Below are positions 1-64,000 of a stretch of 64,000 bases of DNA, in pieces. The stretch is from Wenjunlia tyrosinilytica (GTDB lineage Bacteria > Actinomycetota > Actinomycetes > Streptomycetales > Streptomycetaceae): assembly GCF_014646055.1 (NCBI RefSeq), contig NZ_BMMS01000020.1, positions 294 to 64,293 of the forward strand, given 5' to 3'. Each line of letters opens with the position of its first letter. Positions within the stretch are counted from its first letter, which is position 1. Both the position numbers and the translations under genes were made by a program. The notes under the pieces are model-generated. The model was not told the DNA's origin and ran no database searches. It worked only from the letters and a program-made list of their open reading frames with translations.

Positions 1-198
1 GCACCGCTCGTTTGACAGACCTCTCGGCCGGACCGGCCCTGTCCTCTTTCGGGAGGCCACGGCCTGCACGCAGACTTCGTTCGGGGGCAATGACCGGCCC
101 CCGTTTGTGCCCTCGCCTCTCGCCAGGACCCTCGCCCTGCCGCCGTTGACGACAGTGCCCCTGTCATCTGCCGGCTGGCTGCGCGCCGAGCAGCCCTG
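1..198. other. left-edge non-coding stretch
   Basis: I find no convincing gene here. The stretch lies downstream of the minus-strand ligase that ends at 199. The only structure I noticed is a 13-base perfect inverted repeat, GGCCGG-a-CCGGCC at 26-38. It could be part of a terminator for that gene or for one beyond the window, but no T-run follows it. Confidence 0.4.
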
Positions 199-1296
199 TC
201 AAATGGTTCGCAGGGTGCAGCGGGCGACAATGTCGCGCAGGCTGCCGGTCTGTTCCAGGAGCTCGCGCTGGGTGCGGGCGCCGTTGCCCCTCTTGAGGAT
301 TTCGGCCAGGGCATCCTGAGCCGGGACGAGGTCGTCGGTGTCCTCCAGAGCATCCCGCACGTGGTCGAACAGGGCTCGTACAACGGTCTCTGCGGAAGCG
401 GGCTCCATGGTGGCGGGGTGGATGAGTTGTCCGTCCAGCCCCTCGCGGCCGGCCTGCCAGGTCGCCAGTCGCAGTAGACCGACGCTGTGGCGGGACGGCG
501 GCTCGTCGTCCCGCCATTGACGGGCGGCTGTCTCGACCAGGGCCCGTACCAGGGTGGCGAGCAATGCGGTGTCGTCCGCGTTCAGGCAGACGTCGGCCAC
601 CCTGATCTCCACGGTGGGGTAGGTGCGGGAGAGCCGGGCGTCGAAGTAGATCATGCCCTCGTCGCGCAGGGCGCCGGTGGCGACCATGGCCTGGACCAGT
701 TCGTGGTAGCGGCCCGCGGAGCCGAAGATCTCCACCGGGCCTGCCGAGGGCCAGCGCCCCCACACCCGGCTGCGGTAGCTGGCGTATCCGCTGTCCTGTC
801 CTTGCCAGAAGGGCGAGTTGGCGCTCATGGCGAGCAGAACCGACAGCCACGGCCGGATCCGGTCCAGGACGGCCACGCCTTCTTCGTCGGAGTCCACGGA
901 CACATGGACGTGGCAACCACCGGTCAGCTGCTCGTCTGCGGTGAGCCCGTACCGTTCCTGCATCCACTGGTACCGCTCCCCCGTGCTCAGCGTCGGGCTC
1001 ACGGGAAGGGGCGACGTCGCAAGCGCGGCCACCGCCGCTCCCAGGCTCTCGGCATGGCGTGCCGCCTCGGCACGCCATCGCGCAATCTCGGCGGCCAAAT
1101 CCTGCATGCGGGTCTGTGGGCGAGTGGCGAATTCCAGTTGCTGACGCTGCAGCTCGGCGTCGAACGCCTCGTCCGTGCCCGAGCGGCCGCGGCGGGCCGA
1201 GGCCAACACGGCGGACGACAGTGCGCGCGGCTCGAACGATTCGGCGTCCAGCAGGAGGAGTTCTTCCTCCACCCCCACACTGCGGCTCATGTTCAT
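199..1296 (-). CDS. YbdK-type glutamate-cysteine-ligase-like carboxylate-amine ligase
   Basis: This 365-residue protein matches the GCS2 family (YbdK, carboxylate-amine ligase), which joins a glutamate-type carboxylate to an amine using ATP. The N-terminus carries the GVEEELLLLD motif (residues 8-17) that places acidic residues in the active site. GGCHVHVSVD (126-135) and a later YPTVEIRVAD block are the other family signatures. The length is normal for the family. The start overlaps the stop of the upstream DUF5133 gene by four bases (ATGA), so the two are probably translationally coupled. The natural substrate is unknown for most members; weak gamma-glutamylcysteine synthesis is known for E. 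coli YbdK. Cytosolic. Confidence 0.88.
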   Translation of the reverse strand: MNMSRSVGVEEELLLLDAESFEPRALSSAVLASARRGRSGTDEAFDAELQRQQLEFATRPQTRMQDLAAEIARWRAEAARHAESLGAAVAALATSPLPVSPTLSTGERYQWMQERYGLTADEQLTGGCHVHVSVDSDEEGVAVLDRIRPWLSVLLAMSANSPFWQGQDSGYASYRSRVWGRWPSAGPVEIFGSAGRYHELVQAMVATGALRDEGMIYFDARLSRTYPTVEIRVADVCLNADDTALLATLVRALVETAARQWRDDEPPSRHSVGLLRLATWQAGREGLDGQLIHPATMEPASAETVVRALFDHVRDALEDTDDLVPAQDALAEILKRGNGARTQRELLEQTGSLRDIVARCTLRTI

Positions 1297-1511
1297 GCCG
1301 CCACGGAGTCGTCCTGCGGGCGGGCCCCAGGCAGCCGCAGGCGCGCGGCGATCACCGCGGCATCGACGTCACTGGTGCCGGTCGCCACGCACAGCGTGTA
1401 GGACACGTCCTCCAGCCGCCGCCGCACCTCAGGGTCTTCCGAGTTGAGCAGGCACAGCGTCTCGTAGCGGTCGAGGAGGTCGTCCAGAACAACGGGGTGG
1501 GCCATCAGCAT
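1293..1511 (-). CDS. DUF5133 small protein
   Basis: A 72-residue protein of the Streptomyces DUF5133 type: it opens MLMAHPVVLDDLLDRYE, has RRLEDVSYTLCVATGT in the middle and LPGARPQDDS near the end. I chose the ATG at 1511 rather than the more upstream one because AGGAG lies about 7 bases before it. It overlaps the ligase gene by four bases. The function is unknown. The family is common in Streptomyces, often beside stress- or redox-linked genes. Confidence 0.8.
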   Translation of the reverse strand: MLMAHPVVLDDLLDRYETLCLLNSEDPEVRRRLEDVSYTLCVATGTSDVDAAVIAARLRLPGARPQDDSVAA

Positions 1512-1559
1512 GGGCTTCTCCTGGTATCCGCGGCACCGAAGCGGCCGTCTGTACACCGG

Positions 1560-1925
1560 CTACCCCGGCCCGCCCCCGTCACTCAGGGGAGCGGCGTCCC
1601 GATAGGCGGCGCTGTTCACCAGGATGTCCAGCCGCCCGAACTCCGCGACCGCCATGTCGATCACTTCGGCAGCGGTCCTCGTCGCGGATGTCGCAGGCCA
1701 CCGCCACGGCCTTGCGCCCGGCGTCCACGCCGGACCCACGGTGGCGTGCGCGCCGTCCTTCTCCTCCGGCAGATGCGTGAAGAGGATGTCCGCACCTTCG
1801 CGGGCGAAGGCGAGCGCCACGGCCCGGCCGATCCCGAAGCCGCCTCCGGTGATGACCGCGGCCTGCCCCTGAAGGAGGCCGCTGCCCCCGTAGGAGGTCT
1901 CGCCGTGGTCCGGGGGCGGGTCCAT
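1560..1925 (-). pseudogene. decayed short-chain dehydrogenase (SDR) fragment
   Basis: The N-terminal third of an SDR can be read: a PDHGE.SY.GSG leader, the NAD-binding AVITGGGFGIGRAVALAFAR region, then FGRLDILVNSAAY. Between these the reading frame is wrong. Residues equivalent to AVAVACDIRDED occur only in a neighbouring frame, so at least two compensating frameshifts are present. The catalytic Ser-Tyr-Lys half is absent because the frame ends soon after NSAAY. This is a remnant of a cytosolic NAD(P)-dependent oxidoreductase and is not expected to be active. Confidence 0.75.
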
Positions 1926-2036
1926 CGGTCCTGGCCAGCCTGGATGCGGCTGGTCCTGTGCGGGCAGGTCGGGCTGCGGGTGCCGGGTGACCGGGTCGGG
2001 AGCCCCGTCGTGGGGATCGTGCGCCGTGGTTGCTCC

Positions 2037-3499
2037 TCAGTGCTCGATCACGACGCGGACGGACTCGACCCGCGGGTCGACGGCGTCGGGGACGACCATG
2101 CCCGCCTTCACGCCCGAGCGCAGGTACTCCAGCACGTCCTGGTTCAGGCGTTCTCCGGGCAGCGCTGCCGGGATGCCCGGCGGGTAGGGAGTGAGCATCT
2201 CCGCCGCGATGCGCCCTTCGGCCCGGGCCGCGGATACCTGCTCGGTGGGGCCGAAGAAGGCGTCCCGGGGCAGGAGCTGCTGTTCCAGGGTGAGCCCTTC
2301 CGGCGAGGGCACGTCGACGGCCGGGCCGGCGGGCAGCTCCCCGTTGTGCCGGGCGAGGTCGACAAGCGCGGCGACCAGGACGGCGGCCGTGCCCTCGTCG
2401 TCCGCGTGGGTGAGCTGGGCGCTGATCCTGCGGTGGTCGCTGACGTGCAGGTTCACCCCGTGCTGCGCGCGCAGCCAGTCGGCCGCGTGGTATCCCGTCG
2501 TGCTCAGCGCGGAGATGTCGACGATCACCTGCAAGGGGTCCATGTCGGCGGCCCGGCCGGGACCGCAGAAATCGTCCCGCCCATGCACGTGGAACCCGTC
2601 CAGGGCGTTGATCCGCTCCCGTACCGAGGCCGCCAGGGCGAGGGCCCGGTCATAGATCTCGGCGCCGTGCTCCACCATCTGCCGCCGCCAGCCGTCCAGC
2701 GCCGCGTAGAGCAGCACCGAAGGGCTCGTGGTGCCGAGCAGATCCTCCCGGGACTTGAGGACCACGGGGTCGACCAGGTCGCCCTGCAGGTGAAAAACGG
2801 AAGTCTGCTCCAGCGCCGAGCCCATCTTGTGGACGGAGGTGACGCACACATCGGCGCCGGCGTCCATGGCCCAGGTCGGCAGGCCCGGGTGGAACGGCAG
2901 GTGTGCTCCCCATGCCTCGTCGACGATGAGCGGTTCGCCCGCTGATGGCACTCCTGCGCGATGGCGCCCAGGTCGGCGCAGGTCCCGTACGGGGTCGGGG
3001 AGGTGATGAGGGCGCCCTTGGCGGCCGGATGGGCGCGGAGCGCCCGGCCGATCGCCGCGGACGGCGGATGGGCGAGGCGGAGATCGGGGTCCCACTGGGG
3101 CTGCACCCACACCGGTCGTTGTCCCGACAGGATGAGGCCCGAGATGACGGCCTTGTGGGCGTCGCGGCCGACCACCAGCTCCTCGTGCGGCCCGGCCACC
3201 GAAAGCATCGCCGACTTCACCGACAACGAACTCCCGCAGGTGGAGAAGAACGTGTGCTCCGCCCCCACCGCGTCCGCCATGAGCTCCTGGGCCTGCTGAA
3301 GGACCCCGTGGGAGGAGGTGCGGTCGTCCAGCCCGCTGGTGGCCAGGATGTCGGAGCGGAAGACGGCCTCACCCAGCGCGGCCAGGACCCGAGGATCGGT
3401 ACCCCGGCCCTGCTTGTGCCCCGGCGGCGTGAACGGTGTCTGTCCCGTCGCGTGATACGCGGCCAGGGCGTCGAGTACCGGTGCTTGCGCATGGTCCAT
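2037..3499 (-). pseudogene. Orn/Lys/Arg decarboxylase-like PLP enzyme, one-base frameshift
   Basis: Two overlapping frames together give a full-length fold-type I PLP enzyme of the Orn/Lys/Arg decarboxylase family. The N-terminal part opens MDHAQAPVLDALAAYH, followed by TPFTPPGHKQGRG. The C-terminal part has VDEAWGAHLPFH and the Schiff-base lysine motif SVHKMGSALEQTS. The frame changes near 2943: IAQECHQR continues in one frame, and GEPLIVDEAWG in the other, as if one base were lost. A start at 3499 fits the family N-terminus, but its ribosome site is weak. The intact enzyme would decarboxylate a basic amino acid. Either the gene is newly inactivated or the base is a sequencing error; the coding sequence is otherwise well preserved. 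Confidence 0.75.
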
Positions 3500-3759
3500 G
3501 ACCAGCGGCTGCCCCCGGCACTTCGGCACAAACACCCCCTGGTACGACCTCCGCGTCGTGAGAGCCGTCCGTATCGGCGTCCCCGATGTTTGCTCCAGTG
3601 GTCCCGTGAGTCGATCAAGCCGGACAAGGGTTCCTGCCGCTCGGACTGCCGGAGCGGCGGGCCGCGGCAGCCGCCGCGGTCGGGTGCCTCGGACGGGTGC
3701 CTCGGACGGGGTAGGCGCATGGTGACTGCTGGGAGGTCGCCGTGTCGGAAGGGCTCGCC

Positions 3760-3930
3760 GAGGTGTGACCGGATCGGGCGGCAGGTCGCCGCACGCGCCG
3801 ATGTGCTCTGGGAGGTGGCACTGCGCCTGCACGACACGCCGGAGCTCGCCTTCGAGGAAGCGCAGGCTGCCCGTCTGCTGACCGGACACCTTCGGGCCGG
3901 GATCCAACGTGGCGATCACGGACTCCGGCT
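3760..3930 (+). pseudogene. M20 amidohydrolase N-terminal scrap
   Basis: A plus-strand segment reads VLWEVALRLHDTPELAFEE followed by AARLLTGHLRAG. This is typical of the first helices of M20-type amidohydrolases such as aminobenzoyl-glutamate hydrolase subunits. Nothing recognisable follows, and the metal-binding region is missing. It is the end of a gene destroyed by rearrangement. The rest of 3500-4111 holds no other gene that I can identify. Confidence 0.45.
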
Positions 3931-4111
3931 CCGATCACACGCCCCGGTTCCCCACCGCGGCGGCCGCCCGGCATGTCTCCGGGCCAGTGGCGCCATCTGC
4001 GACGAGGGAGTTCCGCCGGGCCAGGAGAAGATCCCGTGCTGACGCCCGTGGACGGCTCCGGTCCGCCCGGTCCCCTGCCGTGAACGCACCGGCCGAGGCG
4101 GGCGGCACCTA

Positions 4112-5125
4112 CTACGGGGTTGGGGCGTCGGCCCGCAGCAGTCCGGCGTCCCGCAGGTCGTGCCACAGCGAATCCGGGATGGCGGTCTCGAACAGGGCGG
4201 CGCTTCCGCTTTGCTGCTCGGGGGTGCGCGATCCGATGCAGACGCTCGCCACGGCGGGGTGGGCCGCGGCGAACTGCAGTGCGGCGGCGGGCAGCGGCAC
4301 CTCGTACGCGCGGCACAGGGCATGGATCCGCTCCGTGCGCTCCAGCACCTCCCGGGGAGCGGGCGCGTAGTTGAACTTCGCGCCCTCGGTGGCGCCGGTG
4401 GCCAGGACGCCGCTGTTGTAGACCCCACCGAGGATCACACCGACGCCTCGCTTCTCGCACAGGGGCAGCAGTTCGTCCAGCGGGTCCTGCTCCAACAGCG
4501 TGTACCTGCCGGCCAGCAGCATGCAGTCGGCATCGGTACGCCGAAGGGCTTGCAAGCACACGTCCGCCTCATTGACGCCGAAGCCGATGGCCGACACCAC
4601 GCCCTCCTCGCGCAACCGCACCAGAGCGGGGAACCCTTCGTCGACGGCTTGGCGGAACACCTCCGGCTGGGCCTCGCCATGGGTGTAGCGGTCGACGTCG
4701 TGCATGAGCAGGACGTCGACGCGATCGGTGAGCATGCGCTGCAGGCTCTCCTCGACCGAGCGCATGACTCCGTCGTAGGAGTAGTCGTAGCGGGCGGCGA
4801 AGGGCGGCGGCTGTACCCACAGGCCGGAATCGAAAGTGCCGGGCCCGGCCGGACTGAGCCGTCGGCCGACCTTGGTGGAAATGATGTACTCGTCACGCGC
4901 GCGGCCGCGCAGCGCATGGCCGAGGCGGTGCTCGCTGAGACCGTGTCCGTACAGCGGGGCGGTGTCGAAGTGGCGCATGCCGAGATCCCACGCCTGGGAC
5001 ACCATCTCGGTCGCCGCGGCTTCGCTGAACGCGCGCATGAAGTTGCCTATGGGCGCCGCGCCGAAGGACATGGCCGTGGTGCGAACAGCGGTGCGCCCCA
5101 GCGGACGGGAGTCATGGACCTGCAT
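4112..5125 (-). CDS. aldo/keto reductase, D-threo-aldose/L-fucose dehydrogenase type
   Basis: A 337-residue aldo/keto reductase. Catalytic residues are visible: Asp and Tyr in FDTAPLYGHGLSE, Lys in ISTKVGR and His in LLMHDVDRY. The phrases YDYSYDGVMRSVEESLQR and DELLPLCEKRGVGVILGGVYNSG are typical of the D-threo-aldose 1-dehydrogenase / L-fucose dehydrogenase branch, which oxidises aldoses with NAD(P). I start it at the ATG at 5125 because GGAGG lies about 8 bases upstream. A longer in-frame extension runs through an ETF remnant and is not credible as protein. The gene lies on the same strand as the sugar importer upstream and may be read with it. Cytosolic. Confidence 0.88.
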   Translation of the reverse strand: MQVHDSRPLGRTAVRTTAMSFGAAPIGNFMRAFSEAAATEMVSQAWDLGMRHFDTAPLYGHGLSEHRLGHALRGRARDEYIISTKVGRRLSPAGPGTFDSGLWVQPPPFAARYDYSYDGVMRSVEESLQRMLTDRVDVLLMHDVDRYTHGEAQPEVFRQAVDEGFPALVRLREEGVVSAIGFGVNEADVCLQALRRTDADCMLLAGRYTLLEQDPLDELLPLCEKRGVGVILGGVYNSGVLATGATEGAKFNYAPAPREVLERTERIHALCRAYEVPLPAAALQFAAAHPAVASVCIGSRTPEQQSGSAALFETAIPDSLWHDLRDAGLLRADAPTP

Positions 5126-5148
5126 GGGGTGAGCCTCCTGTGGGCTGG

Positions 5149-5469
5149 TCAGACGGTGGGGTTTGCGCGGTCGGCGATCCGGCTCGTGGCCTGGGAGAGC
5201 ACCGCCTGTAGATCGCCCATGACGCCGAAGTCGGCGAGGCCGAAGATCGGCGCCTCCGGGTCCTTGTTGACCGCGACGATGGTCTTTGGAGGTCTGCATG
5301 TCGGCGATGTGCTGGATGGCACCGGAGATCCGGATGCCACGTACGACCGGGGAGACCGTCCGCCGGTCTGGCCGACCCTCAAGGCATGCGGACACCAGCC
5401 CGCGTCGGTCGCGTCGAACGTCCGCTCCACAGCTGCGGGCACGTACTTCACACAGACGACGATGTTCAC
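5149..5469 (-). pseudogene. collapsed electron-transfer-flavoprotein remnant (EtfB start joined to EtfA end)
   Basis: The frame opens with GTG and NIVVCVKYVPAAVERTFDAT, the N-terminus of ETF beta. It closes with TIVAVNKDPEAPIFGLADFG, the FAD-binding end of ETF alpha. Another frame just before holds GIRISGAIQHIADMQTSK, also from ETF alpha. So the middle of an etfB-etfA pair has been deleted and the junction is frameshifted. ETF would have passed electrons from the acyl-CoA dehydrogenase encoded upstream at 10167-11327. The remnant suggests that the locus once had its own electron carrier. Confidence 0.7.
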
Positions 5470-5531
5470 TGTCGATCCGCTCCATGGTTCATGCGAAGAC
5501 ACGCAAATACGGCCATGCCCTCGCGGGTCTT

Positions 5532-6485
5532 TCACGCGACCGAGGTGCCTCGTCGCCGGTCCGCCGTCGCCGCGATCGCCAGGATCACGATGCCGCCGTA
5601 CAGGATGGGCTGGAATGCCGCGTCGATGCCGACGAGGTCCAGGCCGACCCGCAGCAGGGCGATGACCAGCGCACCGCACAGGGTGCGTCCCACCCCGCCC
5701 ACTCCCCCGGAGATGGCCGTTCCACCCACAATAACCGCCGCGATGGCGGGGAGGAGCAGCGCGTCGGAGGTGGTTGCCCCGGCGGACTGCAACTGGGCGA
5801 CCTGCAGGACCGCCGCGAGGCCCGCGAGGGCTCCGGAAGTGGCGAACATCGCGATGACGATCCAGCCGGTGCGGATCCCGCTGCAGGCCGCGGCCCGTTC
5901 GTTGAGCCCGATGGCGCGGATGCGCCGCCCGAGCGGAAACGCCCCCATACAGGCGGTCAGTGCGAGGGCGACGAGCAGCACCGCCGCGTAGGACAGGGGG
6001 ACGCCGAAGATCCTGTAGAAGATCCACTCGATGCTGCCGTAGCCCCGGACGACGAGGATCGAGTCGGCCCGCGAGACGGACAGCGACATCCCCGCGAAGA
6101 TCCCCAGGAACCCGAGGGTGATGATGAAGGAGGGCACTTGGGTCGTGATGTGGATGACGCCGACCAGGAGCCCGCACAGGGTCGCGCCCACCACGACGAC
6201 CAAGATCCAGGCGGGCCCCCAGGTGCCCAGGCCATGGGCGAGGGTGACACCGGCCAGGCTCGCCAGTGCGGCATTCGCCAGATCGATGCGACCGGTGAGG
6301 ACCACCATCGCCTGGCCGAGGGCGAGCAGGGTCAGGGGCGCGGCCTGTTCCAGCAGGGACGCCAGGCTCGGGGGCTGGAGGAACGAGGGGTCGTAGGCGC
6401 CGACGGCCACGACCAGGGCCACGAGCACGAACAGGGGCGCGGCGCCGGCCTCGTGGAGGCGCCTGAGCCGTGGGGTGGCGGCCAC
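5532..6485 (-). CDS. sugar ABC transporter permease (RbsC/BPD_transp_2 type)
   Basis: A 317-residue integral membrane protein of the ribose/autoinducer-2 permease family with about eight to ten hydrophobic helices. Family landmarks are LALGQAMVVLTGRIDLANAA, VPSFIITLGFLGIFAGMS and VIVGGTAISGGVGGVGRT. The last lies in the region that contacts the ATPase. The GTG start is one base after the ATPase stop, so the genes are co-transcribed. It is the second of two distinct permeases in the operon, and the pair probably forms a heterodimeric channel. The substrate is not readable from sequence. Confidence 0.88.
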   Translation of the reverse strand: MAATPRLRRLHEAGAAPLFVLVALVVAVGAYDPSFLQPPSLASLLEQAAPLTLLALGQAMVVLTGRIDLANAALASLAGVTLAHGLGTWGPAWILVVVVGATLCGLLVGVIHITTQVPSFIITLGFLGIFAGMSLSVSRADSILVVRGYGSIEWIFYRIFGVPLSYAAVLLVALALTACMGAFPLGRRIRAIGLNERAAACSGIRTGWIVIAMFATSGALAGLAAVLQVAQLQSAGATTSDALLLPAIAAVIVGGTAISGGVGGVGRTLCGALVIALLRVGLDLVGIDAAFQPILYGGIVILAIAATADRRRGTSVA

Positions 6486-6486
6486 G

Positions 6487-8004
6487 TCAGACCATCCTTT
6501 CCAGCACGTCGGCGCGCTGGGGGCGAGCGTCGACGTCGGAGCTGAACTCGGCCGTGAGACGGCCGTCCTTCATGGTCAGGACACGGTGGCTCATCGCGAT
6601 GCCCTCGTCGAGGGTGTCGGCGAGCAGCAGAACGGCCAGGCCCTGGGCCGCGAGCCGCCGTATCAGGGCGTAGACATCCGCCTTGGCGCCGACGTCGAGC
6701 CCGCGGGTGGGAGTGTCCAGGAGCAGTACCCTCAGGTCGGGGTCCAAGAGCCACTTGGCGAGCACGACCTTCTGCTGGTTGCCTCCGGACAGGCTGCGCA
6801 GTGGGGTGTAGGGGGACGGGGTGCGCACGCGCAGCTCGTCGATCCACCGCTGGACCGTGCGGCGTTCGCGGCCGGGGTCCGTGAACGGTCCCCTGCCCAC
6901 CCGGCGGGGGTGGGCGAGCGTGAGGTTCTCGCAGACGTCCATGGCGATCACGGATCCGTCGACCTTGCGCTCGGACGGCACGTATCCGATGCCCGCTCGT
7001 ACCGCGTGCGCGGGAGACCGCGGTACGAAGCGCCGCCCGTCGAGTGTGATGCTGCCCGACTTCGTCGGGACGGCACCGAAGACGGCCCGGGCCACGTCCT
7101 CGCGGCCGCTGTCCTGGACCCCCATCAGGCTCACCACCTCGCCCCGCGCGATGGTGAAGGACACGTCGTGGAAGTTCTCGCCCGTGAGGTTGCGCAGTTC
7201 CAGCCGCGGCTGCGGCCGTGCGGGCCGCTGGTGCGACTCATCGTAGTAGCCGGCGCTGAGGTCCTGACCGACCATCATCGAGAAGAGCTGGTCGGTGGTG
7301 ACCTCCGAGGGCCGGCATTCACCGACCACACCCCCGTCCCGCATGACGTAGACGCGGTCGCATATCTCCAGCACCTCCTCCATGCGGTGGGACACGAAGA
7401 CGACGCTGGCGCGCGTGCGCAGCTCACGGATGACGCAGAAGAGCGTTTCTATCTCGGAATGCTCCAGGACCGAGGTTGGCTCGTCGAGCAGGACGACCGG
7501 TTCGTTGTGGCCGCGTGACCCGGACGCGAGCGCCTTGGCGACCTCGACCATCTGCCGTTTGGCGAAGGACAGACGGCTGGTGGGCGTGGCGGCCCGCAGG
7601 GAGCCGCTCACCAGGTCCAGATACTTCTGGGCCCGCCGGTTCATGTCCCGCCACCGGTAGAGTCCGAAGCGCAACGACGGGTGCTCGTTACCGAGCAGGA
7701 CGTTCTCTGCGACGGTGATGTTCTCCAGCAGGGACTGCTCCTGGAACACCATCGCGACACCGCCCCGGTTCGCGTCGGCGACTCCCTGGAAGGCGACCTC
7801 GGAGCCCCGCAGCAGCAAGGAGCCCGAGTCGAGGCGCTGCAGACCGCAGAGGATCTTCAGCAGAGTGGACTTGCCGGCGCCGTTCTCGCCGATCAGCCCC
7901 AACACCTCGTGTGGCCGGATCTCGATGCTGACGTCGTTCAGAGCGCGCACACCGGGGAAAGACTTAGTCGCTTGGCGTACCTCCATGACCGGCGCGTCAT
8001 TCAT
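6487..8004 (-). CDS. sugar ABC transporter ATPase with two nucleotide-binding domains (RbsA/MglA type)
   Basis: This 505-residue protein has two ABC domains in tandem, as in RbsA/MglA. The first has Walker A GENGAGKST, an unusual signature LSFAKRQMVEVAKAL and Walker B VVLLDEPTS. The second has the degenerate P-loop usual in this family (MGVQDSGRED), a good signature LSGGNQQKVVLAKWLL, and LLLDTPTRGLDVGAK in place of the usual DEPTRG, so the catalytic glutamate of that site is replaced by threonine. It would power sugar import at the membrane with the flanking permeases. The start overlaps the upstream permease stop by four bases. Confidence 0.9.
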   Translation of the reverse strand: MNDAPVMEVRQATKSFPGVRALNDVSIEIRPHEVLGLIGENGAGKSTLLKILCGLQRLDSGSLLLRGSEVAFQGVADANRGGVAMVFQEQSLLENITVAENVLLGNEHPSLRFGLYRWRDMNRRAQKYLDLVSGSLRAATPTSRLSFAKRQMVEVAKALASGSRGHNEPVVLLDEPTSVLEHSEIETLFCVIRELRTRASVVFVSHRMEEVLEICDRVYVMRDGGVVGECRPSEVTTDQLFSMMVGQDLSAGYYDESHQRPARPQPRLELRNLTGENFHDVSFTIARGEVVSLMGVQDSGREDVARAVFGAVPTKSGSITLDGRRFVPRSPAHAVRAGIGYVPSERKVDGSVIAMDVCENLTLAHPRRVGRGPFTDPGRERRTVQRWIDELRVRTPSPYTPLRSLSGGNQQKVVLAKWLLDPDLRVLLLDTPTRGLDVGAKADVYALIRRLAAQGLAVLLLADTLDEGIAMSHRVLTMKDGRLTAEFSSDVDARPQRADVLERMV

Positions 8005-9044
8005 TTGATCACCCTCATGCGTTCCCGGGCGCGCCACAGGGTGATGCTCGCCGCAGCCACGACGATGACTCCCTGGACTGCTTGTTGGACGTAGGAGCTG
8101 ATGCCGGCCAGGACCATGGCGTTGCCGATGGCCACCATCACGATCACGCCGACCAGTGAATGCAGTACGCCGCCGCGCCCGCCGGTCAGAAAGGTCCCGC
8201 CGATGACCACGCCGGCGATGGTGGTGAACAGCAGGCCGGTTGCGATGCCGACGTTGCCGACCCCGGACCTGGCGGTGGCCATCACCGCGGCCAGCCCCGC
8301 GGTGGCACCGGCCAGGACGAAGGACGCCGCGCGGTAGCGGCGTACGGGTACGCCGGACAGCAACGCGGTCTCCTCGCTGCCGCCGATGACGTAGGCGTAG
8401 CGGCCGAACCGCGTGTAGTGCTGCAGCACCAGGCCGAGAGCCACCACCAGCAGGGCGATCCAGACGATACCCGGAAGCCCTGCCGCCTTGCTGTCCGCAA
8501 GGCCGCGGAACGACTCGTCCGTCACCCGGGGCGGTGTCTCGCCGAACAGGAGTTGCGCGATTCCCAGGCCGATCTGCCACGTGCCGATGGTGACGATGAA
8601 GGACGGGACGCGCAGCAGCGCCACGGTGGTGCCGGCGACGAGCCCGAGCACGGCTCCGACGGCGCATCCGACCGCGATGGCCCATAGGCCGAGGTTCATG
8701 CCGCTGTGGTCGTTGGCCACCAGGAGGGCGGTGCTCATCGAGGCCGCCGCCATGATCCCTTCGAGCGAGAGGTCGATGCCTCCCATGAGGATGACGAAGG
8801 TCAGGCCGACCGCCAGTACGGCGGGCACCGCGCTCTGCTCGGCCACCGCGCCAGCGTTGCCCGGCGAGAGGAACGCCGGGTTGACGAAGAGCATGACGAG
8901 GCAGATGAGCGCCAGCACGCTGAGCGCGGGCGTAGGGACGGTGTGCGAACCGAGTACGGACCGGACCGGTCTCGACACGGCGTGCCCGGTGCGGCCGGGA
9001 GTCCGACGGTCGTGTGCCCTGGCTGGTTCGAGTCTCACGTTCAC
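8001..9044 (-). CDS. sugar ABC transporter permease (RbsC type), first of two
   Basis: A 347-residue membrane permease of the same family as the one at 5532. Landmarks are VGLTFVILMGGIDLSLEGIM, VPSFIVTIGTWQIGLGIAQ and VVIGGTFLTGGRGGVLHS. I prefer the GTG at 9044, which overlaps the stop of the binding-protein gene as GTGA, over a longer upstream ATG that would overlap that gene by 30 bases. It is followed by the ATPase with a four-base overlap. Confidence 0.88.
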   Translation of the reverse strand: MNVRLEPARAHDRRTPGRTGHAVSRPVRSVLGSHTVPTPALSVLALICLVMLFVNPAFLSPGNAGAVAEQSAVPAVLAVGLTFVILMGGIDLSLEGIMAAASMSTALLVANDHSGMNLGLWAIAVGCAVGAVLGLVAGTTVALLRVPSFIVTIGTWQIGLGIAQLLFGETPPRVTDESFRGLADSKAAGLPGIVWIALLVVALGLVLQHYTRFGRYAYVIGGSEETALLSGVPVRRYRAASFVLAGATAGLAAVMATARSGVGNVGIATGLLFTTIAGVVIGGTFLTGGRGGVLHSLVGVIVMVAIGNAMVLAGISSYVQQAVQGVIVVAAASITLWRARERMRVIK

Positions 9045-10141
9045 TTGATGGGCCTGCCGTTCTGCGACCACAGGTCCTTGAAGTCGAGCTTCGTGGCGTC
9101 GGTGGGTGAGGGGACCGCGGACGCGTTGGCGCGGGTGATGATCGGCATCGGCTTGAGGTAGAAGGACCGGTGGTCCTGCGGCTCCTTGTCGGGATTGATG
9201 TGGCCGGTGGCGGCGGCGTACGCGATCGCCATTCCGAGGCCGCCCTGGGCGGCTCCGGTGGATGGAGTGGTCGCGACGTAGCCGCTGGACGGGTCCTGGA
9301 TCTGATCAATTGCTTCGGCCAGCCCGTCGATCGAAGCGATCTTGACCTGCCCCTTCCGGCCCGCGTTCTTGACGGCTTCCAGCGCGCCGAGCCCCATGGA
9401 GTCATTGGCCGCCCAGATGCCCGTGATCTTGCGGCCGTACTTCGTCAGATAGGTCTGGGTGACGTTCTGGCCCTTGGTGCGGTCCCATCCGGCGGTCTGG
9501 TCGGCGAGCAGGGTGATGCCGGGGTATTCCTTCAGGGCCTTCTTCAGCCCCTGGAAGCGCTCCTGAGCGGGTGCGTTGTCCAGGATTCCCTGCAGAGCCA
9601 CGATGGCTCCCTTGCCTCCCATCGCCTTGAACAGCGCCTTCGCGGTCGCGTAGCCCTGTGGGACACCGTCCACCGACATGTGGGCGGCCCAGTGGGCGGA
9701 TTCGTGCTCCGGGGCCATGCCGTTGGGACGGTTCCACTGGGTGACCAGCCATGCGCCGGACTTGTCGACCGCCTTCACGATCGCCGGCAGCACCGACGAC
9801 TCGTTGGGGTCGACGTTCAGCACGACGCACTTGCCACCCTTGGCCAGGATCGACTGGATCTGGCTCAGCTGCTTGGAGGAGTCGCCGCCGCTGGCGATCC
9901 ACTGGTACTTGCCCTGCACGCCGAGGGACTTCGCGAAGGCACGGGCGCCGGCGTTCACGGCAACGTAGTATTCGTTCTCCAGCCCGCGTCCGGACTGGAC
10001 GAGAGTAACGGCCGACGGCTTGCAATGGCCCGAGTCACTTGCGGCCGTCCCCTTGTCGACCGCACCGCAGGCGGTGAGCGAGGCGGCGAGCGTGGCGACG
10101 GTGACGGACACGCCGGTGACCGCGAGTCGGGTGTGGTACAT
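9041..10141 (-). CDS. periplasmic-binding-protein-type sugar lipoprotein
   Basis: A 366-residue substrate-binding protein of the ribose/galactose class. The N-terminus is a lipoprotein signal ending in ASLTAC, with Cys25 as the likely lipidated residue. The mature part has the type I two-lobe pattern: LENEYYVAVNAGARAFAKSLG, IQSILAKGGKCVVLNVDPN, GIWAANDSMGLGALEA. A strong AGGAGG precedes the ATG. It would capture the ligand outside the membrane and deliver it to the permease pair encoded downstream. The acyl-CoA dehydrogenase gene ends 25 bases upstream, so the importer is cotranscribed with CoA-ester catabolism genes. Confidence 0.9.
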   Translation of the reverse strand: MYHTRLAVTGVSVTVATLAASLTACGAVDKGTAASDSGHCKPSAVTLVQSGRGLENEYYVAVNAGARAFAKSLGVQGKYQWIASGGDSSKQLSQIQSILAKGGKCVVLNVDPNESSVLPAIVKAVDKSGAWLVTQWNRPNGMAPEHESAHWAAHMSVDGVPQGYATAKALFKAMGGKGAIVALQGILDNAPAQERFQGLKKALKEYPGITLLADQTAGWDRTKGQNVTQTYLTKYGRKITGIWAANDSMGLGALEAVKNAGRKGQVKIASIDGLAEAIDQIQDPSSGYVATTPSTGAAQGGLGMAIAYAAATGHINPDKEPQDHRSFYLKPMPIITRANASAVPSPTDATKLDFKDLWSQNGRPIK

Positions 10142-10166
10142 GGTGTCTCCTCCTGGTGATGACCCG

Positions 10167-11327
10167 CTATGCGCGGCGGCGCACGAGGTCGCGGCTGATG
10201 ATGAGGCGTTGTATCTCGCTGGTGCCTTCGTAGATCGTGGTGATGCGCGCGTCGCGGTAGAGCCGCTCGGCCGGTACACCGCGGATGTATCCGGCGCCGC
10301 CGAGGATCTGCACGGCTCGGGAGGTGGTGCGGATACTCGCCTCGGAGGCGAACAGCTTGGCCATCGAGCAAGCGGGGCCCGCAGGGCGCCCGGTGTCGAG
10401 CAGGCGGGCCGCGTCCTCGAGGAGCAGCCTCGCGGCACGGTGGTCCACCGCCATGTCGGCGAGCTGGAACGCGACGGTCTGGAAGGCGGACAGCGGCTCA
10501 CCGAACTGGCGGCGGCTCACCGCGTGTTCGGTCGCGGTGTCCAGCGCCGCCCGGGAGATGCCGTTGGCCAGCGCTCCGATCCCCAGCCGGCCCTTCTCCA
10601 GTACAGAGAGTACGGCGCCGAAGCCGGTGCCCTCCTCTCCCAGCAGCGCGGTGGAGGGGAGCCGGGCGTCGGTGAAGACGAAGCCACCGACGGGCGACGC
10701 CTTCTGCCCCATCTTCTTCTCACGGTAGGCGCGTGCGACGCCGGGGGTGTCCACGTCGACAAGGAACATCGACATGCCGCCGCGTTTGCGCTTGTCGGGG
10801 TCGGTGACCGCCAGGACCAACGCCACGTCGGCCACCGGCGCGTTGTGTATGTAGACCTTCTCGCCGTTGAGGATCCAGTCGGCCCCGTCGCGACGGGCGC
10901 GCGTGGCCAGGGCGCCGAGATCCGACCCGGCGCCGGGCTCGGTCAGCGCATAGCTGCAGCGCGTCCGGCCGCTGATGAGGCCCGGCAGATAGCGGTCCTT
11001 CTGCTCGGGGGTGCCGAAGCCGACCAGCAGCGAGCTCACCAGTTCCACCAGACCGCACTGGTCGGCGACGCTGGCGTAACCGTAGGACAGTTCCTCCATC
11101 ACCGCGACGTAGTCGCCCACGAGGCCACCGGCCCCGCCATCGGCCTCAGCGACGGTGACGCCCATCAGCCCCAGCGCGCCCATCCGGGCGTAGATCTCCT
11201 CAGGGAAGCGCTCGGTGGCGTCGAGCTCCTCGACGATCGGAGTGATCTCCTTCGCCACGAAGTCCCGGACCATGGAGACGAGGGCTTCGCGCTCCGGCGC
11301 GGTGCCGGAGGTCTGGCTCGGTGACAT
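10167..11327 (-). CDS. acyl-CoA dehydrogenase
   Basis: A 386-residue acyl-CoA dehydrogenase, normal length, flavin-dependent. The FAD-binding YALTEPGAGSDLGAL loop is present. The C-terminal block RLYRDARITTIYEGTSEIQR holds the catalytic glutamate (IYEGT) and the QILGGAGYI signature precedes it. It oxidises an acyl-CoA to the 2-enoyl-CoA and hands electrons to ETF. The only ETF sequence nearby is the broken remnant at 5149-5469, so a carrier encoded elsewhere would be needed. GGAGGAG precedes the ATG. It lies 48 bases after the CoA transferase, in the same operon. Confidence 0.92.
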   Translation of the reverse strand: MSPSQTSGTAPEREALVSMVRDFVAKEITPIVEELDATERFPEEIYARMGALGLMGVTVAEADGGAGGLVGDYVAVMEELSYGYASVADQCGLVELVSSLLVGFGTPEQKDRYLPGLISGRTRCSYALTEPGAGSDLGALATRARRDGADWILNGEKVYIHNAPVADVALVLAVTDPDKRKRGGMSMFLVDVDTPGVARAYREKKMGQKASPVGGFVFTDARLPSTALLGEEGTGFGAVLSVLEKGRLGIGALANGISRAALDTATEHAVSRRQFGEPLSAFQTVAFQLADMAVDHRAARLLLEDAARLLDTGRPAGPACSMAKLFASEASIRTTSRAVQILGGAGYIRGVPAERLYRDARITTIYEGTSEIQRLIISRDLVRRRA

Positions 11328-11375
11328 GGGTGGCTCCTCCAGAAGGTACGGCGGCGGACGCTGCCGCTCGGCGGC

Positions 11376-12923
11376 TCAGGGGGTGAAGACCCCTGCGGGC
11401 ATCGGGCGCAGCGCGGGATCGATCGCGGGCGTGAAGTCCATGCGGTCCACAACATCGCGGCGGACGTCGACGCCCGGTGCGACTTCGACCAGTACGGGGC
11501 CTTCGTCCCGCAGCTCGAACACGGCACGCTCGGTCACATAGAGCGCCCGCTGTCCTCTCCGACGCGCGGTGGCGGCGTCGAAGGTGACGTGCGAGACCTC
11601 GTGGACGAACTTGCGCACCTGGCCCTCGGTGGTGATCCGCAGTTCCCCCGGGCGTACCTCCGCCCGCAGGCCCTGGGCCGTGAAGGTGCCGCAGAACACC
11701 ACGGTGTCCGCGGCGTGCGCGATGTCGATGAAGCCTCCCGGCCCAACCACCGATGGCCCCACCTTGCTGACGTTGACGTTCCCGTGCCGGTCGGTCTCAG
11801 CCATGCCGAGCACCGCCACGTCGAGCATCCCGGTCGCGAAGAAGTCGAACTGCGCGAGCGAGGAGACCAGCGCCGCCGGATACCGGCTGAGGCCGAACAG
11901 CACGCCGGTCTCGGGCACACCGCCGACGGCACCCTGCTCGATGGCCAGTTGCACATCGTGCAGCCGGCCCTCTTCGGCAAGGATGTCGACGACTCCGGCG
12001 CTCATGCCGAAGCCGACGTTGAGCACGCATCCGCGCGGCACCTCCCGCGCCGCCCGGCGGGCCACCACATCGCGCGGCCCGGACACGCAGCGGCGGGGCG
12101 CCGGCGGGGCCTGGTCGGGCGGGGCGGACCGGCAGTACGCGGCGTCGAACTCGCCGGCGTACGTCTGCCACTGGCCGGGGCTGACCACACCGATGTCGAC
12201 CAGGGGTCCTGGAACGCTGACCGTCCGGGGATCCTGGGCACCGACCGTGACCAGGCGCTTGACCTGGGCGATGACCCGGCCCCCGCCGCCTCGGGCGGCG
12301 GCGGCGACCGCCTGGCTGTCCAGGGACGCGGCCTCGTCGGCGCAGCTGACATTGCCCAGCTCGTCCATGGAGCTGCCCCGCACCAGCCCGATGTCGACAC
12401 GCAGGGGGCGGTAGTGCAGGTATTCCGTTCCGTCGATGTCCACCAGGGTGACGAGATCGCCGGGAGAGACATCGTTCAGGCGCCCGCCTTGCCGTCGGGG
12501 GTCGACGAAGGTGCCCAGCCCCACCTGGGAGAACACCCCTGGTCTACGGGCTCCGCTCTCGCGCAACAGCGCGGCGATGATCCCGGCGGGCAGCGCGTAA
12601 GCCTCGATGGCACCCATGGCCGCCAGGGTCTGCATGGCCGGGGACCACGACCAGTGGCCGCCGATGACCCGGCGGACGAGGCCCTCGTGGGCGAGCCGGT
12701 TCAGGCCCGTCTTCTTCCCGTCCCCGATGCCCAGACCGTGAACGACGGTCAGGCCGCGGGGGTGTCCGGTCGTGAGGAAGCACCGCTCGATCCCGGCGAG
12801 CACCTCATCGGCTTCCAGGATGCCGCCACCCGATCCGGTCATGGCGAGCGTGGCGCCATCGGGGATGGTGGCCGCCGCCTCGGCGGCGCTCATCATGGCG
12901 GGGCCCGCGTGCGCAACGGTCAT
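11376..12923 (-). CDS. family I acyl-CoA:acetate (propionate-type) CoA transferase
   Basis: A 515-residue single-chain CoA transferase carrying both the alpha and beta halves. The alpha half has IPDGATLAMTGSGGG. The beta half has the active-site block AIEQGAVGGVPETGVLFG, whose first glutamate should form the CoA thioester, and later DRHGNVNVSKVG and VVGPGGFIDIAHAA. It would activate a carboxylic acid, such as the product of the aldehyde dehydrogenase at 15357, by transfer from another acyl-CoA. The ATG overlaps the SDR stop by four bases. Substrate unknown. Confidence 0.9.
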   Translation of the reverse strand: MTVAHAGPAMMSAAEAAATIPDGATLAMTGSGGGILEADEVLAGIERCFLTTGHPRGLTVVHGLGIGDGKKTGLNRLAHEGLVRRVIGGHWSWSPAMQTLAAMGAIEAYALPAGIIAALLRESGARRPGVFSQVGLGTFVDPRRQGGRLNDVSPGDLVTLVDIDGTEYLHYRPLRVDIGLVRGSSMDELGNVSCADEAASLDSQAVAAAARGGGGRVIAQVKRLVTVGAQDPRTVSVPGPLVDIGVVSPGQWQTYAGEFDAAYCRSAPPDQAPPAPRRCVSGPRDVVARRAAREVPRGCVLNVGFGMSAGVVDILAEEGRLHDVQLAIEQGAVGGVPETGVLFGLSRYPAALVSSLAQFDFFATGMLDVAVLGMAETDRHGNVNVSKVGPSVVGPGGFIDIAHAADTVVFCGTFTAQGLRAEVRPGELRITTEGQVRKFVHEVSHVTFDAATARRRGQRALYVTERAVFELRDEGPVLVEVAPGVDVRRDVVDRMDFTPAIDPALRPMPAGVFTP

Positions 12924-13678
12924 GCGACGCTCATCCCTCCGTCGACGGTGACGACCGATCCGGTCGCGAACGACGAGGTGTCCCCGGCCAGGAAGGCGAT
13001 GGCCGCCGCGATCTCGCTCGGCTCGGCCAGCCGGTTGAGCAGTTGGCGCCCTTCCAGGTAGCTGCGGTAGGCCACTGGGTCGGCGATGTCCGCCGCGATC
13101 TTCGCGAAATACGGGGAGTCAGTGGTGCCGGGCGCGACCGCGTTGACGCGCACGCCGGCCCCTGCGTGGTCCACCGCCATCGCCCGGGTGAGGCCGAGGA
13201 CCGCGGATTTGGTGGCACAGTACGCCGCCCGCCGTGCCATGCCGATCTGGCCGGCCACCGAGGCGACGTTGACCACCGATCCCGAGCCCTGGGCGACCAT
13301 CCGTGGCAGGACCGCCCGGCAGCCGAGGAAGACACCGGTGACATTGGTGGCGAACAGGGCCTCCCAGGCGTGCAGATCGGTCTCCAGGACCGTCCCTTGG
13401 ATGCCGTAGCCCGCGTTGTTGACCAGGACGTCGACGCCACCGAGCCGGTCGATCTCGTCGATCACCTGTTCCCAGGCGGCCGGGTCGGCCACGTCGCCGG
13501 CCACGACGGTGACGGGCCACCCGTGCGATCCGGCCTCCTGGGTCAGCGCGCCGCATTCGCTTCTGTTCTTCGCCAGCACCACCTGCCGGGCGCCCTCGCC
13601 CGCGAACAGGCGCACCGTCGCCAGGCCGATGCCGGAGGTACCACCGGTGACTACGCACACCTTGTCATTCAGCGTCAT
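12920..13678 (-). CDS. short-chain dehydrogenase/reductase
   Basis: A 252-residue classical SDR. The cofactor loop is VVTGGTSGIGLATVRLFA and the structural VLVNNAGYGIQG motif follows. The catalytic serine lies in VASVAGQIGMARRAAYCATK, with Tyr and Lys in YCATK. The tail ASFATGSVVTVDGG-type ending is intact. It is the first gene of the minus-strand operon that runs through the CoA transferase, the acyl-CoA dehydrogenase and the importer. A LacI-type palindrome lies immediately upstream of its ribosome site (GGGAGG). It could act as a 3-hydroxyacyl-CoA or polyol dehydrogenase; sequence alone does not decide. Confidence 0.9.
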   Translation of the reverse strand: MTLNDKVCVVTGGTSGIGLATVRLFAGEGARQVVLAKNRSECGALTQEAGSHGWPVTVVAGDVADPAAWEQVIDEIDRLGGVDVLVNNAGYGIQGTVLETDLHAWEALFATNVTGVFLGCRAVLPRMVAQGSGSVVNVASVAGQIGMARRAAYCATKSAVLGLTRAMAVDHAGAGVRVNAVAPGTTDSPYFAKIAADIADPVAYRSYLEGRQLLNRLAEPSEIAAAIAFLAGDTSSFATGSVVTVDGGMSVA

Positions 13679-13690
13679 TGTCGCCTCCCA

Positions 13691-13703
13691 GGAAACGCTT
13701 TCT
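13691..13703. promoter_or_regulatory. LacI-type operator 1 (upstream of SDR operon)
   Basis: GGAAACGCTTTCT on the plus strand, a near-perfect palindrome of the GAAA-CG-TTTC kind bound by LacI/GalR regulators. It lies 12-24 bases before the SDR start codon, just ahead of the ribosome site, where a bound repressor would block transcription or elongation. The regulator gene is adjacent. Confidence 0.6.
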
Positions 13704-13743
13704 AACAGTGCTCCTGGGTGCCGGTCAACGGGTTTGGCACGGC

Positions 13744-13759
13744 GAGATAGCGTTTTCTC
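13744..13759. promoter_or_regulatory. LacI-type operator 2
   Basis: GAGATAGCGTTTTCTC, a second palindrome of the same kind about 50 bases upstream of operator 1. The paired spacing suggests cooperative or looping binding by a dimeric regulator. Assignment to the neighbouring LacI protein is inferred from position and similarity only. Confidence 0.5.
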
Positions 13760-14056
13760 GCGATGAGGCTCGGGATCGACTGCCCGCCGTCCCGGCATGC
13801 CGGGCCCGGCGCGAACCGACGGGGAAGGAGCGCTCGGCCCAGATGGTCTCGCCGTTGCGCGTGGAGCACGCCCCAGCGCCGGTGAGCCGCGCCACGGGCA
13901 GCGGCCCGCGGCCGCCCTCATCGAACGTAGGGGCACGGCGCAGGCGCGGGGCGGATGTGGTGGCGGCGGCGTCGGGCACCTGACCGATCAGGCTCCGCCC
14001 GGTGGCCGTGGCGGCGACCCGACGCCCCGCCCCACGGATCCCGCGCCGACTGCCTC

Positions 14057-15064
14057 TCAGACGCGCGAACGCGACGTCCTGGCCGGGCCGGTGGAGGCAC
14101 GGTGGACAAACGCGGCTCGCAGCAACGGCGGCTGCTCGATCCGCTCGCCGCGCAGGCTGGCTTCGAACATCGCCCACGCCAGTTCGCCCAGGGCCGCCTT
14201 GGGGCTGACGATCGTGGTCAGGGGAGGGTCGGCGAAACGCGCCAGTGAGACATCGTCGAAGCCGGTCACCGAGATGTCCGCGGGTGTCCTCAGACCGAGC
14301 TCGCGCAACCGGGCGATGGCCCCCAGGGCCGCCAGGTCGTTGAAGGCGATCAGCGCGGTGGGGTCATGGCTGAGTGCTTCGTCGGTCGCCTCGAAGCCGG
14401 CCTCTATGGTTCCGTCCGCGGCGACCATGACCGGGTCGAGTCCGAGTATGCGCGCCTGTTGCACCGCCCTCCACCGCTCGCGGTTCTGCCACGCGCTCGG
14501 CGAGCCGGCGAGATAGACCACACGGCGGTGGCCCAGGGACGCCAGATGCTGACACAGTTCGAGCATGGCGGAGAAGTTGTCGACCGCGACCATGGGCAGA
14601 TCCACCCCGAGCTCTACGCGGTTGACCAGCACGGTGGGGACTTTGCGGGCCGCCAGGTCGCGCAGACCGTCGATGTCCATCCTGGCCGACAGCAGCAGAA
14701 GCCCATCGACCCGGGAGAGCACGTCGAGGCTCACGCCCAGTTCCTCCCCGGGCTCCCGCCATTCCGTGACGAGCATGCGGTACTGCTCGCGTGACGCTCC
14801 TACGTAGGTGGCCTTGATGATGTCGTTGAAGTAGGGATTGGACAGATCCGGCAGGACGACACCCACACTCCGGTGCATTCCCGAGGCGAGCCCCTGGGCG
14901 GCCCCGTTGGGCCGGTACTCGAGCTCCTGCATGGCCCATCGCACCCGCTCGGCCATGTCGGAGTTGACCGTATGCGACCCACTCATGACCCGTGACACCG
15001 TGGCAACCGATACGCCGGCGGCGTCTGCTACGTCCCTGATCGTGACGCGACGCCGCTCCTTCAC
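14057..15064 (-). CDS. LacI-family transcriptional regulator
   Basis: A 335-residue LacI/GalR regulator. The N-terminal helix-turn-helix reads VTIRDVADAAGVSVATVSRV, followed by the hinge LEYRPNGAAQGLASG. The rest is a periplasmic-binding-protein-like effector domain with RSVGVVLPDLSNPYFNDII and ISVTGFDDVSLARFADPPLT. It sits between the two halves of the catabolic regulon and faces away from the aldehyde dehydrogenase. It probably represses the SDR/importer operon, the ALDH-GMC operon and the DUF993 operon until a sugar-like inducer binds. Confidence 0.92.
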   Translation of the reverse strand: MKERRRVTIRDVADAAGVSVATVSRVMSGSHTVNSDMAERVRWAMQELEYRPNGAAQGLASGMHRSVGVVLPDLSNPYFNDIIKATYVGASREQYRMLVTEWREPGEELGVSLDVLSRVDGLLLLSARMDIDGLRDLAARKVPTVLVNRVELGVDLPMVAVDNFSAMLELCQHLASLGHRRVVYLAGSPSAWQNRERWRAVQQARILGLDPVMVAADGTIEAGFEATDEALSHDPTALIAFNDLAALGAIARLRELGLRTPADISVTGFDDVSLARFADPPLTTIVSPKAALGELAWAMFEASLRGERIEQPPLLRAAFVHRASTGPARTSRSRV

Positions 15065-15243
15065 CTACGCCTCCACATCACTCCCCGCCAGGGAGTCCCA
15101 CCTTGCCCCACGCCGACCGATCGGCACGTCCTGGCGATCCTGGCACATCTCATCGTGCGGACCCACTTCCGAGTTCATGGGCGTTCCCGCCCCCCCATGA
15201 AGCGCTGCCCCGCACCGGTTCCGGAACCCCGTCGACACTAGCG

Positions 15244-15257
15244 AGAAAACGCTTCCT
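15244..15257. promoter_or_regulatory. LacI-type operator 3 (divergent LacI/ALDH region)
   Basis: AGAAAACGCTTCCT lies in the 292-base divergent gap (15065-15356) between the regulator gene and the aldehyde dehydrogenase, 100 bases before the ALDH start. It shares the AAAACGCTT core with operator 2 read on the other strand. It would allow autoregulation and control of the plus-strand operon. Confidence 0.5.
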
Positions 15258-15356
15258 GGACCCTGCACACACTTTCTTCTTGTTAGCAGCTTATGCCGCT
15301 GTTAGCGTATCGCTCATCTGACGAGACACTGTGGTAACCGCTCTCTTGGAGGCTCC

Positions 15357-16865
15357 ATGGTAGCCCCGACTACCGAGCGCGCCGTCCGTACGTACGGCGT
15401 CTTCATCGACGGCGAGGAGACTCAGCCGACGGCGGAGCTCATGGCCCGCGAGAACCCCGGCACCCAGAAAGTGGTCGCCCGGTTCACCCGGGGCGATGCC
15501 AGCGAGGCTCAGGCAGCCGTCACCTCGGCCCGCCGCGCGTTCGACAAGGGTGACTGGCCGAGCCGCTCGGGGGCGGAGCGCGCCGCGGTGCTCCGTGCCC
15601 TGGCCTCCCTCATGCGCCGCGACCAGGAGCCACTGGCCGGCATCGACGCCGAGGAATCGGGCAAGCCCATCCGGCTCGCCCGCGGTGACGTCGCCGCCGG
15701 TATCGCGCTCACCGAGTACGCGGCCGCTCTGGCGATGACCAGCCACGGTGAAGTACACACCCATCTCGGGCCGGACTTCACCGGGCTCGTCACCCGTGAA
15801 CCGTGCGGAGTCGTCGCCATGATCACCCCGTGGAACTTTCCGCTGTTGCTGCTCATGCAGAAGCTCCCGTTCGCCCTGGCGGCCGGCTGCACCGCCGTAT
15901 GCAAGCCGTCGGAGCTGACCTCGGGCAGTACGCTGGAGATCGCGAAGCTGGCGACCGAGGCGGGCCTGCCGGACGGCGTCTTCAACGTCGTCACCGGGCC
16001 CGGGGCGACGGTGGGAAACCATCTGGCGCGGTCGAGTGACGTGGATCTGCTGTCGTTCACCGGCAGCACCGCGGTGGGACGTTCGGTCGTCGAGGCGTCC
16101 TCCGGCAACGTCAAGCGACTCTCCCTGGAGCTTGGCGGCAAGGCGGCCAGCATCGTGTTTCCTGACGCCGATCTCGAGGACGCGGTCGACGGCGTGCTCT
16201 TCGCGGTGCTGTTCAATCAGGGCGAGTGCTGTGTCTCCGGAGCGCGCCTCCTGGTCCACCAGGACGTCGCCGACCGCTTCGTCGCAGCCCTGGTGGACCG
16301 TGTCAGCAGGCTGCGCGTGGGGGCGCCGCTCGACGAGGACGCCGATATCGGCGCCATGATCCACTCCGCTCACCTGGACAAGGTCCTCGAGTACATAGGC
16401 GGCGCGGAAGCCGAGGGTGCTCGAGTGGTGGCCGGAGGCACACGGCTCACCAGCGGCGCCTTCGCCGCGGGCCACTTCATGGCCCCCACGATCATCGACC
16501 AGGTGTCGCCCACGTCGCGCCTGTTCAACGAGGAAGTCTTCGGACCGGTCCTGGCCATCAGCCGATTCCGCACCGAAGAGGAGGCGGTCGAACTCGCAAA
16601 CTCCGTCGAGTACGGGCTCGCGAACTCCGTATGGAGCAAGAACATCGATACCGCCCTGTCCTTGGGCAGGCGGTTGCGCAGCGGCACGGTCTGGGTGAAC
16701 ACCACCATCGACGGCGCGCCCCAGCTCCCCTGCGGTGGCGTCAAGAACAGCGGCTACGGCCGTGAGATGGGACAGGCCGGTTTCGAGGAGTTCACCGAGC
16801 TGAAGACCATCCAGATCCGCTCGGGCAAGCGCACGCCGTTCTTCCGCGACGGGTGCGCGCACTAG
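15357..16865 (+). CDS. NAD(P)-dependent aldehyde dehydrogenase
   Basis: A 502-residue aldehyde dehydrogenase of normal length. The general-base glutamate is Glu258 in SLELGGK, and the nucleophile is in NQGECCVSGARLLV (Cys291/Cys292; alignment favours the second). MITPWNFPLLLLMQKL, SFTGSTAVGRSV and EEVFGPVLAISRF are the other family landmarks. It oxidises an aldehyde to the acid. The GMC oxidoreductase follows by about 110 bases on the same strand, so the pair could run alcohol to aldehyde to acid. Divergent from the LacI gene, with an operator-like site between. Confidence 0.93.
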   Translation: MVAPTTERAVRTYGVFIDGEETQPTAELMARENPGTQKVVARFTRGDASEAQAAVTSARRAFDKGDWPSRSGAERAAVLRALASLMRRDQEPLAGIDAEESGKPIRLARGDVAAGIALTEYAAALAMTSHGEVHTHLGPDFTGLVTREPCGVVAMITPWNFPLLLLMQKLPFALAAGCTAVCKPSELTSGSTLEIAKLATEAGLPDGVFNVVTGPGATVGNHLARSSDVDLLSFTGSTAVGRSVVEASSGNVKRLSLELGGKAASIVFPDADLEDAVDGVLFAVLFNQGECCVSGARLLVHQDVADRFVAALVDRVSRLRVGAPLDEDADIGAMIHSAHLDKVLEYIGGAEAEGARVVAGGTRLTSGAFAAGHFMAPTIIDQVSPTSRLFNEEVFGPVLAISRFRTEEEAVELANSVEYGLANSVWSKNIDTALSLGRRLRSGTVWVNTTIDGAPQLPCGGVKNSGYGREMGQAGFEEFTELKTIQIRSGKRTPFFRDGCAH

Positions 16866-16906
16866 GACGAGCGGGCCGCGGCTCGCCGAAATCAGGACCG
16901 AGACAT

Positions 16907-16954
16907 CCGGCCGCCCACTCGTGCCGCTCCGCATGAGCGTCTTCGGGCGGCCGG
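16907..16954. repeat. inverted repeat between ALDH and GMC genes
   Basis: CCGGCCGCCC at 16907-16916 is matched by its exact reverse complement GGGCGGCCGG at 16945-16954, with a 28-base loop. It ends shortly before the GMC ribosome site. It may attenuate readthrough or stabilise one end of the transcript. No T-run follows it. Confidence 0.5.
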
Positions 16955-16973
16955 GGAACCCCAGGAGTGCTTT

Positions 16974-18587
16974 GTGGCTCAGCAGGACGACTCGTTCGAC
17001 TATGTGATCGCGGGCGGAGGTACGGCCGGATGTGTCCTGGCCAACCGCCTCAGCGCGGATGTCTCCGTGAGGGTGCTGCTCCTTGAAGCGGGGCGTTCCG
17101 ACCGGCACCCGCTCATCCACGTACCGGCCGGATTCGCCAGACTCACGGCGGGCCCGTACCAGTGGGGCTTCGTCAGCCAGCCCCAGAAACACTGCGAAGG
17201 ACGGGAGATACCCCTGGCCCAGGGCAAGGTCATCGGCGGTGGCGGCTCGATCAACGCGCAGGTGTTCACCCGCGGCGTCGCCCAGGACTACGACGAGTGG
17301 GCGAGTGTCCACGGCTGCGAGGGATGGTCCGCCAAGGAGGTACGGAAGTACTTCGTTCGGTCGGAGCGCAACGAGCGGCTGTCGGGGCCGCTGCATGGCG
17401 CCGAAGGCCCTCTCTCGGTGTCCGACGTGGTCAATCCGCACCCCCTGTCCAAGGCCTTCGTGCGGGCGGGTCAGGAGTTCGGGTTGCCTTACAACAGCGA
17501 CTTCAACGGCAACGAGCAGTACGGCGTCGGGTTCTACCAGACGACCACCCGCGACGCGCGGCGTTGCAGTGCCGCCGTCGGCTATCTCCGCCCCGCCCGC
17601 CATCGCAGGAACCTTGTGGTCAGGACGGGCGCCATGGTCAGGCGTGTGGTCACCGACCACGGCCGTGCCACCGGAATCGAAACCCTCGAGGGCGGTACCA
17701 CCCGGCGGTACACCGCGCGCCGCGAGGTGATCGTAGCCGCGGGCGCCTTCGGCTCCCCGAAGGTTCTGCAGCTGTCAGGCATCGGTGACCCCGCGGATCT
17801 GAGGCAGGCGGGGATCGAGGTCGTGCACGCGTTGCCCGGCGTCGGCAAGAACCTCCAGGACCACTGCGACCTCGACATCATCTACGAACTGACCTCGTAT
17901 CAGAGCATGGACCGCTACGCACGGCCACTGCCCGCCACCGCTGTGGCCGCCGTGCAGTACGCCGCCTTCCGCCGGGGGCCGCTGGCATCGACCGTCGTGG
18001 AGGCGGGTGGCTTCGCTTACGGCGGCGAGGAGGAGCCGACACCTGACCTGCAGTTCCACTTCCTGCCGGCTGCCGGGGTCGAGGCGGGGATCGCCGCGGT
18101 GCGGCCCGGCTTCGGCTGCACCCTGAACTCCTACTTCCTCAGGCCACGCAGCCGTGGCACTGTGCGGGTGGCCGGCCCCGACCCGCGTCAGGCGCCGCTC
18201 ATCGACCCCAACTACCTGGCCGATGACTACGACCTCGAAATGGCGATCGAGGGGGTTCGGCAGAGCCGCCAGATCATGGAACAGCCGTCCATGGCGTCCT
18301 CCATCAAGGCGGAACACCTCGCGGGAGGCCGTCCGGTGCGTACGAAGGACGACTACGTCGCCTTCGTACGCCGGCACGGCAGGACCTCGTACCATCCGGT
18401 CGGCACCTGTGCCATGGGCGTCTCGGACCAGTCGGTGGTCTCGCCCCGCCTGAAGGTGCACGGTTTGGAGGGGCTGCGCGTGGTGGACTCCTCGGTCATG
18501 CCTCGCATCGTCAGCTCCAACACCCAGGCCCCGACCGTTATGATCGCGGAGCATGCCTCGGACATGATCGTCGAAGACGCCCGCTGA
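16974..18587 (+). CDS. GMC-family FAD-dependent alcohol oxidoreductase (choline dehydrogenase-like)
   Basis: A 537-residue GMC oxidoreductase. The FAD Rossmann motif is FDYVIAGGGTAGCVLANRLS near residue 8. GKVIGGGGSINAQVFTRG and GAFGSPKVLQLSGIGDPADL are the two GMC signatures. The C-terminal catalytic pair is His in SYHPVGTCAMG and Asn in SSNTQAPTVMIAEHAS. It starts at GTG with AGGAG 8 bases upstream. It would oxidise a primary alcohol or sugar hydroxyl. No export signal is seen, so it is probably cytosolic. It is likely transcribed with the ALDH. Confidence 0.92.
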   Translation: MAQQDDSFDYVIAGGGTAGCVLANRLSADVSVRVLLLEAGRSDRHPLIHVPAGFARLTAGPYQWGFVSQPQKHCEGREIPLAQGKVIGGGGSINAQVFTRGVAQDYDEWASVHGCEGWSAKEVRKYFVRSERNERLSGPLHGAEGPLSVSDVVNPHPLSKAFVRAGQEFGLPYNSDFNGNEQYGVGFYQTTTRDARRCSAAVGYLRPARHRRNLVVRTGAMVRRVVTDHGRATGIETLEGGTTRRYTARREVIVAAGAFGSPKVLQLSGIGDPADLRQAGIEVVHALPGVGKNLQDHCDLDIIYELTSYQSMDRYARPLPATAVAAVQYAAFRRGPLASTVVEAGGFAYGGEEEPTPDLQFHFLPAAGVEAGIAAVRPGFGCTLNSYFLRPRSRGTVRVAGPDPRQAPLIDPNYLADDYDLEMAIEGVRQSRQIMEQPSMASSIKAEHLAGGRPVRTKDDYVAFVRRHGRTSYHPVGTCAMGVSDQSVVSPRLKVHGLEGLRVVDSSVMPRIVSSNTQAPTVMIAEHASDMIVEDAR

Positions 18588-18901
18588 CCTGGCGCCACCG
18601 GCGGAGCCGGGCTCCTGAGGCGGGGCACCGCCGATGAGGTGCGCGACGGCGCGCGGGCGCACACGATCACCGCGCGGAGCGAGGACCGTTCCACGACAGG
18701 GACGGCGGCGCAGGCGATATGGGGCTGCCAGGACGCCGTGCGCGCGAGCGTAGCCCCCGGTCCCTTCGACGAAGTGGCGGCGCCCTTCTCGGCACACGGG
18801 TCGGCTGATCGCAGCCTTGGGGTCCCCCGCGGACCTGCCGCGGGCCCCGTCAGCGCCGCCGGAGCAAACCGCGATCCGGCGGCGTCTTGCGCTACGTAGC
18901 G
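18588..18901. other. convergent gap
   Basis: A 314-base gap between the convergent GMC and aldo/keto reductase genes. No gene is seen. The only feature is the GC hairpin near 18826, described separately. Confidence 0.5.
18826..18844. terminator. possible bidirectional terminator hairpin
   Basis: CCCGCGG-acctg-CCGCGGG is a perfect 7-bp stem with a 5-base loop, flanked by G- and C-runs that can extend the stem. It lies between two convergent genes, where a shared terminator is expected. There is no U-tract, which is common for Streptomyces terminators. Confidence 0.45.
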
Positions 18902-19732
18902 TCAGAACTCCTCGTAGGTCTCCGGGTCACCGCCGATCCGCCCGCGCTCCAGGCTGGTGAGTGCGGCGACCTCCTCCTCGGCCAGGGCGAAGCCGAAGAT
19001 GTCGAGATTGGCGCGCCGGCGCGCGGGCGTAGCCGACTTGACGATCGGAATCGCTGCCAGTTGAAGATGCCAGCGCAGGATCACCTGGGCCGGCGTCACA
19101 CCGTGGGTGCGGGCGAGCTCAACCACGAGGGGGTCGGCGGTCAGACCGCTCCCCCGGCCCAGCGGGCTCCAGCCCAAAGTCGCGATATCGCGCGCGGCAT
19201 CGGCTTCCCGCTGCTCTCGCTGCGGAAAGTTCGGGTGCAGTTCGATCTGGTTCACGGACGGCAGCACGCCGGTCTCCTCACGCAGCCGGTCCAGGTGCCG
19301 TGCCGTGAAGTTGCTGACCCCGATCGATCGGATGCGGCCCTGCGCACGGAGCTCGATCATGGCGCGCCATGAGTCGACGTACACGTCGAGACGGGGCAAG
19401 GGCCAATGGATCAGATAGACGTCGACGTAATCGACGCCGAGTCGCGCGGTGGACTCTGCGAAGGCCGCCAGAGTCCGCTCGAAGCCCTGGTCCCGGCCGC
19501 GCACCTTCGTCATCAAGGTCACGTCCGCGCGCGGTACGCCGCTAGCCGCGAGGGCCCGCCCGACCGCTTCCTCGTTGCCGTAACTCGCCGCGGTGTCGAT
19601 CAGGCGATACCCCGATCCGAGGGCGCCGCGTACCGCCGACTCCGCTTCGGAACCGGACAGCGGATACGTGCCGAACCCGATGGTCGGAATCGACACGCCG
19701 TCCGACAGGACGCGTGAGGGGGCGATGTTCAT
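18902..19732 (-). CDS. aldo/keto reductase (2,5-diketo-D-gluconate reductase-like)
   Basis: A 276-residue AKR of the DKGR type. It has IGFGTYPLSG, Asp and Tyr in LIDTAASYGNEEA, the catalytic Lys in LMTKVRGR, His in LIHWPLP, and the cofactor region IPIVKSATPARRRANLDIFG. The ATG at 19732 is preceded by AGGAG. It reduces carbonyls or oxidises sugars with NADPH. It is convergent with the GMC gene and follows the isomerase gene at 20143 on the same strand after a 410-base gap. Confidence 0.9.
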   Translation of the reverse strand: MNIAPSRVLSDGVSIPTIGFGTYPLSGSEAESAVRGALGSGYRLIDTAASYGNEEAVGRALAASGVPRADVTLMTKVRGRDQGFERTLAAFAESTARLGVDYVDVYLIHWPLPRLDVYVDSWRAMIELRAQGRIRSIGVSNFTARHLDRLREETGVLPSVNQIELHPNFPQREQREADAARDIATLGWSPLGRGSGLTADPLVVELARTHGVTPAQVILRWHLQLAAIPIVKSATPARRRANLDIFGFALAEEEVAALTSLERGRIGGDPETYEEF

Positions 19733-20142
19733 GAGCACTCCTGCTTCGTGGATCCGGAGGGAGGCGATCTCGCCGTACGAGCACGGCGGGCCACGCCTAC
19801 GGGTCTGGGTCATGCCCGACATGACACCGAGCGAGCCGAGTCCCACCATCGAGGTGGCGCCCCTCGGCGACACCGCCCGTCCCGCACGGCGCACTCACCC
19901 TCGCCCTGCGGCGGGCTCGCGGCCGATGCGCGCAGACGGCTCGTTAAAGGCAGAATCCCTGATCAAAAGAGGCACGGAGCCCCTCCCCACAGGATGGAGG
20001 GCAACGGTCCCGCCCGCGCCGCCACACGGTCGCGGGACCGGTTCCTGCCTGGTACCGGGCGCTCTCCTGCGGGCCCAGGCGGCCTTGGACACCGGCACAC
20101 AGGACGGCGCGCTCCCTCCGTCGGGGCGCCGATGCCCGTGGA
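19733..20142. other. non-coding gap
   Basis: A 410-base gap between two minus-strand genes. Apart from a promoter presumably serving the aldo/keto reductase, I see no gene, repeat or recognisable site. Confidence 0.4.
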
Positions 20143-20967
20143 TCAGGCGACATGGGCAAGGTACCGGCGGCACGCTTCGGCGAGGACCTCGTGGCCGGCA
20201 CGCTGCCACAACCGCGCGTTGAAGATCTCCACTTCTGTGAGCCCGCTGTAGCCGCTGCGCTCCACTTCGCGTCGCAGTGCCCCGAGGTCGATGACACCAT
20301 CGCCCATCATCCCGCGACCGGTCAGCACGCCGGCGGGCAGCGGCGTCACCCAGTCGCAGACCTGGAATCCGGCGATCCGCCCGTCGAGCAGCGCGAGTTC
20401 ATCGACGAGCTCGGGGTCCCACCAGACGTGGTAGGCGTCGACGAGCACCCCCACCTGCTCGGGGGGGAACCGCTCGGCGAGCCGCCGGGCCTGGCGCAGC
20501 GTGGAGACCACGCTACGGTCCGAGCAGTACATCGGGTGCATCGGCTCGATGGCGAGAACCACACCGTGGTCACCCGCGAACGGCGCCAGCTCCGCGATGG
20601 CGTCGGCGACCATGCCGCGCGCCCCCGCGAGGTCCCGGCTGCCCGACGGCAGCCCTCCGCAGACCAGGACCAGGGTCCGGGCACCCAGCAGGGCCGCCTC
20701 CTCGACCGCCCGCCGGTTGTCGTCGATACGTTCCTGGCGGGTGGCGGCGTCCGCGGCCGTGAAGAAGCCGCCCCGGCACAGGCTCGTCACCTCCAGCCCC
20801 GCCGAGCGCACAAGGTGTGCGACGCGGTCGATCCCCGCCTCCCGCACGGGTTCGCGCCACAGCCCCACGCCACCGAGCCCGCCGCGCCCGGCGGCGTCGA
20901 TGAGTTCGGGAAGCGGCCAGTGCTTGGCCGTCTGGGAATTGAAGGAGAGGCGGCTCAGATCGCTCAT
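20143..20967 (-). CDS. sugar phosphate isomerase/epimerase (xylose-isomerase-like TIM barrel)
   Basis: A 274-residue AP-endonuclease-2/xylose-isomerase-like TIM barrel. Metal-ligand candidates are Glu in LAIEPMHPMY, Asp and His in LVDAYHVWWDPEL and Glu in LTEVEIFNARLW. Such proteins isomerise, epimerise or dehydrate sugars and inosose-like compounds. The ATG overlaps the stop of the DUF993 gene by four bases, so both are made together. Exact substrate unknown. Confidence 0.88.
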   Translation of the reverse strand: MSDLSRLSFNSQTAKHWPLPELIDAAGRGGLGGVGLWREPVREAGIDRVAHLVRSAGLEVTSLCRGGFFTAADAATRQERIDDNRRAVEEAALLGARTLVLVCGGLPSGSRDLAGARGMVADAIAELAPFAGDHGVVLAIEPMHPMYCSDRSVVSTLRQARRLAERFPPEQVGVLVDAYHVWWDPELVDELALLDGRIAGFQVCDWVTPLPAGVLTGRGMMGDGVIDLGALRREVERSGYSGLTEVEIFNARLWQRAGHEVLAEACRRYLAHVA

Positions 20968-22127
20968 ACGGGGCCCCCGTTGATCTGGAGGAATGTGCGC
21001 ATACGGGAAGTGGCCAGATCGGGGTCGCGCAGCACCCCGGCGCGATCGGCCAGCCGGAACAGCTCCGCCAGGTGGGTCAGCGACCGTGCGCTCTGTGCTC
21101 CGCCCACCATGGTGAAGTGGTCTTGTCGCCCGTTCAGCCAGGCCAGGAAGACCACGCCGGTCTTGTAATGGCGGGTGGGTGACGCGAACAGGTGCCGACC
21201 GAGGGGGACGGTCGGCTCCATGGCGGCCCGGTAGCCGTCCAGGTCGTTCTCGTCGAGCGCCTGAAGCGCTTGGGAGGCCGCCGGCGCGATGGCCGCGAAG
21301 ACACCCAGCAGGGCGTCGCTGTGGCCCTGGTCGTCACCCTGGATGAGTTCACAGTAGTGGAAGTCATCGCCGGTGTAGAGGCGGACACCGTGCGGAAGGC
21401 GTCCCCGGAGCGAGCGCTCACGGTCGGCGTCGAGGAGCGAGAGCTTGATGCCGTCCACACGGGCCGCATGGGTGCGCAGCAGCGTGAGCACGGTGTCGGT
21501 CGCCGCGTCGAGATCCTCCGATCCCCAGTAGCCGCGCAGTTGGGGATCGAACATCTCGCCGAGCCAGTGGAGGACCACGGGTCCGGACGCCTGGGCCAGG
21601 ACCTTGTCGTAGACGGCCAGGTAGTCCTCGGGCGTGCGAGCCGCCGTGGCGAGGGCCCGGCTGGCCATGATCACCGGTGTGGCGCCCGCATCCTCCGTGA
21701 CGGAGAGTTGCTCGAGGTACGCGGCCGTGACGTCGGTGAGCCTCGGCTCCGCGACGGCCAGCTGGTCGGTGTTGACACCGGACACGATACGGCCGCCGAC
21801 GGCACGGGCCTCGGCCGCGGAACGGCGTATCAACTCTGCCGCGGTGGGCCAGTCCAGGCCCATGCCGCGCTGGGCGGTGTCCATGGCCTCGGCGACGCCG
21901 AAACCCCATCGCCACAGCTCGTGCCGGAACGCCAGGGTCCGTTCCCAGTCGAGTGCCGCTGGGGCACCCGGGGCGTTCCCACCGTACGGGTCGGCGACCA
22001 CGTGGGCCGCGGCGTACGCGACGCGGCTGCGCAGAGCGGCGCGCGGAGGGGTGAATTCCTTGGGGGTGCCGAGTGTGTAGGGCGCGGTCCGCCCCGCGGA
22101 GACCGGGAGTTGGAGGGTATGGGTCAC
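20964..22127 (-). CDS. DUF993 family protein (dihydrodipicolinate-synthase-like barrel)
   Basis: A 387-residue DUF993 protein, a family related to DHDPS/aldolase TIM barrels. It has TLAFRHELWRWGFGVAEAMD near the N-terminus, GRIVSGVNTDQL, VVLHWLGEMFDPQLRGYWG, VDGIKLSLLD (the Lys at the aldolase Schiff-base position) and VRLYTGDDFHYCELI. I start it at GTG 22127 because AGGAG precedes it. It is usually found beside sugar oxidoreductases and TIM-barrel isomerases, as here, so an aldol cleavage or dehydration of an oxidised sugar is plausible. No activity is established to my knowledge. Confidence 0.85.
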   Translation of the reverse strand: MTHTLQLPVSAGRTAPYTLGTPKEFTPPRAALRSRVAYAAAHVVADPYGGNAPGAPAALDWERTLAFRHELWRWGFGVAEAMDTAQRGMGLDWPTAAELIRRSAAEARAVGGRIVSGVNTDQLAVAEPRLTDVTAAYLEQLSVTEDAGATPVIMASRALATAARTPEDYLAVYDKVLAQASGPVVLHWLGEMFDPQLRGYWGSEDLDAATDTVLTLLRTHAARVDGIKLSLLDADRERSLRGRLPHGVRLYTGDDFHYCELIQGDDQGHSDALLGVFAAIAPAASQALQALDENDLDGYRAAMEPTVPLGRHLFASPTRHYKTGVVFLAWLNGRQDHFTMVGGAQSARSLTHLAELFRLADRAGVLRDPDLATSRMRTFLQINGGPV

Positions 22128-22173
22128 AGATGGCTCCTGGGAGTCAGTGCGCGGTCGAGGGAGGGGAGGCGAA

Positions 22174-22221
22174 GGCGGGGGTGCGCCTCTCCCGGAAGGC
22201 GGGGGTGCGCCTCTCCCGGAA
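22174..22221. repeat. 24-bp tandem repeat, two exact copies
   Basis: The unit GGCGGGGGTGCGCCTCTCCC plus GGAA occurs at 22174-22197 and again at 22198-22221, with a partial third copy beginning at 22222. Being a multiple of three, it adds eight residues per copy to the C-terminal end of the hydratase remnant. It has the look of slippage in decaying sequence. Confidence 0.8.
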
Positions 22222-22231
22222 GGCGCGGGTG

Positions 22232-22258
22232 CCTTCGGCCCCTTCGGGGCTCCGAAGG
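22232..22258. terminator. GC-rich hairpin in hydratase remnant
   Basis: CCTTCGG and CCGAAGG flank an inner CCCC-ttc-GGGG stem, giving an almost continuous hairpin. It is upstream of the DUF993 gene on the minus strand and could act as a 5' leader structure or a terminator. Function not known. Confidence 0.3.
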
Positions 22259-22558
22259 TTTCGCCGGACGGAAGAGGTCGCGAGCCTCCCGGGCGGTGGT
22301 GAGCCGGAAGAACTCGCCGATGTCGTCGCCGGCGCGGAACGCGCTGGGTGAGCCACGCAGGACGAACGCCCGCACCACGGGAATCCGCGCCCGCGTCCCA
22401 CAGCCGACTGGCCGGAGCGGTCCGGCCCACGGCGTCCATGGCATGCAGCTTTTCCGACCACCCGAAGGCGAGGGTGCGCGACCGGCCCCTCCGTACGTAG
22501 GCCCATCGGCTCCTCCTGGTGGTTCCCGGACAGCAGACCGTTGACACCCACTCTCTCT

Positions 22559-22570
22559 GAAAGCGGTTTC
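22559..22570. promoter_or_regulatory. LacI-type operator 4 (upstream of DUF993 unit)
   Basis: GAAAGCGGTTTC, a palindrome of the same GAAA-CG-TTTC class as the sites near the LacI gene. It lies upstream of the hydratase remnant and the DUF993-isomerase pair. It supports placing this unit, 8 kb from the regulator gene, in the same regulon. Confidence 0.5.
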
Positions 22571-22702
22571 TAGCATGCCTCTGGACAGCCCCGCAAGAAG
22601 CCCGTCAGTGCGACCCAGGGAGGCGCCACACGCAGACGTAACCGTACTATTACGGATGAATACCGGCAGGCGGCGCCACATGTCGAGGCTTTTCGGAGGC
22701 GG

Positions 22703-22715
22703 GATAACGTTTTCA
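22703..22715. promoter_or_regulatory. LacI-type operator 5 (weaker)
   Basis: GATAACGTTTTCA resembles operator 2 (GATAGCGTTTTCT) and lies 140 bases beyond operator 4. It could be an auxiliary site for the DUF993 unit. Weaker symmetry than the others. Confidence 0.35.
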
Positions 22716-23145
22716 CATCCGTGCACCAAGCTTCTTCCACCGACCTGATCGAGCCCGCCCCGTTCGGCGTCATCTCGCGCACTCCCGCCGCATTCGTTGG
22801 GCAAGTTCACGAACCGAGTCTGCGACGAACGGGCCCTGTTCAAAAGTCACCGAAGAACTGGAATGCACAGGTGGAAGGCGGGTGCCACGCGCTGCCCAGG
22901 AGGTGGGGGACCCGGCACCGCCCCGGAGGCGGCGCCCCGGCCTTTGACATGGCTTCGGCGTCACCCGCACGGTTCAGGGCGGTCACCCGCTCGGCCCCGG
23001 AAGGTGCGGGCTCCGAGACGGGAAGGCGCTGTAGTCCTGAAGAGTGACGCACGGCGTGTCCTGGCCTGCCTGGTGCGTCGGCCGGAGGTTGTATGGGTCC
23101 GCCCAGTAGACCGGTGGTACCCCGCTCGGGTGCCGCGCCTCGGAA
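22716..23145. other. non-coding gap
   Basis: No gene recognised. The stretch separates the LacI regulon from an accessory island beginning with the beta-trefoil gene at 23146. It has no clear promoter motif. Confidence 0.35.
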
Positions 23146-23604
23146 ATGGAGTCGGCGGCCTTGGCACCTGTACCGAACGGCCTGTACACGATCGCCCGTC
23201 CTGGCGAGCAGCTTCTCACCCTGGAAGGCGGGTCGGCAGAGCCCAAGACACCAGCGCTGCTGCTCCCACCCACCGGCAGCCCGGGTGAACAGGAGTGGTC
23301 GCTGGAGGGACTCACCAACGGCAACTGCACGATCCGCAACCTCAAGAGCGGTACCTACCTGGGCTTCGACGGCGATCCCGAGGTGAACAAGCCGGTCGGC
23401 GGATTCACCGAGCCCTGCGAATGGGCGCTCTACCAGAGCTCGCAGCCTCGTACCTTCCACCTCGTCGTCCCCGGAGGCCCCGTCGACGGCGAGGAACTGG
23501 CCGTAGACCTCAGCCTGTTGCGGATCTTCCCGCCCCGCATCGCCCTGAGGCCGCTCGACGTCGCCAATGCCCGCCAGGCGTGGATGTTCCAGTTCGTGGA
23601 GTAG
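23146..23604 (+). CDS. I66-like beta-trefoil protein (putative serine protease inhibitor)
   Basis: A 152-residue protein with three internally similar segments, as expected of a beta-trefoil: GLYTIARPGEQLLTLEG, NCTIRNLKSGTYLGFDGDP and TFHLVVPGGPVDG...IALRPLD. QEWSLEGL, PCEWALYQ and QAWMFQFVE give the W-x-F/Q trefoil repeats. The pattern resembles the I66 (cospin-type) protease inhibitors of fungi and some Streptomyces proteins. There is no signal peptide from this ATG. The ribosome site is weak, so the start is uncertain. It could instead be a ricin-type lectin domain. Confidence 0.6.
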   Translation: MESAALAPVPNGLYTIARPGEQLLTLEGGSAEPKTPALLLPPTGSPGEQEWSLEGLTNGNCTIRNLKSGTYLGFDGDPEVNKPVGGFTEPCEWALYQSSQPRTFHLVVPGGPVDGEELAVDLSLLRIFPPRIALRPLDVANARQAWMFQFVE

Positions 23605-23789
23605 CAGTCCGGAGCTCGGCGCCCCGGGAAAGCCGACGTCGGCCGGGCGGCACCGCCCGGCCCCGCGGCAACGACTGCCGGGCGCCGGCCTCCTACTACC
23701 GACGCAAGGCCGGTGTTTCCCTGGCCACCGCGGTGGCGGCACCCGCCCTTCGAGTCCGACGTCCCGGTGCGGACCGCCGCGCTTCACGC
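23605..23789. other. non-coding gap before the IS fragments
   Basis: No gene recognised between the trefoil stop and the transposase fragment. Confidence 0.3.
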
Positions 23790-24130
23790 CCGGATGCATC
23801 TGGCCTGTGACGGTCTGGGCCGCCCGCTCGCTCTGGTGCTCACGGGCGGCAACACCACCGACTGCGCCCAGTTCACCGCTGTGATGGAGGGGATACGGGC
23901 ACCCCGCCTCGGGCCGGGACGGCCGCGGGTGCGGCCCGCTCACGTCATCGGCGACAAGGGCTTCAGCTCCAAGGCCATCCGCACCTGGCTGAGGCACCGG
24001 AACATCCCGCACACCGTCCCGGAGCGGGCCGACCAGGGCCGCAACCGTCTCCGGCGCGGCAGCCGGGGCGGCCGCCCGCCAGCCTTCGACCGCGAGGTCC
24101 ACAAGCAGCGCAACGTCGTGGAACGCAGCG
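23790..24130 (+). pseudogene. IS5-family transposase, C-terminal fragment
   Basis: Reads MHLACDGLGRPLALVLTGGN, later VIGDKGFSSKAIRTWLRHRN, then VERADQGRNR and AFDREVHKQRNVVER. This is the middle and C-terminal part of a DDE transposase of the IS5 family common in Streptomyces. The first catalytic Asp region is missing, while the DK motif (second Asp) and the final YK/RNVVER region are partly present. It stops matching just after NVVER, where a piece of another element begins. Confidence 0.75.
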
Positions 24131-24205
24131 TGCTGAAGGTCGAGTACGTCCACCGGCCTGTCTTCCGCACCCGCACCGAGGCCCGCATCAAGATCGCCAC
24201 GCGGA
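24131..24205 (+). pseudogene. IS3-type integrase scrap fused to the IS5 fragment
   Basis: Immediately after NVVER the same frame reads LKVEYVHRPVFRTRTEARIK, which matches the C-terminal region of IS3-family OrfB (LK.E...R..F.T..EA...I). The in-frame junction is a chimera formed by nested insertion and deletion. Confidence 0.5.
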
Positions 24206-24692
24206 GGGTGAGTGCTTCTGCGTTCCGGGCGAGGCCGGTGAGGTGGACGGTGCCGGGCTGGGCGGTGGAGGCGGCGGTGGTGTCGGCGGTTGCCAGGGCT
24301 GCGGCCAGGTGCGGTTGAGCGGTGGCGGTGTGCAGTCGGCGGGCGATGTGCGCGGTGGCGGCTTGTGGTGTCGTCGGGCGGTGGAGGCCCGGGTCGGTGG
24401 CGGTGGGGGCGGTGCAGCGGCAGCGGGGTTCGCTCCAGCCGAACCTGCTCAAGGCAGCCAGGGCGGGCACGGTGACCGCCCGGCCCGGGCTGGGTGGGTG
24501 GGCGGGCGGCCTTTTTCTGGTCGCCGGTGATGACCTGTCGGCGGGCAGGAGCGCGGTGGCTTGAGCGAGGCGGTGGTCCACCCCGGCAAGGGCCCGCTGC
24601 AGGAGCGGGGGCACGGTGGTGCGGTGGCACACCGGGTTCAGGCGTATCCCGGTGCGCTCGCGCCGAGTCGGCTCATCGTGACGTTGATCCAT
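24205..24692 (-). pseudogene. unknown minus-strand gene, 3' end cut off by IS fragments
   Basis: An ATG at 24692 has an excellent AGGAGG six bases upstream and opens MDQRHDEPTRRERTGIRLN. The roughly 160 residues that follow are rich in Ala, Arg, Thr and Pro, with no domain I recognise; one stretch reads ALAGVDHRLAQATALLPAD. The reading frame runs without a stop into the antisense of the IS3/IS5 scraps, so the natural end is lost. I propose a real gene truncated at about 24205 by the mobile element. Confidence 0.4.
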
Positions 24693-24888
24693 TGAACCTC
24701 CTGCGGGGGAGATCCGTACCTTGGGGGTGGGACGCGTGGGGATCATGCGACAGGAGTGGTAATTCCCCCCGTTCCGGAGTGTCCGAGCCAGCGCGTAGGA
24801 CGAACACCGTACTTGCGGCTCTGCCGTGGGCGTTGCCCCTGGCCGACCGCCCACCAGCCAGCCCCTTCGCCCACTGGAGGTCAGTGAG

Positions 24889-25872
24889 TTGAGCCACCGA
24901 CGTGTCACCAAGAAGACCGGCGCCATCGCCGCGGCCGCAGCGGCCGCGGTCGCCGCCGCGGCGATCATCCTGCCCGCTGCCAGCGCGAGTCCGGATACGA
25001 CTTCGACAGCGAGACCGGCCGCGTCCGGCCCCGCTTTGAAGGCGAAGGCCACCGCTGCCCTGTCCAACAAGATCAGTGCCCAGGGCGCCTTCCTCGTCGA
25101 CGGCGCCGGGGGAAAGCCGCTGTGGAGCAAAGCCGCGGACACCCAGCGTTCCGTGGCCAGCACAACGAAGATCATGACAGCTGTCGTGGTGCTGGAGACT
25201 TCCGGTGTGGATCTCAACCGCCAGGTCAACGTCAAACAGGAGTACCGCGACCATGTCACCGAGAACGGGGCCAGCACGGCGGATCTGAGGACCGGCGACA
25301 CGCTCACTGTGCGTCAGCTTCTGCACGCCCTGCTGCTGCCGTCGGGCTGCGATGCCGCGGCCGCGCTCGCCGATTCGTTCGGCACCGGCGACACCATCGG
25401 CGCTCGTACAAAGTCGTTCATCGACGCGATGAACGCCAAGGCTGCTTCGCTGGGCCTGACGAAGACCACCTACGACTCCTTCGACGGCCTCTCCCCCGGG
25501 TCCCTTTCCACGCCGCGCGACCTGGCCACGCTCGCCCGGCACGCCATGGCGGACGCCACCTTCCGCGACATCGTCAAGCAGGTGAGCACCAAACAGGAGG
25601 CCACCAACGGCCGCACCTACACCTGGTTCAACACCAACCAGCTTCTCGGCTCGTATCCTGGAGCCATCGGCATCAAGACCGGCACCAGTACCCCCGCAGG
25701 TCCCTGCCTGGTCTTCGCCGCCACGCGTGAGGGCCGCACTGTCATCGGAGTTGTGCTCAACGACCCCAACCGCTTCGTCTCCGCGGCCACCCTGCTGGAC
25801 TCGGCCTTCAAGTCCGACACCGCGGTCACGATGAGGCTGCGTCAGCTGCCGCCGGGGGCCCAGAGCGACTGA
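24889..25872 (+). CDS. secreted D-alanyl-D-alanine carboxypeptidase (peptidase S11)
   Basis: From the TTG at 24889 (GGAGG 8 bases before) the protein has 327 residues. A positively charged start is followed by an Ala-rich helix ending in SASPDT, a signal peptide. The penicillin-binding motifs are complete: SxxK is Ser91-T-T-Lys94, the second motif is SGC (Ser152-Gly-Cys154) in place of SGN, and KTG is Lys263-Thr-Gly265. It trims the terminal D-Ala from peptidoglycan outside the membrane. The SGC variant occurs in several actinobacterial S11 proteins. It stands alone, with IS debris to its left. Confidence 0.9.
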   Translation: MSHRRVTKKTGAIAAAAAAAVAAAAIILPAASASPDTTSTARPAASGPALKAKATAALSNKISAQGAFLVDGAGGKPLWSKAADTQRSVASTTKIMTAVVVLETSGVDLNRQVNVKQEYRDHVTENGASTADLRTGDTLTVRQLLHALLLPSGCDAAAALADSFGTGDTIGARTKSFIDAMNAKAASLGLTKTTYDSFDGLSPGSLSTPRDLATLARHAMADATFRDIVKQVSTKQEATNGRTYTWFNTNQLLGSYPGAIGIKTGTSTPAGPCLVFAATREGRTVIGVVLNDPNRFVSAATLLDSAFKSDTAVTMRLRQLPPGAQSD

Positions 25873-26248
25873 CCGCCTATGACTGCACCGGGCTCTTCCT
25901 CGGCAGCCAGGGTCGGCTCACCCGCGCGATCAGCCACCTCCGACGCGCCCTCACCTGCCGGGTGCGGGTGCGCTGGCCTCCGGGCAGACACAGCCGTCCC
26001 GCCAGGGAGATCACGGCGGTGAACTCCGCGGCATGGATCTCGTCTGTTCATACCGAATTCGCCAGTGCAGCGCTCTGAGCTGCTACTTCTCGTGAACTGA
26101 GTCGCGTGCCGCGGCTATTGGCCATGTTGCTCGCGTAGGTGCGGGGTGTACCCCGCTCCTTCATAGTCGGCAGTCCGGACAACCCCGTCTGCTCCGATGA
26201 GAGCCGCGAGCCACGGACCGCCCCTCACCACCACGATCCGCATTCCTC

Positions 26249-26287
26249 GAAGGCCCCGTTGCCCACATCTTGGGCAACGGGGCCTTC
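26249..26287. terminator. perfect 17-bp hairpin
   Basis: GAAGGCCCCGTTGCCCA at 26249-26265 is followed by the loop CATCT and the exact reverse complement at 26271-26287. This is the strongest palindrome in the window. It looks like a rho-independent terminator without a T-run, usable from either side. The gene it once served is not obvious: the S11 gene ends almost 380 bases upstream. Confidence 0.7.
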
Positions 26288-26591
26288 GCCATGCCTGCAC
26301 ACCCCACGAGATCCGCCATGACCCGCGCTCCCCCTGCGAGGCAGTACGGGATGGGACGGCAGTGGTGCCACGTCCGGTTGCCCCACCAGTGCGGCTCGTC
26401 GAACGGGGCACGACGGGCCCAGGACCCATTCACCCTGTCTCGCCCTGGTCTGTCCTCCTGTGCCGCCGACGCAGGCGGACGGGCCTGCCGGCTACCGCGC
26501 CTCCTCGCATTCCGCCCAGAGCCCGGCGGCCACACCGATACGCCTGCGGATGACAGCCTCCAGTGCATCCGGCAGTCTAGTGAACTCAGTT

Positions 26592-26606
26592 GTCAATGCC
26601 ATAGAC
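26592..26606. promoter_or_regulatory. TetR-type operator (tartrate dehydrogenase operon)
   Basis: GTCAATGCCATAGAC, a 15-base near-palindrome, lies 34 bases before the GTG of the tartrate dehydrogenase gene. Its half-sites (GTCAATG / CATnGAC) match the palindrome at 30634 beside the TetR gene. This suggests that the same repressor controls both operons. Confidence 0.55.
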
Positions 26607-26639
26607 TATCCCTCTGAATCCTTGAGGGAAGGAGTCCAT

Positions 26640-27704
26640 GTGCGCACCTATCGGATCGCGGCCGTCCCAGGGGACGGCATCGGGCAGGAGACGGTGCCCG
26701 CCGCCGTGCGCGTACTCGATGCCCTTGCCGGGCTGCACGGCTTCCGGCTGGAGTGGACGATGCACCCGTGGGGGTGCGCGTACCTCGCGCGGACCGGGAC
26801 GATGATGCCCGCCGACGGGCTCGAGAGCCTCGCCGGGGCCGACGCGATTCTCCTCGGAGCCGTCGGCGCGCCCGGAGTTCCCGACCACGAGTCACTGTGG
26901 GGCCTACTCATACCCATCCGGCGCCATTTCGACCAGTTCGTCTCGTTGCGTCCCGTGCGCTCGCTGGCCGGTGTCGAAGGACCGCTGCGCGACGGGCGAC
27001 CGTTCGACCTCGTGGTGGTGCGGGAGAACACCGAAGGGGAGTACAGCGAGATCGGCGGGCGACTCTACCGCGGACGACCGCAGGAGATGGCTGTGCAGGA
27101 GGCCGTGTTCACACGCCTCGGGGTCGAGCGGGTGGCCCGCTACGCGTTCGAGCTGGCCGCCAAGCGTTCCGGCCGTGTGGCGTCGGCGACGAAATCGAAC
27201 GGGATCGTCCACACCATGCCGTTCTGGGACGAGATCCTGTCCGAGGTGGCCGCCGACTACCCCGATGTCGAGCTGACGCCCTATCACGTCGACGCCCTCG
27301 CCGCGCACCTGGTCCTCGATCCGGCCCGGTTCGACGTGATCGTCGCCTCCAACCTCTTCGGCGACATCCTCAGCGACCTGACCGCCGCCCTCGCCGGCAG
27401 CATCGGGATCGCCCCATGCGGCAACATCGACCCCTCCCGGCAGCACCCCTCGATGTTCGAGCCCATCCACGGCTCGGCACCGGACATCGCCGGTACGGGC
27501 ACGGCGAACCCGATCGGCCAGATCTGGTCCTCCTCCCTGATGCTCGACCACCTCGGCGAGCGGGAAGCCGCCGCCCGGCTCACCGCCGCGATCGGCGAGG
27601 TCGTGCGTTCCGGCTCGCTCACCCCCGACCTGGGCGGGAGCCTGTCCACGGCCCAGGTCTGCGACGCCCTGATCAGCGCCCTGACCAAGGACACCGCGTT
27701 GTGA
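26640..27704 (+). CDS. tartrate dehydrogenase / D-malate dehydrogenase (beta-decarboxylating family)
   Basis: A 354-residue isocitrate/isopropylmalate-dehydrogenase-family enzyme. VPGDGIGQETVPAAVRVLD opens the fold. VVRENTEGEYSEIGGRLYRG is characteristic of the tartrate/D-malate branch. TKSNGIVHTMPFWDEIL supplies the catalytic Lys, and YHVDALAAHLVLDP, FGDILSDL and EPIHGSAPDIAGTGTANP complete the metal and NAD sites. It starts at GTG with AAGGAG upstream. It oxidises tartrate, D-malate or a related 2-hydroxy acid with NAD. It is the first gene of a coupled operon whose next gene starts within its stop codon. Confidence 0.9.
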   Translation: MRTYRIAAVPGDGIGQETVPAAVRVLDALAGLHGFRLEWTMHPWGCAYLARTGTMMPADGLESLAGADAILLGAVGAPGVPDHESLWGLLIPIRRHFDQFVSLRPVRSLAGVEGPLRDGRPFDLVVVRENTEGEYSEIGGRLYRGRPQEMAVQEAVFTRLGVERVARYAFELAAKRSGRVASATKSNGIVHTMPFWDEILSEVAADYPDVELTPYHVDALAAHLVLDPARFDVIVASNLFGDILSDLTAALAGSIGIAPCGNIDPSRQHPSMFEPIHGSAPDIAGTGTANPIGQIWSSSLMLDHLGEREAAARLTAAIGEVVRSGSLTPDLGGSLSTAQVCDALISALTKDTAL

Positions 27705-28633
27705 ACGCGCTGCTTCCGGACTTCACGGACGCGACCCGCCGGTGCGGTGGCGTACGCATCCACGCCCAGGTCTCGGGTGACGGTCCGCCCGTGCTGCTCC
27801 TGCACGGGTATCCCCAGACCCTCGCCATGTGGCACCGCGTCGCGCCCGAGCTGGCCAGGGACCACACGGTCGTGCTCGCCGACCTGCGCGGCTACGGCGA
27901 CAGCGGCAAGCCGGACGACGACCCCTCCCACGAGCAGTACGCCAAGCGCACCATGGCCGCCGACCAGGCCGCCCTCATGCGGTCGCTCGGATTCGACCGA
28001 TTCGCCGTCGCCGGGCACGACAGGGGCGGGCGGGTCGCCCACCGCATGGCCCTTGACGTCCCCGAGCACGTACGGGCCGTCGCCGTGCTGGACATCGTGC
28101 CGACGCTGCACATGTTGGGGAACGTCGACCGGGCCATGGCCTCGGCCTACTTCCACTGGTTCTTCCTCTCCCTCGACTCCGGCCTGCCCGAACAGCTGAT
28201 CCTCGCCGACCCTCGCGCGTGGCTGCGCAGCCGGTTCGAGGGGCGCCACGCCGGCGGGCTCCCCACCGACCCGCGTGCCATGGCCGAGTACGAGCGCTGC
28301 TTCACCGACGCGGCCGCGGTGCGCGCGTCATGTGCCGACTACCGGGCGGCCGCCGGTATCGACCTGGAGCACGACGCGTACGACCGCGACCTCGGGCGCG
28401 TGGTCGAGGCGCCGCTCCTGGCGATATGGGGCACGCACAGCTTCGTCGGCCGCCATTTCGACGTGGCCGCGGTGTGGAAGGCGTATGCGCGGCACGTCAC
28501 CGCGGTCGCCGTGCCCGCGGACCACTACCTGGCGGAGGAGGCGCCGGGGGAAGTGGCACGCGCGCTGGCCTCGTTCTTCCGCAATCGCGACCAGGATCCC
28601 GTTCGGCACCTCGACGCGGAGGGCACGCGGTGA
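27701..28633 (+). CDS. alpha/beta hydrolase, fluoroacetate dehalogenase-like
   Basis: A 310-residue alpha/beta hydrolase whose active site matches fluoroacetate dehalogenases (FAc-DEX / RPA1163 type). The nucleophile is Asp107 in GHDRGGRVAHR, with the two carboxylate-binding arginines Arg108 and Arg111. The acid is Asp131 in AVLDIVPT and the base is His275 in ADHYLAEEAPGE. His152-Trp153 in YFHWFF and Tyr214 in CADYRAAAGIDLEHD match the halide pocket. The oxyanion motif is HGYPQ. It probably hydrolyses a 2-halo acid, possibly fluoroacetate, or a close ester or epoxide analogue. GTG overlaps the previous stop (GTGA), and its own stop overlaps the M20 start the same way. Cytosolic. Confidence 0.85.
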   Translation: MNALLPDFTDATRRCGGVRIHAQVSGDGPPVLLLHGYPQTLAMWHRVAPELARDHTVVLADLRGYGDSGKPDDDPSHEQYAKRTMAADQAALMRSLGFDRFAVAGHDRGGRVAHRMALDVPEHVRAVAVLDIVPTLHMLGNVDRAMASAYFHWFFLSLDSGLPEQLILADPRAWLRSRFEGRHAGGLPTDPRAMAEYERCFTDAAAVRASCADYRAAAGIDLEHDAYDRDLGRVVEAPLLAIWGTHSFVGRHFDVAAVWKAYARHVTAVAVPADHYLAEEAPGEVARALASFFRNRDQDPVRHLDAEGTR

Positions 28634-29775
28634 GCCGCGCAGGCGGCTTCGACCTCGGGCGGGCCGTGGAGCGCCTGCGGCACCTGGTCGGCATCGAGTC
28701 GCCCTCCGGTCACGCGTGCGGTCTCGGCGGCTGCTACGAGCTGCTGACGGAGTGGTCCCGGGACCTGCTCGGCCCGCCGCAGTGTGTCGTCGAGGGCGGC
28801 GTACCCCATCTGTACTGGGAGGAGGCACCCGCGGCACGCGGCGTGCCCGGCGTCCTGCTGCTCGGCCACGCCGACACGGTGTGGCCTCTCGGGACGCTGG
28901 AGGGCTGGCCGTTCACGACCGAGGGTGAACGGGTCTCGGGGCCGGGCGTGTTCGACATGAAGTCGGGCCTCGTGCTTGCCCTGGAGGCGCTGGCCCTCGC
29001 AGGCGACACCCGCCATGTCCGGATGCTCGTCACCGGAGACGAGGAGTGCGGCTCGCTGACCTCGCGCGGCCTGGTGGAGGAGGCGGCACGTGGCTGCGCT
29101 GCCGTCCTGGTCCTGGAGCCGAGCATGGACGGCGCGGTGAAGACGGCCCGCAAGGGCGGGGCCATCTACCGCCTGGACATCCGCGGCCACGCGGCCCATG
29201 CCGGTCTGGAGCCGGAAAAGGGGGTGAACGCGCTGGTCGAGCTTGCCCACCAGGTGCTGGCCATCACCGCGCTCGCCGACGCGGATCTCGGCACTTCGGT
29301 CACGCCGACCGTCGGCCGAGCCGGTACCACCACCAACACCGTCCCCGCGGACGCGCACATCAACGTGGACGTCCGTGCCTGGCACCGCGACGAGTTGGAA
29401 CGGGTGGATGCGAATCTACGAGTGCTCACCTCGCGGGTGCCCGGGGCCGCCGTGGAACTGTCCGGAGGGATCAACCGACTGCCACTGGAGCGTTCCATGT
29501 CGGCCGGGCTGCTCGCGGTCGCCAGGCAGCTGGCCGAGGCCGGCGGCCTTGGGGAGGTCGGCGAGGCGGCGGTCGGCGGGGCGTCGGACGGGAACTTCAC
29601 GGCGGCCCTGGGCATCCCGACCCTGGACGGGCTGGGGCCGCGCGGCGCGGGTGCGCACGCGCGGCACGAATGGGCGGACACGGGCTCGTTCGAGGAACGG
29701 GCACTGCTGGTCGCCGGGCTGGTCAGGTCGCTCGGCCCGCAGGGTGCGAACGGCACGGACGAGCAGGCCCGGTGA
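28630..29775 (+). CDS. M20 metallopeptidase, carboxypeptidase G2-like
   Basis: A 381-residue M20A-type hydrolase. The two-zinc site can be traced: His and Asp in LLGHADTVWPLG, the bridging Asp in GPGVFDMKSG, the Glu pair in TGDEECGS, and a C-terminal His in GAGAHARHEW. GHAAHAGLEPEKGVNALVEL is the dimerisation-lid segment of CPG2-like enzymes. It removes a C-terminal amino acid, often Glu, from N-acylated substrates. It is translationally coupled to the dehalogenase-like gene and converges on the TetR gene 33 bases further on. No signal peptide, so it acts inside on imported compounds. Confidence 0.88.
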   Translation: MSRAGGFDLGRAVERLRHLVGIESPSGHACGLGGCYELLTEWSRDLLGPPQCVVEGGVPHLYWEEAPAARGVPGVLLLGHADTVWPLGTLEGWPFTTEGERVSGPGVFDMKSGLVLALEALALAGDTRHVRMLVTGDEECGSLTSRGLVEEAARGCAAVLVLEPSMDGAVKTARKGGAIYRLDIRGHAAHAGLEPEKGVNALVELAHQVLAITALADADLGTSVTPTVGRAGTTTNTVPADAHINVDVRAWHRDELERVDANLRVLTSRVPGAAVELSGGINRLPLERSMSAGLLAVARQLAEAGGLGEVGEAAVGGASDGNFTAALGIPTLDGLGPRGAGAHARHEWADTGSFEERALLVAGLVRSLGPQGANGTDEQAR

Positions 29776-29808
29776 GCGGCGAGGACGGGACGGGGCGCCG
29801 ACGCCCGG

Positions 29809-30555
29809 TCAGGTGCCCTGTCCCCCTTCCCCGTCGGCCTTCCGCGCGCGGACCTCGATCGCGTCGAGGAACAGTTCGATCGCCGTGTCGAAGACCCTCG
29901 GATCGCCGATGTCGGTGAGCTGGTCGCTCATCGACGCGATCCGCGGGTACTCCTCCGGCGCGAGCCGGCGGTACTCCAGGTGCCAGGCCAGCGCGTCGCG
30001 TTCCCGCGTCTCGGCCTCAAGCGCATGGAGCCCGGCCTCCATGCTCGACAGCGACCGGATGACATTGCCGAAGACGCGCAGGAATATCGCAGCGTCGTGC
30101 GGCGGGAGCCCGGCGCGCAGGAACGCGTCCAGGGCGAACTCGACGTTGGTGAACTCGGTTGGACGGCGGGTCGTGCGTGCCGCCATCTGGAGTGCGAACT
30201 GCGGGTAGCGCAGGTAGTGCTCGTGGATGTGGTACGCGAGGGAGCGCAGGTCGTCGCGCCAGGAGTCCGTGGCTTCCAGCTGCCCGCCGTAGGAGCGCGA
30301 GCGCAGGTTGTCGATCAGTTCCAGGACCAGCTCGTCCTTGTCGCGGAAGTGCCGGTAGATGGAAGTCGGATGGGCCGTCAGCTCCTTGCCGAGCGCCTGG
30401 AAGGTGAGGCCGTCGAGGCCGTCACGGGCGGCGATCGTCTCGGCCGCGTCCAGGATGACCTGCCTGCTGAGGCTGTCCCTTGCCCGGCGCGTGCGCCCCG
30501 GCCGGTCTTGCTTGGACGCGGTGCGGGACTTCCGGTCCCGGCTCGGGGTGCTCAT
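29809..30555 (-). CDS. TetR-family transcriptional regulator
   Basis: A 248-residue TetR regulator. The N-terminus is basic, then ILDAAETIAARDGLDGLTFQ and TSIYRHFRDKDELVLELIDN form the helix-turn-helix. The C-terminal domain is ligand-binding. The start at 30555 has AAGGA upstream. It is divergent from the ABC importer operon, and two overlapping palindromes lie over the facing promoter. It probably represses the importer, itself and the tartrate dehydrogenase operon until the imported compound binds. Confidence 0.9.
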   Translation of the reverse strand: MSTPSRDRKSRTASKQDRPGRTRRARDSLSRQVILDAAETIAARDGLDGLTFQALGKELTAHPTSIYRHFRDKDELVLELIDNLRSRSYGGQLEATDSWRDDLRSLAYHIHEHYLRYPQFALQMAARTTRRPTEFTNVEFALDAFLRAGLPPHDAAIFLRVFGNVIRSLSSMEAGLHALEAETRERDALAWHLEYRRLAPEEYPRIASMSDQLTDIGDPRVFDTAIELFLDAIEVRARKADGEGGQGT

Positions 30556-30633
30556 GGGTGTCCTTCCTGGACGCCGTGCGGACGGTCGCGCGAGGGCTGG
30601 CCCGACCCTGCCCGAACAGCGGCCCCAACGCAA

Positions 30634-30660
30634 GTCAACGACATTGACAATTGGATTGTC
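30634..30660. promoter_or_regulatory. two overlapping TetR-type operators
   Basis: GTCAACGACATTGAC (30634-30648) and GACAATTGGATTGTC (30646-30660) are 15-base palindromes sharing three bases. The first matches the site at 26592 upstream of the tartrate dehydrogenase gene. They cover the -35 box and spacer of the promoter at 30644, so bound TetR would block it. Confidence 0.6.
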
Positions 30661-30672
30661 GAGACATATTGC
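30644..30672 (+). promoter_or_regulatory. sigma70/HrdB-type promoter of the ABC importer operon
   Basis: TTGACA at 30644-30649, a 17-base spacer, then TATTGC at 30667-30672. This is the best promoter match I found in the window, and it sits in a conspicuously AT-rich patch. It leaves a leader of about 65 bases before the binding-protein start. Confidence 0.6.
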
Positions 30673-30744
30673 TAATGGTCTTCGCACTCCTTACGATGAG
30701 GCCGCATCGCGCCCCGCCGGGCCGCCGGGAATGGAAGGTCCTAC

Positions 30745-32466
30745 GTGATGAGCAAGCCATGGAACGAGCGCACGGGAGCGTCCCGCAGATCCGGGCGGCA
30801 GTCGGCCGCAGTCGCCTGCGCGGTCCTCGCGGTCCTCGCGGCAGGATGCACGGCCGGCGGCGGGACCGCCGGCAACGGGGGCAGCCCGGCCCCGGACGCG
30901 CCGGTCAGGCAGGGCGGCAGCCTCGTCATCGGAGCCGAGCAGGAGCCGGACTGCACGGACTGGATCGCCACCTGCGCGGGCTCCATCTGGGGCACCTACA
31001 TCATGCAGACGCCCACGATTCCCAAGGTGTTCGATGTCCGGCGCAAAGGTCGCGACTGGACCCCGGTCGCCTCCGAACTGATGGCGTCCGAGCCGACCGT
31101 CACCGTCAACGGGAAGCATCAGAAGATCACGTACCGGATGTCACCCGACGCCCGCTGGTCGGACGGCACCCCCATCACGTCGGCCGACCTGAAGTACACC
31201 GCGCTGCAACTGCGCGACGGCAAAGACATCTTCGACAAGACCGGCTACGACCGGATCACCTCCGTCGCGACACCCGACGACAAGACGGCGGTCGTGACCC
31301 TGAAGTCGCCGTTCGCGGGCTGGAAGACCCTGTTCAGCTCCGGCTACGGGGTACTGCCGAAGCACATCCTGGACGGCAAGGACCGGCACGCGCTGATGAA
31401 GGACGGCTACACCTTCAGCGGCGGCCCCTGGAAGATCCAGTCGTGGAAGAAGGGGACGTCCGTCACCCTGGTCCCCAACAAGCGCTACTGGGGCAAGCAA
31501 CCCAAACTGGACAAGGTGACCTTCCAGTTCACCTCCGACACCGCGTCCGCGTTCCAGGCGTTCAAGAGCGGCCAGCTCGACGCCCTCTACCCCACACCGC
31601 AGCTCGATGTGATAGAGCAGATCAAGAGCGGCCTCGGCACCGCCCGCTCCCGGGTCGATGCCCAGACCGGCAACCTTGAGGCGCTGTGGATGAACAACGC
31701 CAAGTTCCCGTTCGACTCGGCGCCCGTCCGGAAGGCGGTCGCCCACGCGATCGACCGCGCCGCGATCATCAAGAAGCTCTACGGCCCGCTCGGTGTCGAC
31801 CAGCCCGCGCAGAGCTTCCTGTCGCCGATCGTCTCCGGCTACGCCGGGTCCGACTTCTCCGCCTACACCCGTGACCTCGATCGGGTCGCCGAGTTGATGA
31901 CCGGGGCGGGCTGGGCGAAGGGAGAAGGCGGGCTCTGGGCCAAGGACGGCCGCAAGGCGCGGTTCACGATCGTCTCCCTGGCAGGCAACAAGCGCCGCGA
32001 GCTCACCGAGCAGATACTCCAGACCCAGCTGAAGGAGGCCGGGTTCGAGATGAGGATCAAGAACACAAGCCCGGCCACGCTCTTCGGCAAGCAGGCCCCC
32101 GCCGGCGACTTCGAGCTGGGCCTGTGGACGCTCGTCGACCAATTCCCGGACCCGGCGCTGAGCAACACCTTCAGCTCCACCTCGATCCCGAGCGCGGCGA
32201 ACGGCCAGTCCGGTATCAACTTCATCCGTGCCCGAGTCGACGGCCTCGACACACCGCTCGAGCGCGTGGACACCGAACTCGGCGAGGCCGCGCGAAAGGA
32301 CGCCTCCCGCCAGGCCGAGAAGATCATCGCCGACAACGTGCCCTCGCTCCCCCTCGGCGCCGTTCCCAACGTTCTGCTGTGGAGCCGGCGCGTCGGCGGC
32401 CCCATCAGCATCAACCCCGCAGAGGGGCCCTGGTGGAACCTCCACGAGTGGGGCCTGGCCAAGTGA
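30745..32466 (+). CDS. dipeptide/oligopeptide-type ABC transporter substrate-binding lipoprotein
   Basis: A 573-residue family 5 extracellular binding protein. A signal peptide ends in the lipobox LAAGC; counting from the ATG at 30748 the lipid-bearing residue is Cys34. GTG at 30745 is an equally possible start, with GGAAGG upstream. WSDGTPITSADLKYTALQLRD, FSGGPWKIQSWKKGTSVTLV and APVRKAVAHAIDRAAIIKKL-type segments are standard for DppA/OppA. It captures peptide-like or other hydrophilic ligands outside the cell for the permeases downstream. The C-terminal lobe ends SLPLGAVPNVLLWSRRVGG. Confidence 0.92.
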   Translation: MMSKPWNERTGASRRSGRQSAAVACAVLAVLAAGCTAGGGTAGNGGSPAPDAPVRQGGSLVIGAEQEPDCTDWIATCAGSIWGTYIMQTPTIPKVFDVRRKGRDWTPVASELMASEPTVTVNGKHQKITYRMSPDARWSDGTPITSADLKYTALQLRDGKDIFDKTGYDRITSVATPDDKTAVVTLKSPFAGWKTLFSSGYGVLPKHILDGKDRHALMKDGYTFSGGPWKIQSWKKGTSVTLVPNKRYWGKQPKLDKVTFQFTSDTASAFQAFKSGQLDALYPTPQLDVIEQIKSGLGTARSRVDAQTGNLEALWMNNAKFPFDSAPVRKAVAHAIDRAAIIKKLYGPLGVDQPAQSFLSPIVSGYAGSDFSAYTRDLDRVAELMTGAGWAKGEGGLWAKDGRKARFTIVSLAGNKRRELTEQILQTQLKEAGFEMRIKNTSPATLFGKQAPAGDFELGLWTLVDQFPDPALSNTFSSTSIPSAANGQSGINFIRARVDGLDTPLERVDTELGEAARKDASRQAEKIIADNVPSLPLGAVPNVLLWSRRVGGPISINPAEGPWWNLHEWGLAK

Positions 32467-32525
32467 CCGGCCGACACCTGCCCGGGCCCGCCCGGGCTCT
32501 CCTCCACTAGCGCCGGGGACGGCAC

Positions 32526-33494
32526 ATGCTCAGATTCGTCATACGGCGGCTGGTGTACTCGGTGCCGGTGGTGGCCGCGGCCTCGCTCATCCTCTTCTGG
32601 GGGGTTCGCTCGACGTTCGACCCACTCGCCAAGCTGCGGCAGGGCCACGACGCGGGAGCGTTGCGGCGCGAGGTGGCCAGGCTGGGCCTCGACCGGCCGG
32701 TCCTGGAGCAGTACGTGCTGTGGATGAAGGCGTTCGCCACCGGAGGCTGGGGCACCAGCACCCGAACCGGCGGCGACGTCAGGGCGATGATCGGGTCGGC
32801 GCTCGCGACCACCGTGCAACTGGTCTTCTGGGGTGTCCTGCTCGCGACGGTCCTCGCCCTCGGCATCGGCGTGTACTCGGCCGTGCGGCAGTACTCCGCG
32901 GGGGACTACGTGCTCACCGCCCTGTCCTACCTCGGGATCGCGATGCCTGCGTTCTGGTGCGGGCTCATCCTGATCCAACTGCTCGCGGTGTGGCCGAAGG
33001 AGCGGTTCGGGCTGGCCGAGCCACCGCTCTACTTCGTCGGCCTGCACTCTCCGGGGCGAAGCGGCTTCGACATGGACTACCTGCGGCATCTGGCCCTGCC
33101 TGTGATCACGTTGACGATCAGCCTGATCGCGAGCTGGTCGCGGTTCAGCCGGGCGTCCATGTTGGAGGCACTGTCCAGCGACTACGTGCGCACGGCCCGG
33201 GCCAAGGGCGTGCCGTCACGGCAGATCTTCGTCCGGCACGCCCTGCGCAACTCGCTGGCGTCGTTTGTGACCGTCGTCGCGCTCGACTCGGCGATCCTCT
33301 TCGGGGGCCTGGTGGTGACGGAGCAGATCTACGCGATCCCCGGGATGGGGCGGCTGTTCCTTGCCTCGATGCTGGCGGGCGACGTCTTCGTGCTCATCCC
33401 GTGGATGCTGATCGTGGCGCTCGCCACCGTCCTGTTCAATCTTGCGGCGGACCTGGGGTACGCGCTGCTCGACCCAAGGGTGGTGCTGAGGTGA
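32526..33494 (+). CDS. dipeptide-type ABC permease (DppB)
   Basis: A 322-residue inner-membrane permease, DppB type, with a leading FVIRRLVYSVPVVAAASLIL helix and about six membrane segments. It has the EAA-loop region DYVRTARAKGVPSRQIFVRH, which docks on the ATPases. It follows the binding protein by 59 bases and overlaps the next permease by four bases. Confidence 0.92.
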   Translation: MLRFVIRRLVYSVPVVAAASLILFWGVRSTFDPLAKLRQGHDAGALRREVARLGLDRPVLEQYVLWMKAFATGGWGTSTRTGGDVRAMIGSALATTVQLVFWGVLLATVLALGIGVYSAVRQYSAGDYVLTALSYLGIAMPAFWCGLILIQLLAVWPKERFGLAEPPLYFVGLHSPGRSGFDMDYLRHLALPVITLTISLIASWSRFSRASMLEALSSDYVRTARAKGVPSRQIFVRHALRNSLASFVTVVALDSAILFGGLVVTEQIYAIPGMGRLFLASMLAGDVFVLIPWMLIVALATVLFNLAADLGYALLDPRVVLR

Positions 33495-34393
33495 GCGTCC
33501 AACGAGCCCCCGTCGGCCCGGTGGCCGAGACCGCCTCCGCGCGGCGGGACTTGAGCGGGCGACGGATCGTCGCCAAGCGGTTCCTGCGGCACCGACTCGC
33601 CGCCGCGGGCACTGTGGCGCTGCTCGCACTGGCCACGTGCTGCTTCGGCGCGAGCTGGATCGCCCCGTACCCGCGCAACGCCCAGGATCTGCTGACCGGT
33701 GCCCGGCAACCGTCCATCGCGCACTGGCTGGGCACCGACGACCTGGGACGCGACTACCTCAGTGAGGTGCTGTACGCGGGTCAGGTCTCCCTGTCCATCG
33801 GGCTGTGCGTGGCCGTCCTGTCGACCGCGCTCGGCACGCTCGTCGGGGCCATCGCCGGTTTCACAGGCGGCTGGGCCGAGGAGGTGATCATGCGGGTGAC
33901 CGACCTGTTCCTGATCGTGCCTGGCATCGCCGTGCTCGCCTTGGCACTGGAAGGTCTTGGCCCCTCCCCCGTCACGATCGTGCTGGTCCTGACCGGGCTG
34001 GGCTGGACCGTGATCGCCCGGGTGGTGCGCTCGCAGGTGATCAGCCTGCGGGAGAAGGAGTTCGTGGAGGCGGCCCGGGTCATCGGAGCGTCGGGGGTAC
34101 GGATCATCACCAGGCACCTCCTGCCGAACCTCGTCGGCGTGATCGCCGTCAACATGTCCCTGGCCGTCGCCGGGGCGATCATCCTGGAGTCCACGCTCAG
34201 TTTCCTCGGGTTCGGCATCCAGCCGCCCCAGTCAAGCTGGGGCAACCTGCTCACCCAGGCCGCGAGCCTCGTCGGCACTCCCAAGGCGTACCTGCTGTAC
34301 GCGCCGGGCGCGGCGATCCTGCTCACGGTCCTGGCCGTGAACTTCGTGGGCGACGGGTTGCGGGACGCCTTCGACCCGCAGGGGAGGAAGTGA
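33491..34393 (+). CDS. dipeptide-type ABC permease (DppC)
   Basis: A 300-residue DppC-type permease. It has the N-terminal membrane helix and [20 protein letters not shown], the usual family entry motif. The EAA loop is [20 protein letters not shown], and the end is [19 protein letters not shown] then [18 protein letters not shown]. The GTG start lies inside the previous stop (GTGA). Its stop overlaps the ATPase ATG as TGATG. Confidence 0.92.
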
Positions 34394-35421
34394 TGGAGGC
34401 GGTCTCCCACACCGAGGTGGTCTCCCACACCGCGAGCCCACCGGAACTGCTCCGTGTCCGCGACCTGACGGTCGAGTACCGGACCGACTCGGGGACGGCG
34501 GTCGCCGTCGAGGGCCTGTCGTTCGACGTGGCCGAGGGACAGACGCTGGGCATTGTCGGAGAGTCGGGCTCGGGCAAGAGCGCCGCGTCCATGGCGATCA
34601 TGGGGCTCCTGCCGCGTTCCGCCCGGGTGACCGGCTCGATCCGTTTCCGCGGGCGGGAACTGCTCAGCCTGGCCGACAGCGAGTTGCGGGAGATACGGGG
34701 ACGGCGGATCGCGGTCATCTTCCAGGACGCGCTCGCCGCGCTGAACCCGATGATGACGGTCGGCGCGCAGATCGCCGAGGCAGTGCGCGTGCACGACCCG
34801 TCGACGAGCAGGGCCTCCCTGGTCGAGCGGGCCACCGAACTGCTCGACGTCGTCGGCATCCCCTCGCCCGCCACCCGCCTGGGCCAGTACCCGCACGAAT
34901 TCTCCGGCGGGATGCGGCAGCGGGTGATGATCGCCATGGGCATCGCCAACGAGCCGGACATCCTCATCGCCGACGAGCCGACGACCGCCCTCGACGTGAC
35001 CGTCCAGGCGCAGGTGCTCGACGTCATCCGGCGGGTGCAGGAGCGTACCCGCACCTCGGTCATGCTCATCACCCACGACCTGGGTGTCGTCGCGGGTCTC
35101 GCCGATCGGGTCATGGTCATGTACGCGGGGCGCAAGGTCGAGGAGGGACCGGTCGAACCCGTCTTCTACGAGCCGTCGCACCCGTACACACGAGGGCTCC
35201 TCGCGGCGCTTCCCCGGATCGACCGGCGCACCGCCCGGCTCACGCAGATCCCGGGCCGGCCTCCGCAGCCCGGCGAGCGGCCCGCCGGATGCCCCTTCCA
35301 GCCCCGCTGCCCCCACGCGGAACCCGCGGTGTGCGGCGACGCCGGCACTGTGCCCGTCGCCGTCGCGGACTCGCACTCCACGGCCTGTGTGCGAGTGCAC
35401 GAAATCGGAGGGGACCGATGA
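34393..35421 (+). CDS. dipeptide-type ABC ATPase (DppD)
   Basis: A 342-residue ABC ATPase. Walker A is [11 protein letters not shown], signature [17 protein letters not shown], Walker [13 protein letters not shown], switch His in [11 protein letters not shown]. The C-terminal Cys-rich peptide-transporter tail [16 protein letters not shown] is the kind that binds an iron-sulfur cluster in some DppD homologues. It pairs with the DppF-type ATPase that starts four bases before its end. Confidence 0.93.
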
Positions 35422-36431
35422 AGGCTCCAGTGGTGAACGCGCAGGCGGTGGACGGGCCCGCGGTGGAGGCCAGCGGGCTGGTGGCCGAGTACCGGATCCG
35501 CCGCCGCCCCGGGCAGGGCCGGGCGACCGTCCAGGCCGTCTCGGGGGTCGACTTCTCCATCGGCCGCGGACGCACACTCGGCCTCGTTGGGGAGACCGGC
35601 TGCGGCAAGAGCACGCTCGGTCGGTGCCTGGTGGGGCTGGTGACCCCGGTCGCGGGGCGGGTGACGCTCGACGGCACCGATGCCGCGGCCGCCGGACGCG
35701 GAGCACGGACCAGGCTGCGACGCCAGGTCCAGCTCGTCTTCCAGGACCCGTACTCGTCGCTGAACCCGCGCATGAGCGTCGGCGCGATCCTGGCCGAACC
35801 GCTGCGTATCCATGGGCTGCACTCGGGGCGCCGCGACACACGGGTCCGGGAGCTGCTGGAGCTGGTCGGCCTCGACCCCGACCACACGGGGCGGTTCCCG
35901 CACCAGTTCTCCGGCGGGCAGCGGCAGCGCATCGGCATCGCCCGGGCGCTCGCGGTCGAACCGCGGATCCTGGTACTGGACGAGCCGGTGAGCGCCCTGG
36001 ACGTGAGCGTGCAGGCGGGCGTGGTCAACCTGCTCGAGGACCTTCAGGAGGAGTTCGCGCTCACCTACCTGTTCATCGCGCACGACCTTTCCGTCGTCCG
36101 GCAGATCAGCGACGACGTGGCGGTGATGTACCTCGGCCGGATCGTCGAGCACGCCCCGGCGGACCGCCTGTACACATTCCCGTACCACCCGTACACCCAG
36201 GCCCTGCTGTCGGCGGTACCGATCCCCGACCCGCGGGCGGAGCGTGCCCGCAAGCGGATCGTGCTGCTCGGGGACGCGCCCAGCCCGCTCGTCCCGCCGT
36301 CGGGGTGCCGTTTCCGCACCCGCTGCTGGAAAGCACAGCAGATCTGCGCCCTCGAGGCGCCCGCGCTCGCAGACATGGGCGGCGGGCACCTGGCGGCGTG
36401 CCACTTCCCGGAGACCCGGGTGGTGACGTGA
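35418..36431 (+). CDS. dipeptide-type ABC ATPase (DppF)
   Basis: A 337-residue ABC ATPase. Walker A is [11 protein letters not shown], signature [17 protein letters not shown], Walker [13 protein letters not shown], switch His in [10 protein letters not shown]. The tail [15 protein letters not shown] again has the oligopeptide-transporter cysteines. The ATG overlaps the DppD stop. It completes the five-gene importer, and the S9 peptidase follows after 37 bases. Confidence 0.93.
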
Positions 36432-36468
36432 GGACCGTCGCCCCGCACAGAAGCATGGGAGAACAGTG

Positions 36469-38415
36469 ATGCCTGCAACCGCTCCGACGACACCCCAAGC
36501 GGCTCCGGCGTGGCACCGGTACTTCGCGGCCCGCCAGTGCATATCGATGCGGCGAGGCCGGGGAGCGGAAGAGGAACTCGAACTGATGGTCCTCGACGGC
36601 CCCGACGGGGAGACCCTGGCCGTCTGGGACACCACCGAGGCCGCCCCGGTCCCGCTGCCCGGGGACTTCGGGGACCCCAAGGAGGCCGTGCTGACCGCGG
36701 ACGGCGCGTGCGTGCTCGGACTCCGTGACGACAACGGCTCCGAGATGGGCCATGTGTGGGCGGCACCGGCCGGAGCAGGCGCGGGGGCCGTGGACCTCAC
36801 CCCCGGACTGCCGCCGTACACCCTGCGTGGAATCGACGTGGGCCGCTACGGCTCCCGTGCTGTCATCACCGCGGTCGCCGACGACGGCTTCACCCTCTGG
36901 CTGGTCGACAGTGGAGGCAATGAGCAGCCGAGGCGCCTGTTCACCTCCCGCAACGAGGCGTGGAACGGCCTGATCTCCGCCACAGGGGAACTGGCCTGCA
37001 TCGACACCACGGAACACAACCCCGGGTTCAGACGCTTCGCCGTGACCGTCGTCGACACCGGGACCGGCCGGGTAGTGGCCTCGCTCTCGGACGGGCCCGA
37101 GGCACCGGTACGCGCCGTGCGGTTCTCGCCCGTAGCCGGGGACGGCCGCCTGCTGGCCGCCACCGAGCGGACCGGGTACGCCCGCCCCTGCGTGTGGAAC
37201 CCCGCCGACGGCACCCGTATCGACGCCGACGCGCCCGGCCTGGACGGGGACCTCGTACCGCTGGACTGGTCCGACGACGCGTCACGGGTCCTGCTGGTGC
37301 ACGTCGACGCGGGAGTCCACCAGGTCATGGAGCTCGACCTCGCCACGGGCGGGCTGTCCCGAATCGAGCACCCTCCGGGCGCGTTCTTCGAACCCGACGT
37401 CGCCGCCGCGCACCTGTACAGCTGGGCGTCCCACTACGCCGCCGACGGCCGGATCCGGCTGCTGCACCAGCGCTTCGACCAACCCCTGACGGTCCTGCAC
37501 GTTGACCAACGCACCGGCGAGGCCCGCCCCGGGTGGCAGCCGCGAGACGTGGGACCGGGCACAGCGGTGGTCTCCCGGACGGTGCGCTCGGCCGACGGCA
37601 CCGCGGTGCAGTTGTGGGTCGGCCGGCCACCCGGGGCCGATCGGCCGACACCGCTCGTCCTGTACCTGCACGGCGGCCCTCAGATGGCCACCGTCGACCG
37701 CTACAACCCCGAAGCGCAGGCCTGGCTCGCCTCCGGGACGGCGTACGCGGCGCTGAACTACCGCGGCTCGGTCACGTTCGGCCGCGCCTTCCGGGAGGGC
37801 TTCTTCGGAACGGTCGGCGCCAGGGAGGTCGAGGACATCGAGGCGGCGGTCGGATGGCTGGTCGCGGAAGGAATCGCCGACAAGGAGAACGTCTTCGTCA
37901 CCGGACCGTCCTACGGGGGATTCCTGTCCCTGCTCGCCGTCGGGCGCCTCCCCGACCTGTTCGCAGGGGCGTTCGCGTTCGTACCGATGGCCGACTGGGT
38001 GTCCGCGCACGAGGACATGAACCCCGCGCTGCGCACCGCGTGCCGGTCCTTCTTCCGCGCCTCCCTTGAGGAGGACCCCGGCAGGTATGTGCGGGCATCG
38101 CCGATCTCGTACGTCGGGCAGGTGCGCTCGCCGGTGTGGATCAGGCACGCCACCCATGACACCCGCACCCCACCGTCCCAGGCCCACTCCTACGCCCTGG
38201 CCCTCGAACGGGCCGGCGGGGACGTCGTCCTGGACTGGTTCAGCGGGGGCCACGAGACAAGCAGCAGGGACATGGCGATCGGTGACCAGCAGCGCATGAT
38301 GGACCTCGTGCAATCCGCGTTGCGCGGCGAGCGCTGGTCCCGCAGCCGGGTCCGGCCGCCGGACCCGGACCCCGACTCGGCACCCGACCGGGACCCTGCC
38401 TGCCGAGACCACTAG
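36469..38415 (+). CDS. S9 family peptidase (acylaminoacyl-peptidase/prolyl-oligopeptidase type)
   Basis: A 648-residue S9C-like serine peptidase: an N-terminal beta-propeller (about residues 1-390) and a C-terminal alpha/beta hydrolase. The triad is Ser481 in TGPSYGGFLS, Asp564 in HATHDTRTPPSQ and His595 in SGGHETSS. HGGPQMATVDRYNPEAQ supplies the oxyanion region. No signal peptide, so it cleaves imported peptides or acyl-peptides in the cytosol. ATG 36469 has GGAG about 9 bases before; GTG 36466 is possible. It is the last gene of the importer operon and the natural partner for a peptide uptake system. The C-terminus ends in a Pro/Asp-rich tail. Confidence 0.92.
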   Translation: MPATAPTTPQAAPAWHRYFAARQCISMRRGRGAEEELELMVLDGPDGETLAVWDTTEAAPVPLPGDFGDPKEAVLTADGACVLGLRDDNGSEMGHVWAAPAGAGAGAVDLTPGLPPYTLRGIDVGRYGSRAVITAVADDGFTLWLVDSGGNEQPRRLFTSRNEAWNGLISATGELACIDTTEHNPGFRRFAVTVVDTGTGRVVASLSDGPEAPVRAVRFSPVAGDGRLLAATERTGYARPCVWNPADGTRIDADAPGLDGDLVPLDWSDDASRVLLVHVDAGVHQVMELDLATGGLSRIEHPPGAFFEPDVAAAHLYSWASHYAADGRIRLLHQRFDQPLTVLHVDQRTGEARPGWQPRDVGPGTAVVSRTVRSADGTAVQLWVGRPPGADRPTPLVLYLHGGPQMATVDRYNPEAQAWLASGTAYAALNYRGSVTFGRAFREGFFGTVGAREVEDIEAAVGWLVAEGIADKENVFVTGPSYGGFLSLLAVGRLPDLFAGAFAFVPMADWVSAHEDMNPALRTACRSFFRASLEEDPGRYVRASPISYVGQVRSPVWIRHATHDTRTPPSQAHSYALALERAGGDVVLDWFSGGHETSSRDMAIGDQQRMMDLVQSALRGERWSRSRVRPPDPDPDSAPDRDPACRDH

Positions 38416-38643
38416 CGGCGGCGGGCTCAAGAGGTCAGCGCATCCCCGCTGTTCAGAAGGCCGGCGTAGACCTCGGCAGTGTCCAATCAACGGCCCCGTC
38501 TCACATTCGGTAGTGGCGGAGGGTGTCGCTGTCCGAGGAGGACGCGGTGGCGAAGGCGGGCGCGGCACTTCACCCCAGCGTGTTCCAGGCCGGCCAACTC
38601 GTGACCACTCCTGCGGGACGCGCATTCCGTACCCCGCGCAGGA
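38416..38643. other. non-coding gap
   Basis: Downstream of the S9 gene. No gene recognised; nothing structured until the hairpin at 38644. Confidence 0.35.
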
Positions 38644-38675
38644 AAGAGCCCCTGGCGATGACGCCAGGGGCTCTT
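38644..38675 (-). terminator. rho-independent terminator of the small gene
   Basis: A perfect 14-bp stem, AAGAGCCCCTGGCG at 38644-38657 with loop ATGA and the reverse complement at 38662-38675. Read on the minus strand it is followed by TTTCC. It lies 43 bases past the stop of the 41-residue small gene, as expected of its terminator. Confidence 0.7.
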
Positions 38676-38718
38676 CGGGACTGCGACGCTGGACGACTGG
38701 GGGTTCCACCCAGCGGCG

Positions 38719-38844
38719 CTAGTGGTGGTTGAGGAGCTTCACGACCAGTTCCCAGAGAGCTCTCGCTCCGAGGGCTAAGCCAAGCCGTTCTGCGACCTCA
38801 CGGGTCCGCCCCTTCTGGGCCGGGGACCGTTCCTTGTCCACCAT
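38719..38844 (-). CDS. 41-residue small protein
   Basis: The frame reads MVDKERSPAQKGRTREVAER followed by LGLALGARALWELVVKLLNHH. It has a purine-rich AGGAGGTGAGGTG before the ATG and a strong hairpin terminator downstream, so I believe it is a real independently expressed gene. The N-terminal half is highly charged and the C-terminal half is a hydrophobic or amphipathic helix, the layout of a small membrane-associated or toxin-like peptide or a short DNA-binding protein. No family recognised. Confidence 0.5.
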   Translation of the reverse strand: MVDKERSPAQKGRTREVAERLGLALGARALWELVVKLLNHH

Positions 38845-39214
38845 CTGCCCACCTCACCTCCTCGTGATTTGGGCCGGGTCGACCGGTAGATCCGGCGACC
38901 CCCAGGACGGCGGATCAATCGGAGGAACCCGGCCCAGCCCACTGATGAGGTAAGGCCCCCTCAGATTAAGCACGAACTCGACTGGTGTCCAGGTCAGTTG
39001 TGGTCACTCGCATGCCGGTTCCCGGTCCGGAAAGGCGCCCCGGCCATCGGTGATGCGATCGGACGGCGCATGCAGCAGGCCGACGCCACCGTCGCAGTCA
39101 CCCACCACCGCGTCAAACGGCCGCCGGTCCCCCCGACTGCGGCAGGAACGCGGTCGGCCGTGCGGCATCGAGGGGTCGCATGGACGTATGGGTGAAGCGG
39201 CCGGACTTCGCCGA
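38845..39214. other. 370-base gap upstream of the small gene
   Basis: No gene supported. It must hold the promoter of the minus-strand small gene. Around 38960-38980 the sequence is relatively AT-rich (CAGATTAAGCACGAA), a possible promoter area. Confidence 0.35.
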
Positions 39215-40120
39215 CTACGACGCTGCGCACATGGCCAGCGCGGTTCGCGCCAGCCCGCGCAGCCAGGCGTGGGCGTGGTCGGTGTCGTAGCGCTGATGCC
39301 ACGACAGGTATATCGGTGCCGACGGCAGTTCGAGCGCGAGGGGGAGCACGACCAGGCCGAGGTCGGCGACCGCTGACCGCGTGGTGGCTTCGGGGACGCT
39401 GATCAGGAGATCGGAGCCGCGCGCGAACTCCAGAGCGGCCGCTTCCGTGGGCGCGGACGCCACCACGCGGCGGGTGAGGCCGAGCCGCGCGAGGGCGTCG
39501 TCGACGGCATTGCTGAGGTTTCCACGTCGCGAGACGGTGACGTGCTCAGCGGCGGCGTACCGCTTTGCGGTGACGGTCCTGACGCGGGCGAGGGGGTGCC
39601 CCTGCCTCACGACGACGACGAGGCGGGTCTCGCCCACGTTCTCGGCACGGATGTCCGGTGCGCTCGGGCGGTTGGCGTTCGCCTCGAGGTCGACCTCGCC
39701 GCGCCGCAACTCGGGGGTGTCGATGCTCGATTCCGCGACGAAGCGCAATCGCACGCCCGGCGCCTGTCCGTGCACGGCGGCGAGCAGTGCTGGGCCGCTC
39801 AAGGCGACCAGGGAATCGTGCCAGCGGAGTGTGAAAGTGCGCTCCAACGTCCCCAGGTCGAGTTCACGGCTCGGTGCCAGCACCCCCTGGACCTGGTGCA
39901 GCAGCTCGTGCACCTGTTCCCGGACGGCGATCGCATACGGCGTCGGGGTCATCGTGCGGCCGGTGCGCACCAGGATCTGATCCCCGGTCGTGCGCCGGAT
40001 TCGGCCCAGACTCCGGCTCATCGCGGGGGCGGTGACGTGCAGGCGCGCGGCCGCCCCGGCCACACTTCCCTCTTCCAGCAGCGCGTCGAGCGCGGCGAGC
40101 AGGTTCAAATCCAATTGCAT
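39215..40120 (-). CDS. LysR-family transcriptional regulator
   Basis: A 301-residue LysR protein beginning MQLDLNLLAALDALLEEGSV, with the wHTH AAARLHVTAPAMSRSLGRIR and GDQILVRTGRTMTPTP. The rest is the usual effector-binding domain. The start at 40120 matches the family N-terminus. It faces the IMPase-like gene across a 137-base AT-rich gap, the classic arrangement for a LysR activator and its target. Confidence 0.92.
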   Translation of the reverse strand: MQLDLNLLAALDALLEEGSVAGAAARLHVTAPAMSRSLGRIRRTTGDQILVRTGRTMTPTPYAIAVREQVHELLHQVQGVLAPSRELDLGTLERTFTLRWHDSLVALSGPALLAAVHGQAPGVRLRFVAESSIDTPELRRGEVDLEANANRPSAPDIRAENVGETRLVVVVRQGHPLARVRTVTAKRYAAAEHVTVSRRGNLSNAVDDALARLGLTRRVVASAPTEAAALEFARGSDLLISVPEATTRSAVADLGLVVLPLALELPSAPIYLSWHQRYDTDHAHAWLRGLARTALAMCAAS

Positions 40121-40257
40121 CTGAGTAATCCTAGCCGTACTTGACATGCATTTGAAGTTAATCAAAAGGCTGTATACCTTCGAGACGAGAGCGCAAGACG
40201 GAACGCACGGCTCGGCCCGACCGGCCTCATCACCCCTCCTCACATGGGAGTACCACC
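40121..40257. promoter_or_regulatory. divergent LysR / IMPase-like promoter region
   Basis: A 137-base divergent gap with an AT-rich core from 40135 to 40180. TTGACA occurs at 40141-40146 and TATACC at 40173-40178, but their spacing (26) does not make one standard promoter. T-N11-A LysR-box candidates are present, and none is decisive. Confidence 0.4.
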
Positions 40258-41076
40258 ATGTCCGAAACGCTTCAGCCCCCTGACGTCGCCGCCTCCGACG
40301 CCGACCTGCTCGGCCAGACCGCGATCGCCGTGCGCGCGGCCGGTTCGGCGCTGCACGAGCGCTTCGGCGAGGTGGTCCGCCACCAGACCCGCGAAGAGCT
40401 GATGCGCGCGCTCGCCACCAACGACGACACGGCCCTCGACACCCTGCGCCCCCGCCTCACGCGCCTGCGCCCGGACGCCGGCTGGGTGGAGGACGAACTG
40501 GACGGCGGGGCGCTGCCGCCCGGCGAATGGTGGGTCGTGGATCCGGCCGAAGGCAACGTCAACCACCTGCACGCCCTGCCGGAGTGGGCGGTGACCGCCA
40601 CCCTCGTGCGTGAGAACCAGCCGGTGCTCACCGCGGTCCACCTGCCGTTGACCGGCGAGACCTACACCGCGCTCACCGGCGCGGGCGCCTACCTCGACGG
40701 CCGGCAGCTGCGCGTCTCCCAGACCGCGGACATCGGCCTGAGCATCGTGGCCACCAGCCAGGCCCGGCCGGACGAGGACGAGAAGGTCGTGCGGCGCGTC
40801 GGCTCCTCGATCACCGCGATGCTCTTCGACGCGCTCGTCGTCCGCACCGCCGTGCCCGCGACCCTGCACCTGCTGAACGTGGCCGCCGGCCGGATCGACG
40901 CCTTCTGGCAGTTCGCCGGCGCTCGCGCGGACCTGCTGCCCGGGGCGCTGCTCGTCACCGAGGCCGGCGGACAGATCTCCGACGCCGAGGGCCGCCCCTG
41001 GACCCCGCGGAGCGAGAGCTTCCTGGCCGCCGCGCCCGGCGTCCACGCCGAGGCCGTCGCCACGCTCTCACGCTGA
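40258..41076 (+). CDS. inositol monophosphatase-family protein with altered metal motif
   Basis: A 272-residue IMPase-fold protein. The central motif reads VVDPAEGNVNHLHALPEW, where canonical IMPases have DP(I/L)DGTTNF, so the second Asp is Glu. The upstream Glu pair is VEDELDGG rather than xEE. The C-terminal WQFAGARADLLPGALLVTEAGG replaces the usual W(D)xAA motif. This variant is likely a member of an actinobacterial subgroup, possibly with another sugar phosphate as substrate. It is transcribed divergently from LysR and followed after 41 bases by the reductase gene. Confidence 0.82.
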   Translation: MSETLQPPDVAASDADLLGQTAIAVRAAGSALHERFGEVVRHQTREELMRALATNDDTALDTLRPRLTRLRPDAGWVEDELDGGALPPGEWWVVDPAEGNVNHLHALPEWAVTATLVRENQPVLTAVHLPLTGETYTALTGAGAYLDGRQLRVSQTADIGLSIVATSQARPDEDEKVVRRVGSSITAMLFDALVVRTAVPATLHLLNVAAGRIDAFWQFAGARADLLPGALLVTEAGGQISDAEGRPWTPRSESFLAAAPGVHAEAVATLSR

Positions 41077-41117
41077 CCGCGCACCACAACCCGCACCCAC
41101 GGAAGGACCACATCATC

Positions 41118-41714
41118 ATGACCACGATCGCAGTTCTCGGAAACGGCCGCGTCGGCGGCAACCTGGCCACAGCCCTCACCCGGGCAGGGCATGAGGTGAC
41201 CGTGGCGGACCGCGCGCCGGGCGCCGCCGCCGACGCTGCCCGGACAGCCCAGATCGTCATCAACGCCACCCCGGGCGCCGGCTCGCTGGACCGGCTCGTC
41301 GCCCTGCGCGAGGAACTGCGCGACAAGATCCTCGTCGACGTCTCCAACGCCACCGTCGACGGACCGGACGGACTGCCCGCCGACCTGATCCACCCCGGCT
41401 CAAGCCTCGCCGAGCAACTCCAGGAAGCGCTCCCCGAAACACGCGTCGTCAAGACACTCAACACCATGCTCTTCCCGGTGATGACCGCGCCGGCCACGCT
41501 CACCCAGGCGCCCGACGCCTTCCTCTCCGGCGAGGACCCGCAGGCCAAGCAGACCGTCCGTGAACTGCTCGTCAACCTCGGCTGGCGCAAGGAGTGGATC
41601 ACTGATCTCGGCGGGATCCAGACCGCCCGCGCCACGGAGGCCGCGATACTGTTCGTACCGCACGTGATTCGGTCCAGTGGATTCGCGCCCTTCGCGATCT
41701 CGATCGCCCGCTGA
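41118..41714 (+). CDS. COG2085 NAD(P)-binding reductase (F420-dependent NADP reductase-like)
   Basis: A 198-residue protein with a Rossmann start TTIAVLGNGRVGGNLATALT and INATPGAGSLDRLVALRE, similar to F420:NADP oxidoreductase-like and STEAP-like dinucleotide-binding proteins. VVKTLNTMLFPVM and LGGIQTARATEA are family segments. It probably reduces or oxidises a small cofactor or metabolite. It is cotranscribed with the IMPase-like gene. Confidence 0.85.
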   Translation: MTTIAVLGNGRVGGNLATALTRAGHEVTVADRAPGAAADAARTAQIVINATPGAGSLDRLVALREELRDKILVDVSNATVDGPDGLPADLIHPGSSLAEQLQEALPETRVVKTLNTMLFPVMTAPATLTQAPDAFLSGEDPQAKQTVRELLVNLGWRKEWITDLGGIQTARATEAAILFVPHVIRSSGFAPFAISIAR

Positions 41715-41942
41715 TCCGCACGCGGTGCACCGCCCCACCACATCCAGAACGGATACGACAGCGCGGCCAGGGCCAGCGATTCAGCGCCGTACGGCGACCC
41801 GTGGCCACCCTTCCCGGGGCCGTCGGCCCCGCACCGAGGAATCGGCCCATCTCACGGCGCAGGCGCTTGCGGAGCTGATCGCGGACCTGCCCGCCGATAC
41901 CCGCGGCCGCCGCCGACACCGGCCTCACCCTCGCCGATCCAA

Positions 41943-42193
41943 GTGCGCGTGCGTGTCCATGGCGCCGGCGCCGGACGGCATCAACGGGAGCACAAGCTCG
42001 GGAGGCAGGCCGGCAAGCGAGGCATGGGGGTCGGCGTCGCCCTGGGCCTGATCGCGGCGATCCCCACGGGCGGGCTGTCACTGGTCGGAGGTGTGCTCGG
42101 GGGCCGGGCCGGCTGCGGGATCATCGGTGAGTTCTTCCACAAGGGCCTAAAAAAAGATGACCGACGAGGACACGGCGCGCATCGCCTGCGAGC
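41943..42193 (+). pseudogene. DUF1269-like membrane/stress protein, N-terminal part
   Basis: Reads HKLGRQAGKRGMGVGVALGL, then IPTGGLSLVGGVLGGRAGCG and IIGEFFHKGL, a glycine-rich transmembrane region typical of DUF1269-type proteins. After KGLKK the frame breaks at a run of seven A; the true continuation MTDEDTARIACE is in the next frame. It then stops at 42193, where an inverted segment begins. Its missing C-terminus is found on the minus strand at 42607-42423. The annotated frame happens to run on into the displaced tail of the neighbouring membrane gene, but that fusion is accidental. Confidence 0.65.
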
Positions 42194-42392
42194 TCACACC
42201 CTGCTCCGCAACACGATCTACTTCGACGGACACGGAACCGCGCAGGCCCTCATCATCCTCCTGCTCTACCTGGTCATCGCCGGAGCCGCCCTCGGCCTCC
42301 TCGACTGGTTCCGCACACCCGAGATTCCCGTGGCACCCGAAACCGAGGCCGAAGCCGCCGCCGTCACCGTCCCGATCGGGGCCGCGCCGTAA
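42194..42392 (+). pseudogene. displaced C-terminal tail of the 42604 membrane protein
   Basis: Encodes HTLLRNTIYFDGHGTAQALI, then a transmembrane helix ILLLYLVIAGAALGLLDWF and an acidic end EIPVAPETEAEAAAV to a TAA stop. The first half-repeat of the minus-strand protein contains the equivalent TLMRNVLYFDGNNITTSAVI in the position where the second half-repeat is cut off, so this is its missing end. Confidence 0.7.
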
Positions 42393-42422
42393 CCGTGCAG
42401 TTCAGGGGTTCGTGGCATCCGC

Positions 42423-42607
42423 TCAACGGCGGATGTCCCCCGGGCACAGCCGCCCGGCCGTACACGATCCGGGCCACCTGGGCTGGGTTGTCACCTTGGC
42501 CACCTTGTGGGCCTGGGGATTTCCGCCCACCCCCTCGAGTATTTGTGCCACAGCGCCGGTCTCGAAGTCCCAGGTGAGCACACCCACCGCTGCGTGACCC
42601 GCGTTAG
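42423..42607 (-). pseudogene. displaced C-terminal part of the DUF1269-like protein
   Basis: Reads NAGHAAVGVLTWDFETGAVA and then LEGVGGNPQAHKVAKV, the conserved end of DUF1269-like proteins, which normally follows the DEDTARIA segment now at 42150-42193 on the other strand. It has no start of its own. Confidence 0.65.
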
Positions 42608-44391
42608 GCGTTGCGGGGTGGGAGGAACGGGCCGATGTCACGCCAGAAGGCCGGGAGGTACGCCACTCCGTTGGATCCTCCGGAGGAGGGGTTGCCGAAG
42701 AGCATGATCACGATGACGGTCACGAGTGTTCCGGCGGCTCCGAGGAGCTTTTGCAGTACGGCGGCGGTGAGGGCGACCGCGGCGATGATGAGGGACAGGA
42801 TGGGCCATACGATCCAGAACTTGTCCGTGGGGTATCCCTGGAGCCATGGGCCGACGATGAGGTTGACCACCATCCCGGCGACGATGCCGAACCCGGCGAG
42901 CATCATTCCCCGCCACCGACCGGTGGCCGTTCCGGTCGCCGTCTTGAGCATGGTCGCACTCACGTAGCCACCGATGAGCAGCGGAACCAGCATCAGTGAC
43001 ACGACGATGCCGAAAGGGTCCTTCTCGGCCAGCGGAGTGGGTGCGTACTGCTCGATCTTGAGCGGTTGTCCCAGGCCCTTCGCGGCGGCCCGGAAATGTG
43101 CCGCGAGGTCCAGAGGTGCGATGTCGCTCCTGGTGGGAACGACGATCAGGGTTCCCGTGGCCGGGACGAACCCTCCGTAGAGCTTGGCCTCGCCGACCGC
43201 CTTCTTCACGGCGGATTCACTCGGGTAGCCGGTGACCTTGAGCGAGAGCCGCTTCTCGACCGCTGTCAGGATCGGGGAGGCCCCGGTGGAGCCGAGGGCG
43301 AGGTTGCTCGCGGCGGGCGCGTGCGCTGAACTGATGTAGTTGGCTGTGAACAGGCATTGCATCACCGCGGCGATCGCCAGAGCCACGACGATCCGTAGGG
43401 CGTTCTTCGCGGCCGGGGACCTGGCCGCCGAGGTGTCCGTCGCCCCGGCGGACTGTGGCGTGTCAGGTACTGGCTCGGGGCGCCACCGTCCCAGGTAGCC
43501 GATGATCGCCGCCCCGGCCAGGGCGTACGCGCCGAGGATGACGGCCGAGGTGGTGATGTTGTTTCCGTCGAAGTACAGGACGTTCCGCATCAGGGTGACG
43601 GCGCTCTGCGGCGGGAAGACGGCTCCGATGTGCTGCCAGTAGGAGGGCAGGAGGGACAGGCCCGACCCGCCGGCCGATGCTCCGCCCATCACGATGAACA
43701 GGAGCACCACCAGCAGGGTGCCGAGGGCTCCGACGATGCGCTGGATGGCGGCGGACGCCAGGGCGACCGCCGCTGTCACGAGCATGAAGCAGGGCAGCAG
43801 CGGCCAGAAGTGGCTGTTGGCGTAGGCGCCGATCCCTGGTCCCGCGATCAGGTCGGTCAGGAGGGCGCCGATCGCCGAGTAGCCGATCAGGATCGCCACG
43901 CGCCAGGGCGCGGCCGCTGTCCTGCTGGTTTTGAATACAAGAACGGTGGCCAGGTAGCCACCGATGAGCAGCGGCACCAGGAGCAGGCCCGCGACGGCGC
44001 CAAGGGGATCGCTCTGCGGCAGCGGTTTGACCGTCCGTACGTCCATGGGCCTGCCGAGCTTCTTGGCGGCGTCGGTGAACGCGCCCTCGAGTTCGATGCG
44101 GGCGAAGAAGCTCTTGGCCGGAACCACGATCAACGTATCGTGCGTGGAGCCGGGGATGTACGCGCCGTAGGCCTTGCTCTGGTTGATCGCGTCGAGCGCG
44201 GCGGATTCGTTCGCGTAGCTGATCGTTTCGAGCGACACCTGCGAGGCCACCGCGTTCACGACCTTGGAAGAACCGGTCACCGCGAAGGGCATGTCGCGCG
44301 GAACCAGAAGCTGCAGTGCACTGATGAGGCAGAGCGCGAACAGGCTCTGCACGACGAGCACAACCCCGAGGGAGACCACGACCTTCTTCAC
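42604..44391 (-). CDS. DUF3533/YhgE-like membrane protein with two half-repeats, 3' end lost
   Basis: A 595-residue membrane protein built from two homologous halves. Each has an N-terminal helix, an extracytoplasmic domain (ISYANESAALDAINQSKAYGA / VTGYPSESAVKKAVGEAKLYGG, each partly quoted), then a bundle of about five helices with LLLVPLLIGGY / LMLVPLLIGGY. This resembles the YhgE/Pip and ABC-2-like efflux-associated families. The first half ends with LMRNVLYFDGNNIT and a further helix. The second stops at PFLPPRNA by a TAA created at the inversion junction, losing about 63 residues and the last helix. GTG at 44391 has GGGAG upstream. It may be non-functional. Confidence 0.7.
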   Translation of the reverse strand: MKKVVVSLGVVLVVQSLFALCLISALQLLVPRDMPFAVTGSSKVVNAVASQVSLETISYANESAALDAINQSKAYGAYIPGSTHDTLIVVPAKSFFARIELEGAFTDAAKKLGRPMDVRTVKPLPQSDPLGAVAGLLLVPLLIGGYLATVLVFKTSRTAAAPWRVAILIGYSAIGALLTDLIAGPGIGAYANSHFWPLLPCFMLVTAAVALASAAIQRIVGALGTLLVVLLFIVMGGASAGGSGLSLLPSYWQHIGAVFPPQSAVTLMRNVLYFDGNNITTSAVILGAYALAGAAIIGYLGRWRPEPVPDTPQSAGATDTSAARSPAAKNALRIVVALAIAAVMQCLFTANYISSAHAPAASNLALGSTGASPILTAVEKRLSLKVTGYPSESAVKKAVGEAKLYGGFVPATGTLIVVPTRSDIAPLDLAAHFRAAAKGLGQPLKIEQYAPTPLAEKDPFGIVVSLMLVPLLIGGYVSATMLKTATGTATGRWRGMMLAGFGIVAGMVVNLIVGPWLQGYPTDKFWIVWPILSLIIAAVALTAAVLQKLLGAAGTLVTVIVIMLFGNPSSGGSNGVAYLPAFWRDIGPFLPPRNA

Positions 44392-44836
44392 CGTGCGCAC
44401 TCCCTTTGGCCCATGCCGGCCAGGCGCCACGAGCCGCGGGCAGCACGGAACCGCTCATGGTGATCGCTCAGCCGTGGGAACGGCTGACCGACCCGCGTGC
44501 TGACTGTCCCCATCGCGTCCATACCGGCACGCCAGGGCCTCCCCTCCCACCAAGGCATCCGGAGATGTGCGGCCTGGTGAGGGCAGCAACCGCAGGCTCC
44601 AGGGGAAGCCCGCTCGCCCGCGCGCAGGACTCGTAGCCCGACCGTGTGACATGCCCCGCCGAAATCGGCGGCACAGCGTGCCGGTCGGTCTCGCCCGGGG
44701 CGCAGGGTGCTTTCGTCTGGTGGCCGGGTATGCGACGGCTCCTGTTCCTGTCCTGGCGGGCGGCCGTCGCCTGGCTTTCCTCATGTGCGTCGCCCGTCTC
44801 CCTGCGGCGTGCCGTCCGAACGCCGAAGGAGAGATC
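44392..44836. other. divergent gap
   Basis: A 445-base gap between the minus-strand membrane gene and the plus-strand SDR. The plus frame is open over most of it, but it lacks the SDR family N-terminus and any ribosome site, so I treat it as promoter and leader. No other feature recognised. Confidence 0.4.
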
Positions 44837-45676
<840 letters not shown>

Positions 45677-45682
45677 CCTCCG

Positions 45683-47002
45683 ATGCAGGATCACATCACG
45701 CCCCGCCGGGTGGTGATCCTCGGCGGGGGGTTCGCCGGGCTGTCCGCCGCCCGCGCCCTGCGGAAGTCACCGGTCGCGGTGACCGTGGTCGACCGCCGCG
45801 CCCACCACCTCTTCCAGCCACTGCTGTATCAGTGCGCCTCCGGGATCCTGTCCGAGGGGCAGATCGCACAACCGCTCCGCGGGGTCCTGCGGCGCCACCA
45901 CAACGTGAGCTGCGTGCTCGCCGAAGCGACCGACGTGGATGCCCGCGCCCGGCTGGTCCACGCCCAGCGACCCGAGGGTGGGGTGGTTCAGCTGCCCTAC
46001 GACGATCTGATCGTCGCGGTGGGCATGCGCCAGTCCTACTTCGGGCACGACGAGTTCGCCGCGCACGCCCCCGGAATGAAGACCCTGGACGACGCGCTGG
46101 ACATCCGCCGACGGATCTACCGGGCGTTCGAGATGGCCGAAACGGCCGCGGACGACCGGGAACGGCAGCAGTGGCTCACCTTCGCGCTCGTCGGCGGCGG
46201 CCCGACGGGGGTCGAACTCGCGGGACAGATCCGGGAGATCGCCGGCCACACGCTCGACCGGGAGTTCCAGAAGATCGACTCCGCCAAGGCCAGGGTGCTG
46301 CTCTTCGAGGGCTCCGACGAGGTGCTGGGCGCGTTCGGGCCCCCACTGGCCCACCGTGCGGCCCGGACCCTGCAGGGCCTCGGCGTGGAGCTCCATCTGG
46401 GCACGATGGTCACCGGCATCGACGCGCACGGCCTGACCGTAAAGGACCACGCCGGCGCGACGACCCGGTTCGACGCACGCACCGTGCTGTGGACGGCGGG
46501 CGTCGAGGCGCCGCCGATCGCGGCCGCGCTGGCCCGGGCAACCGGTGCCAAACAGGACCGGGCCGGACGCATCCTCGTCGACCCCGACCTCACCGTCCCC
46601 GGCCATCCGCAGATCCGCGTCACGGGCGACGTGATGAGCCTGAACCGGCTGCCGGGTCTGGCAGAGGTCGCCATGCAGTCGGGTGCGTACGCGGGCCGGA
46701 GTGTGCGACACCGAGTCGAAGGCAGGACGAAGGAGCCGAAGCCCTTCAAGTACCTGGATCTCGGCAGCGCCGCCTACATCTCCCGCGGCCGGGCCGTCGT
46801 CAAGGCCGGCCCGCTGCATCTGTCGGGCTTCACCGGATGGCTCGCGTGGCTCTTCATCCACATCGCCTTCCTCACCGGCTTCCGCAGCAGGCTGGGAGCG
46901 GTGCTCAGCTGGTCCGTAGCCTTCGCCACCGGCTCGCGACGCGAGCGCGCCTTCACCATGCCCGGCACCGACGCGTCGACGGCGCCCCCACCGCCTCCCT
47001 GA
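45683..47002 (+). CDS. ndh: type II NADH dehydrogenase (NDH-2)
   Basis: A 439-residue FAD-dependent NADH:quinone oxidoreductase. The FAD motif is VVILGGGFAGLSAARAL and the NADH motif FALVGGGPTGVELAGQIRE. RVTGDVMSLNRLPGLAEVAM is the second FAD contact. The C-terminal LAWLFIHIAFLTGFRSRLGA is the membrane-binding helix. It passes electrons to quinone without pumping protons. It is adjacent to the cytochrome bd genes, together a low-energy respiratory chain suited to low oxygen. Confidence 0.92.
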   Translation: MQDHITPRRVVILGGGFAGLSAARALRKSPVAVTVVDRRAHHLFQPLLYQCASGILSEGQIAQPLRGVLRRHHNVSCVLAEATDVDARARLVHAQRPEGGVVQLPYDDLIVAVGMRQSYFGHDEFAAHAPGMKTLDDALDIRRRIYRAFEMAETAADDRERQQWLTFALVGGGPTGVELAGQIREIAGHTLDREFQKIDSAKARVLLFEGSDEVLGAFGPPLAHRAARTLQGLGVELHLGTMVTGIDAHGLTVKDHAGATTRFDARTVLWTAGVEAPPIAAALARATGAKQDRAGRILVDPDLTVPGHPQIRVTGDVMSLNRLPGLAEVAMQSGAYAGRSVRHRVEGRTKEPKPFKYLDLGSAAYISRGRAVVKAGPLHLSGFTGWLAWLFIHIAFLTGFRSRLGAVLSWSVAFATGSRRERAFTMPGTDASTAPPPPP

Positions 47003-47079
47003 CAACGGCCCCCGGCCCCCCTCGCATCCTGTCCCTCCTCAGCCCCGCCACCTCCGCAGGGCAGACCATCGAGGCGCAC

Positions 47080-48549
47080 ATGCTCAGCACCGCTGCCCTT
47101 TTGGCGAACAGCACCCCGGCCCAGCTTCTGCCGGCCCGCGAGCTGATGGCCTTCACCCTGGCCTCGCACATCCTGCTGGTCCCGTTCGGCGTGGCACTGC
47201 CGTTCATCACGCTGCTCATGCACCACCGGGCGCTGCGCCGCGACGACCCCGTCGCCCTCACACTCGCCCGGCGCTGGTCGGCGGTGATGGCCGTCCAGTT
47301 CGCCATCGGCGTCATCACCGGCACCGTGCTGTCCTTCGAGTTCGGTCTGCTGTGGCCCGGCATGATGGGCCGCTGGGGCGACGTCTTCGGCCTCGGGTTC
47401 GGCGTCGAGGCATGGGCGTTCTTCCTGGAGGCCGTCCTGATCGCGATCTATCTCTACGGCTGGCGCCGACTCAGGCCCTGGACGCACTTCTGGCTGGCGG
47501 TGCCGCTGCCGCCGGCGGCCCTGATGGGGGCGTTCGGCATCATCGCGGCCAACTCCTGGATGAACACCCCCCAGGGATTCAGCCTCGACGCCCAGGGCAA
47601 GCCGGTCCACGTCGACGTGCAACAGGCGGTCTTCACACCGATGTTCGGCCCGGAGTACTGGCACTTCGTGGTCGCGATGCTGCTGACCGCCGGGTATGTG
47701 GTCGCCGGTGTGTACGCGGTCGGCTGGCTGCGCGGGCGCCGCGACCGCTACCACCGGCTCGGCTTCACCGTGCCGTTCACGGTCGCCGCGATCCTCACAC
47801 CGGTCCAGTTCATGCTCGGCGACTCCGCCGCCCGCGCCGTCTTCCACAAGCAGCCGATCAAGTTCGCCGCCATGGAGATCGTCTGGAAGACCGACACCCA
47901 TGTGCCCGAGTACATGTTCGGACGCCTGAACAGCGACGGCACGCTCTCCGGCGGACTCAAGATCCCCCAACTGGACTCGATCCTCGCCGGCTTCAAGCCC
48001 AGCACGCGGGTGACCGGGCTGACGTCGGTGCCGGCTGCCGATCGTCCCACCGTCGTCCAGGCCACCATCGCCCACTGGGCGTTCGACATCATGGTCACCG
48101 TCGGCAGCGTGCTGGTCCTGCTGGCGCTCTGGTACGCCTGGTGCTGGTGGCGCCACCGGGACAACCCACGCAGCCGCTGGTTCTACCGCTGCGCCGCGCT
48201 CGCGGGAGCCGCCTGCCTGGTCACCGTCGAATGCGGGTGGATCACCACGGAGGTCGGGCGTCAGCCCTGGATCGTCTACAACCATATGAGGGTCTCGGAG
48301 GCGGTGACCAGCACCCGCGCCGGATCGCTGTGGGCGATGCTCGGCATCGTCATGGTCGTGTACGTGGCCGTTTTCGGCGCGTTCCTCGCGGTCGTGCTGA
48401 AGATGCGTACCCGATGGCGCATCGCCGACGAGGGGTCAGCTGCTGCGCGCGCCGCACCGCCCCCGGAAGCCGACACCCCGTACGGGCCCAGAGGTGAGCC
48501 CGCGGCCGCCGGGGCCGCGCCCGACCACACCCCGGGCGGTACGTCGTAA
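47080..48549 (+). CDS. cydA: cytochrome bd ubiquinol/menaquinol oxidase subunit I
   Basis: A 489-residue CydA with about nine membrane helices. FTLASHILLVPFGVALPF holds the haem b595 His region. GPEYWHFVVAMLLTAGYVVAG holds the haem b558 His. GWITTEVGRQPWIVYNHMR is the conserved GRQPW block. The Q-loop is short, as in most non-proteobacterial forms. It takes electrons from quinol to reduce oxygen. The start at 47080 has GAGG upstream, and the stop overlaps cydB (TAATG). Confidence 0.95.
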   Translation: MLSTAALLANSTPAQLLPARELMAFTLASHILLVPFGVALPFITLLMHHRALRRDDPVALTLARRWSAVMAVQFAIGVITGTVLSFEFGLLWPGMMGRWGDVFGLGFGVEAWAFFLEAVLIAIYLYGWRRLRPWTHFWLAVPLPPAALMGAFGIIAANSWMNTPQGFSLDAQGKPVHVDVQQAVFTPMFGPEYWHFVVAMLLTAGYVVAGVYAVGWLRGRRDRYHRLGFTVPFTVAAILTPVQFMLGDSAARAVFHKQPIKFAAMEIVWKTDTHVPEYMFGRLNSDGTLSGGLKIPQLDSILAGFKPSTRVTGLTSVPAADRPTVVQATIAHWAFDIMVTVGSVLVLLALWYAWCWWRHRDNPRSRWFYRCAALAGAACLVTVECGWITTEVGRQPWIVYNHMRVSEAVTSTRAGSLWAMLGIVMVVYVAVFGAFLAVVLKMRTRWRIADEGSAAARAAPPPEADTPYGPRGEPAAAGAAPDHTPGGTS

Positions 48550-49589
48550 TGGCCGATTTCATCGCATGGGTGCTGGTGATCGCTATCGCCGCGTACGCCT
48601 GCGCCGGAGGCACCGACTACGGCGCCGGACTCTGGGACCTCCTGGCCGGCGGCGCGGAGCGCGGCAAGCGGCCCCGCCGGCTCATCGACCACGCCATGGC
48701 ACCGGTCTGGGAGGCCAACAACGTCTGGCTGATCTTCGTCCTGGTCATCATGTGGACCGGCTTCCCGACGATGTTCCAGGCCGTCTTCTCCGCGATGTGG
48801 CTGCCGCTCGCCCTCGCCGCAGCCGGCCTGGTGCTCCGCGGCGCCGGATTCGCCCTGCGCAAGCCGACCCGCCGCCTGGCCCAACGACGCATCTACGGCG
48901 CGATGTTCGCCGTCTCGTCACTGGTGACGCCGTTCTTCCTCGGGGCGGTGCTCGGCGGCATCGCCTCCGGCCGGGTCAAGGTCGGCACGACCGCCTCCGC
49001 GCACGCCTGGGCCAATGGAACCTCCGTCCTCACGGGTCTGCTGGCCATCGCCGCCACCGCGTTCCTCGGGGCGGTCTTCCTCTTCTCCGACGCCCGACGG
49101 TTCGGCGCGCACGATCTCGTCGACTACTTCCGCCTGCGGGCGCTGATCGCCTTCGGCGCCGTCGTCGTCCTCGCGCTCATCGGCCTGCCCGTCACCCACG
49201 ACGACGCCCGGTACGTCTGGGACGGCCTCACCGGGGGCTGGGGCCTGCTGCTGATCATCCTGGCCGCGGTCTGCGGTCTGGCCACGGTGCTGCTTGTGCT
49301 GCGCCGGTCCTACGGCTGGTCCCGCTACACCTCGGTGGCGAGCGTCGCCCTGGTCGTCGGCGCCTGGGGCTTCGCGCAGCGGCCCTATCTGCTGCCCACC
49401 TCGCTGACGGTGGCCGAGGCGGCCGGCGCCGCTCACACCCTGCGCTGGCTGGTGATCGTCACGGGCATCGCGATCGTGCTGGTCGGCCCGGCGCTGGTGC
49501 TGCTGTACCGGCTCGACACATTGGGTGAGCTGGAGGAGCTCACCGCCGCCGACACCGGTGCCGCCCGAACACCGGGGGACAACCTGTAG
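48549..49589 (+). CDS. cydB: cytochrome bd oxidase subunit II
   Basis: A 346-residue CydB with about eight helices. It has GGTDYGAGLWDLLAGG, the conserved HAMAPVWEANNVWLIFVLVI segment and AMWLPLALAAAGLVLRGAGF. It partners CydA in the membrane. The ABC genes cydCD that usually follow in Streptomyces are absent here, so haem insertion would rely on copies elsewhere. Confidence 0.95.
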   Translation: MADFIAWVLVIAIAAYACAGGTDYGAGLWDLLAGGAERGKRPRRLIDHAMAPVWEANNVWLIFVLVIMWTGFPTMFQAVFSAMWLPLALAAAGLVLRGAGFALRKPTRRLAQRRIYGAMFAVSSLVTPFFLGAVLGGIASGRVKVGTTASAHAWANGTSVLTGLLAIAATAFLGAVFLFSDARRFGAHDLVDYFRLRALIAFGAVVVLALIGLPVTHDDARYVWDGLTGGWGLLLIILAAVCGLATVLLVLRRSYGWSRYTSVASVALVVGAWGFAQRPYLLPTSLTVAEAAGAAHTLRWLVIVTGIAIVLVGPALVLLYRLDTLGELEELTAADTGAARTPGDNL

Positions 49590-49603
49590 CGGCGCGCCCC
49601 CGT

Positions 49604-49789
49604 CAGCTCAGCCGGGCGGCGATGCGGTCGCCGACCCGCAGGGCGTTGGCGATGGCCGTCAGGGACCGCTTCACCGCGCCGATGCTGGGGAAGAAGCGGA
49701 TACTCCCAGTCGTCCGCGCCCAGACACCAGTCGTTCAGCGCCAGGGTCTTCTGGAATCTGGTGGGGTTCGGTTCCTTCGACACCGCCAT
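49604..49789 (-). pseudogene. GMC oxidoreductase C-terminal remnant
   Basis: One frame reads MAVSKEPNPTRFQKTLALND then WCLGADDWEYP, and a second frame reads SLTAIANALRVGDRIAARLS to a stop. Both are typical of GMC-family oxidoreductase C-terminal segments, here brought together by deletion and frameshift. It is a distinct gene from the intact GMC at 16974. Confidence 0.55.
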
Positions 49790-49868
49790 CAGCGCCAGGT
49801 TGTTGTGCGAACTCGCCCTCGGTCAGCCGTGGCGGTCCTGCCGGACGGGCATGGGTGGCGACCATGGG

Positions 49869-51690
49869 TCAGCGCCCCTGCTCCGCGTCGAGCGCCTTGT
49901 CGAGGGTGGTGGCCGCCATGATGAGCGACAGATGGGTGAACGCCTGAGGGAAGTTGCCCAGTTGCTCCCCGGTCGGACCGACCTCCTCGGCGAAGAGCCC
50001 GACGTGGTTGGCGTAGGTCTGCATCTTCTCGAAGGTGTAGCGGGCCTGGAGCAGCCGCCCGGCCCGGGCCAGCGCGTCGACGTAGAGGAAGGTGCACAGA
50101 CTGAAGGTGCCCTCCGAGCCGCGCAGCCCGTCCGGTGAAGCCGCCGGGTCGTAGCGGTAGACAAGGCTGTCGGAGACGAGCTTGCGGTCCATCGCGTCGA
50201 GCGTGGAGAGCCACGCCGGGTCCTTCGGGGCGATGAAGCCGGCCCTCGGCATGAGCAGCAGGGAAGCGTCCAGGACGTCGCCGCCGTAGTGCTGGATGAA
50301 GGCGCCCTGCTGCTCGCTCCAGCCTCGTTCCATGACCTGATCCAGGACGGCGTCCCTGGCACTGCGCCACTTCTCCACGTCGGCGGGCCTGCGGAAGTGC
50401 TCGGCCAGGCTCAGCCCCTGGTCGAAGGCGACCCAGGACATCACCCGGCTGTAGGTGAAGTCCTGGCGGCCGCCGCGGGTCTCCCAGATGCCCTCGTCCG
50501 GCCGGTCCCAGGCGTCGGCGAGCCAGTCCAGCGTCCCGGCCATCGCCTTCCATCCCCGGTAGGTGGCCTGCTGCCCGATCTCGCGGCCCTGGGACACCGC
50601 GTAGAGGGCCTCGCCGTAGATGTCCAGCTGGAGCTGATCGGCGGCGCCGTTGCCGATGCGGACGGGGTAGGAGCCGCGGTAGCCCTCGAAGTGTTCGAGT
50701 GTCTCCTCCGGCAGGTCCGGGTTGCCGTCGATCCGGTACATCGTCTGGAGCGACTCCTCCTCCTTGCCCTCGCGCTCGTGCAGCCTGTCCACGAGCCAGT
50801 GGACGAAGGCGGTGGCCTCCTCGACGAAGCCGAGGTCCAGCATGGCCCGCACGGAAAGCGCGCCGTCGCGTACCCAGGTGAACCGGTAGTCCCAGTTGCG
50901 CTCCCCGCCGACCTGCTCGGGCAGGCCCATGGTGGCCGCGGCGATGAGGGCGCCGGTGGGGGCGTAGGTGAGGAGCTTGAGGGTGATGACCGAGCGGTGC
51001 ACCAGCTCGGGCCAGCGGCCCCGGTAGCGGGACTGGTGCAGCCAGTCCTGCCAGAAGCGGCCGGTGTCCTCGACCTGGGCGGTGAGCCCGCCGACCGTGA
51101 GAGGTACGGGCGCCTTGCCGCCGGGGGCGCAGACGGTGAACACGGCGCCGCCCGACTCGCCGGCGCTCAGCGTCACTCGGCCGCGTACGTCCTGGCCGTC
51201 CCGCTCCAGCGGGAACGAGGTCTGCAGGTGCGCGTCCATCCCCGGGGACCGGAGCAGGCCGGTGTTCTCACCGAGCTCCAGCCGGTGCTCGGCCCGGCCG
51301 TAGTCGAAACGCGGCCGACACTCGAGCGTGAAGTCGACGGTCCCCCGCACGGCACGCACGACGCGTACCAGGGTGTGACGGTCGGTGGCGGTGCGGGGCC
51401 GGTCCGGGGGCATGAAGTCGACCACTTCGCCCACGCCGTCCGGTGACAGGAATCGGGTCACCAGAATGGCGGTGTCGGGGTAGTAGAGCTGCTTGCAGGT
51501 CGCCTCGGGGTGCTCGGGGGCCATCCCGCATGTACCCGCCGCCGTCGTGGTCGAGCAGGGCGGCGAAGATGCTGGGCGAGTCGAACCGGGGAGCGGCGAA
51601 CCAGTCGACGACACCCTGCGACGAGACGAGCGCGGCGGTCTGCAGGTCGCCCACCAGGCCGTGCTCGGCGATGGGAGGGTAGCGGTCCAT
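49869..51690 (-). pseudogene. GH15 glucoamylase/trehalase-like gene, one-base frameshift near the start
   Basis: Most of a roughly 605-residue GH15 family protein is intact: LTVGGLTAQVEDTGRFWQ, RNWDYRFTWVRDGALSVRAM, GEALYAVSQGREIG, SRVMSWVAFDQGLSLAEHF and EGTFSLCTFLYVDALARAG with the catalytic-region Glu. The first 55 residues, MDRYPPIAEHGLVGDLQTAA to FAALLDHDGGGYMR, are in a different frame. At about 51520 one extra G in TACATGCGGGATGGCC shifts the frame; removing it gives YMRMAPEHPEATC. The start at 51690 has GGAG upstream. Intact, it would hydrolyse alpha-glucosides or trehalose. Recent inactivation, or a base-calling error. Confidence 0.8.
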
Positions 51691-51968
51691 GGCTGCTCCG
51701 AAATATCGGAAATGATCTTCTATGTTCCACTATCCGTCACTCGGATGGCCCTCGCCATGCTGGCGCTGTCGACGGCCGCTCTCTCTCCGCTGCCGCCGCC
51801 GCTCCGCGAGCGGCACCTTTGCGGCCCAACGGTGCCCGGTCGCGGGCCCGCCGCGGCCGGGGGCCTTGGCCGGGCGACGGGGCGCCGGAGCCGAGCATCG
51901 CACCCGCCTTGCCGATCCCCTCTCTTCGGGCGTTACCGGCGGGAGTCGGCCGGAGACTGGAGGTTGTG
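51691..51968. other. divergent gap
   Basis: Between the GH15 gene and the DUF389 remnant. No gene recognised. Relatively AT-rich just upstream of 51690 (GAAATATCGGAAATGATC), a plausible promoter position for the GH15 gene. Confidence 0.4.
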
Positions 51969-52430
51969 CATGGAGATGATCCACGTCCGGCTGGTGAGCC
52001 CCCTGATCGCACCCCCGGCGGTCGGTCGGGCTGCTGACCGACGACCGTTATGCCTTCAATCCGATATGTCTTCAATCCGGTCGCTCTTCCCGAACTGGCG
52101 TACTACCCACACGGCAACGCGATCGAGTGCGACATCCTGGCGGGTGCGGCCGACGCCGTGCTGCGCGGTCTGCGCGAGCTGGAAGTCGACCGCCGCGGAT
52201 CCATCGTCATCGAGCCGGTCGAGATGGCCTTCTCCGGCACCGCGGCCGAGGCGGAGCAGCAGCTCGGGGCGCTCGCCCACGCGCCGGTCCGGGAGGAGGT
52301 GGAAGCGGGCATCCGCGAGGGCTGCCATCTGCCGAGCTTCTACGTCCACCTGGTCATCGCCGGCCTCATCGGGGCGGTGGGAATCATCGCCAACTCCCAG
52401 ATCCTGGGCGGATCGGCGGGATGCACGTAC
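51969..52430 (+). pseudogene. DUF389 membrane protein remnant
   Basis: An N-terminal MEMIHVRLVSP, then in other frames VGLLTDDRY and VFNPVALPELAYYPHGNAIE, LRGLRELEVDRRGSIVIEPV and FYVHLVIAGLIGAVGIIANS. These are the cytoplasmic domain and first membrane helix of a DUF389 protein. A 16-bp direct duplication at 52050-52081 causes one frameshift, and others occur before it. The remaining helices are gone. Not functional. Confidence 0.65.
52050..52081. repeat. 16-bp imperfect tandem duplication
   Basis: ATGCCTTCAATCCGAT (52050-52065) is followed directly by ATGTCTTCAATCCGGT (52066-52081). Dropping one copy restores RYVFNPVALPELAYY in frame, so the duplication is a clear inactivating lesion of the DUF389 gene. 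Confidence 0.75.
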
Positions 52431-53036
52431 CAGCCGAACTCGAGGCGGAGTGGGCAGGTCCGCGGACTCGCACGAGGACAGGGGCGCAGCGGTGAGCGCG
52501 GCGGATCGGCCTGCCTGGCAGGGCGGACGGCACCGTGCCGCCGTCGGGTGCTCGGCGGCGGCGCGGCGGTCGCCGCCCTGGTCCTGGCCGGTGCCCCTGG
52601 CGGACCGTGGGGATCGCGGTGACCGCGGCGGTCACCGTGCCCGCTCGCTTCTCGGCCGCCGGATCCTCATGCCGGAAGGGTCCGTGTGCAGACGGGAACT
52701 GTGGCCGGCATGGCATGGACGCGCCACTGCCGAGACCGGGCAGAGAAGCTGTCACGGCTCCTTCTCACAGGTATCAAGGCATTGTGAGTTGCCGCGGTGA
52801 TGCGGTTTGCCCTTCGGTCACGCGTCGGTGGACGGGCGGCGGAACACGTAGCGCTTGATCCCCTGCACCACGACGCGGGACGCGACCGTTCCTCACCGAA
52901 CCACTCGAGCGACACGAGAAGCCGACCCTGTAGATCGGCGTCCGCTCCTCGCCCTGCGCCCGTGCGGCGGACGCAAGGGTGCCGGCGGCGATAGGTCCGG
53001 CCGAGGCCAGGGGCGGTGCTGAAGGCGGCCGGGAGG
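52431..53036. other. 606-base degraded region
   Basis: I see no gene. Open frames exist on both strands, but none has family similarity, a good ribosome site or consistent codon bias. It may contain further decayed ends of the DUF389 gene and of the ABC operon. Confidence 0.4.
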
Positions 53037-54362
53037 TCAGACCTCCAGGCCGGGCAGGTCTGCGGGTGCCGGGCAGATCCTGCGGCCCAGGTGGTCGAAG
53101 ACGTACAGATGCGCCAGGTCCATCAGGAGCGGGACCTGCGCCCCGGTCCGCAGCCGCAGGTCCGGCCACGAGCGCACGACGAAGTCACCTGCGGAGACGG
53201 ACCGTTCCCGGGGCGGCTGCGGCGGGTCGAGTACCGCAACCGGCGCGGCGATCTGCGCGAGCGCGCGGTCCTTGATCCGGGTGAGTATCCCGGGGCCGGT
53301 GTTGGCGCGGCCGCGGCCGGGAGACTGCGGCCGCGGCGACTCCAGGTCGGCGACCACAGCGGGAGTCGAGCCCGTGTCGAGGTGTACCAGCGATTCGTGT
53401 CCCTGGTACTCCATGTGCTGCACGATCCCGGTCAGCGCGATCTCGCCGGGTCGGGCCTGGCTGGGCGGGGCGATGCGCACGGCTTCGGAGCGCAGCCCCA
53501 CGATGATCTGGCGGCCCTGCTGGATGCGGAGCAGCTGGTGGTCCGGGTTGAGCGGCTCGGGCAGCGGCAGCCGCTGCCGACCGAGGTCGATCGACATCCG
53601 GTGGCCCAGTGGTGCGTGCAGGACGGCTTGCAGCAGGTTGATGCGCGGCGTGCCGATGAAGGCCGCGACGAAGACGTTCTCGGGCAGGGCGTAGAGCTCG
53701 CGCGGGGTGCTGACCTGCTGGAGCACTCCACCGCGCATCACGGCGACGCGGTGGCCCAGTGACATGGCCTCGGCCTGGTCATGGGTGACGTAGATGGTGG
53801 TCACCCCCAATTCGGCGGTGAGCTGGGCGATTTCGGCCCGCAGATAGCTGCGCAGCTTGGCGTCGAGATTGGACAGCGGCTCGTCCATGAGGAAGGCGGA
53901 GGGCCGCCGGGAGATCGCCCGGCCCATCGCGACGCGCTGGCGCTCACCGCCGGAGAGCTGGCGGGGATAGCGTTCCAGGAGGTCCTCGATGCCGAGCATC
54001 CGCGCGGTCGTCTCGACACGCGGGTTGCGGTCGGCGTGCGGGTCCTGCACCCGCAGCGGGAAGCCGATGTTCTCGCGGCTGGTCATGTTCGGGTAGAGCG
54101 CGAAGCTCTGGAACACCATCGCCATGTCCCGCTCGTGGGGCGGGATGTCGTTGGCGTACGCGCCGTCCAGCAGCAATTCGCCCTCGGTGATGTCCTCCAG
54201 GCCGGCGATCATCCTCAGAACCGTGGACTTGCCGCAGCCCGAGGGGCCGAGCAGGACGAGAAACTGCCCCGGCTCCACGCTGAGGGAGAGGTTGTCGACG
54301 GCGCGCACAACTGCGCGTCCGTGTCTCTTGCTGACGTTGTGAAGGGAGATGGCGCGTGTCAT
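53037..54362 (-). CDS. MsmK/UgpC-type carbohydrate ABC ATPase
   Basis: A 441-residue ATPase of the MalK/UgpC/MsmK class. Walker A GPSGCGKSTVLRM, signature QLSGGERQRVAMGRAI, Walker B AFLMDEPLSNLDAKLR, switch His in YVTHDQAEAM. Then TPRELYALPENVFVAAFIGT leads to a C-terminal TOBE regulatory domain with IIVGLRSEAVRI and VQHMEYQGHESLVHL. It is longer than usual by about 60 residues in the tail. It energises sugar import, but no permease genes are nearby and the binding protein upstream is broken, so it may serve other importers, as MsiK does, or be an orphan. Confidence 0.9.
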   Translation of the reverse strand: MTRAISLHNVSKRHGRAVVRAVDNLSLSVEPGQFLVLLGPSGCGKSTVLRMIAGLEDITEGELLLDGAYANDIPPHERDMAMVFQSFALYPNMTSRENIGFPLRVQDPHADRNPRVETTARMLGIEDLLERYPRQLSGGERQRVAMGRAISRRPSAFLMDEPLSNLDAKLRSYLRAEIAQLTAELGVTTIYVTHDQAEAMSLGHRVAVMRGGVLQQVSTPRELYALPENVFVAAFIGTPRINLLQAVLHAPLGHRMSIDLGRQRLPLPEPLNPDHQLLRIQQGRQIIVGLRSEAVRIAPPSQARPGEIALTGIVQHMEYQGHESLVHLDTGSTPAVVADLESPRPQSPGRGRANTGPGILTRIKDRALAQIAAPVAVLDPPQPPRERSVSAGDFVVRSWPDLRLRTGAQVPLLMDLAHLYVFDHLGRRICPAPADLPGLEV

Positions 54363-54859
54363 GGGTCCTGCCCTGAAAGGAGGTTCTTGCGAGGGTCGCT
54401 GACGGTACTGCTGATAGAGGATTCGAGGGCTCGCAGGGCCTTGCGGGCCATCGGCCGGGGAGTCGGGTGCAGCGGCGCACAGCAATGCCGCCCCGCTGGT
54501 ACGGGCCGAAGGACTGAAGGTGCAAAAGGGGGATCCGTGTAGGGCCCCGCAACTCTTTTCACCGGGTTCCTGTCTGGTGGGCATGGGTCCGGGGGCAGAG
54601 CGTGACCGTTGGTGTGGGGGCTGCTTGGGCACGCCAACCGGTTGGGTCCAGGCACAAGGGGAGCGCAGTCGTCGCACTCCCCCAGTGCGGCCCTGTGCTA
54701 CGGAACCCGTCGCGACTTCCGCCCCATGGCAGGGCGCGTCGACCGGGACGGAAGGCACATCGGTCGTCGGGCGCCCGTTGCCCGTCTGTCAGTGTCGCAG
54801 CCCCGGCCGGTATGGACGGCCGGGCAGGGCTTCAACGGCGGCAATCGCACAGGCTCGGG
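54363..54859. other. non-coding gap
   Basis: A 497-base stretch upstream of the ATPase gene. No gene recognised on either strand; presumably the site where permease genes were lost. Confidence 0.35.
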
Positions 54860-55150
54860 ACGATCCATGGGTAGCCAGGAACACCAGGACGTCGTTGACC
54901 GCGCCGACCTCCCGGTCGTCCTTGAAGGCCTGCCAAAAGGTGATGGTCACCGGGGTGGTGTCCGAGGCGTCCGGTCCCGCCGCGGTCCCGCATCGGGGCC
55001 GGACGCGGCCGAAGTGCGCCCGGCGGCAGCGGCCGAGAACAGGCCCGCGGCCGGCGCGACGCGGATCGCCCGGACGGTCCTGGTGTGCCGGGCGCGGCTC
55101 TGGGTCTGTCTGGGACATCTCGTGACGGCCACCTCTCGTAGAGGGATTGC
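54860..55150 (-). pseudogene. extracellular sugar-binding protein remnant
   Basis: One frame gives RTVRAIRVAPAAGLFSAAAA followed by GRTSAA, a decayed signal peptide. The next frame gives PVTITFWQAFKDDREVGAVN followed by DVLVFLATH, the mature N-terminus of a family 1 solute-binding protein (VTITFW is diagnostic). The remaining 350 or so residues are gone. It belongs with the ATPase at 53037 and the GntR remnant as a dismantled sugar uptake operon. Confidence 0.6.
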
Positions 55151-55206
55151 GGAGGGTCGGATGAGTGGGGCGCCGGAGGGGCGTGACCGCCCTGCATACC
55201 CAACAG

Positions 55207-55230
55207 CTGGTAAGACCAAAAACTAACCAG
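55207..55230. promoter_or_regulatory. inverted repeat, probable GntR-type operator
   Basis: CTGGTAAG (55207-55214) and CTAACCAG (55223-55230) form a 7-of-8 inverted repeat with an 8-base spacer in an AT-rich patch between the binding-protein remnant and the GntR remnant. Further ACCAG half-sites follow at about 55240 and 55337. This is the position expected for the regulator binding site of the lost operon. Confidence 0.45.
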
Positions 55231-55369
55231 TTACACGTCCTCTTGACCAGTGTGGCGAGTGTGCTGCATTCTTTCGCCGCACGTCAAGGGGATCTTCAGA
55301 AGAACCAGCAGACGATCAGACGGGAGGTGGTTATATGACCAGTGGGCAGTAGCGGAGAGTCGCAGTAGC

Positions 55370-55600
55370 GGAGAGTCTTCGTCCAAGCGCGAACGCATCA
55401 GGGAGCATCTGCGCGACCTGGTCGAGTCGCTGGAGGTCGGCAGCGCCATCCCGTCGGAGCGGCAGCGCTGCGGGAAACTCGGCGTCCCTCGCACCACGCT
55501 CCGGTCCGCGGTCCATGGTCTGGTCGTGACGGCCTTCTGATACGCCGGCACGGCAGAGGCATGTTCGTCGCCGCACCGAAGATCGCGAACGCACGTCGTC
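55370..55600 (+). pseudogene. GntR-family regulator remnant
   Basis: Reads IREHLRDLVESLEVGSAIPS then ERQRCGKLGVPRTTLRSAV, the winged helix of a GntR regulator (PSER is diagnostic). A frameshift near 55525 moves the continuation LLIRRHGRGMFVAAPK to the next frame. The effector domain is missing and no start codon is evident. Divergent from the binding-protein remnant. Confidence 0.65.
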
Positions 55601-55699
55601 GTCCGCTTCAGCCGGACTTGGCCCCACGCGGGTGGGCGGCATCTGGGACAGCCGTACCCTGCACTTCACCCGGATCAGCGCCGAACGCCAGGGTCGGTC

Positions 55700-55835
55700 G
55701 GCGCCCGCGTCTGTCTCCGGCTGCTCCGGTGCTGCGAATCGCCGACGATGCGCCCACTTTCGACGGTGGGATCAGCGGCTTCGCGGTCTCCCACAGCCCG
55801 TCCGGAACAATCCAACTCCACGTACCCCGCCCCAT
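55700..55835 (-). pseudogene. IS5-family transposase N-terminal scrap
   Basis: Reads MGRGTWSWIVPDGLWETAKP followed by LIPPSKV, the start of an IS5-type transposase. The rest is lost. This points to an insertion that helped break the GntR gene on one side and the LysR gene on the other. Confidence 0.6.
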
Positions 55836-56059
55836 CCCAAGGTCGACGATGCCTCACCACGCAGGACACGGTCTTAGTCGATTCTTAAGGGCTTCTTAAC
55901 GGCCTGTTTGATATCTCACCGCCTGATTGTGGGAGGCGATGCGGGGCTGTAGAAAACGGTGTGGCGGGTTCCGCGGGCCCGCCGTGAGTTGGCCGATCCG
56001 CAGAGAGGACCTGACGATGACGCCATGACACATGCCCTGTAGGGCCCGGGCGTTCCTCG

Positions 56060-56691
56060 CCCGACGGCATCCGCGTCCACGCCCGCGCCCGTGGCCTGGG
56101 CGGCAGGGGGTTTTCCCTGCCGTTCGGCCCGCGCCCAAGGCCTTGAGGCCGCGGCCAGGGGATGGTCGGGGTGAAGGCCTACGAAGACCGGCTCGCGCAG
56201 CAGGGCCGCGGACTCGAGCGTGTCGGGCAGCGCCTGGTCCGGTCCGGAGAACTCATGGGTGACCGCGAAGGAGAGGCTGCCGGACACCACGCCCTCGATC
56301 AGGGACGTGTTGTAGCGCTCCGCGATGCTGTGCACCGAGGCGCCGGGAACACGCGTGCGCAGCTCGGCCACGATCAGAGGGAGGACCGTCGCGGGAGCGG
56401 CGATACGCACAGTGGTGAGGTCGGAGGCGGTGAGCCGTTCCACCTCTGTCCGCAGTTCGTCGAGTCCGGCGACAAGCCGACGGGCATGGGTGATGACGTA
56501 CTGTCCGAGGTCGGTGGGCTGCACGCCGTCGCGGTGACGGTCGAACAGGGGGGCGCCCATCATTTGCTCGATGCGGCGGAGCTGGGTGCTCAGGGCGGGC
56601 TGGGAGACCTGAAGGACTGCCGCGGCCGCCCGGACGCTGCCCGCGTCGCCACCTGGACCACGACGTTCAGGTGGTGGTACTCAAGGCGCAT
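56060..56691 (-). pseudogene. LysR-family regulator, frameshifted and truncated
   Basis: The start MRLEYHHLNVVVQVA at 56691 is followed, in a different frame, by MMGAPLFDRHRDGVQPTDLG and then a good effector domain ending near VGLHPDHPLAAASRPWA. The recognition helix region is frameshifted (VLQVSQPALSTQLRRIEQ can be read across frames). The C-terminal 80 or so residues are missing, replaced by unrelated sequence beyond about 56150. Confidence 0.7.
56098..56121. repeat. hairpin CGGCAGGG-ggtttt-CCCTGCCG
   Basis: A short perfect 8-bp stem with a T-containing loop near the broken end of the LysR gene. It could be a terminator brought in with mobile DNA. Function unclear. Confidence 0.35.
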
Positions 56692-57283
56692 ACGCCGCTC
56701 CTCGAAGATGTACCGCGGCGGCGGTGCGGTGCGGCAACGGGTCCGGCCCGTGTCACACCACCGCGCGCAACGGCACGGATCCACGGAAGATGCCATCCAT
56801 GTCGATGACACGTCAAGCCTGTGAGATGTCCGGGCGACCGTGCCGCCGTATGCGATTCACCTATCACCTGCGCGGTGCCGGTCGCCGTGCCGGAATGACC
56901 AACGGTTCGGCAGTCGGCGCCCGGGGAGGCAGCCCCGCATGTGGTTTGTGGGGCGTTCGGGCCACACCACCGTCCAACAGTGGAAAGCCGACCACATCAC
57001 CTACTGGCCAACACGCCCCACCCAGGACAGCACTCCACACCCCCAGACGACACAACCCCCTCCTGCTCCGTCGGCCAGGAGCAGTGACAGCGGACTTCGA
57101 GTGGCACAGGTCACGGGGCTGAGGAACGGCTGAAGCGGAGCACCGGTCTGGAAGTCCGCCAGCCGGGCTTTCCGCCAGCCGGGCCGGCGCCGTTCACGTG
57201 GCGATGCGTCCCCGTGCCGTGCCTGGGTGGGCGCGGTACGGGGACGCGGTGGTGCCGGGATCTGCCGAGCGGGCTGCCCTCGG
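56692..57283. other. 592-base gap
   Basis: No gene supported. A plus-strand stretch around 56850 (MRFTYHLRGAGRRAG) looks like the first residues of some protein but goes nowhere. Confidence 0.35.
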
Positions 57284-57910
57284 TCAGTCCAGCCAGCCTG
57301 ACGGGACGTTCCTGTAGGTGCCGTGGTTCTTGGCGCGGTCATCAAAGGTGATCTTGTTGCCGTCGGCGTAGTTGATGACCACCAGCCGGTTGCCCTTGAA
57401 GATACGGACGTCGTTGCCGACGGTGTGCACGGCGTCGAAGCCACCGGAGAAGTCTTCGGGCAGGTGCGAGAAGGTGCCGTGCCCGGTGATGGGGCCGTCG
57501 TAGGTGATGGCGTTGTCGTCGCGGACGTTGATCACGACGAGACGGTCGCCCTTGAAGATGCGTGTGTCGGGGCCGATCTGGATGACATCGTCGATGTCGT
57601 GGGCGACCTCGTCGGGCAGGCGGTTGTAGGTGCCGTGGTCCTTGATGTGGCCGTCGTAGGTGATCCGGTTGCTGTCCTCGACGTCGACCACGATCAGTCG
57701 GTTGTCGCGGAAGAGCCGCACGTCGGGGCCGATCTTGTAGGCCCCGTCGATCCGGTCGGCGAAGTCCCTCGGAAGGTTGGCGAAGGTTCCGTGCCCGATC
57801 GTGGAGCCGTTGTAGGTGATCTTGTTGCCGTCTGCGGTGTAGATGACAAGCAGTTGGTCCCGCCGGAACATCCGGACGTCGTCACCGATGTGCAATGCGG
57901 CGTCTAGCAC
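57284..57910 (-). CDS. four-repeat hemopexin-like beta-propeller protein
   Basis: A 208-residue protein consisting almost only of four repeats of about 51 residues. Each begins with an (I)D(A/D)-type start, runs through IGPDVRLF or VGNDVRIFKG, then RLVVINYADGNKITFDD, and ends HGTFSHLPEDF or HGTYNRLPDEV. The pattern DAA...(I/L)FKG....I and the LP..F linkers are those of hemopexin repeats, predicting a single four-bladed propeller. GTG at 57910 has an AGAGGGGG ribosome site. No signal peptide is seen. Possible roles are ligand or protein binding; hemopexin-fold albumins and insect-directed bacterial proteins are known. It stands alone between IS remnants. Confidence 0.7.
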   Translation of the reverse strand: MLDAALHIGDDVRMFRRDQLLVIYTADGNKITYNGSTIGHGTFANLPRDFADRIDGAYKIGPDVRLFRDNRLIVVDVEDSNRITYDGHIKDHGTYNRLPDEVAHDIDDVIQIGPDTRIFKGDRLVVINVRDDNAITYDGPITGHGTFSHLPEDFSGGFDAVHTVGNDVRIFKGNRLVVINYADGNKITFDDRAKNHGTYRNVPSGWLD

Positions 57911-58209
57911 TTCAGGTCCCCCTCTTCCTGCTGGGCTGAATGTCCTCACCGACCTGTCCGTCCGGTACGGCGGTTAACCCCTGGTTTCGGCCTGTTTTGC
58001 GAGACTTCCGGCCTTGATGGGCAATGATCAAGGTTCGCTGTTACAGGGCACTTGTCCTGTGACAACTGGGGCCAGGAGCGTGTGCTCCGGGCGGTTGCTT
58101 GTGAGGTGTGCCGAGCGACGACGCCATCTCGAGGCCTGGGCGTGGCCGTACGAGAGGGCAGGAACGGGCTGCCGACGCGCGACCATGAGGCCGGTCAAGC
58201 ACGGCTTGT
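57911..58209. other. non-coding gap
   Basis: Upstream of the hemopexin-like gene. Must hold its promoter. No gene seen. Confidence 0.35.
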
Positions 58210-58440
58210 CACCTCGATGATCAGGGGGAGCCAAGCCATTGTCCTCACGGGTGTCACACCGCGCATCGCCCGCGACAACGTCCGTGCCCATATCCCCGAC
58301 GCCGTCGCGCTCGCCCGCTCCGGAAAGGTCGCCCCAGGACGCGTTGTCTCCCGCGTCCTCGACTGGGAGCAACTGCCAGACGCGCCAGCCCAGAAGCGCC
58401 TCAAACCCGTCTTCGTGCGCGACATCGCTTCTCCCCCGAC
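58210..58440 (+). pseudogene. oxidoreductase C-terminal scrap (possibly zinc alcohol dehydrogenase)
   Basis: Reads PRIARDNVRAHIPDAVALAR and then GKVAPGRVVSRVLDWEQLPD followed by KRLKPVFVRD. The helix-then-PGRVVSRV pattern resembles the end of zinc-binding dehydrogenases. It has no start and no upstream half, so it is a fragment. The family assignment is tentative. Confidence 0.35.
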
Positions 58441-58624
58441 GACACCTGGGACGAGGCCACCACGAGTGTGCTGTCAGAAGGCACTGAGCACCGGCACATT
58501 CCAGCCGCGCAGGGCCGGTCCCGGCCCGGTGGCCGAAGAACACCACACCAGGCCGGGACCGGCCACAGCAAGCACAACCGCAGGCTTGCGGGGCGCGACG
58601 ACCGGGCCCGCCCCGCTGCACTGG

Positions 58625-59054
58625 CTGAGTTCGCCCGGTCAGCGGGGTGACAGCCCGATGTTCGCTGCGGTGCTGGACGGCTTACGCATCCGGCGCGCCG
58701 CAGCGCGGGCCGTCCGCGCAGCCGGCCGGACCGGGTGCGCGGCGGCAAGGCGTACTCCAGCCGCCGCAACCGCGCCCACCTGCGACGGCGCGGCATCAAA
58801 GCCACCATCGCGCAGCCCGATGACCTGCGGGCCCACCGTATGCGCCGCGGACGCTGCGGCGGGCGGCCCCGGCCTTCGACAAGGCCCAGTACCGTCCCCG
58901 CAGCGCGGTCGAGCGATGCGTGAACAAGCCGAAGCAGTTCCGCGCGGTGGCCACCCGGTAAGTCAAGCGCGACTACACCTTCAACGGCACCCTGACCGCC
59001 ACCGCGATCGTCTGGCTCCTTGACACCGTCCAAGAGCAACCAGGAACGACCTAG
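58625..59054 (+). pseudogene. IS5-family transposase C-terminal fragment (second type)
   Basis: Across frames one reads DSPMFAAVLDGLRI, GGKAYSSRRNRAHLRRRGIK, PAFDKAQYR, AVERCVNKPKQFRAVATR and YTFNGTLTATAIVIWL-like text ending GTT with TAG at 59052. It is the second half of a different IS5-type transposase from that at 23790, with several frameshifts. It is convergent with, and touching, the small repeat-protein gene. Confidence 0.75.
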
Positions 59055-59275
59055 TGCCGCCTCGTAATACCCTTTCCGTCAAAGTAGTACTGTCCGGAGC
59101 GCCTGATGTAGCCCTTGCTGTCGTAGAACTCGTCTCCAGGCTTCCTGAGTGTGCCCTGGTAGTCGTAGAAGTTTTCGCCAGGCTGTCTGAGGATTCCTTT
59201 GCCGTCGTAGAACTCCTGGTCGGGAAGCCGTAAGCAGCCCTTGCTGTCGAAATACCTTTCGAACCGTGAGTACAT
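59051..59275 (-). CDS. 74-residue protein of 15-residue YDxKG repeats
   Basis: Five consecutive repeats of about 15 residues: YFDSKGCLRLPDQEF, YDGKGILRQPGENF, YDYQGTLRKPGDEF, YDSKGYIRRSGQYY, FDGKGITRRH. The invariant pattern is (Y/F)D-x-(K/Q)-G-x-(L/I)-R-x-(P/S)-G, likely one short beta-hairpin per unit, as in choline-binding-like or other solenoids. ATG at 59275 has GGGGGGAG about 12 bases upstream. I do not recognise a named family. Its stop overlaps the stop of the convergent transposase remnant. Confidence 0.55.
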   Translation of the reverse strand: MYSRFERYFDSKGCLRLPDQEFYDGKGILRQPGENFYDYQGTLRKPGDEFYDSKGYIRRSGQYYFDGKGITRRH

Positions 59276-59607
59276 GTCGGTGGTTCTCTCCCCCCGAGGC
59301 GGTGTCTGGCGTGGGGCGGTTGCTGGGCGGTGGAGCCTTGCGGTGCCTGTGGTCCTGCGAGGGCGAGTGGCCCTGCTCCTGGTGCCCAGCGCTTCTGCCC
59401 ATCCCCATCCTCCCGCCGGCGGCGCTGTATGACAGCCCAACAGCCAATCCACCCGCTCCAGAGATGGACTGCGCCCTCCGGGGAACCCACGCACGGCGCA
59501 CACACAGGCGAGCGCGGCCCGGCACGCCCGTCCAGGACCGGGGCCCGCACTCCTCCCCCAGCCACCTCGACGATCCGCCCAGCGGGACTCGAGGGGTGCC
59601 AGTGCTT
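59276..59607. other. 332-base gap
   Basis: Between two minus-strand genes. No gene, repeat or recognisable promoter seen. Confidence 0.35.
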
Positions 59608-61911
59608 CTACTGCGTCCGCACCTCCAGTTCACGCAGTTCGGCAGTGGCCTCCGCCTGCCGAGGGCTGTTCAGTTCGCGGAGTGCGTCGTGGGCGGCGAG
59701 CAGGGTCTGACGGGCCTCGTCGTAGCGGGCCAGTCGGCGGAGGACGATGCCGAGCTCAAGGCGGACGGCTTCGGCCCAGGCGGCAGTGTTCGCGGCCTCG
59801 AAGATCGCCAGTGCCTGCTGGAGCGGTAGTTCGGCCTCCCGCCAGCGTCCCAGTGCCGCGAGGTCGTTGCCGATATGCTGCCGGGCCACCGCGAGGTACA
59901 GGGTGATCAGCTCGGCAGGCACTCCGGCCATGTCCGCAAGGCTGATCGCCTCGCTGCGCTGGTGGATGGTCAGGGCTTCCTGGGCGTTGCCTGTCAGGCG
60001 CAGGTGATTGCCCAGGGTGTTCAGGGCCGAGAGTTCGGCGAGGCGGCCCTGCTGGGAGTTCTCGTCGGCGAGGGAGGCGGCGGACTCACGCAGCCGGGTT
60101 ATGGATTCCTCGGTTCGGCCGACTCGATGCATCGCCGATGCCCCGTAGCCGAGCGCCCAGCCCGTTTGGAGCCGGTCTCCGATCTCACGGGCCACCGTCA
60201 AGGCGGCGTCGGCGGTGGCGATCGCGGCATGGGGGTCGTGGACGCAGTTGTTGTAGGACCAGGCCAGGAAGTTGAGCTGAACGGCCTCGTCCTGACGGCT
60301 GCCCAGAGCGCGGGCCGCGTCGACTCCGGACTGGAACACCTCTACCCACAGTTCCCAGTGCTGGTTGAGGTCGGAGAACCAGTGCATCGCCTTGGCGGCG
60401 TCGATCACCTGCTGGTGGCGTCCCGTGGCCCGCGCTCGGTGCAAGGCTGCGAGCCACTGGGCCCGCTCGGACTCCAGCCACGCGCGGGCCTGGTCACGGG
60501 TGGCGGGGGCGCCGGTGGGATCGGGATCGTCGTGCGGCGTGTCCTGGTGGCGGTCGGCATCGAAGCGCAGCGCGGCGGCGGTGGCCCGGCGCAGCATCCA
60601 CCGCGCCGTCCGGTCCACAGCGGCTTGGGACACCGCGGGGCCGTCCTCAGTGGTCACCTGTTCGGTGGCGAAGAGCTTGAGGAGGTCGTGGAAGCGGTAG
60701 CGCTCGGCTGCGCCGTCGGGCTGCAGCAGGCCGGCATCCGTGAGTTCCTCGGCGCACCGGGCCACCTGGTCGAGCGGCAGGTCGGCCAGGAGGGCGGCGC
60801 TCTCGGGGCTGAAGTCGCTTCCGGCAGCCAGGGAGGCCCGGCGCAGTACGGTCCTGGCGGCCGGGGCCAGCTGCCGGTAGGACAGGGCGAACGCCGCCCG
60901 CACCTGAAGGTCGCCGACCTGGAGTGTGTCGAGGCGACGCCCTTCCTGGGCCAGTTGGGCGGCCAGCTTGCTGATGCGCTCGTGGGGCCTGCCGGCGAGG
61001 CGCTGTCCGGCGATCCGTACGGCCAAGGGCAGGTATCCGCACAGTTCCACGAGATTGTGGGCGGCCTTGGCCTCCTGCTGTACGCGCTGGGGGCCGATGA
61101 TGTGGCTCAGCAGCTTGATTGCCTCTTCCCGTCGAAGCAGCGCGAGGGCGGTCCGGTGTACCGATTCGAGACCGGCCAGGGTGTGCCGGCTGGTGACGAT
61201 CGTCAGGCAGTGCCCGGCGCCGGGAAGCAGGGGGCGGACCTGGTCCTCGCCCGCCGCGTTGTCCAGTACGAGCAACAGCCGCCGGTCGCGGACCACGGAC
61301 CGCAGCAGACCCGACCGGTCGTCGGTCGAGGCCGGGATCGCGCGTTCGGCCACGCCCACCGCACGCAGCAAGGATCCGAGAGCGTCGCGCGGGGTGATCG
61401 GCTCCGGGTCCATACCGTGCAGGTTGAGGGCTAACTGCCCGTCCGGGAAGTGCGGCGAGAGGCGGTACGCGGCGTGCACGGCGAAGGCGGTCTTGCCCAG
61501 GCCCGGCTGTCCCGACACCACGCTGACCGCTGAGCGGGCGGGGTCGGCGCCCTCTGCCAGGGCGAGCAATCCGGCCAGGGCCGGACCGCGAGCGACGAAG
61601 TCGCTGATGTCACGCGGCAAAGCCAGAGGGCTGTGGGCCTGCGGCCCGGTACACGCCCGCGGGCGGGGCCGTCCGAGGCAGGCGGCCCGCTCCAACTCGG
61701 CGGCGGTGTCGTCATCGAGGCCCAGCCCGGCTGCCAGGGCCTGCACGGTCCGTCGCTGCGGTCCACGGGCGCGACCGCGTTCCAGATCGGCCAGTGCGCG
61801 CACGCTCACCCCCGCGGCGTGGGACAGCCGCTCCTGGCTCAGCCCGGCGCGCTTGCGCAGGGCCAGTAACAGCCGCCCGAACTCCTCCGTGACCGGTGCG
61901 GCAGGGTCCAT
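59608..61911 (-). CDS. HTH/NB-ARC/TPR transcriptional regulator (AfsR/STAND type)
   Basis: A 767-residue STAND regulator. Residues 8-65 are a Cro/C1-type HTH: FGRLLLALRKRAGLSQERLS and GVSVRALADLERGR. The NB-ARC domain follows, with P-loop VVSGQPGLGKTAF (Gly134-Thr141), Walker B RRLLLVLDNAAGE and sensor IVTSRHTLAGLE, then LCGYLPLAVRIAGQRLAGRP. From about 430 to the end are tetratricopeptide repeats (for example GWALGYGASAMHRVGRTEES, ALNTLGNHLRLTGNAQEAL). It probably senses a ligand or protein through the TPRs and switches nearby biosynthesis genes. It is divergent from the lanthipeptide synthetase 256 bases away, which makes that gene a likely target. Confidence 0.93.
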   Translation of the reverse strand: MDPAAPVTEEFGRLLLALRKRAGLSQERLSHAAGVSVRALADLERGRARGPQRRTVQALAAGLGLDDDTAAELERAACLGRPRPRACTGPQAHSPLALPRDISDFVARGPALAGLLALAEGADPARSAVSVVSGQPGLGKTAFAVHAAYRLSPHFPDGQLALNLHGMDPEPITPRDALGSLLRAVGVAERAIPASTDDRSGLLRSVVRDRRLLLVLDNAAGEDQVRPLLPGAGHCLTIVTSRHTLAGLESVHRTALALLRREEAIKLLSHIIGPQRVQQEAKAAHNLVELCGYLPLAVRIAGQRLAGRPHERISKLAAQLAQEGRRLDTLQVGDLQVRAAFALSYRQLAPAARTVLRRASLAAGSDFSPESAALLADLPLDQVARCAEELTDAGLLQPDGAAERYRFHDLLKLFATEQVTTEDGPAVSQAAVDRTARWMLRRATAAALRFDADRHQDTPHDDPDPTGAPATRDQARAWLESERAQWLAALHRARATGRHQQVIDAAKAMHWFSDLNQHWELWVEVFQSGVDAARALGSRQDEAVQLNFLAWSYNNCVHDPHAAIATADAALTVAREIGDRLQTGWALGYGASAMHRVGRTEESITRLRESAASLADENSQQGRLAELSALNTLGNHLRLTGNAQEALTIHQRSEAISLADMAGVPAELITLYLAVARQHIGNDLAALGRWREAELPLQQALAIFEAANTAAWAEAVRLELGIVLRRLARYDEARQTLLAAHDALRELNSPRQAEATAELRELEVRTQ

Positions 61912-62167
61912 GTCGCATTCCTTCTGTTCAGCGTGGTCCGGCCTCAGAGATCTTCCCGGCAGAAGTATGCCAGGCCGTTATTCCGCCGGGAGAACTGCCT
62001 GGTGCCTCGTGGGGCCGGACTGGTCGACTTGATCTACCCGCACAAAAAGCCGGATCGCAAGAATTTACGGCATCGTTCGGGAGCGGGGCCCTGCACCCGG
62101 AGGGTTGGCCATCCCGGCGAGGCGATTGAGACCACATCGTCCGCGCGCCCTTGCAGGAGAGGAAATC
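61912..62167. promoter_or_regulatory. divergent region between STAND regulator and LanKC
   Basis: A 256-base gap that must hold both promoters. The stretch near 62025-62070 (TTGATCTACCCGCAC, then CGCAAGAATTTACGG) is the most AT-rich part and the likely LanKC promoter area. I looked for a small lanthipeptide precursor with an LLDLQ-type leader here and did not find one. Confidence 0.4.
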
Positions 62168-64000
62168 ATGGACAGAGCCAACCATCTCGCCTACTGCCGA
62201 GCGGGCGTGCAGTTCTACGACCACCCCGGCCGTTCCCGGGCCGGCACGCCGTTCCCCGCGACCGGGCGCCCGGCGCCGCCCGGCTGGCGCCGCATCGAGA
62301 CCAGCACCTGGGTGTATCTGAGCCCCGAGAACGCCCAACTTCCCGATCAGGGCTGGAAGATTCACGTGTCGGCCAAGGCCGATGACGCGGCCGAGGTCAT
62401 CGACACGGTGTGGGAGTACTGTCTGTCCCGTTCGCTGACCTTCAAGTTCCTGCCGGATACGCGGGCTCACCAGTCCACGAACAGCAAGTACGCGCCCCGC
62501 GGCAGCAGCGGCAAGCTCATGACGCTCTATCCGGTCGACGACGCCGGTCTCAAGGGCGCCCTCGACGAACTGGGGCCCGTCCTCAGCGGCTACCAGGGGC
62601 CGTACATCCTCAGCGATCTGAGGTGGCGGCAAGGGCCCCTCTACCTGCGCTACGGAGGCTTCGCCCGCCGTGAATGCCTGTCCGGGAACGGTGACCGGAC
62701 ACCGGCCGTCGCCCGCCCTGACGGGGTTCTCGTCCCCGACGAGCGCACCCCTGTCTTCCGGGTCCCCGACTGGGCGCCGGTACCCGGCTTCGTCGCCGAG
62801 CAGATCGCCGCCGGCCGAGTGGCCCAGGACGGCCCGGCCTTTCCGTACACCGTGGAGAAGGCCCTGCACTACTCGAACGGGGGCGGCATCTACCTCGCCA
62901 CCGAGAACGGCACCGGGCGGCGGGTGGTACTGCGGGAGGCCCGCCCACTGGCCGGCCTGGACGGCGCGGGCGACGACGCGGTGACCCGGCTGCACCGGGA
63001 AGCCGCGACGCTGCGCCGGCTCGCTCACCTGGACGGTGTTCCCGCGCTGCTGGGCACGTTCACCGCCTGGGAGCACCACTTCCTGGTCCAGGAGTACATC
63101 GAGGGCCAGACGCTCCAGCAGTTCACGGCGACCACCAACCCACTGACCATGCCAGGCCGGGATGCACGGCAGCGCCAGGAGTACGTGGACACGGTCCTGG
63201 ACATCCTCGACCAGCTCGAACGAATCCTGGAGTCCGTCCACGCCACCGGAACCGTCTTCGGCGACCTGAGCCCCAGCAACGTGATGATCCGCCCCGACGG
63301 CCGCATCGCGCTCATCGACTTCGAGATCGCCTTCCGGCCCGGCACCGAGGACCCGGACCCCAGTATCGCCACTCCCGGCTTCGTCGCTGCGCACGCCACC
63401 GGCTTCGACCGCGACCGCTACGCACTGGACTGCCTGCGCCTGGCGCTGTTCTTGCCGCTGACCACGATGCTGGACCTCGATCCCGCCCGGGCCGGCCAAC
63501 TCGTCGACAGGGCAGCCGAACTCTTCCCCCTACCCGCCGGGTTCACCGACCGCGTACGCCGCACACTGACCCCTCCCGGCACCACGCCCCGCACCGACCG
63601 GGCAACAGCGGACCTGTTCGCCGCCACCGCGAACGACTCCCGTTCGCCGTCGGCCCGCAAGCTGGAGCAGGCCCTGGTCACCGCGATCCGGGCCAGCGCC
63701 ACCCCCGAGCGCACCGACCGGCTCTTCCCCGGCGAGCCCACCGCCCTGCACGACGGCGGCTACACCCTCGCCCACGGAGCCGCGGGCGTCCTGTACGCCC
63801 TCACCGCCACCGGACACGAGACCGACCCCGAACACCACGAGTGGTTGTGGCAGGCCACCCTGCGTGCCGAACAACCTCGTCCAGGCCTGTACGACGGCCT
63901 GAACGGAGCCGCCCACACCCTGCGCCTGCTCGGTCGCGCCGATCAGGCTCTCGACGTCCTGAACCGAGCCATCGACCTCACCACCGACGCGACTCCCTCC
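62168..64000 (+). CDS. class III/IV lanthipeptide synthetase LanKC (3' end outside the window)
   Basis: At least 611 residues, incomplete. An N-terminal lyase-like domain (about 1-220; YCRAGVQFYDHPGR, WKIHVSAKADDAAEVIDTVW) leads to a Ser/Thr-kinase domain (about 225-480). Its beta-3 strand reads VVLREARPL, with Arg256 where the ATP-binding Lys is usual. The catalytic loop is VFGDLSPSNVMI (Asp366, Asn371), and the metal loop is IDFEIAF (Asp384). A LanC-like cyclase domain begins after about 530 (TLAHGAAGVLYALTATG, LYDGLNGAAHTLRLLG); its zinc ligands lie past the edge. It would phosphorylate, eliminate and cyclise a precursor peptide. ATG 62168 has AGGAG upstream. The precursor gene is not in the window. 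Confidence 0.9.
   Translation, partial: MDRANHLAYCRAGVQFYDHPGRSRAGTPFPATGRPAPPGWRRIETSTWVYLSPENAQLPDQGWKIHVSAKADDAAEVIDTVWEYCLSRSLTFKFLPDTRAHQSTNSKYAPRGSSGKLMTLYPVDDAGLKGALDELGPVLSGYQGPYILSDLRWRQGPLYLRYGGFARRECLSGNGDRTPAVARPDGVLVPDERTPVFRVPDWAPVPGFVAEQIAAGRVAQDGPAFPYTVEKALHYSNGGGIYLATENGTGRRVVLREARPLAGLDGAGDDAVTRLHREAATLRRLAHLDGVPALLGTFTAWEHHFLVQEYIEGQTLQQFTATTNPLTMPGRDARQRQEYVDTVLDILDQLERILESVHATGTVFGDLSPSNVMIRPDGRIALIDFEIAFRPGTEDPDPSIATPGFVAAHATGFDRDRYALDCLRLALFLPLTTMLDLDPARAGQLVDRAAELFPLPAGFTDRVRRTLTPPGTTPRTDRATADLFAATANDSRSPSARKLEQALVTAIRASATPERTDRLFPGEPTALHDGGYTLAHGAAGVLYALTATGHETDPEHHEWLWQATLRAEQPRPGLYDGLNGAAHTLRLLGRADQALDVLNRAIDLTTDATPS

Follow-up and report, generated by a model that had tools for sequence, protein, structure and literature searches.

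Fluoroacetate dehalogenases (FAcDs; EC 3.8.1.3, PMC12955510) are marked by the motif DRxxRxxxR, which follows the nucleophile (PMC7429986). Classical epoxide hydrolases carry, according to the latter source, an aromatic residue after the Asp, no DRxxRxxxR, and an aromatic X in the HGXP motif; their ring-opening pair is Tyr/Tyr, or His/Tyr in Cif-like enzymes (PMC8244358). Cis-epoxysuccinate hydrolases share >60% identity with L-2-haloacid dehalogenases, and protonate the oxirane by an Arg (PMC10869282). Natural organofluorines are rare (PMC13230308), and clusters of E-64 type, whose products are trans-epoxysuccinyl-amino acid-amines, are found in >40 fungal genera (PMC12568646). FAcD-like genes are present in many bacteria. 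Tartrate dehydrogenases of the TtuC family use C4 hydroxy-diacids of the malate and tartrate type; glycolate and lactate, the products of simple halo-acids, are outside this substrate type. Pseudomonads display a 'tartrate epoxidase', or trans-epoxysuccinate hydrolase, activity, and we know of no gene for it.

The window analyzed here is a stretch of 64,000 nucleotides of Wenjunlia tyrosinilytica DNA. It hosts a FAcD-type gene joined to a TtuC gene, a combination for which no paper, whether on fluoroacetate or haloacetate dehalogenases, operons or genome context, was found in the open-access literature searched. The data suggest that the substrate of the FAcD-like enzyme is not fluoroacetate but a di-acid of four carbons, for example epoxysuccinate of fungal origin.

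Organization of the gene block

Reading of the open frames of the window delineates a block of ten genes, arranged as TtuC-FAcD-M20, then TetR, then SBP-permeases-ATPases-S9 peptidase:

26590-26608, no strand: putative operator 1, palindrome TTGTCAATGCCATAGACTA, directly upstream of ttuC; similar palindromes in orthologous loci
26640-27704, plus strand: TtuC, tartrate/D-malate-type dehydrogenase (Iso_dh), 354 aa (TIGR02089, PRK08194, PDB 3flk)
27701-28633, plus strand: FAcD-family hydrolase with R178/R182/D274, 310 aa (alignment, tree, model, fold matches)
28630-29775, plus strand: M20 amidase, carboxypeptidase-G2-like, 381 aa (PF01546/PF07687, PDB 1cg2)
29809-30555, minus strand: TetR-family regulator (PF00440 and PF02909)
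30632-30650, no strand: putative operator 2, AAGTCAACGACATTGACAA (reverse complement TTGTCAATGTCGTTGACTT), between tetR and the transporter operon
30748-32466, plus strand: solute-binding protein, family 5, peptide/nickel type (PF00496, 3.9e-64)
32526-33494, plus strand: ABC permease B, DppB/OppB type (PF00528)
33491-34393, plus strand: ABC permease C, DppC/OppC type (open frame, block orthologues 66-78%; named by position and sequence reading)
34393-35421, plus strand: ABC ATPase D (open frame, block orthologues; named by position and sequence reading)
35418-36431, plus strand: ABC ATPase F (open frame, block orthologues; named by position and sequence reading)
36469-38415, plus strand: S9 peptidase, acylamino-acid-releasing-enzyme type (PF00326, PDB matches)

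The FAcD frame starts with GTG and has no internal stop. GTGA overlaps are seen in the DNA on both sides, as the first-pass annotation had reported, at 27701-27704 with the stop of the upstream ttuC and at 28630-28633 with the start of the downstream M20 gene. The tetR gene is convergent with the first operon, and divergent from the transporter operon. The palindrome, with one mismatch at most, is found at two places only in its own 8.49-Mb genome, 26590-26608 and 30632-30650, before each of the two operons; in the loci L136 and L179 a palindrome of this kind was not found. The cluster is probably under the control of the TetR protein, which would bind both palindromes.

Actinobacteria of other genera carry the block too, in part with rearrangements. 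The gene set is not a chance assembly, because its order is kept across genera and the FAcD protein matches FAcD structures with E values down to 1.8e-87 in a PDB sequence search. A three-gene operon was rejected as the entire unit, since orthologous loci and palindromes denote a unit of ten genes, running via the tetR gene into the ABC importer and the S9 peptidase, an extension beyond the earlier annotation.

The co-encoded tartrate dehydrogenase of that annotation is confirmed as such: TtuC scores 520.4 bits against TIGR02089 (NCBIfam cut-off 470.4) and 520.6 against PRK08194 (cut-off 501), and its best PDB match (2.5e-112) is 3flk, a tartrate dehydrogenase/decarboxylase, which we take to be of the P. 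putida type. The amidase, correctly described there as CPG2-like, is a Peptidase_M20 protein featuring both catalytic and dimerisation domains, and is closest in PDB to carboxypeptidase G2 (1cg2, 3.4e-36, about 129 bits). Motif residues H80, D109, E138, E139 and E163 are conserved in 13/13 orthologues compared; the sixth ligand position, taken as the second His of AHARH, is His in 9, Asn/Asp in 3 and unreached in 1, and the first His of AHARH may instead be the ligand. PDB matches of the S9 peptidase include an S9 family peptidase (1.4e-25) and acylamino-acid-releasing enzymes (from 1.3e-22); S482 and D565 are conserved in 10/10 orthologues compared, H596 in all 8 whose matched stretch covers that position. 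Both peptide- and nickel-type binding proteins are among the PDB matches of the solute-binding protein.

Family assignment of the hydrolase

All the residues that had been claimed to define the protein as a FAcD (D107, R108, R111, D131, H152, W153, Y214, H275) are present, and align in the same order with D104, R105, R108, D128, H149, W150, Y212 and H271 of the FA1 dehalogenase. The protein features the Asp nucleophile, His base and Asp triad member (D107/H275/D131), the DRxxRxxxR motif (D107-R108-G-G-R111-V-A-H-R115) and the His-Trp-Tyr halide cradle (H152, W153, Y214); loss of the cradle, earlier viewed as an observation that would speak against a dehalogenase, is not seen. The predicted structure has a pLDDT of 94.9, and the 50 PDB entries listed in a fold search (Z 43.8-48.5) are all FAcDs or close homologues. 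In a tree of 104 rows, the phylogenetic check proposed at first reading, the window protein groups with FAcDs, apart from the epoxide hydrolase; the latter is represented by 5ng7 alone, used as outgroup and adjoined by L003, a distant paralogue from the same genome. The tree was built without five trait columns, L153, L166, second fetches, and two in three of L146-L171.

The mark of classical epoxide hydrolases (aromatic residue after the nucleophilic Asp, no DRxxRxxxR) is absent, as Arg108 follows Asp107. The HGXP motif reads HGYP, with an aromatic X as in classical epoxide hydrolases, and to judge from the sequence H152 and Y214 could form a His/Tyr ring-opening pair. The fold is that of alpha/beta hydrolases, and not the HAD superfamily fold of the cis-epoxysuccinate hydrolases CESH[L]. 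Motif, tree and fold support the assignment to the FAcD family rather than to classical epoxide hydrolases; all three point to FAcDs, and a misannotated epoxide hydrolase was rejected.

Pocket residues and linkage to TtuC

In the alignment, Arg182 takes the place of the substrate-facing Trp (Trp185 in RPA1163, Trp179 in FA1), a replacement that the first reading had not reported. Arg178 is found at the column of RPA1163 Lys181, a neighbour of Trp185, and Asp274 replaces the Gly preceding the catalytic His275. By analogy with homologues, residues 178 and 182 would face the pocket. RPA1163 Trp185 lies within the pocket, and is restricted by the substrate (PMC11465415); Lys181 and Trp185, columns 178 and 182 by numbering, are mutated in solved variants with bulky 2-fluoro-3-phenylpropanoates, as denoted by PDB entry titles. 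In the H1 enzyme, selections on the methylated substrate FP were almost the only ones to retain Trp180, and Trp180Arg, a natural replacement, was not among the variants recovered (PMC12955510).

The alignment includes 92 rows; window duplicates, other alpha/beta hydrolases (L004-L008), the partial L002, the truncated L059, and doubled fetches were excluded. All three residues are found together in 25 rows, which reduce to 19 distinct genes, the window's included, once 6 repeat fetches of a gene are set aside. Column by column, each residue is found in 17/17 linked members vs 0/49 canonical relatives, the latter being what is left of the 92 rows after subtraction of 43 (17 linked, 4 by name, i.e. 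9c9f, 4nvr, the epoxide hydrolase and L003, and 22 with a residue other than Arg at column 111). In those 22 rows Arg178 and Arg182 never occur, and Asp274 occurs once, in L067, which is outside the 19 and lacks the two Args. Column 182 of the canonical set is occupied by Trp (41), Phe (4), Tyr (2), Leu (1) or Gln (1); 4nvr, outside this set, has Gln. The pocket Trp, absent from the window protein, is usual but not universal, and is a specificity feature rather than a family feature.

Among the structures in the alignment, Arg182 is common only to D4B of Delftia (9c9f), named as a fluoroacetate dehalogenase, which has Ile at column 178 and Gly at 274; no paper on 9C9F was found in the open-access literature searched. 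Because D4B also has Arg at this column, Arg182 alone does not exclude haloacetates, and was rejected as proof. D4B, and the presence of every catalytic residue, would suit an ordinary FAcD, which detoxifies or uses monohaloacetates with glycolate as product, flanked by a separate catabolic set on a shared promoter. This is very unlikely, however, as replacement of the Trp gate, together with changes at two more columns, goes along with TtuC linkage, glycolate is not of the TtuC substrate type, and 4-base overlaps and paired palindromes tie the genes into a single unit.

TtuC resides within 10 kb of 18 of the 19 genes carrying R178/R182/D274, the remaining one (L178) standing alone. Neither TtuC nor M20 was detected (tblastn, 1e-10) in the flanks examined of control loci without the three residues (0/62; at least 5 kb on both sides in 36, at least 8 kb in 29, with 4 pairs encoding identical proteins). 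In L095, which is the sister of one clade, position 182 is Gln, and TtuC was found neither locally nor, at 1e-95, in the genome. At this threshold TtuC was found in 8/28 genomes holding FAcD relatives without the three residues. In two of the 8 (G189, G1089) TtuC and the FAcD relative are on the same contig, >100 kb apart; in the other six TtuC is on a separate contig, and the two may be near each other in the intact genome (e.g. G1041, which has short contigs). The presence of TtuC is thus not diagnostic; its linkage is. Since the 19 genes make up two clades, with near-duplicates among them that come from a single genus, the link between residues and TtuC reflects few independent events; four further places in the phylum sample, listed without a locus, are outside the counts. 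The importer was not seen in the DNA examined of 6/19 loci, one of which (L094) meets a contig end, and M20 was also not seen in five of the six (L093, L100, L101, L177, L178); the peptide part is therefore optional.

As TtuC would act on C4 hydroxy-diacids, a type to which glycolate and lactate do not belong, a C4 dicarboxylate explains more than fluoroacetate or chloroacetate. The halo-acid substrate earlier envisaged is not supported in that form, the three residues being restricted to relatives mostly found near TtuC. The accompanying route from amidase to dehalogenase to dehydrogenase fares better, since gene order fits, and importer and S9 peptidase extend it; nothing in it singles out a halo-acid. 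In a variant of this route, a halogenated C4 diacid (2-halosuccinate or halo-malate) would be dehalogenated to malate or tartrate, and the product oxidatively decarboxylated by TtuC. 2-Halosuccinate is the main alternative to trans-epoxysuccinate: the catalytic and halide-binding set, His-Trp-Tyr cradle included, is complete in 19/19 members, and the cradle suits a departing halide no less well than the oxygen of an epoxide; the TtuC link and second Arg pair suit a diacid, and characterised family members carry dehalogenase names. Yet we know of no widespread natural halosuccinyl peptide, and no halide exporter is found among the ten block genes as named, which leaves this substrate unlikely. 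Another electrophilic or ester substrate, such as an acyl-malate ester or a different 2-substituted diacid, could also yield a TtuC substrate, as the link to TtuC does not depend on which group leaves, and the alpha/beta fold is promiscuous, one enzyme being esterase, dehalogenase and deformylase (PMC13230308). The Asp nucleophile and the intact cradle would suggest alkyl cleavage of C-X or epoxide C-O bonds, not ester hydrolysis, and make such a substrate quite unlikely.

Proposed pathway and comparison with known systems

We favour, at a probability of about 0.5, an import and catabolism cluster in which a FAcD has been adapted to a C4 dicarboxylate, trans-epoxysuccinate being the most likely one. 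This compound, which forms the warhead of E-64-type inhibitors from fungi, is consistent with every gene of the block. An Opp/Dpp-type ABC importer would take in an N-acylated peptide-like compound, from which the S9 peptidase and the CPG2-like M20 amidase would release the acyl group as a free acid, namely a C4 dicarboxylate whose carbon adjoining one carboxylate is electrophilic. Arg108/Arg111 would hold one carboxylate, as in FAcDs, and the Arg178/Arg182 patch, in place of the Lys/Trp wall, the second. Asp107 would attack the electrophilic carbon, the His152/Trp153/Tyr214 cradle would receive the leaving oxygen or halide, and His275/Asp131 would hydrolyse the ester. The product would be a hydroxylated C4 diacid (tartrate from epoxysuccinate, malate from halosuccinate), which TtuC would oxidise or decarboxylate.

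In a more specific and tentative proposal, the protein may be an alpha/beta-hydrolase trans-epoxysuccinate hydrolase, evolved from FAcDs via a second-carboxylate site made by Arg178/Arg182/Asp274, and the full cluster may let actinobacteria take up E-64-type inhibitors from fungi, and then feed on them or inactivate them. If so, the S9 peptidase would take off the amine side, M20 would free epoxysuccinate from the amino acid, the hydrolase would yield tartrate, and TtuC would pass it to central metabolism; LysR-FAcD-TtuC modules would use free trans-epoxysuccinate. The window gene would be one for the 'tartrate epoxidase' activity of pseudomonad type; neither this term nor 'trans-epoxysuccinate' occurs among the matching open-access papers. 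The step from dehalogenase to epoxysuccinate hydrolase would have been taken twice, in folds unrelated to each other, and the cluster could show how bacteria handle a widespread type of fungal protease inhibitor. A defined FAcD subfamily is linked to a named downstream enzyme by gene order, by paired palindromes and by pocket residues that match, and 'probable dehalogenase' becomes a substrate prediction open to test, C4 diacids, and epoxysuccinate first.

FAcDs (RPA1163, FA1 FAc-DEX, Daro3835, D4B) have fold, Asp-His-Asp triad, DRxxRxxxR and His-Trp-Tyr cradle in common with the window protein, to which they are 40-50% identical. The window protein differs by Arg182 for the pocket Trp, plus Arg178 and Asp274, and its gene by the TtuC partner and, in most loci, also by M20, importer and S9 peptidase. 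Alr0039 of Nostoc (3qyj), the best fold match among the 50 listed (Z 48.5, 46% identity), retains Trp at the gate, unlike the window protein. Carboxypeptidase G2 shares the M20 family and, by motif, five active-site residues with the window amidase, which matches it at only about 129 bits. The tartrate dehydrogenase 3flk corresponds to the window TtuC in family and tartrate/malate chemistry, but the latter is joined to a FAcD-type hydrolase. In CESH[L], too, a haloacid-dehalogenase scaffold is turned to a C4 epoxy-diacid, with Arg as proton donor (PMC10869282); these enzymes belong to the HAD superfamily, of unrelated fold, and are analogues, not relatives, of the window protein.

The ten-gene block

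The fluoroacetate dehalogenase (FAcD)-family gene is flanked by a tartrate dehydrogenase gene (ttuC, product TtuC) upstream and a carboxypeptidase-G2-like amidase gene (M20) downstream. The GTGA overlaps described on both its sides in the first-pass annotation are present in the DNA, and the identities proposed for the two neighbours hold: the hydroxy-acid dehydrogenase exceeds the NCBIfam tartrate dehydrogenase cut-off, its closest solved structure being the tartrate dehydrogenase/decarboxylase 3flk, and the amidase is a Peptidase_M20 protein closest to carboxypeptidase G2.

Features in and around the block
20964-22085, − strand, DUF993 protein (598 bits, a very strong match; family of unknown function)
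23146-23604, small ricin-B-type beta-trefoil protein (PF14200), upstream of the block
23713-24318, DDE transposase domain match (PF01609), between the trefoil and S11 genes
24826-25872, S11 D-Ala-D-Ala carboxypeptidase gene
26590-26608, palindrome (type T(A/T)GTC-N9-GAC(A/T)(A/T)), before ttuC
27701-28633, + strand, FAcD-family gene, 310 aa
30632-30650, palindrome of the same type, separating tetR from the transporter operon
39215-41076, downstream of the block, LysR regulator gene and, transcribed divergently from it, an inositol-monophosphatase-family gene

The unit is bigger than a three-gene operon, and counts ten genes. A TetR gene lies 3' of the M20 gene on the opposite strand, and a second operon, reading away from it, begins with the gene of a family-5 solute-binding protein, followed by two permease genes, two ATPase genes and that of an S9 peptidase (family scans covered the block except for permease C and both ATPases, whose names are putative). 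Closest relatives of the binding protein are peptide- and nickel-type binding proteins, those of the S9 protein are S9 peptidases and acylamino-acid-releasing enzymes.

All ten genes, in identical order and at 66–77% identity, are found in Acrocarpospora pleiomorpha (L011), and all are kept in G030 and G020, from the window's own family, and in G318, from its class. Nonomuraea (L010) has the same arrangement as far as the contig end, which falls within the gene of the first ATPase. The arrangement is also that of A. catenulata (L009), except that its binding protein appears as a 157-aa piece only and S9 is unmatched. Rearranged versions occur in G770 (TtuC, FAcD, S9, ABC, TetR and M20 in a different order), in G309, G544 and G355 (FAcD-M20, TetR, S9 and ABC, with TtuC after the last ATPase), and in G558 and G566, where a LysR gene adjoins TtuC and TetR has no match. 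A minimal LysR/FAcD/TtuC module, with M20 and importer absent from the stretches examined, marks G094, G443, G235 and G671 (LysR Pfam-confirmed in G671, recognized by eye in the others). On a 5.2-kb contig of G137 lie an M20 gene that the contig end interrupts, and FAcD, LysR and TtuC.

The two palindromes are putative TetR-binding sites. Relaxed versions occur at both equivalent places in L009, L010, L011, L097 and L099, at one of the two in L091, L092, L096 and L098, and are absent from L179 as well as from L136, where LysR is present instead. Within the 8,490,936-base genome, the 19-base pattern TWGTCAAYGNCRTWGACWW matches, at no more than one mismatch, at 26590-26608 and 30632-30650 only; as the pattern derives partly from these sites, their match is by construction, and the result is the lack of other sites. 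The reversed control pattern gave 0 matches in the same genome.

Pocket residues and linkage to TtuC

The catalytic and halide-cradle (His152/Trp153/Tyr214) residues noted at first pass are complete, and can be aligned with the FA1 fluoroacetate dehalogenase. The AlphaFold model (pLDDT 94.9) matches, over 291–295 residues, Alr0039 (Z 48.5), the FAcD entry 6muy (47.9), Daro3835 (47.8), RPA1163 (9u9u, 47.8) and D4B (47.5). By sequence and fold, the protein is classed as an FAcD-family member whose specificity pocket has changed, which does not make it a proven fluoroacetate dehalogenase. Of the 92 rows in the first alignment, 40 combine the full FAcD residue set with a gate-column Trp; where FAcDs usually carry this Trp, the window protein has Arg182.

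Three columns each separate completely the 17 linked members of this alignment from 49 canonical rows: Arg182 (17/17 vs 0/49; Trp in 41 canonical rows), Arg178 (17/17 vs 0/49; Lys in 19) and Asp274, beside the catalytic His (17/17 vs 0/49; Gly in 46). The gate Trp corresponds to RPA1163 Trp185 and H1 Trp180. The position lies inside the pocket and is restricted by the substrate, according to PMC11465415. In PMC12955510, Trp180 is retained almost exclusively when selection is for activity on FP, a methylated substrate; Trp180Arg is named as a natural variant, though it was not recovered, and RPA1163 accepts bulkier substrates once the gate residue is smaller. As entry titles indicate, solved RPA1163 variants altered at Lys181 and Trp185 contain 2-fluoro-3-phenylpropanoic acids; these residues equal window 178 and 182 by numbering only (along the structural alignment the offset goes from +3 to +5).

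Among 19 distinct Arg178/Arg182/Asp274 genes, which are not independent events, TtuC lies within 10 kb in 18, M20 in 14 and the importer in 13. Among 62 control loci whose residues differ, none showed TtuC or M20 in the flanks examined (at least 5 kb on both sides in 36, at least 8 kb in 29; four pairs are identical proteins). In a phylum sample, all 28 loci (L144-L171; four further places are outside the count) lack Arg182 and Asp274, with a gap at 182 in two, and longer stretches around 17 of them (L180-L196) contain no TtuC or M20. In an order sample, all seven genomes matching at 1e-85 have the three residues: the window's genome, G094, G558, G566 and G770, already known, and the new G671, where TtuC is one LysR gene away from FAcD, and G638. 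In G638 (L178) the FAcD gene (9514-10419; R178/R182/D274) is solitary, next to apparent transketolase and urease genes (by eye), with a second alpha/beta hydrolase (34% identity) about 4 kb off; TtuC (60%) resides elsewhere in this genome. TtuC also occurs in 8 of 27 genomes (that of L095, below, not counted) with FAcD relatives devoid of the three residues, on another contig or more than 100 kb off, which counts against too clean a picture.

A tree built without the trait columns places the Arg178/Arg182/Asp274 genes in two clades, of 10 rows (SH-aLRT 96) and 9 rows (SH-aLRT 97). The Arg182 state changes three times, D4B counted, and may have had one origin or two among linked genes. L095, sister of the second clade, has Gln182, and TtuC is neither nearby nor in its genome at 1e-95.

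Two further FAcD-like groups come from relatives in the window's taxonomic family (L058, L060-L064, L066-L069, L072, L081; and L070, L071, L073-L080). One is gapped at the gate column and features Tyr (Cys or Ala in single rows) in place of Arg111; in the other, Leu replaces both Arg111 (His in one row) and the cradle Trp. Both have lost FAcD hallmarks and may be mis-named dehalogenases. L060 has Gly at the nucleophile position. The window's own genome harbors a second FAcD-like stretch (L002, G000:C42:31225-31596), 54% identical over residues 15-136 only, possibly truncated or frameshifted.

Predicted substrate and known systems

In FAcDs, the two Arg of DRxxR bind the substrate carboxylate, and Asp attacks the alpha-carbon. 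Known TtuC substrates are C4 hydroxy-diacids. The extra Arg pair, predicted to lie on the alpha-substituent side, and the TtuC partner jointly point to a substrate bearing a second carboxylate. Hydrolysis would turn epoxysuccinate into tartrate, or halosuccinate into malate, and either product is of the kind that TtuC enzymes use. For the larger version of the block, the importer, S9 and M20 suggest that the diacid would arrive as an N-acyl amino acid amide. Two points stand against this mechanism: the halide cradle is intact in all 19 Arg178/Arg182/Asp274 genes, and D4B, named a fluoroacetate dehalogenase, also has Arg at 182, which is thus compatible with that name.

The FAcD family itself is known. 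Literature searches that paired fluoroacetate dehalogenase with tartrate dehydrogenase or genome context, and haloacetate dehalogenase with tartrate and operon, found no paper, most subscription journals lying outside their reach; the gene combination and the Arg-type subfamily therefore appear undescribed in the searchable literature. E-64 and its analogues are made of trans-epoxysuccinate, an L-amino acid and an amine, and their clusters occur in >40 fungal genera (PMC12568646). The HAD superfamily provides a precedent for the evolutionary step proposed for the window protein, in the conversion of a haloacid dehalogenase into an epoxysuccinate hydrolase with Arg as proton donor (PMC10869282).
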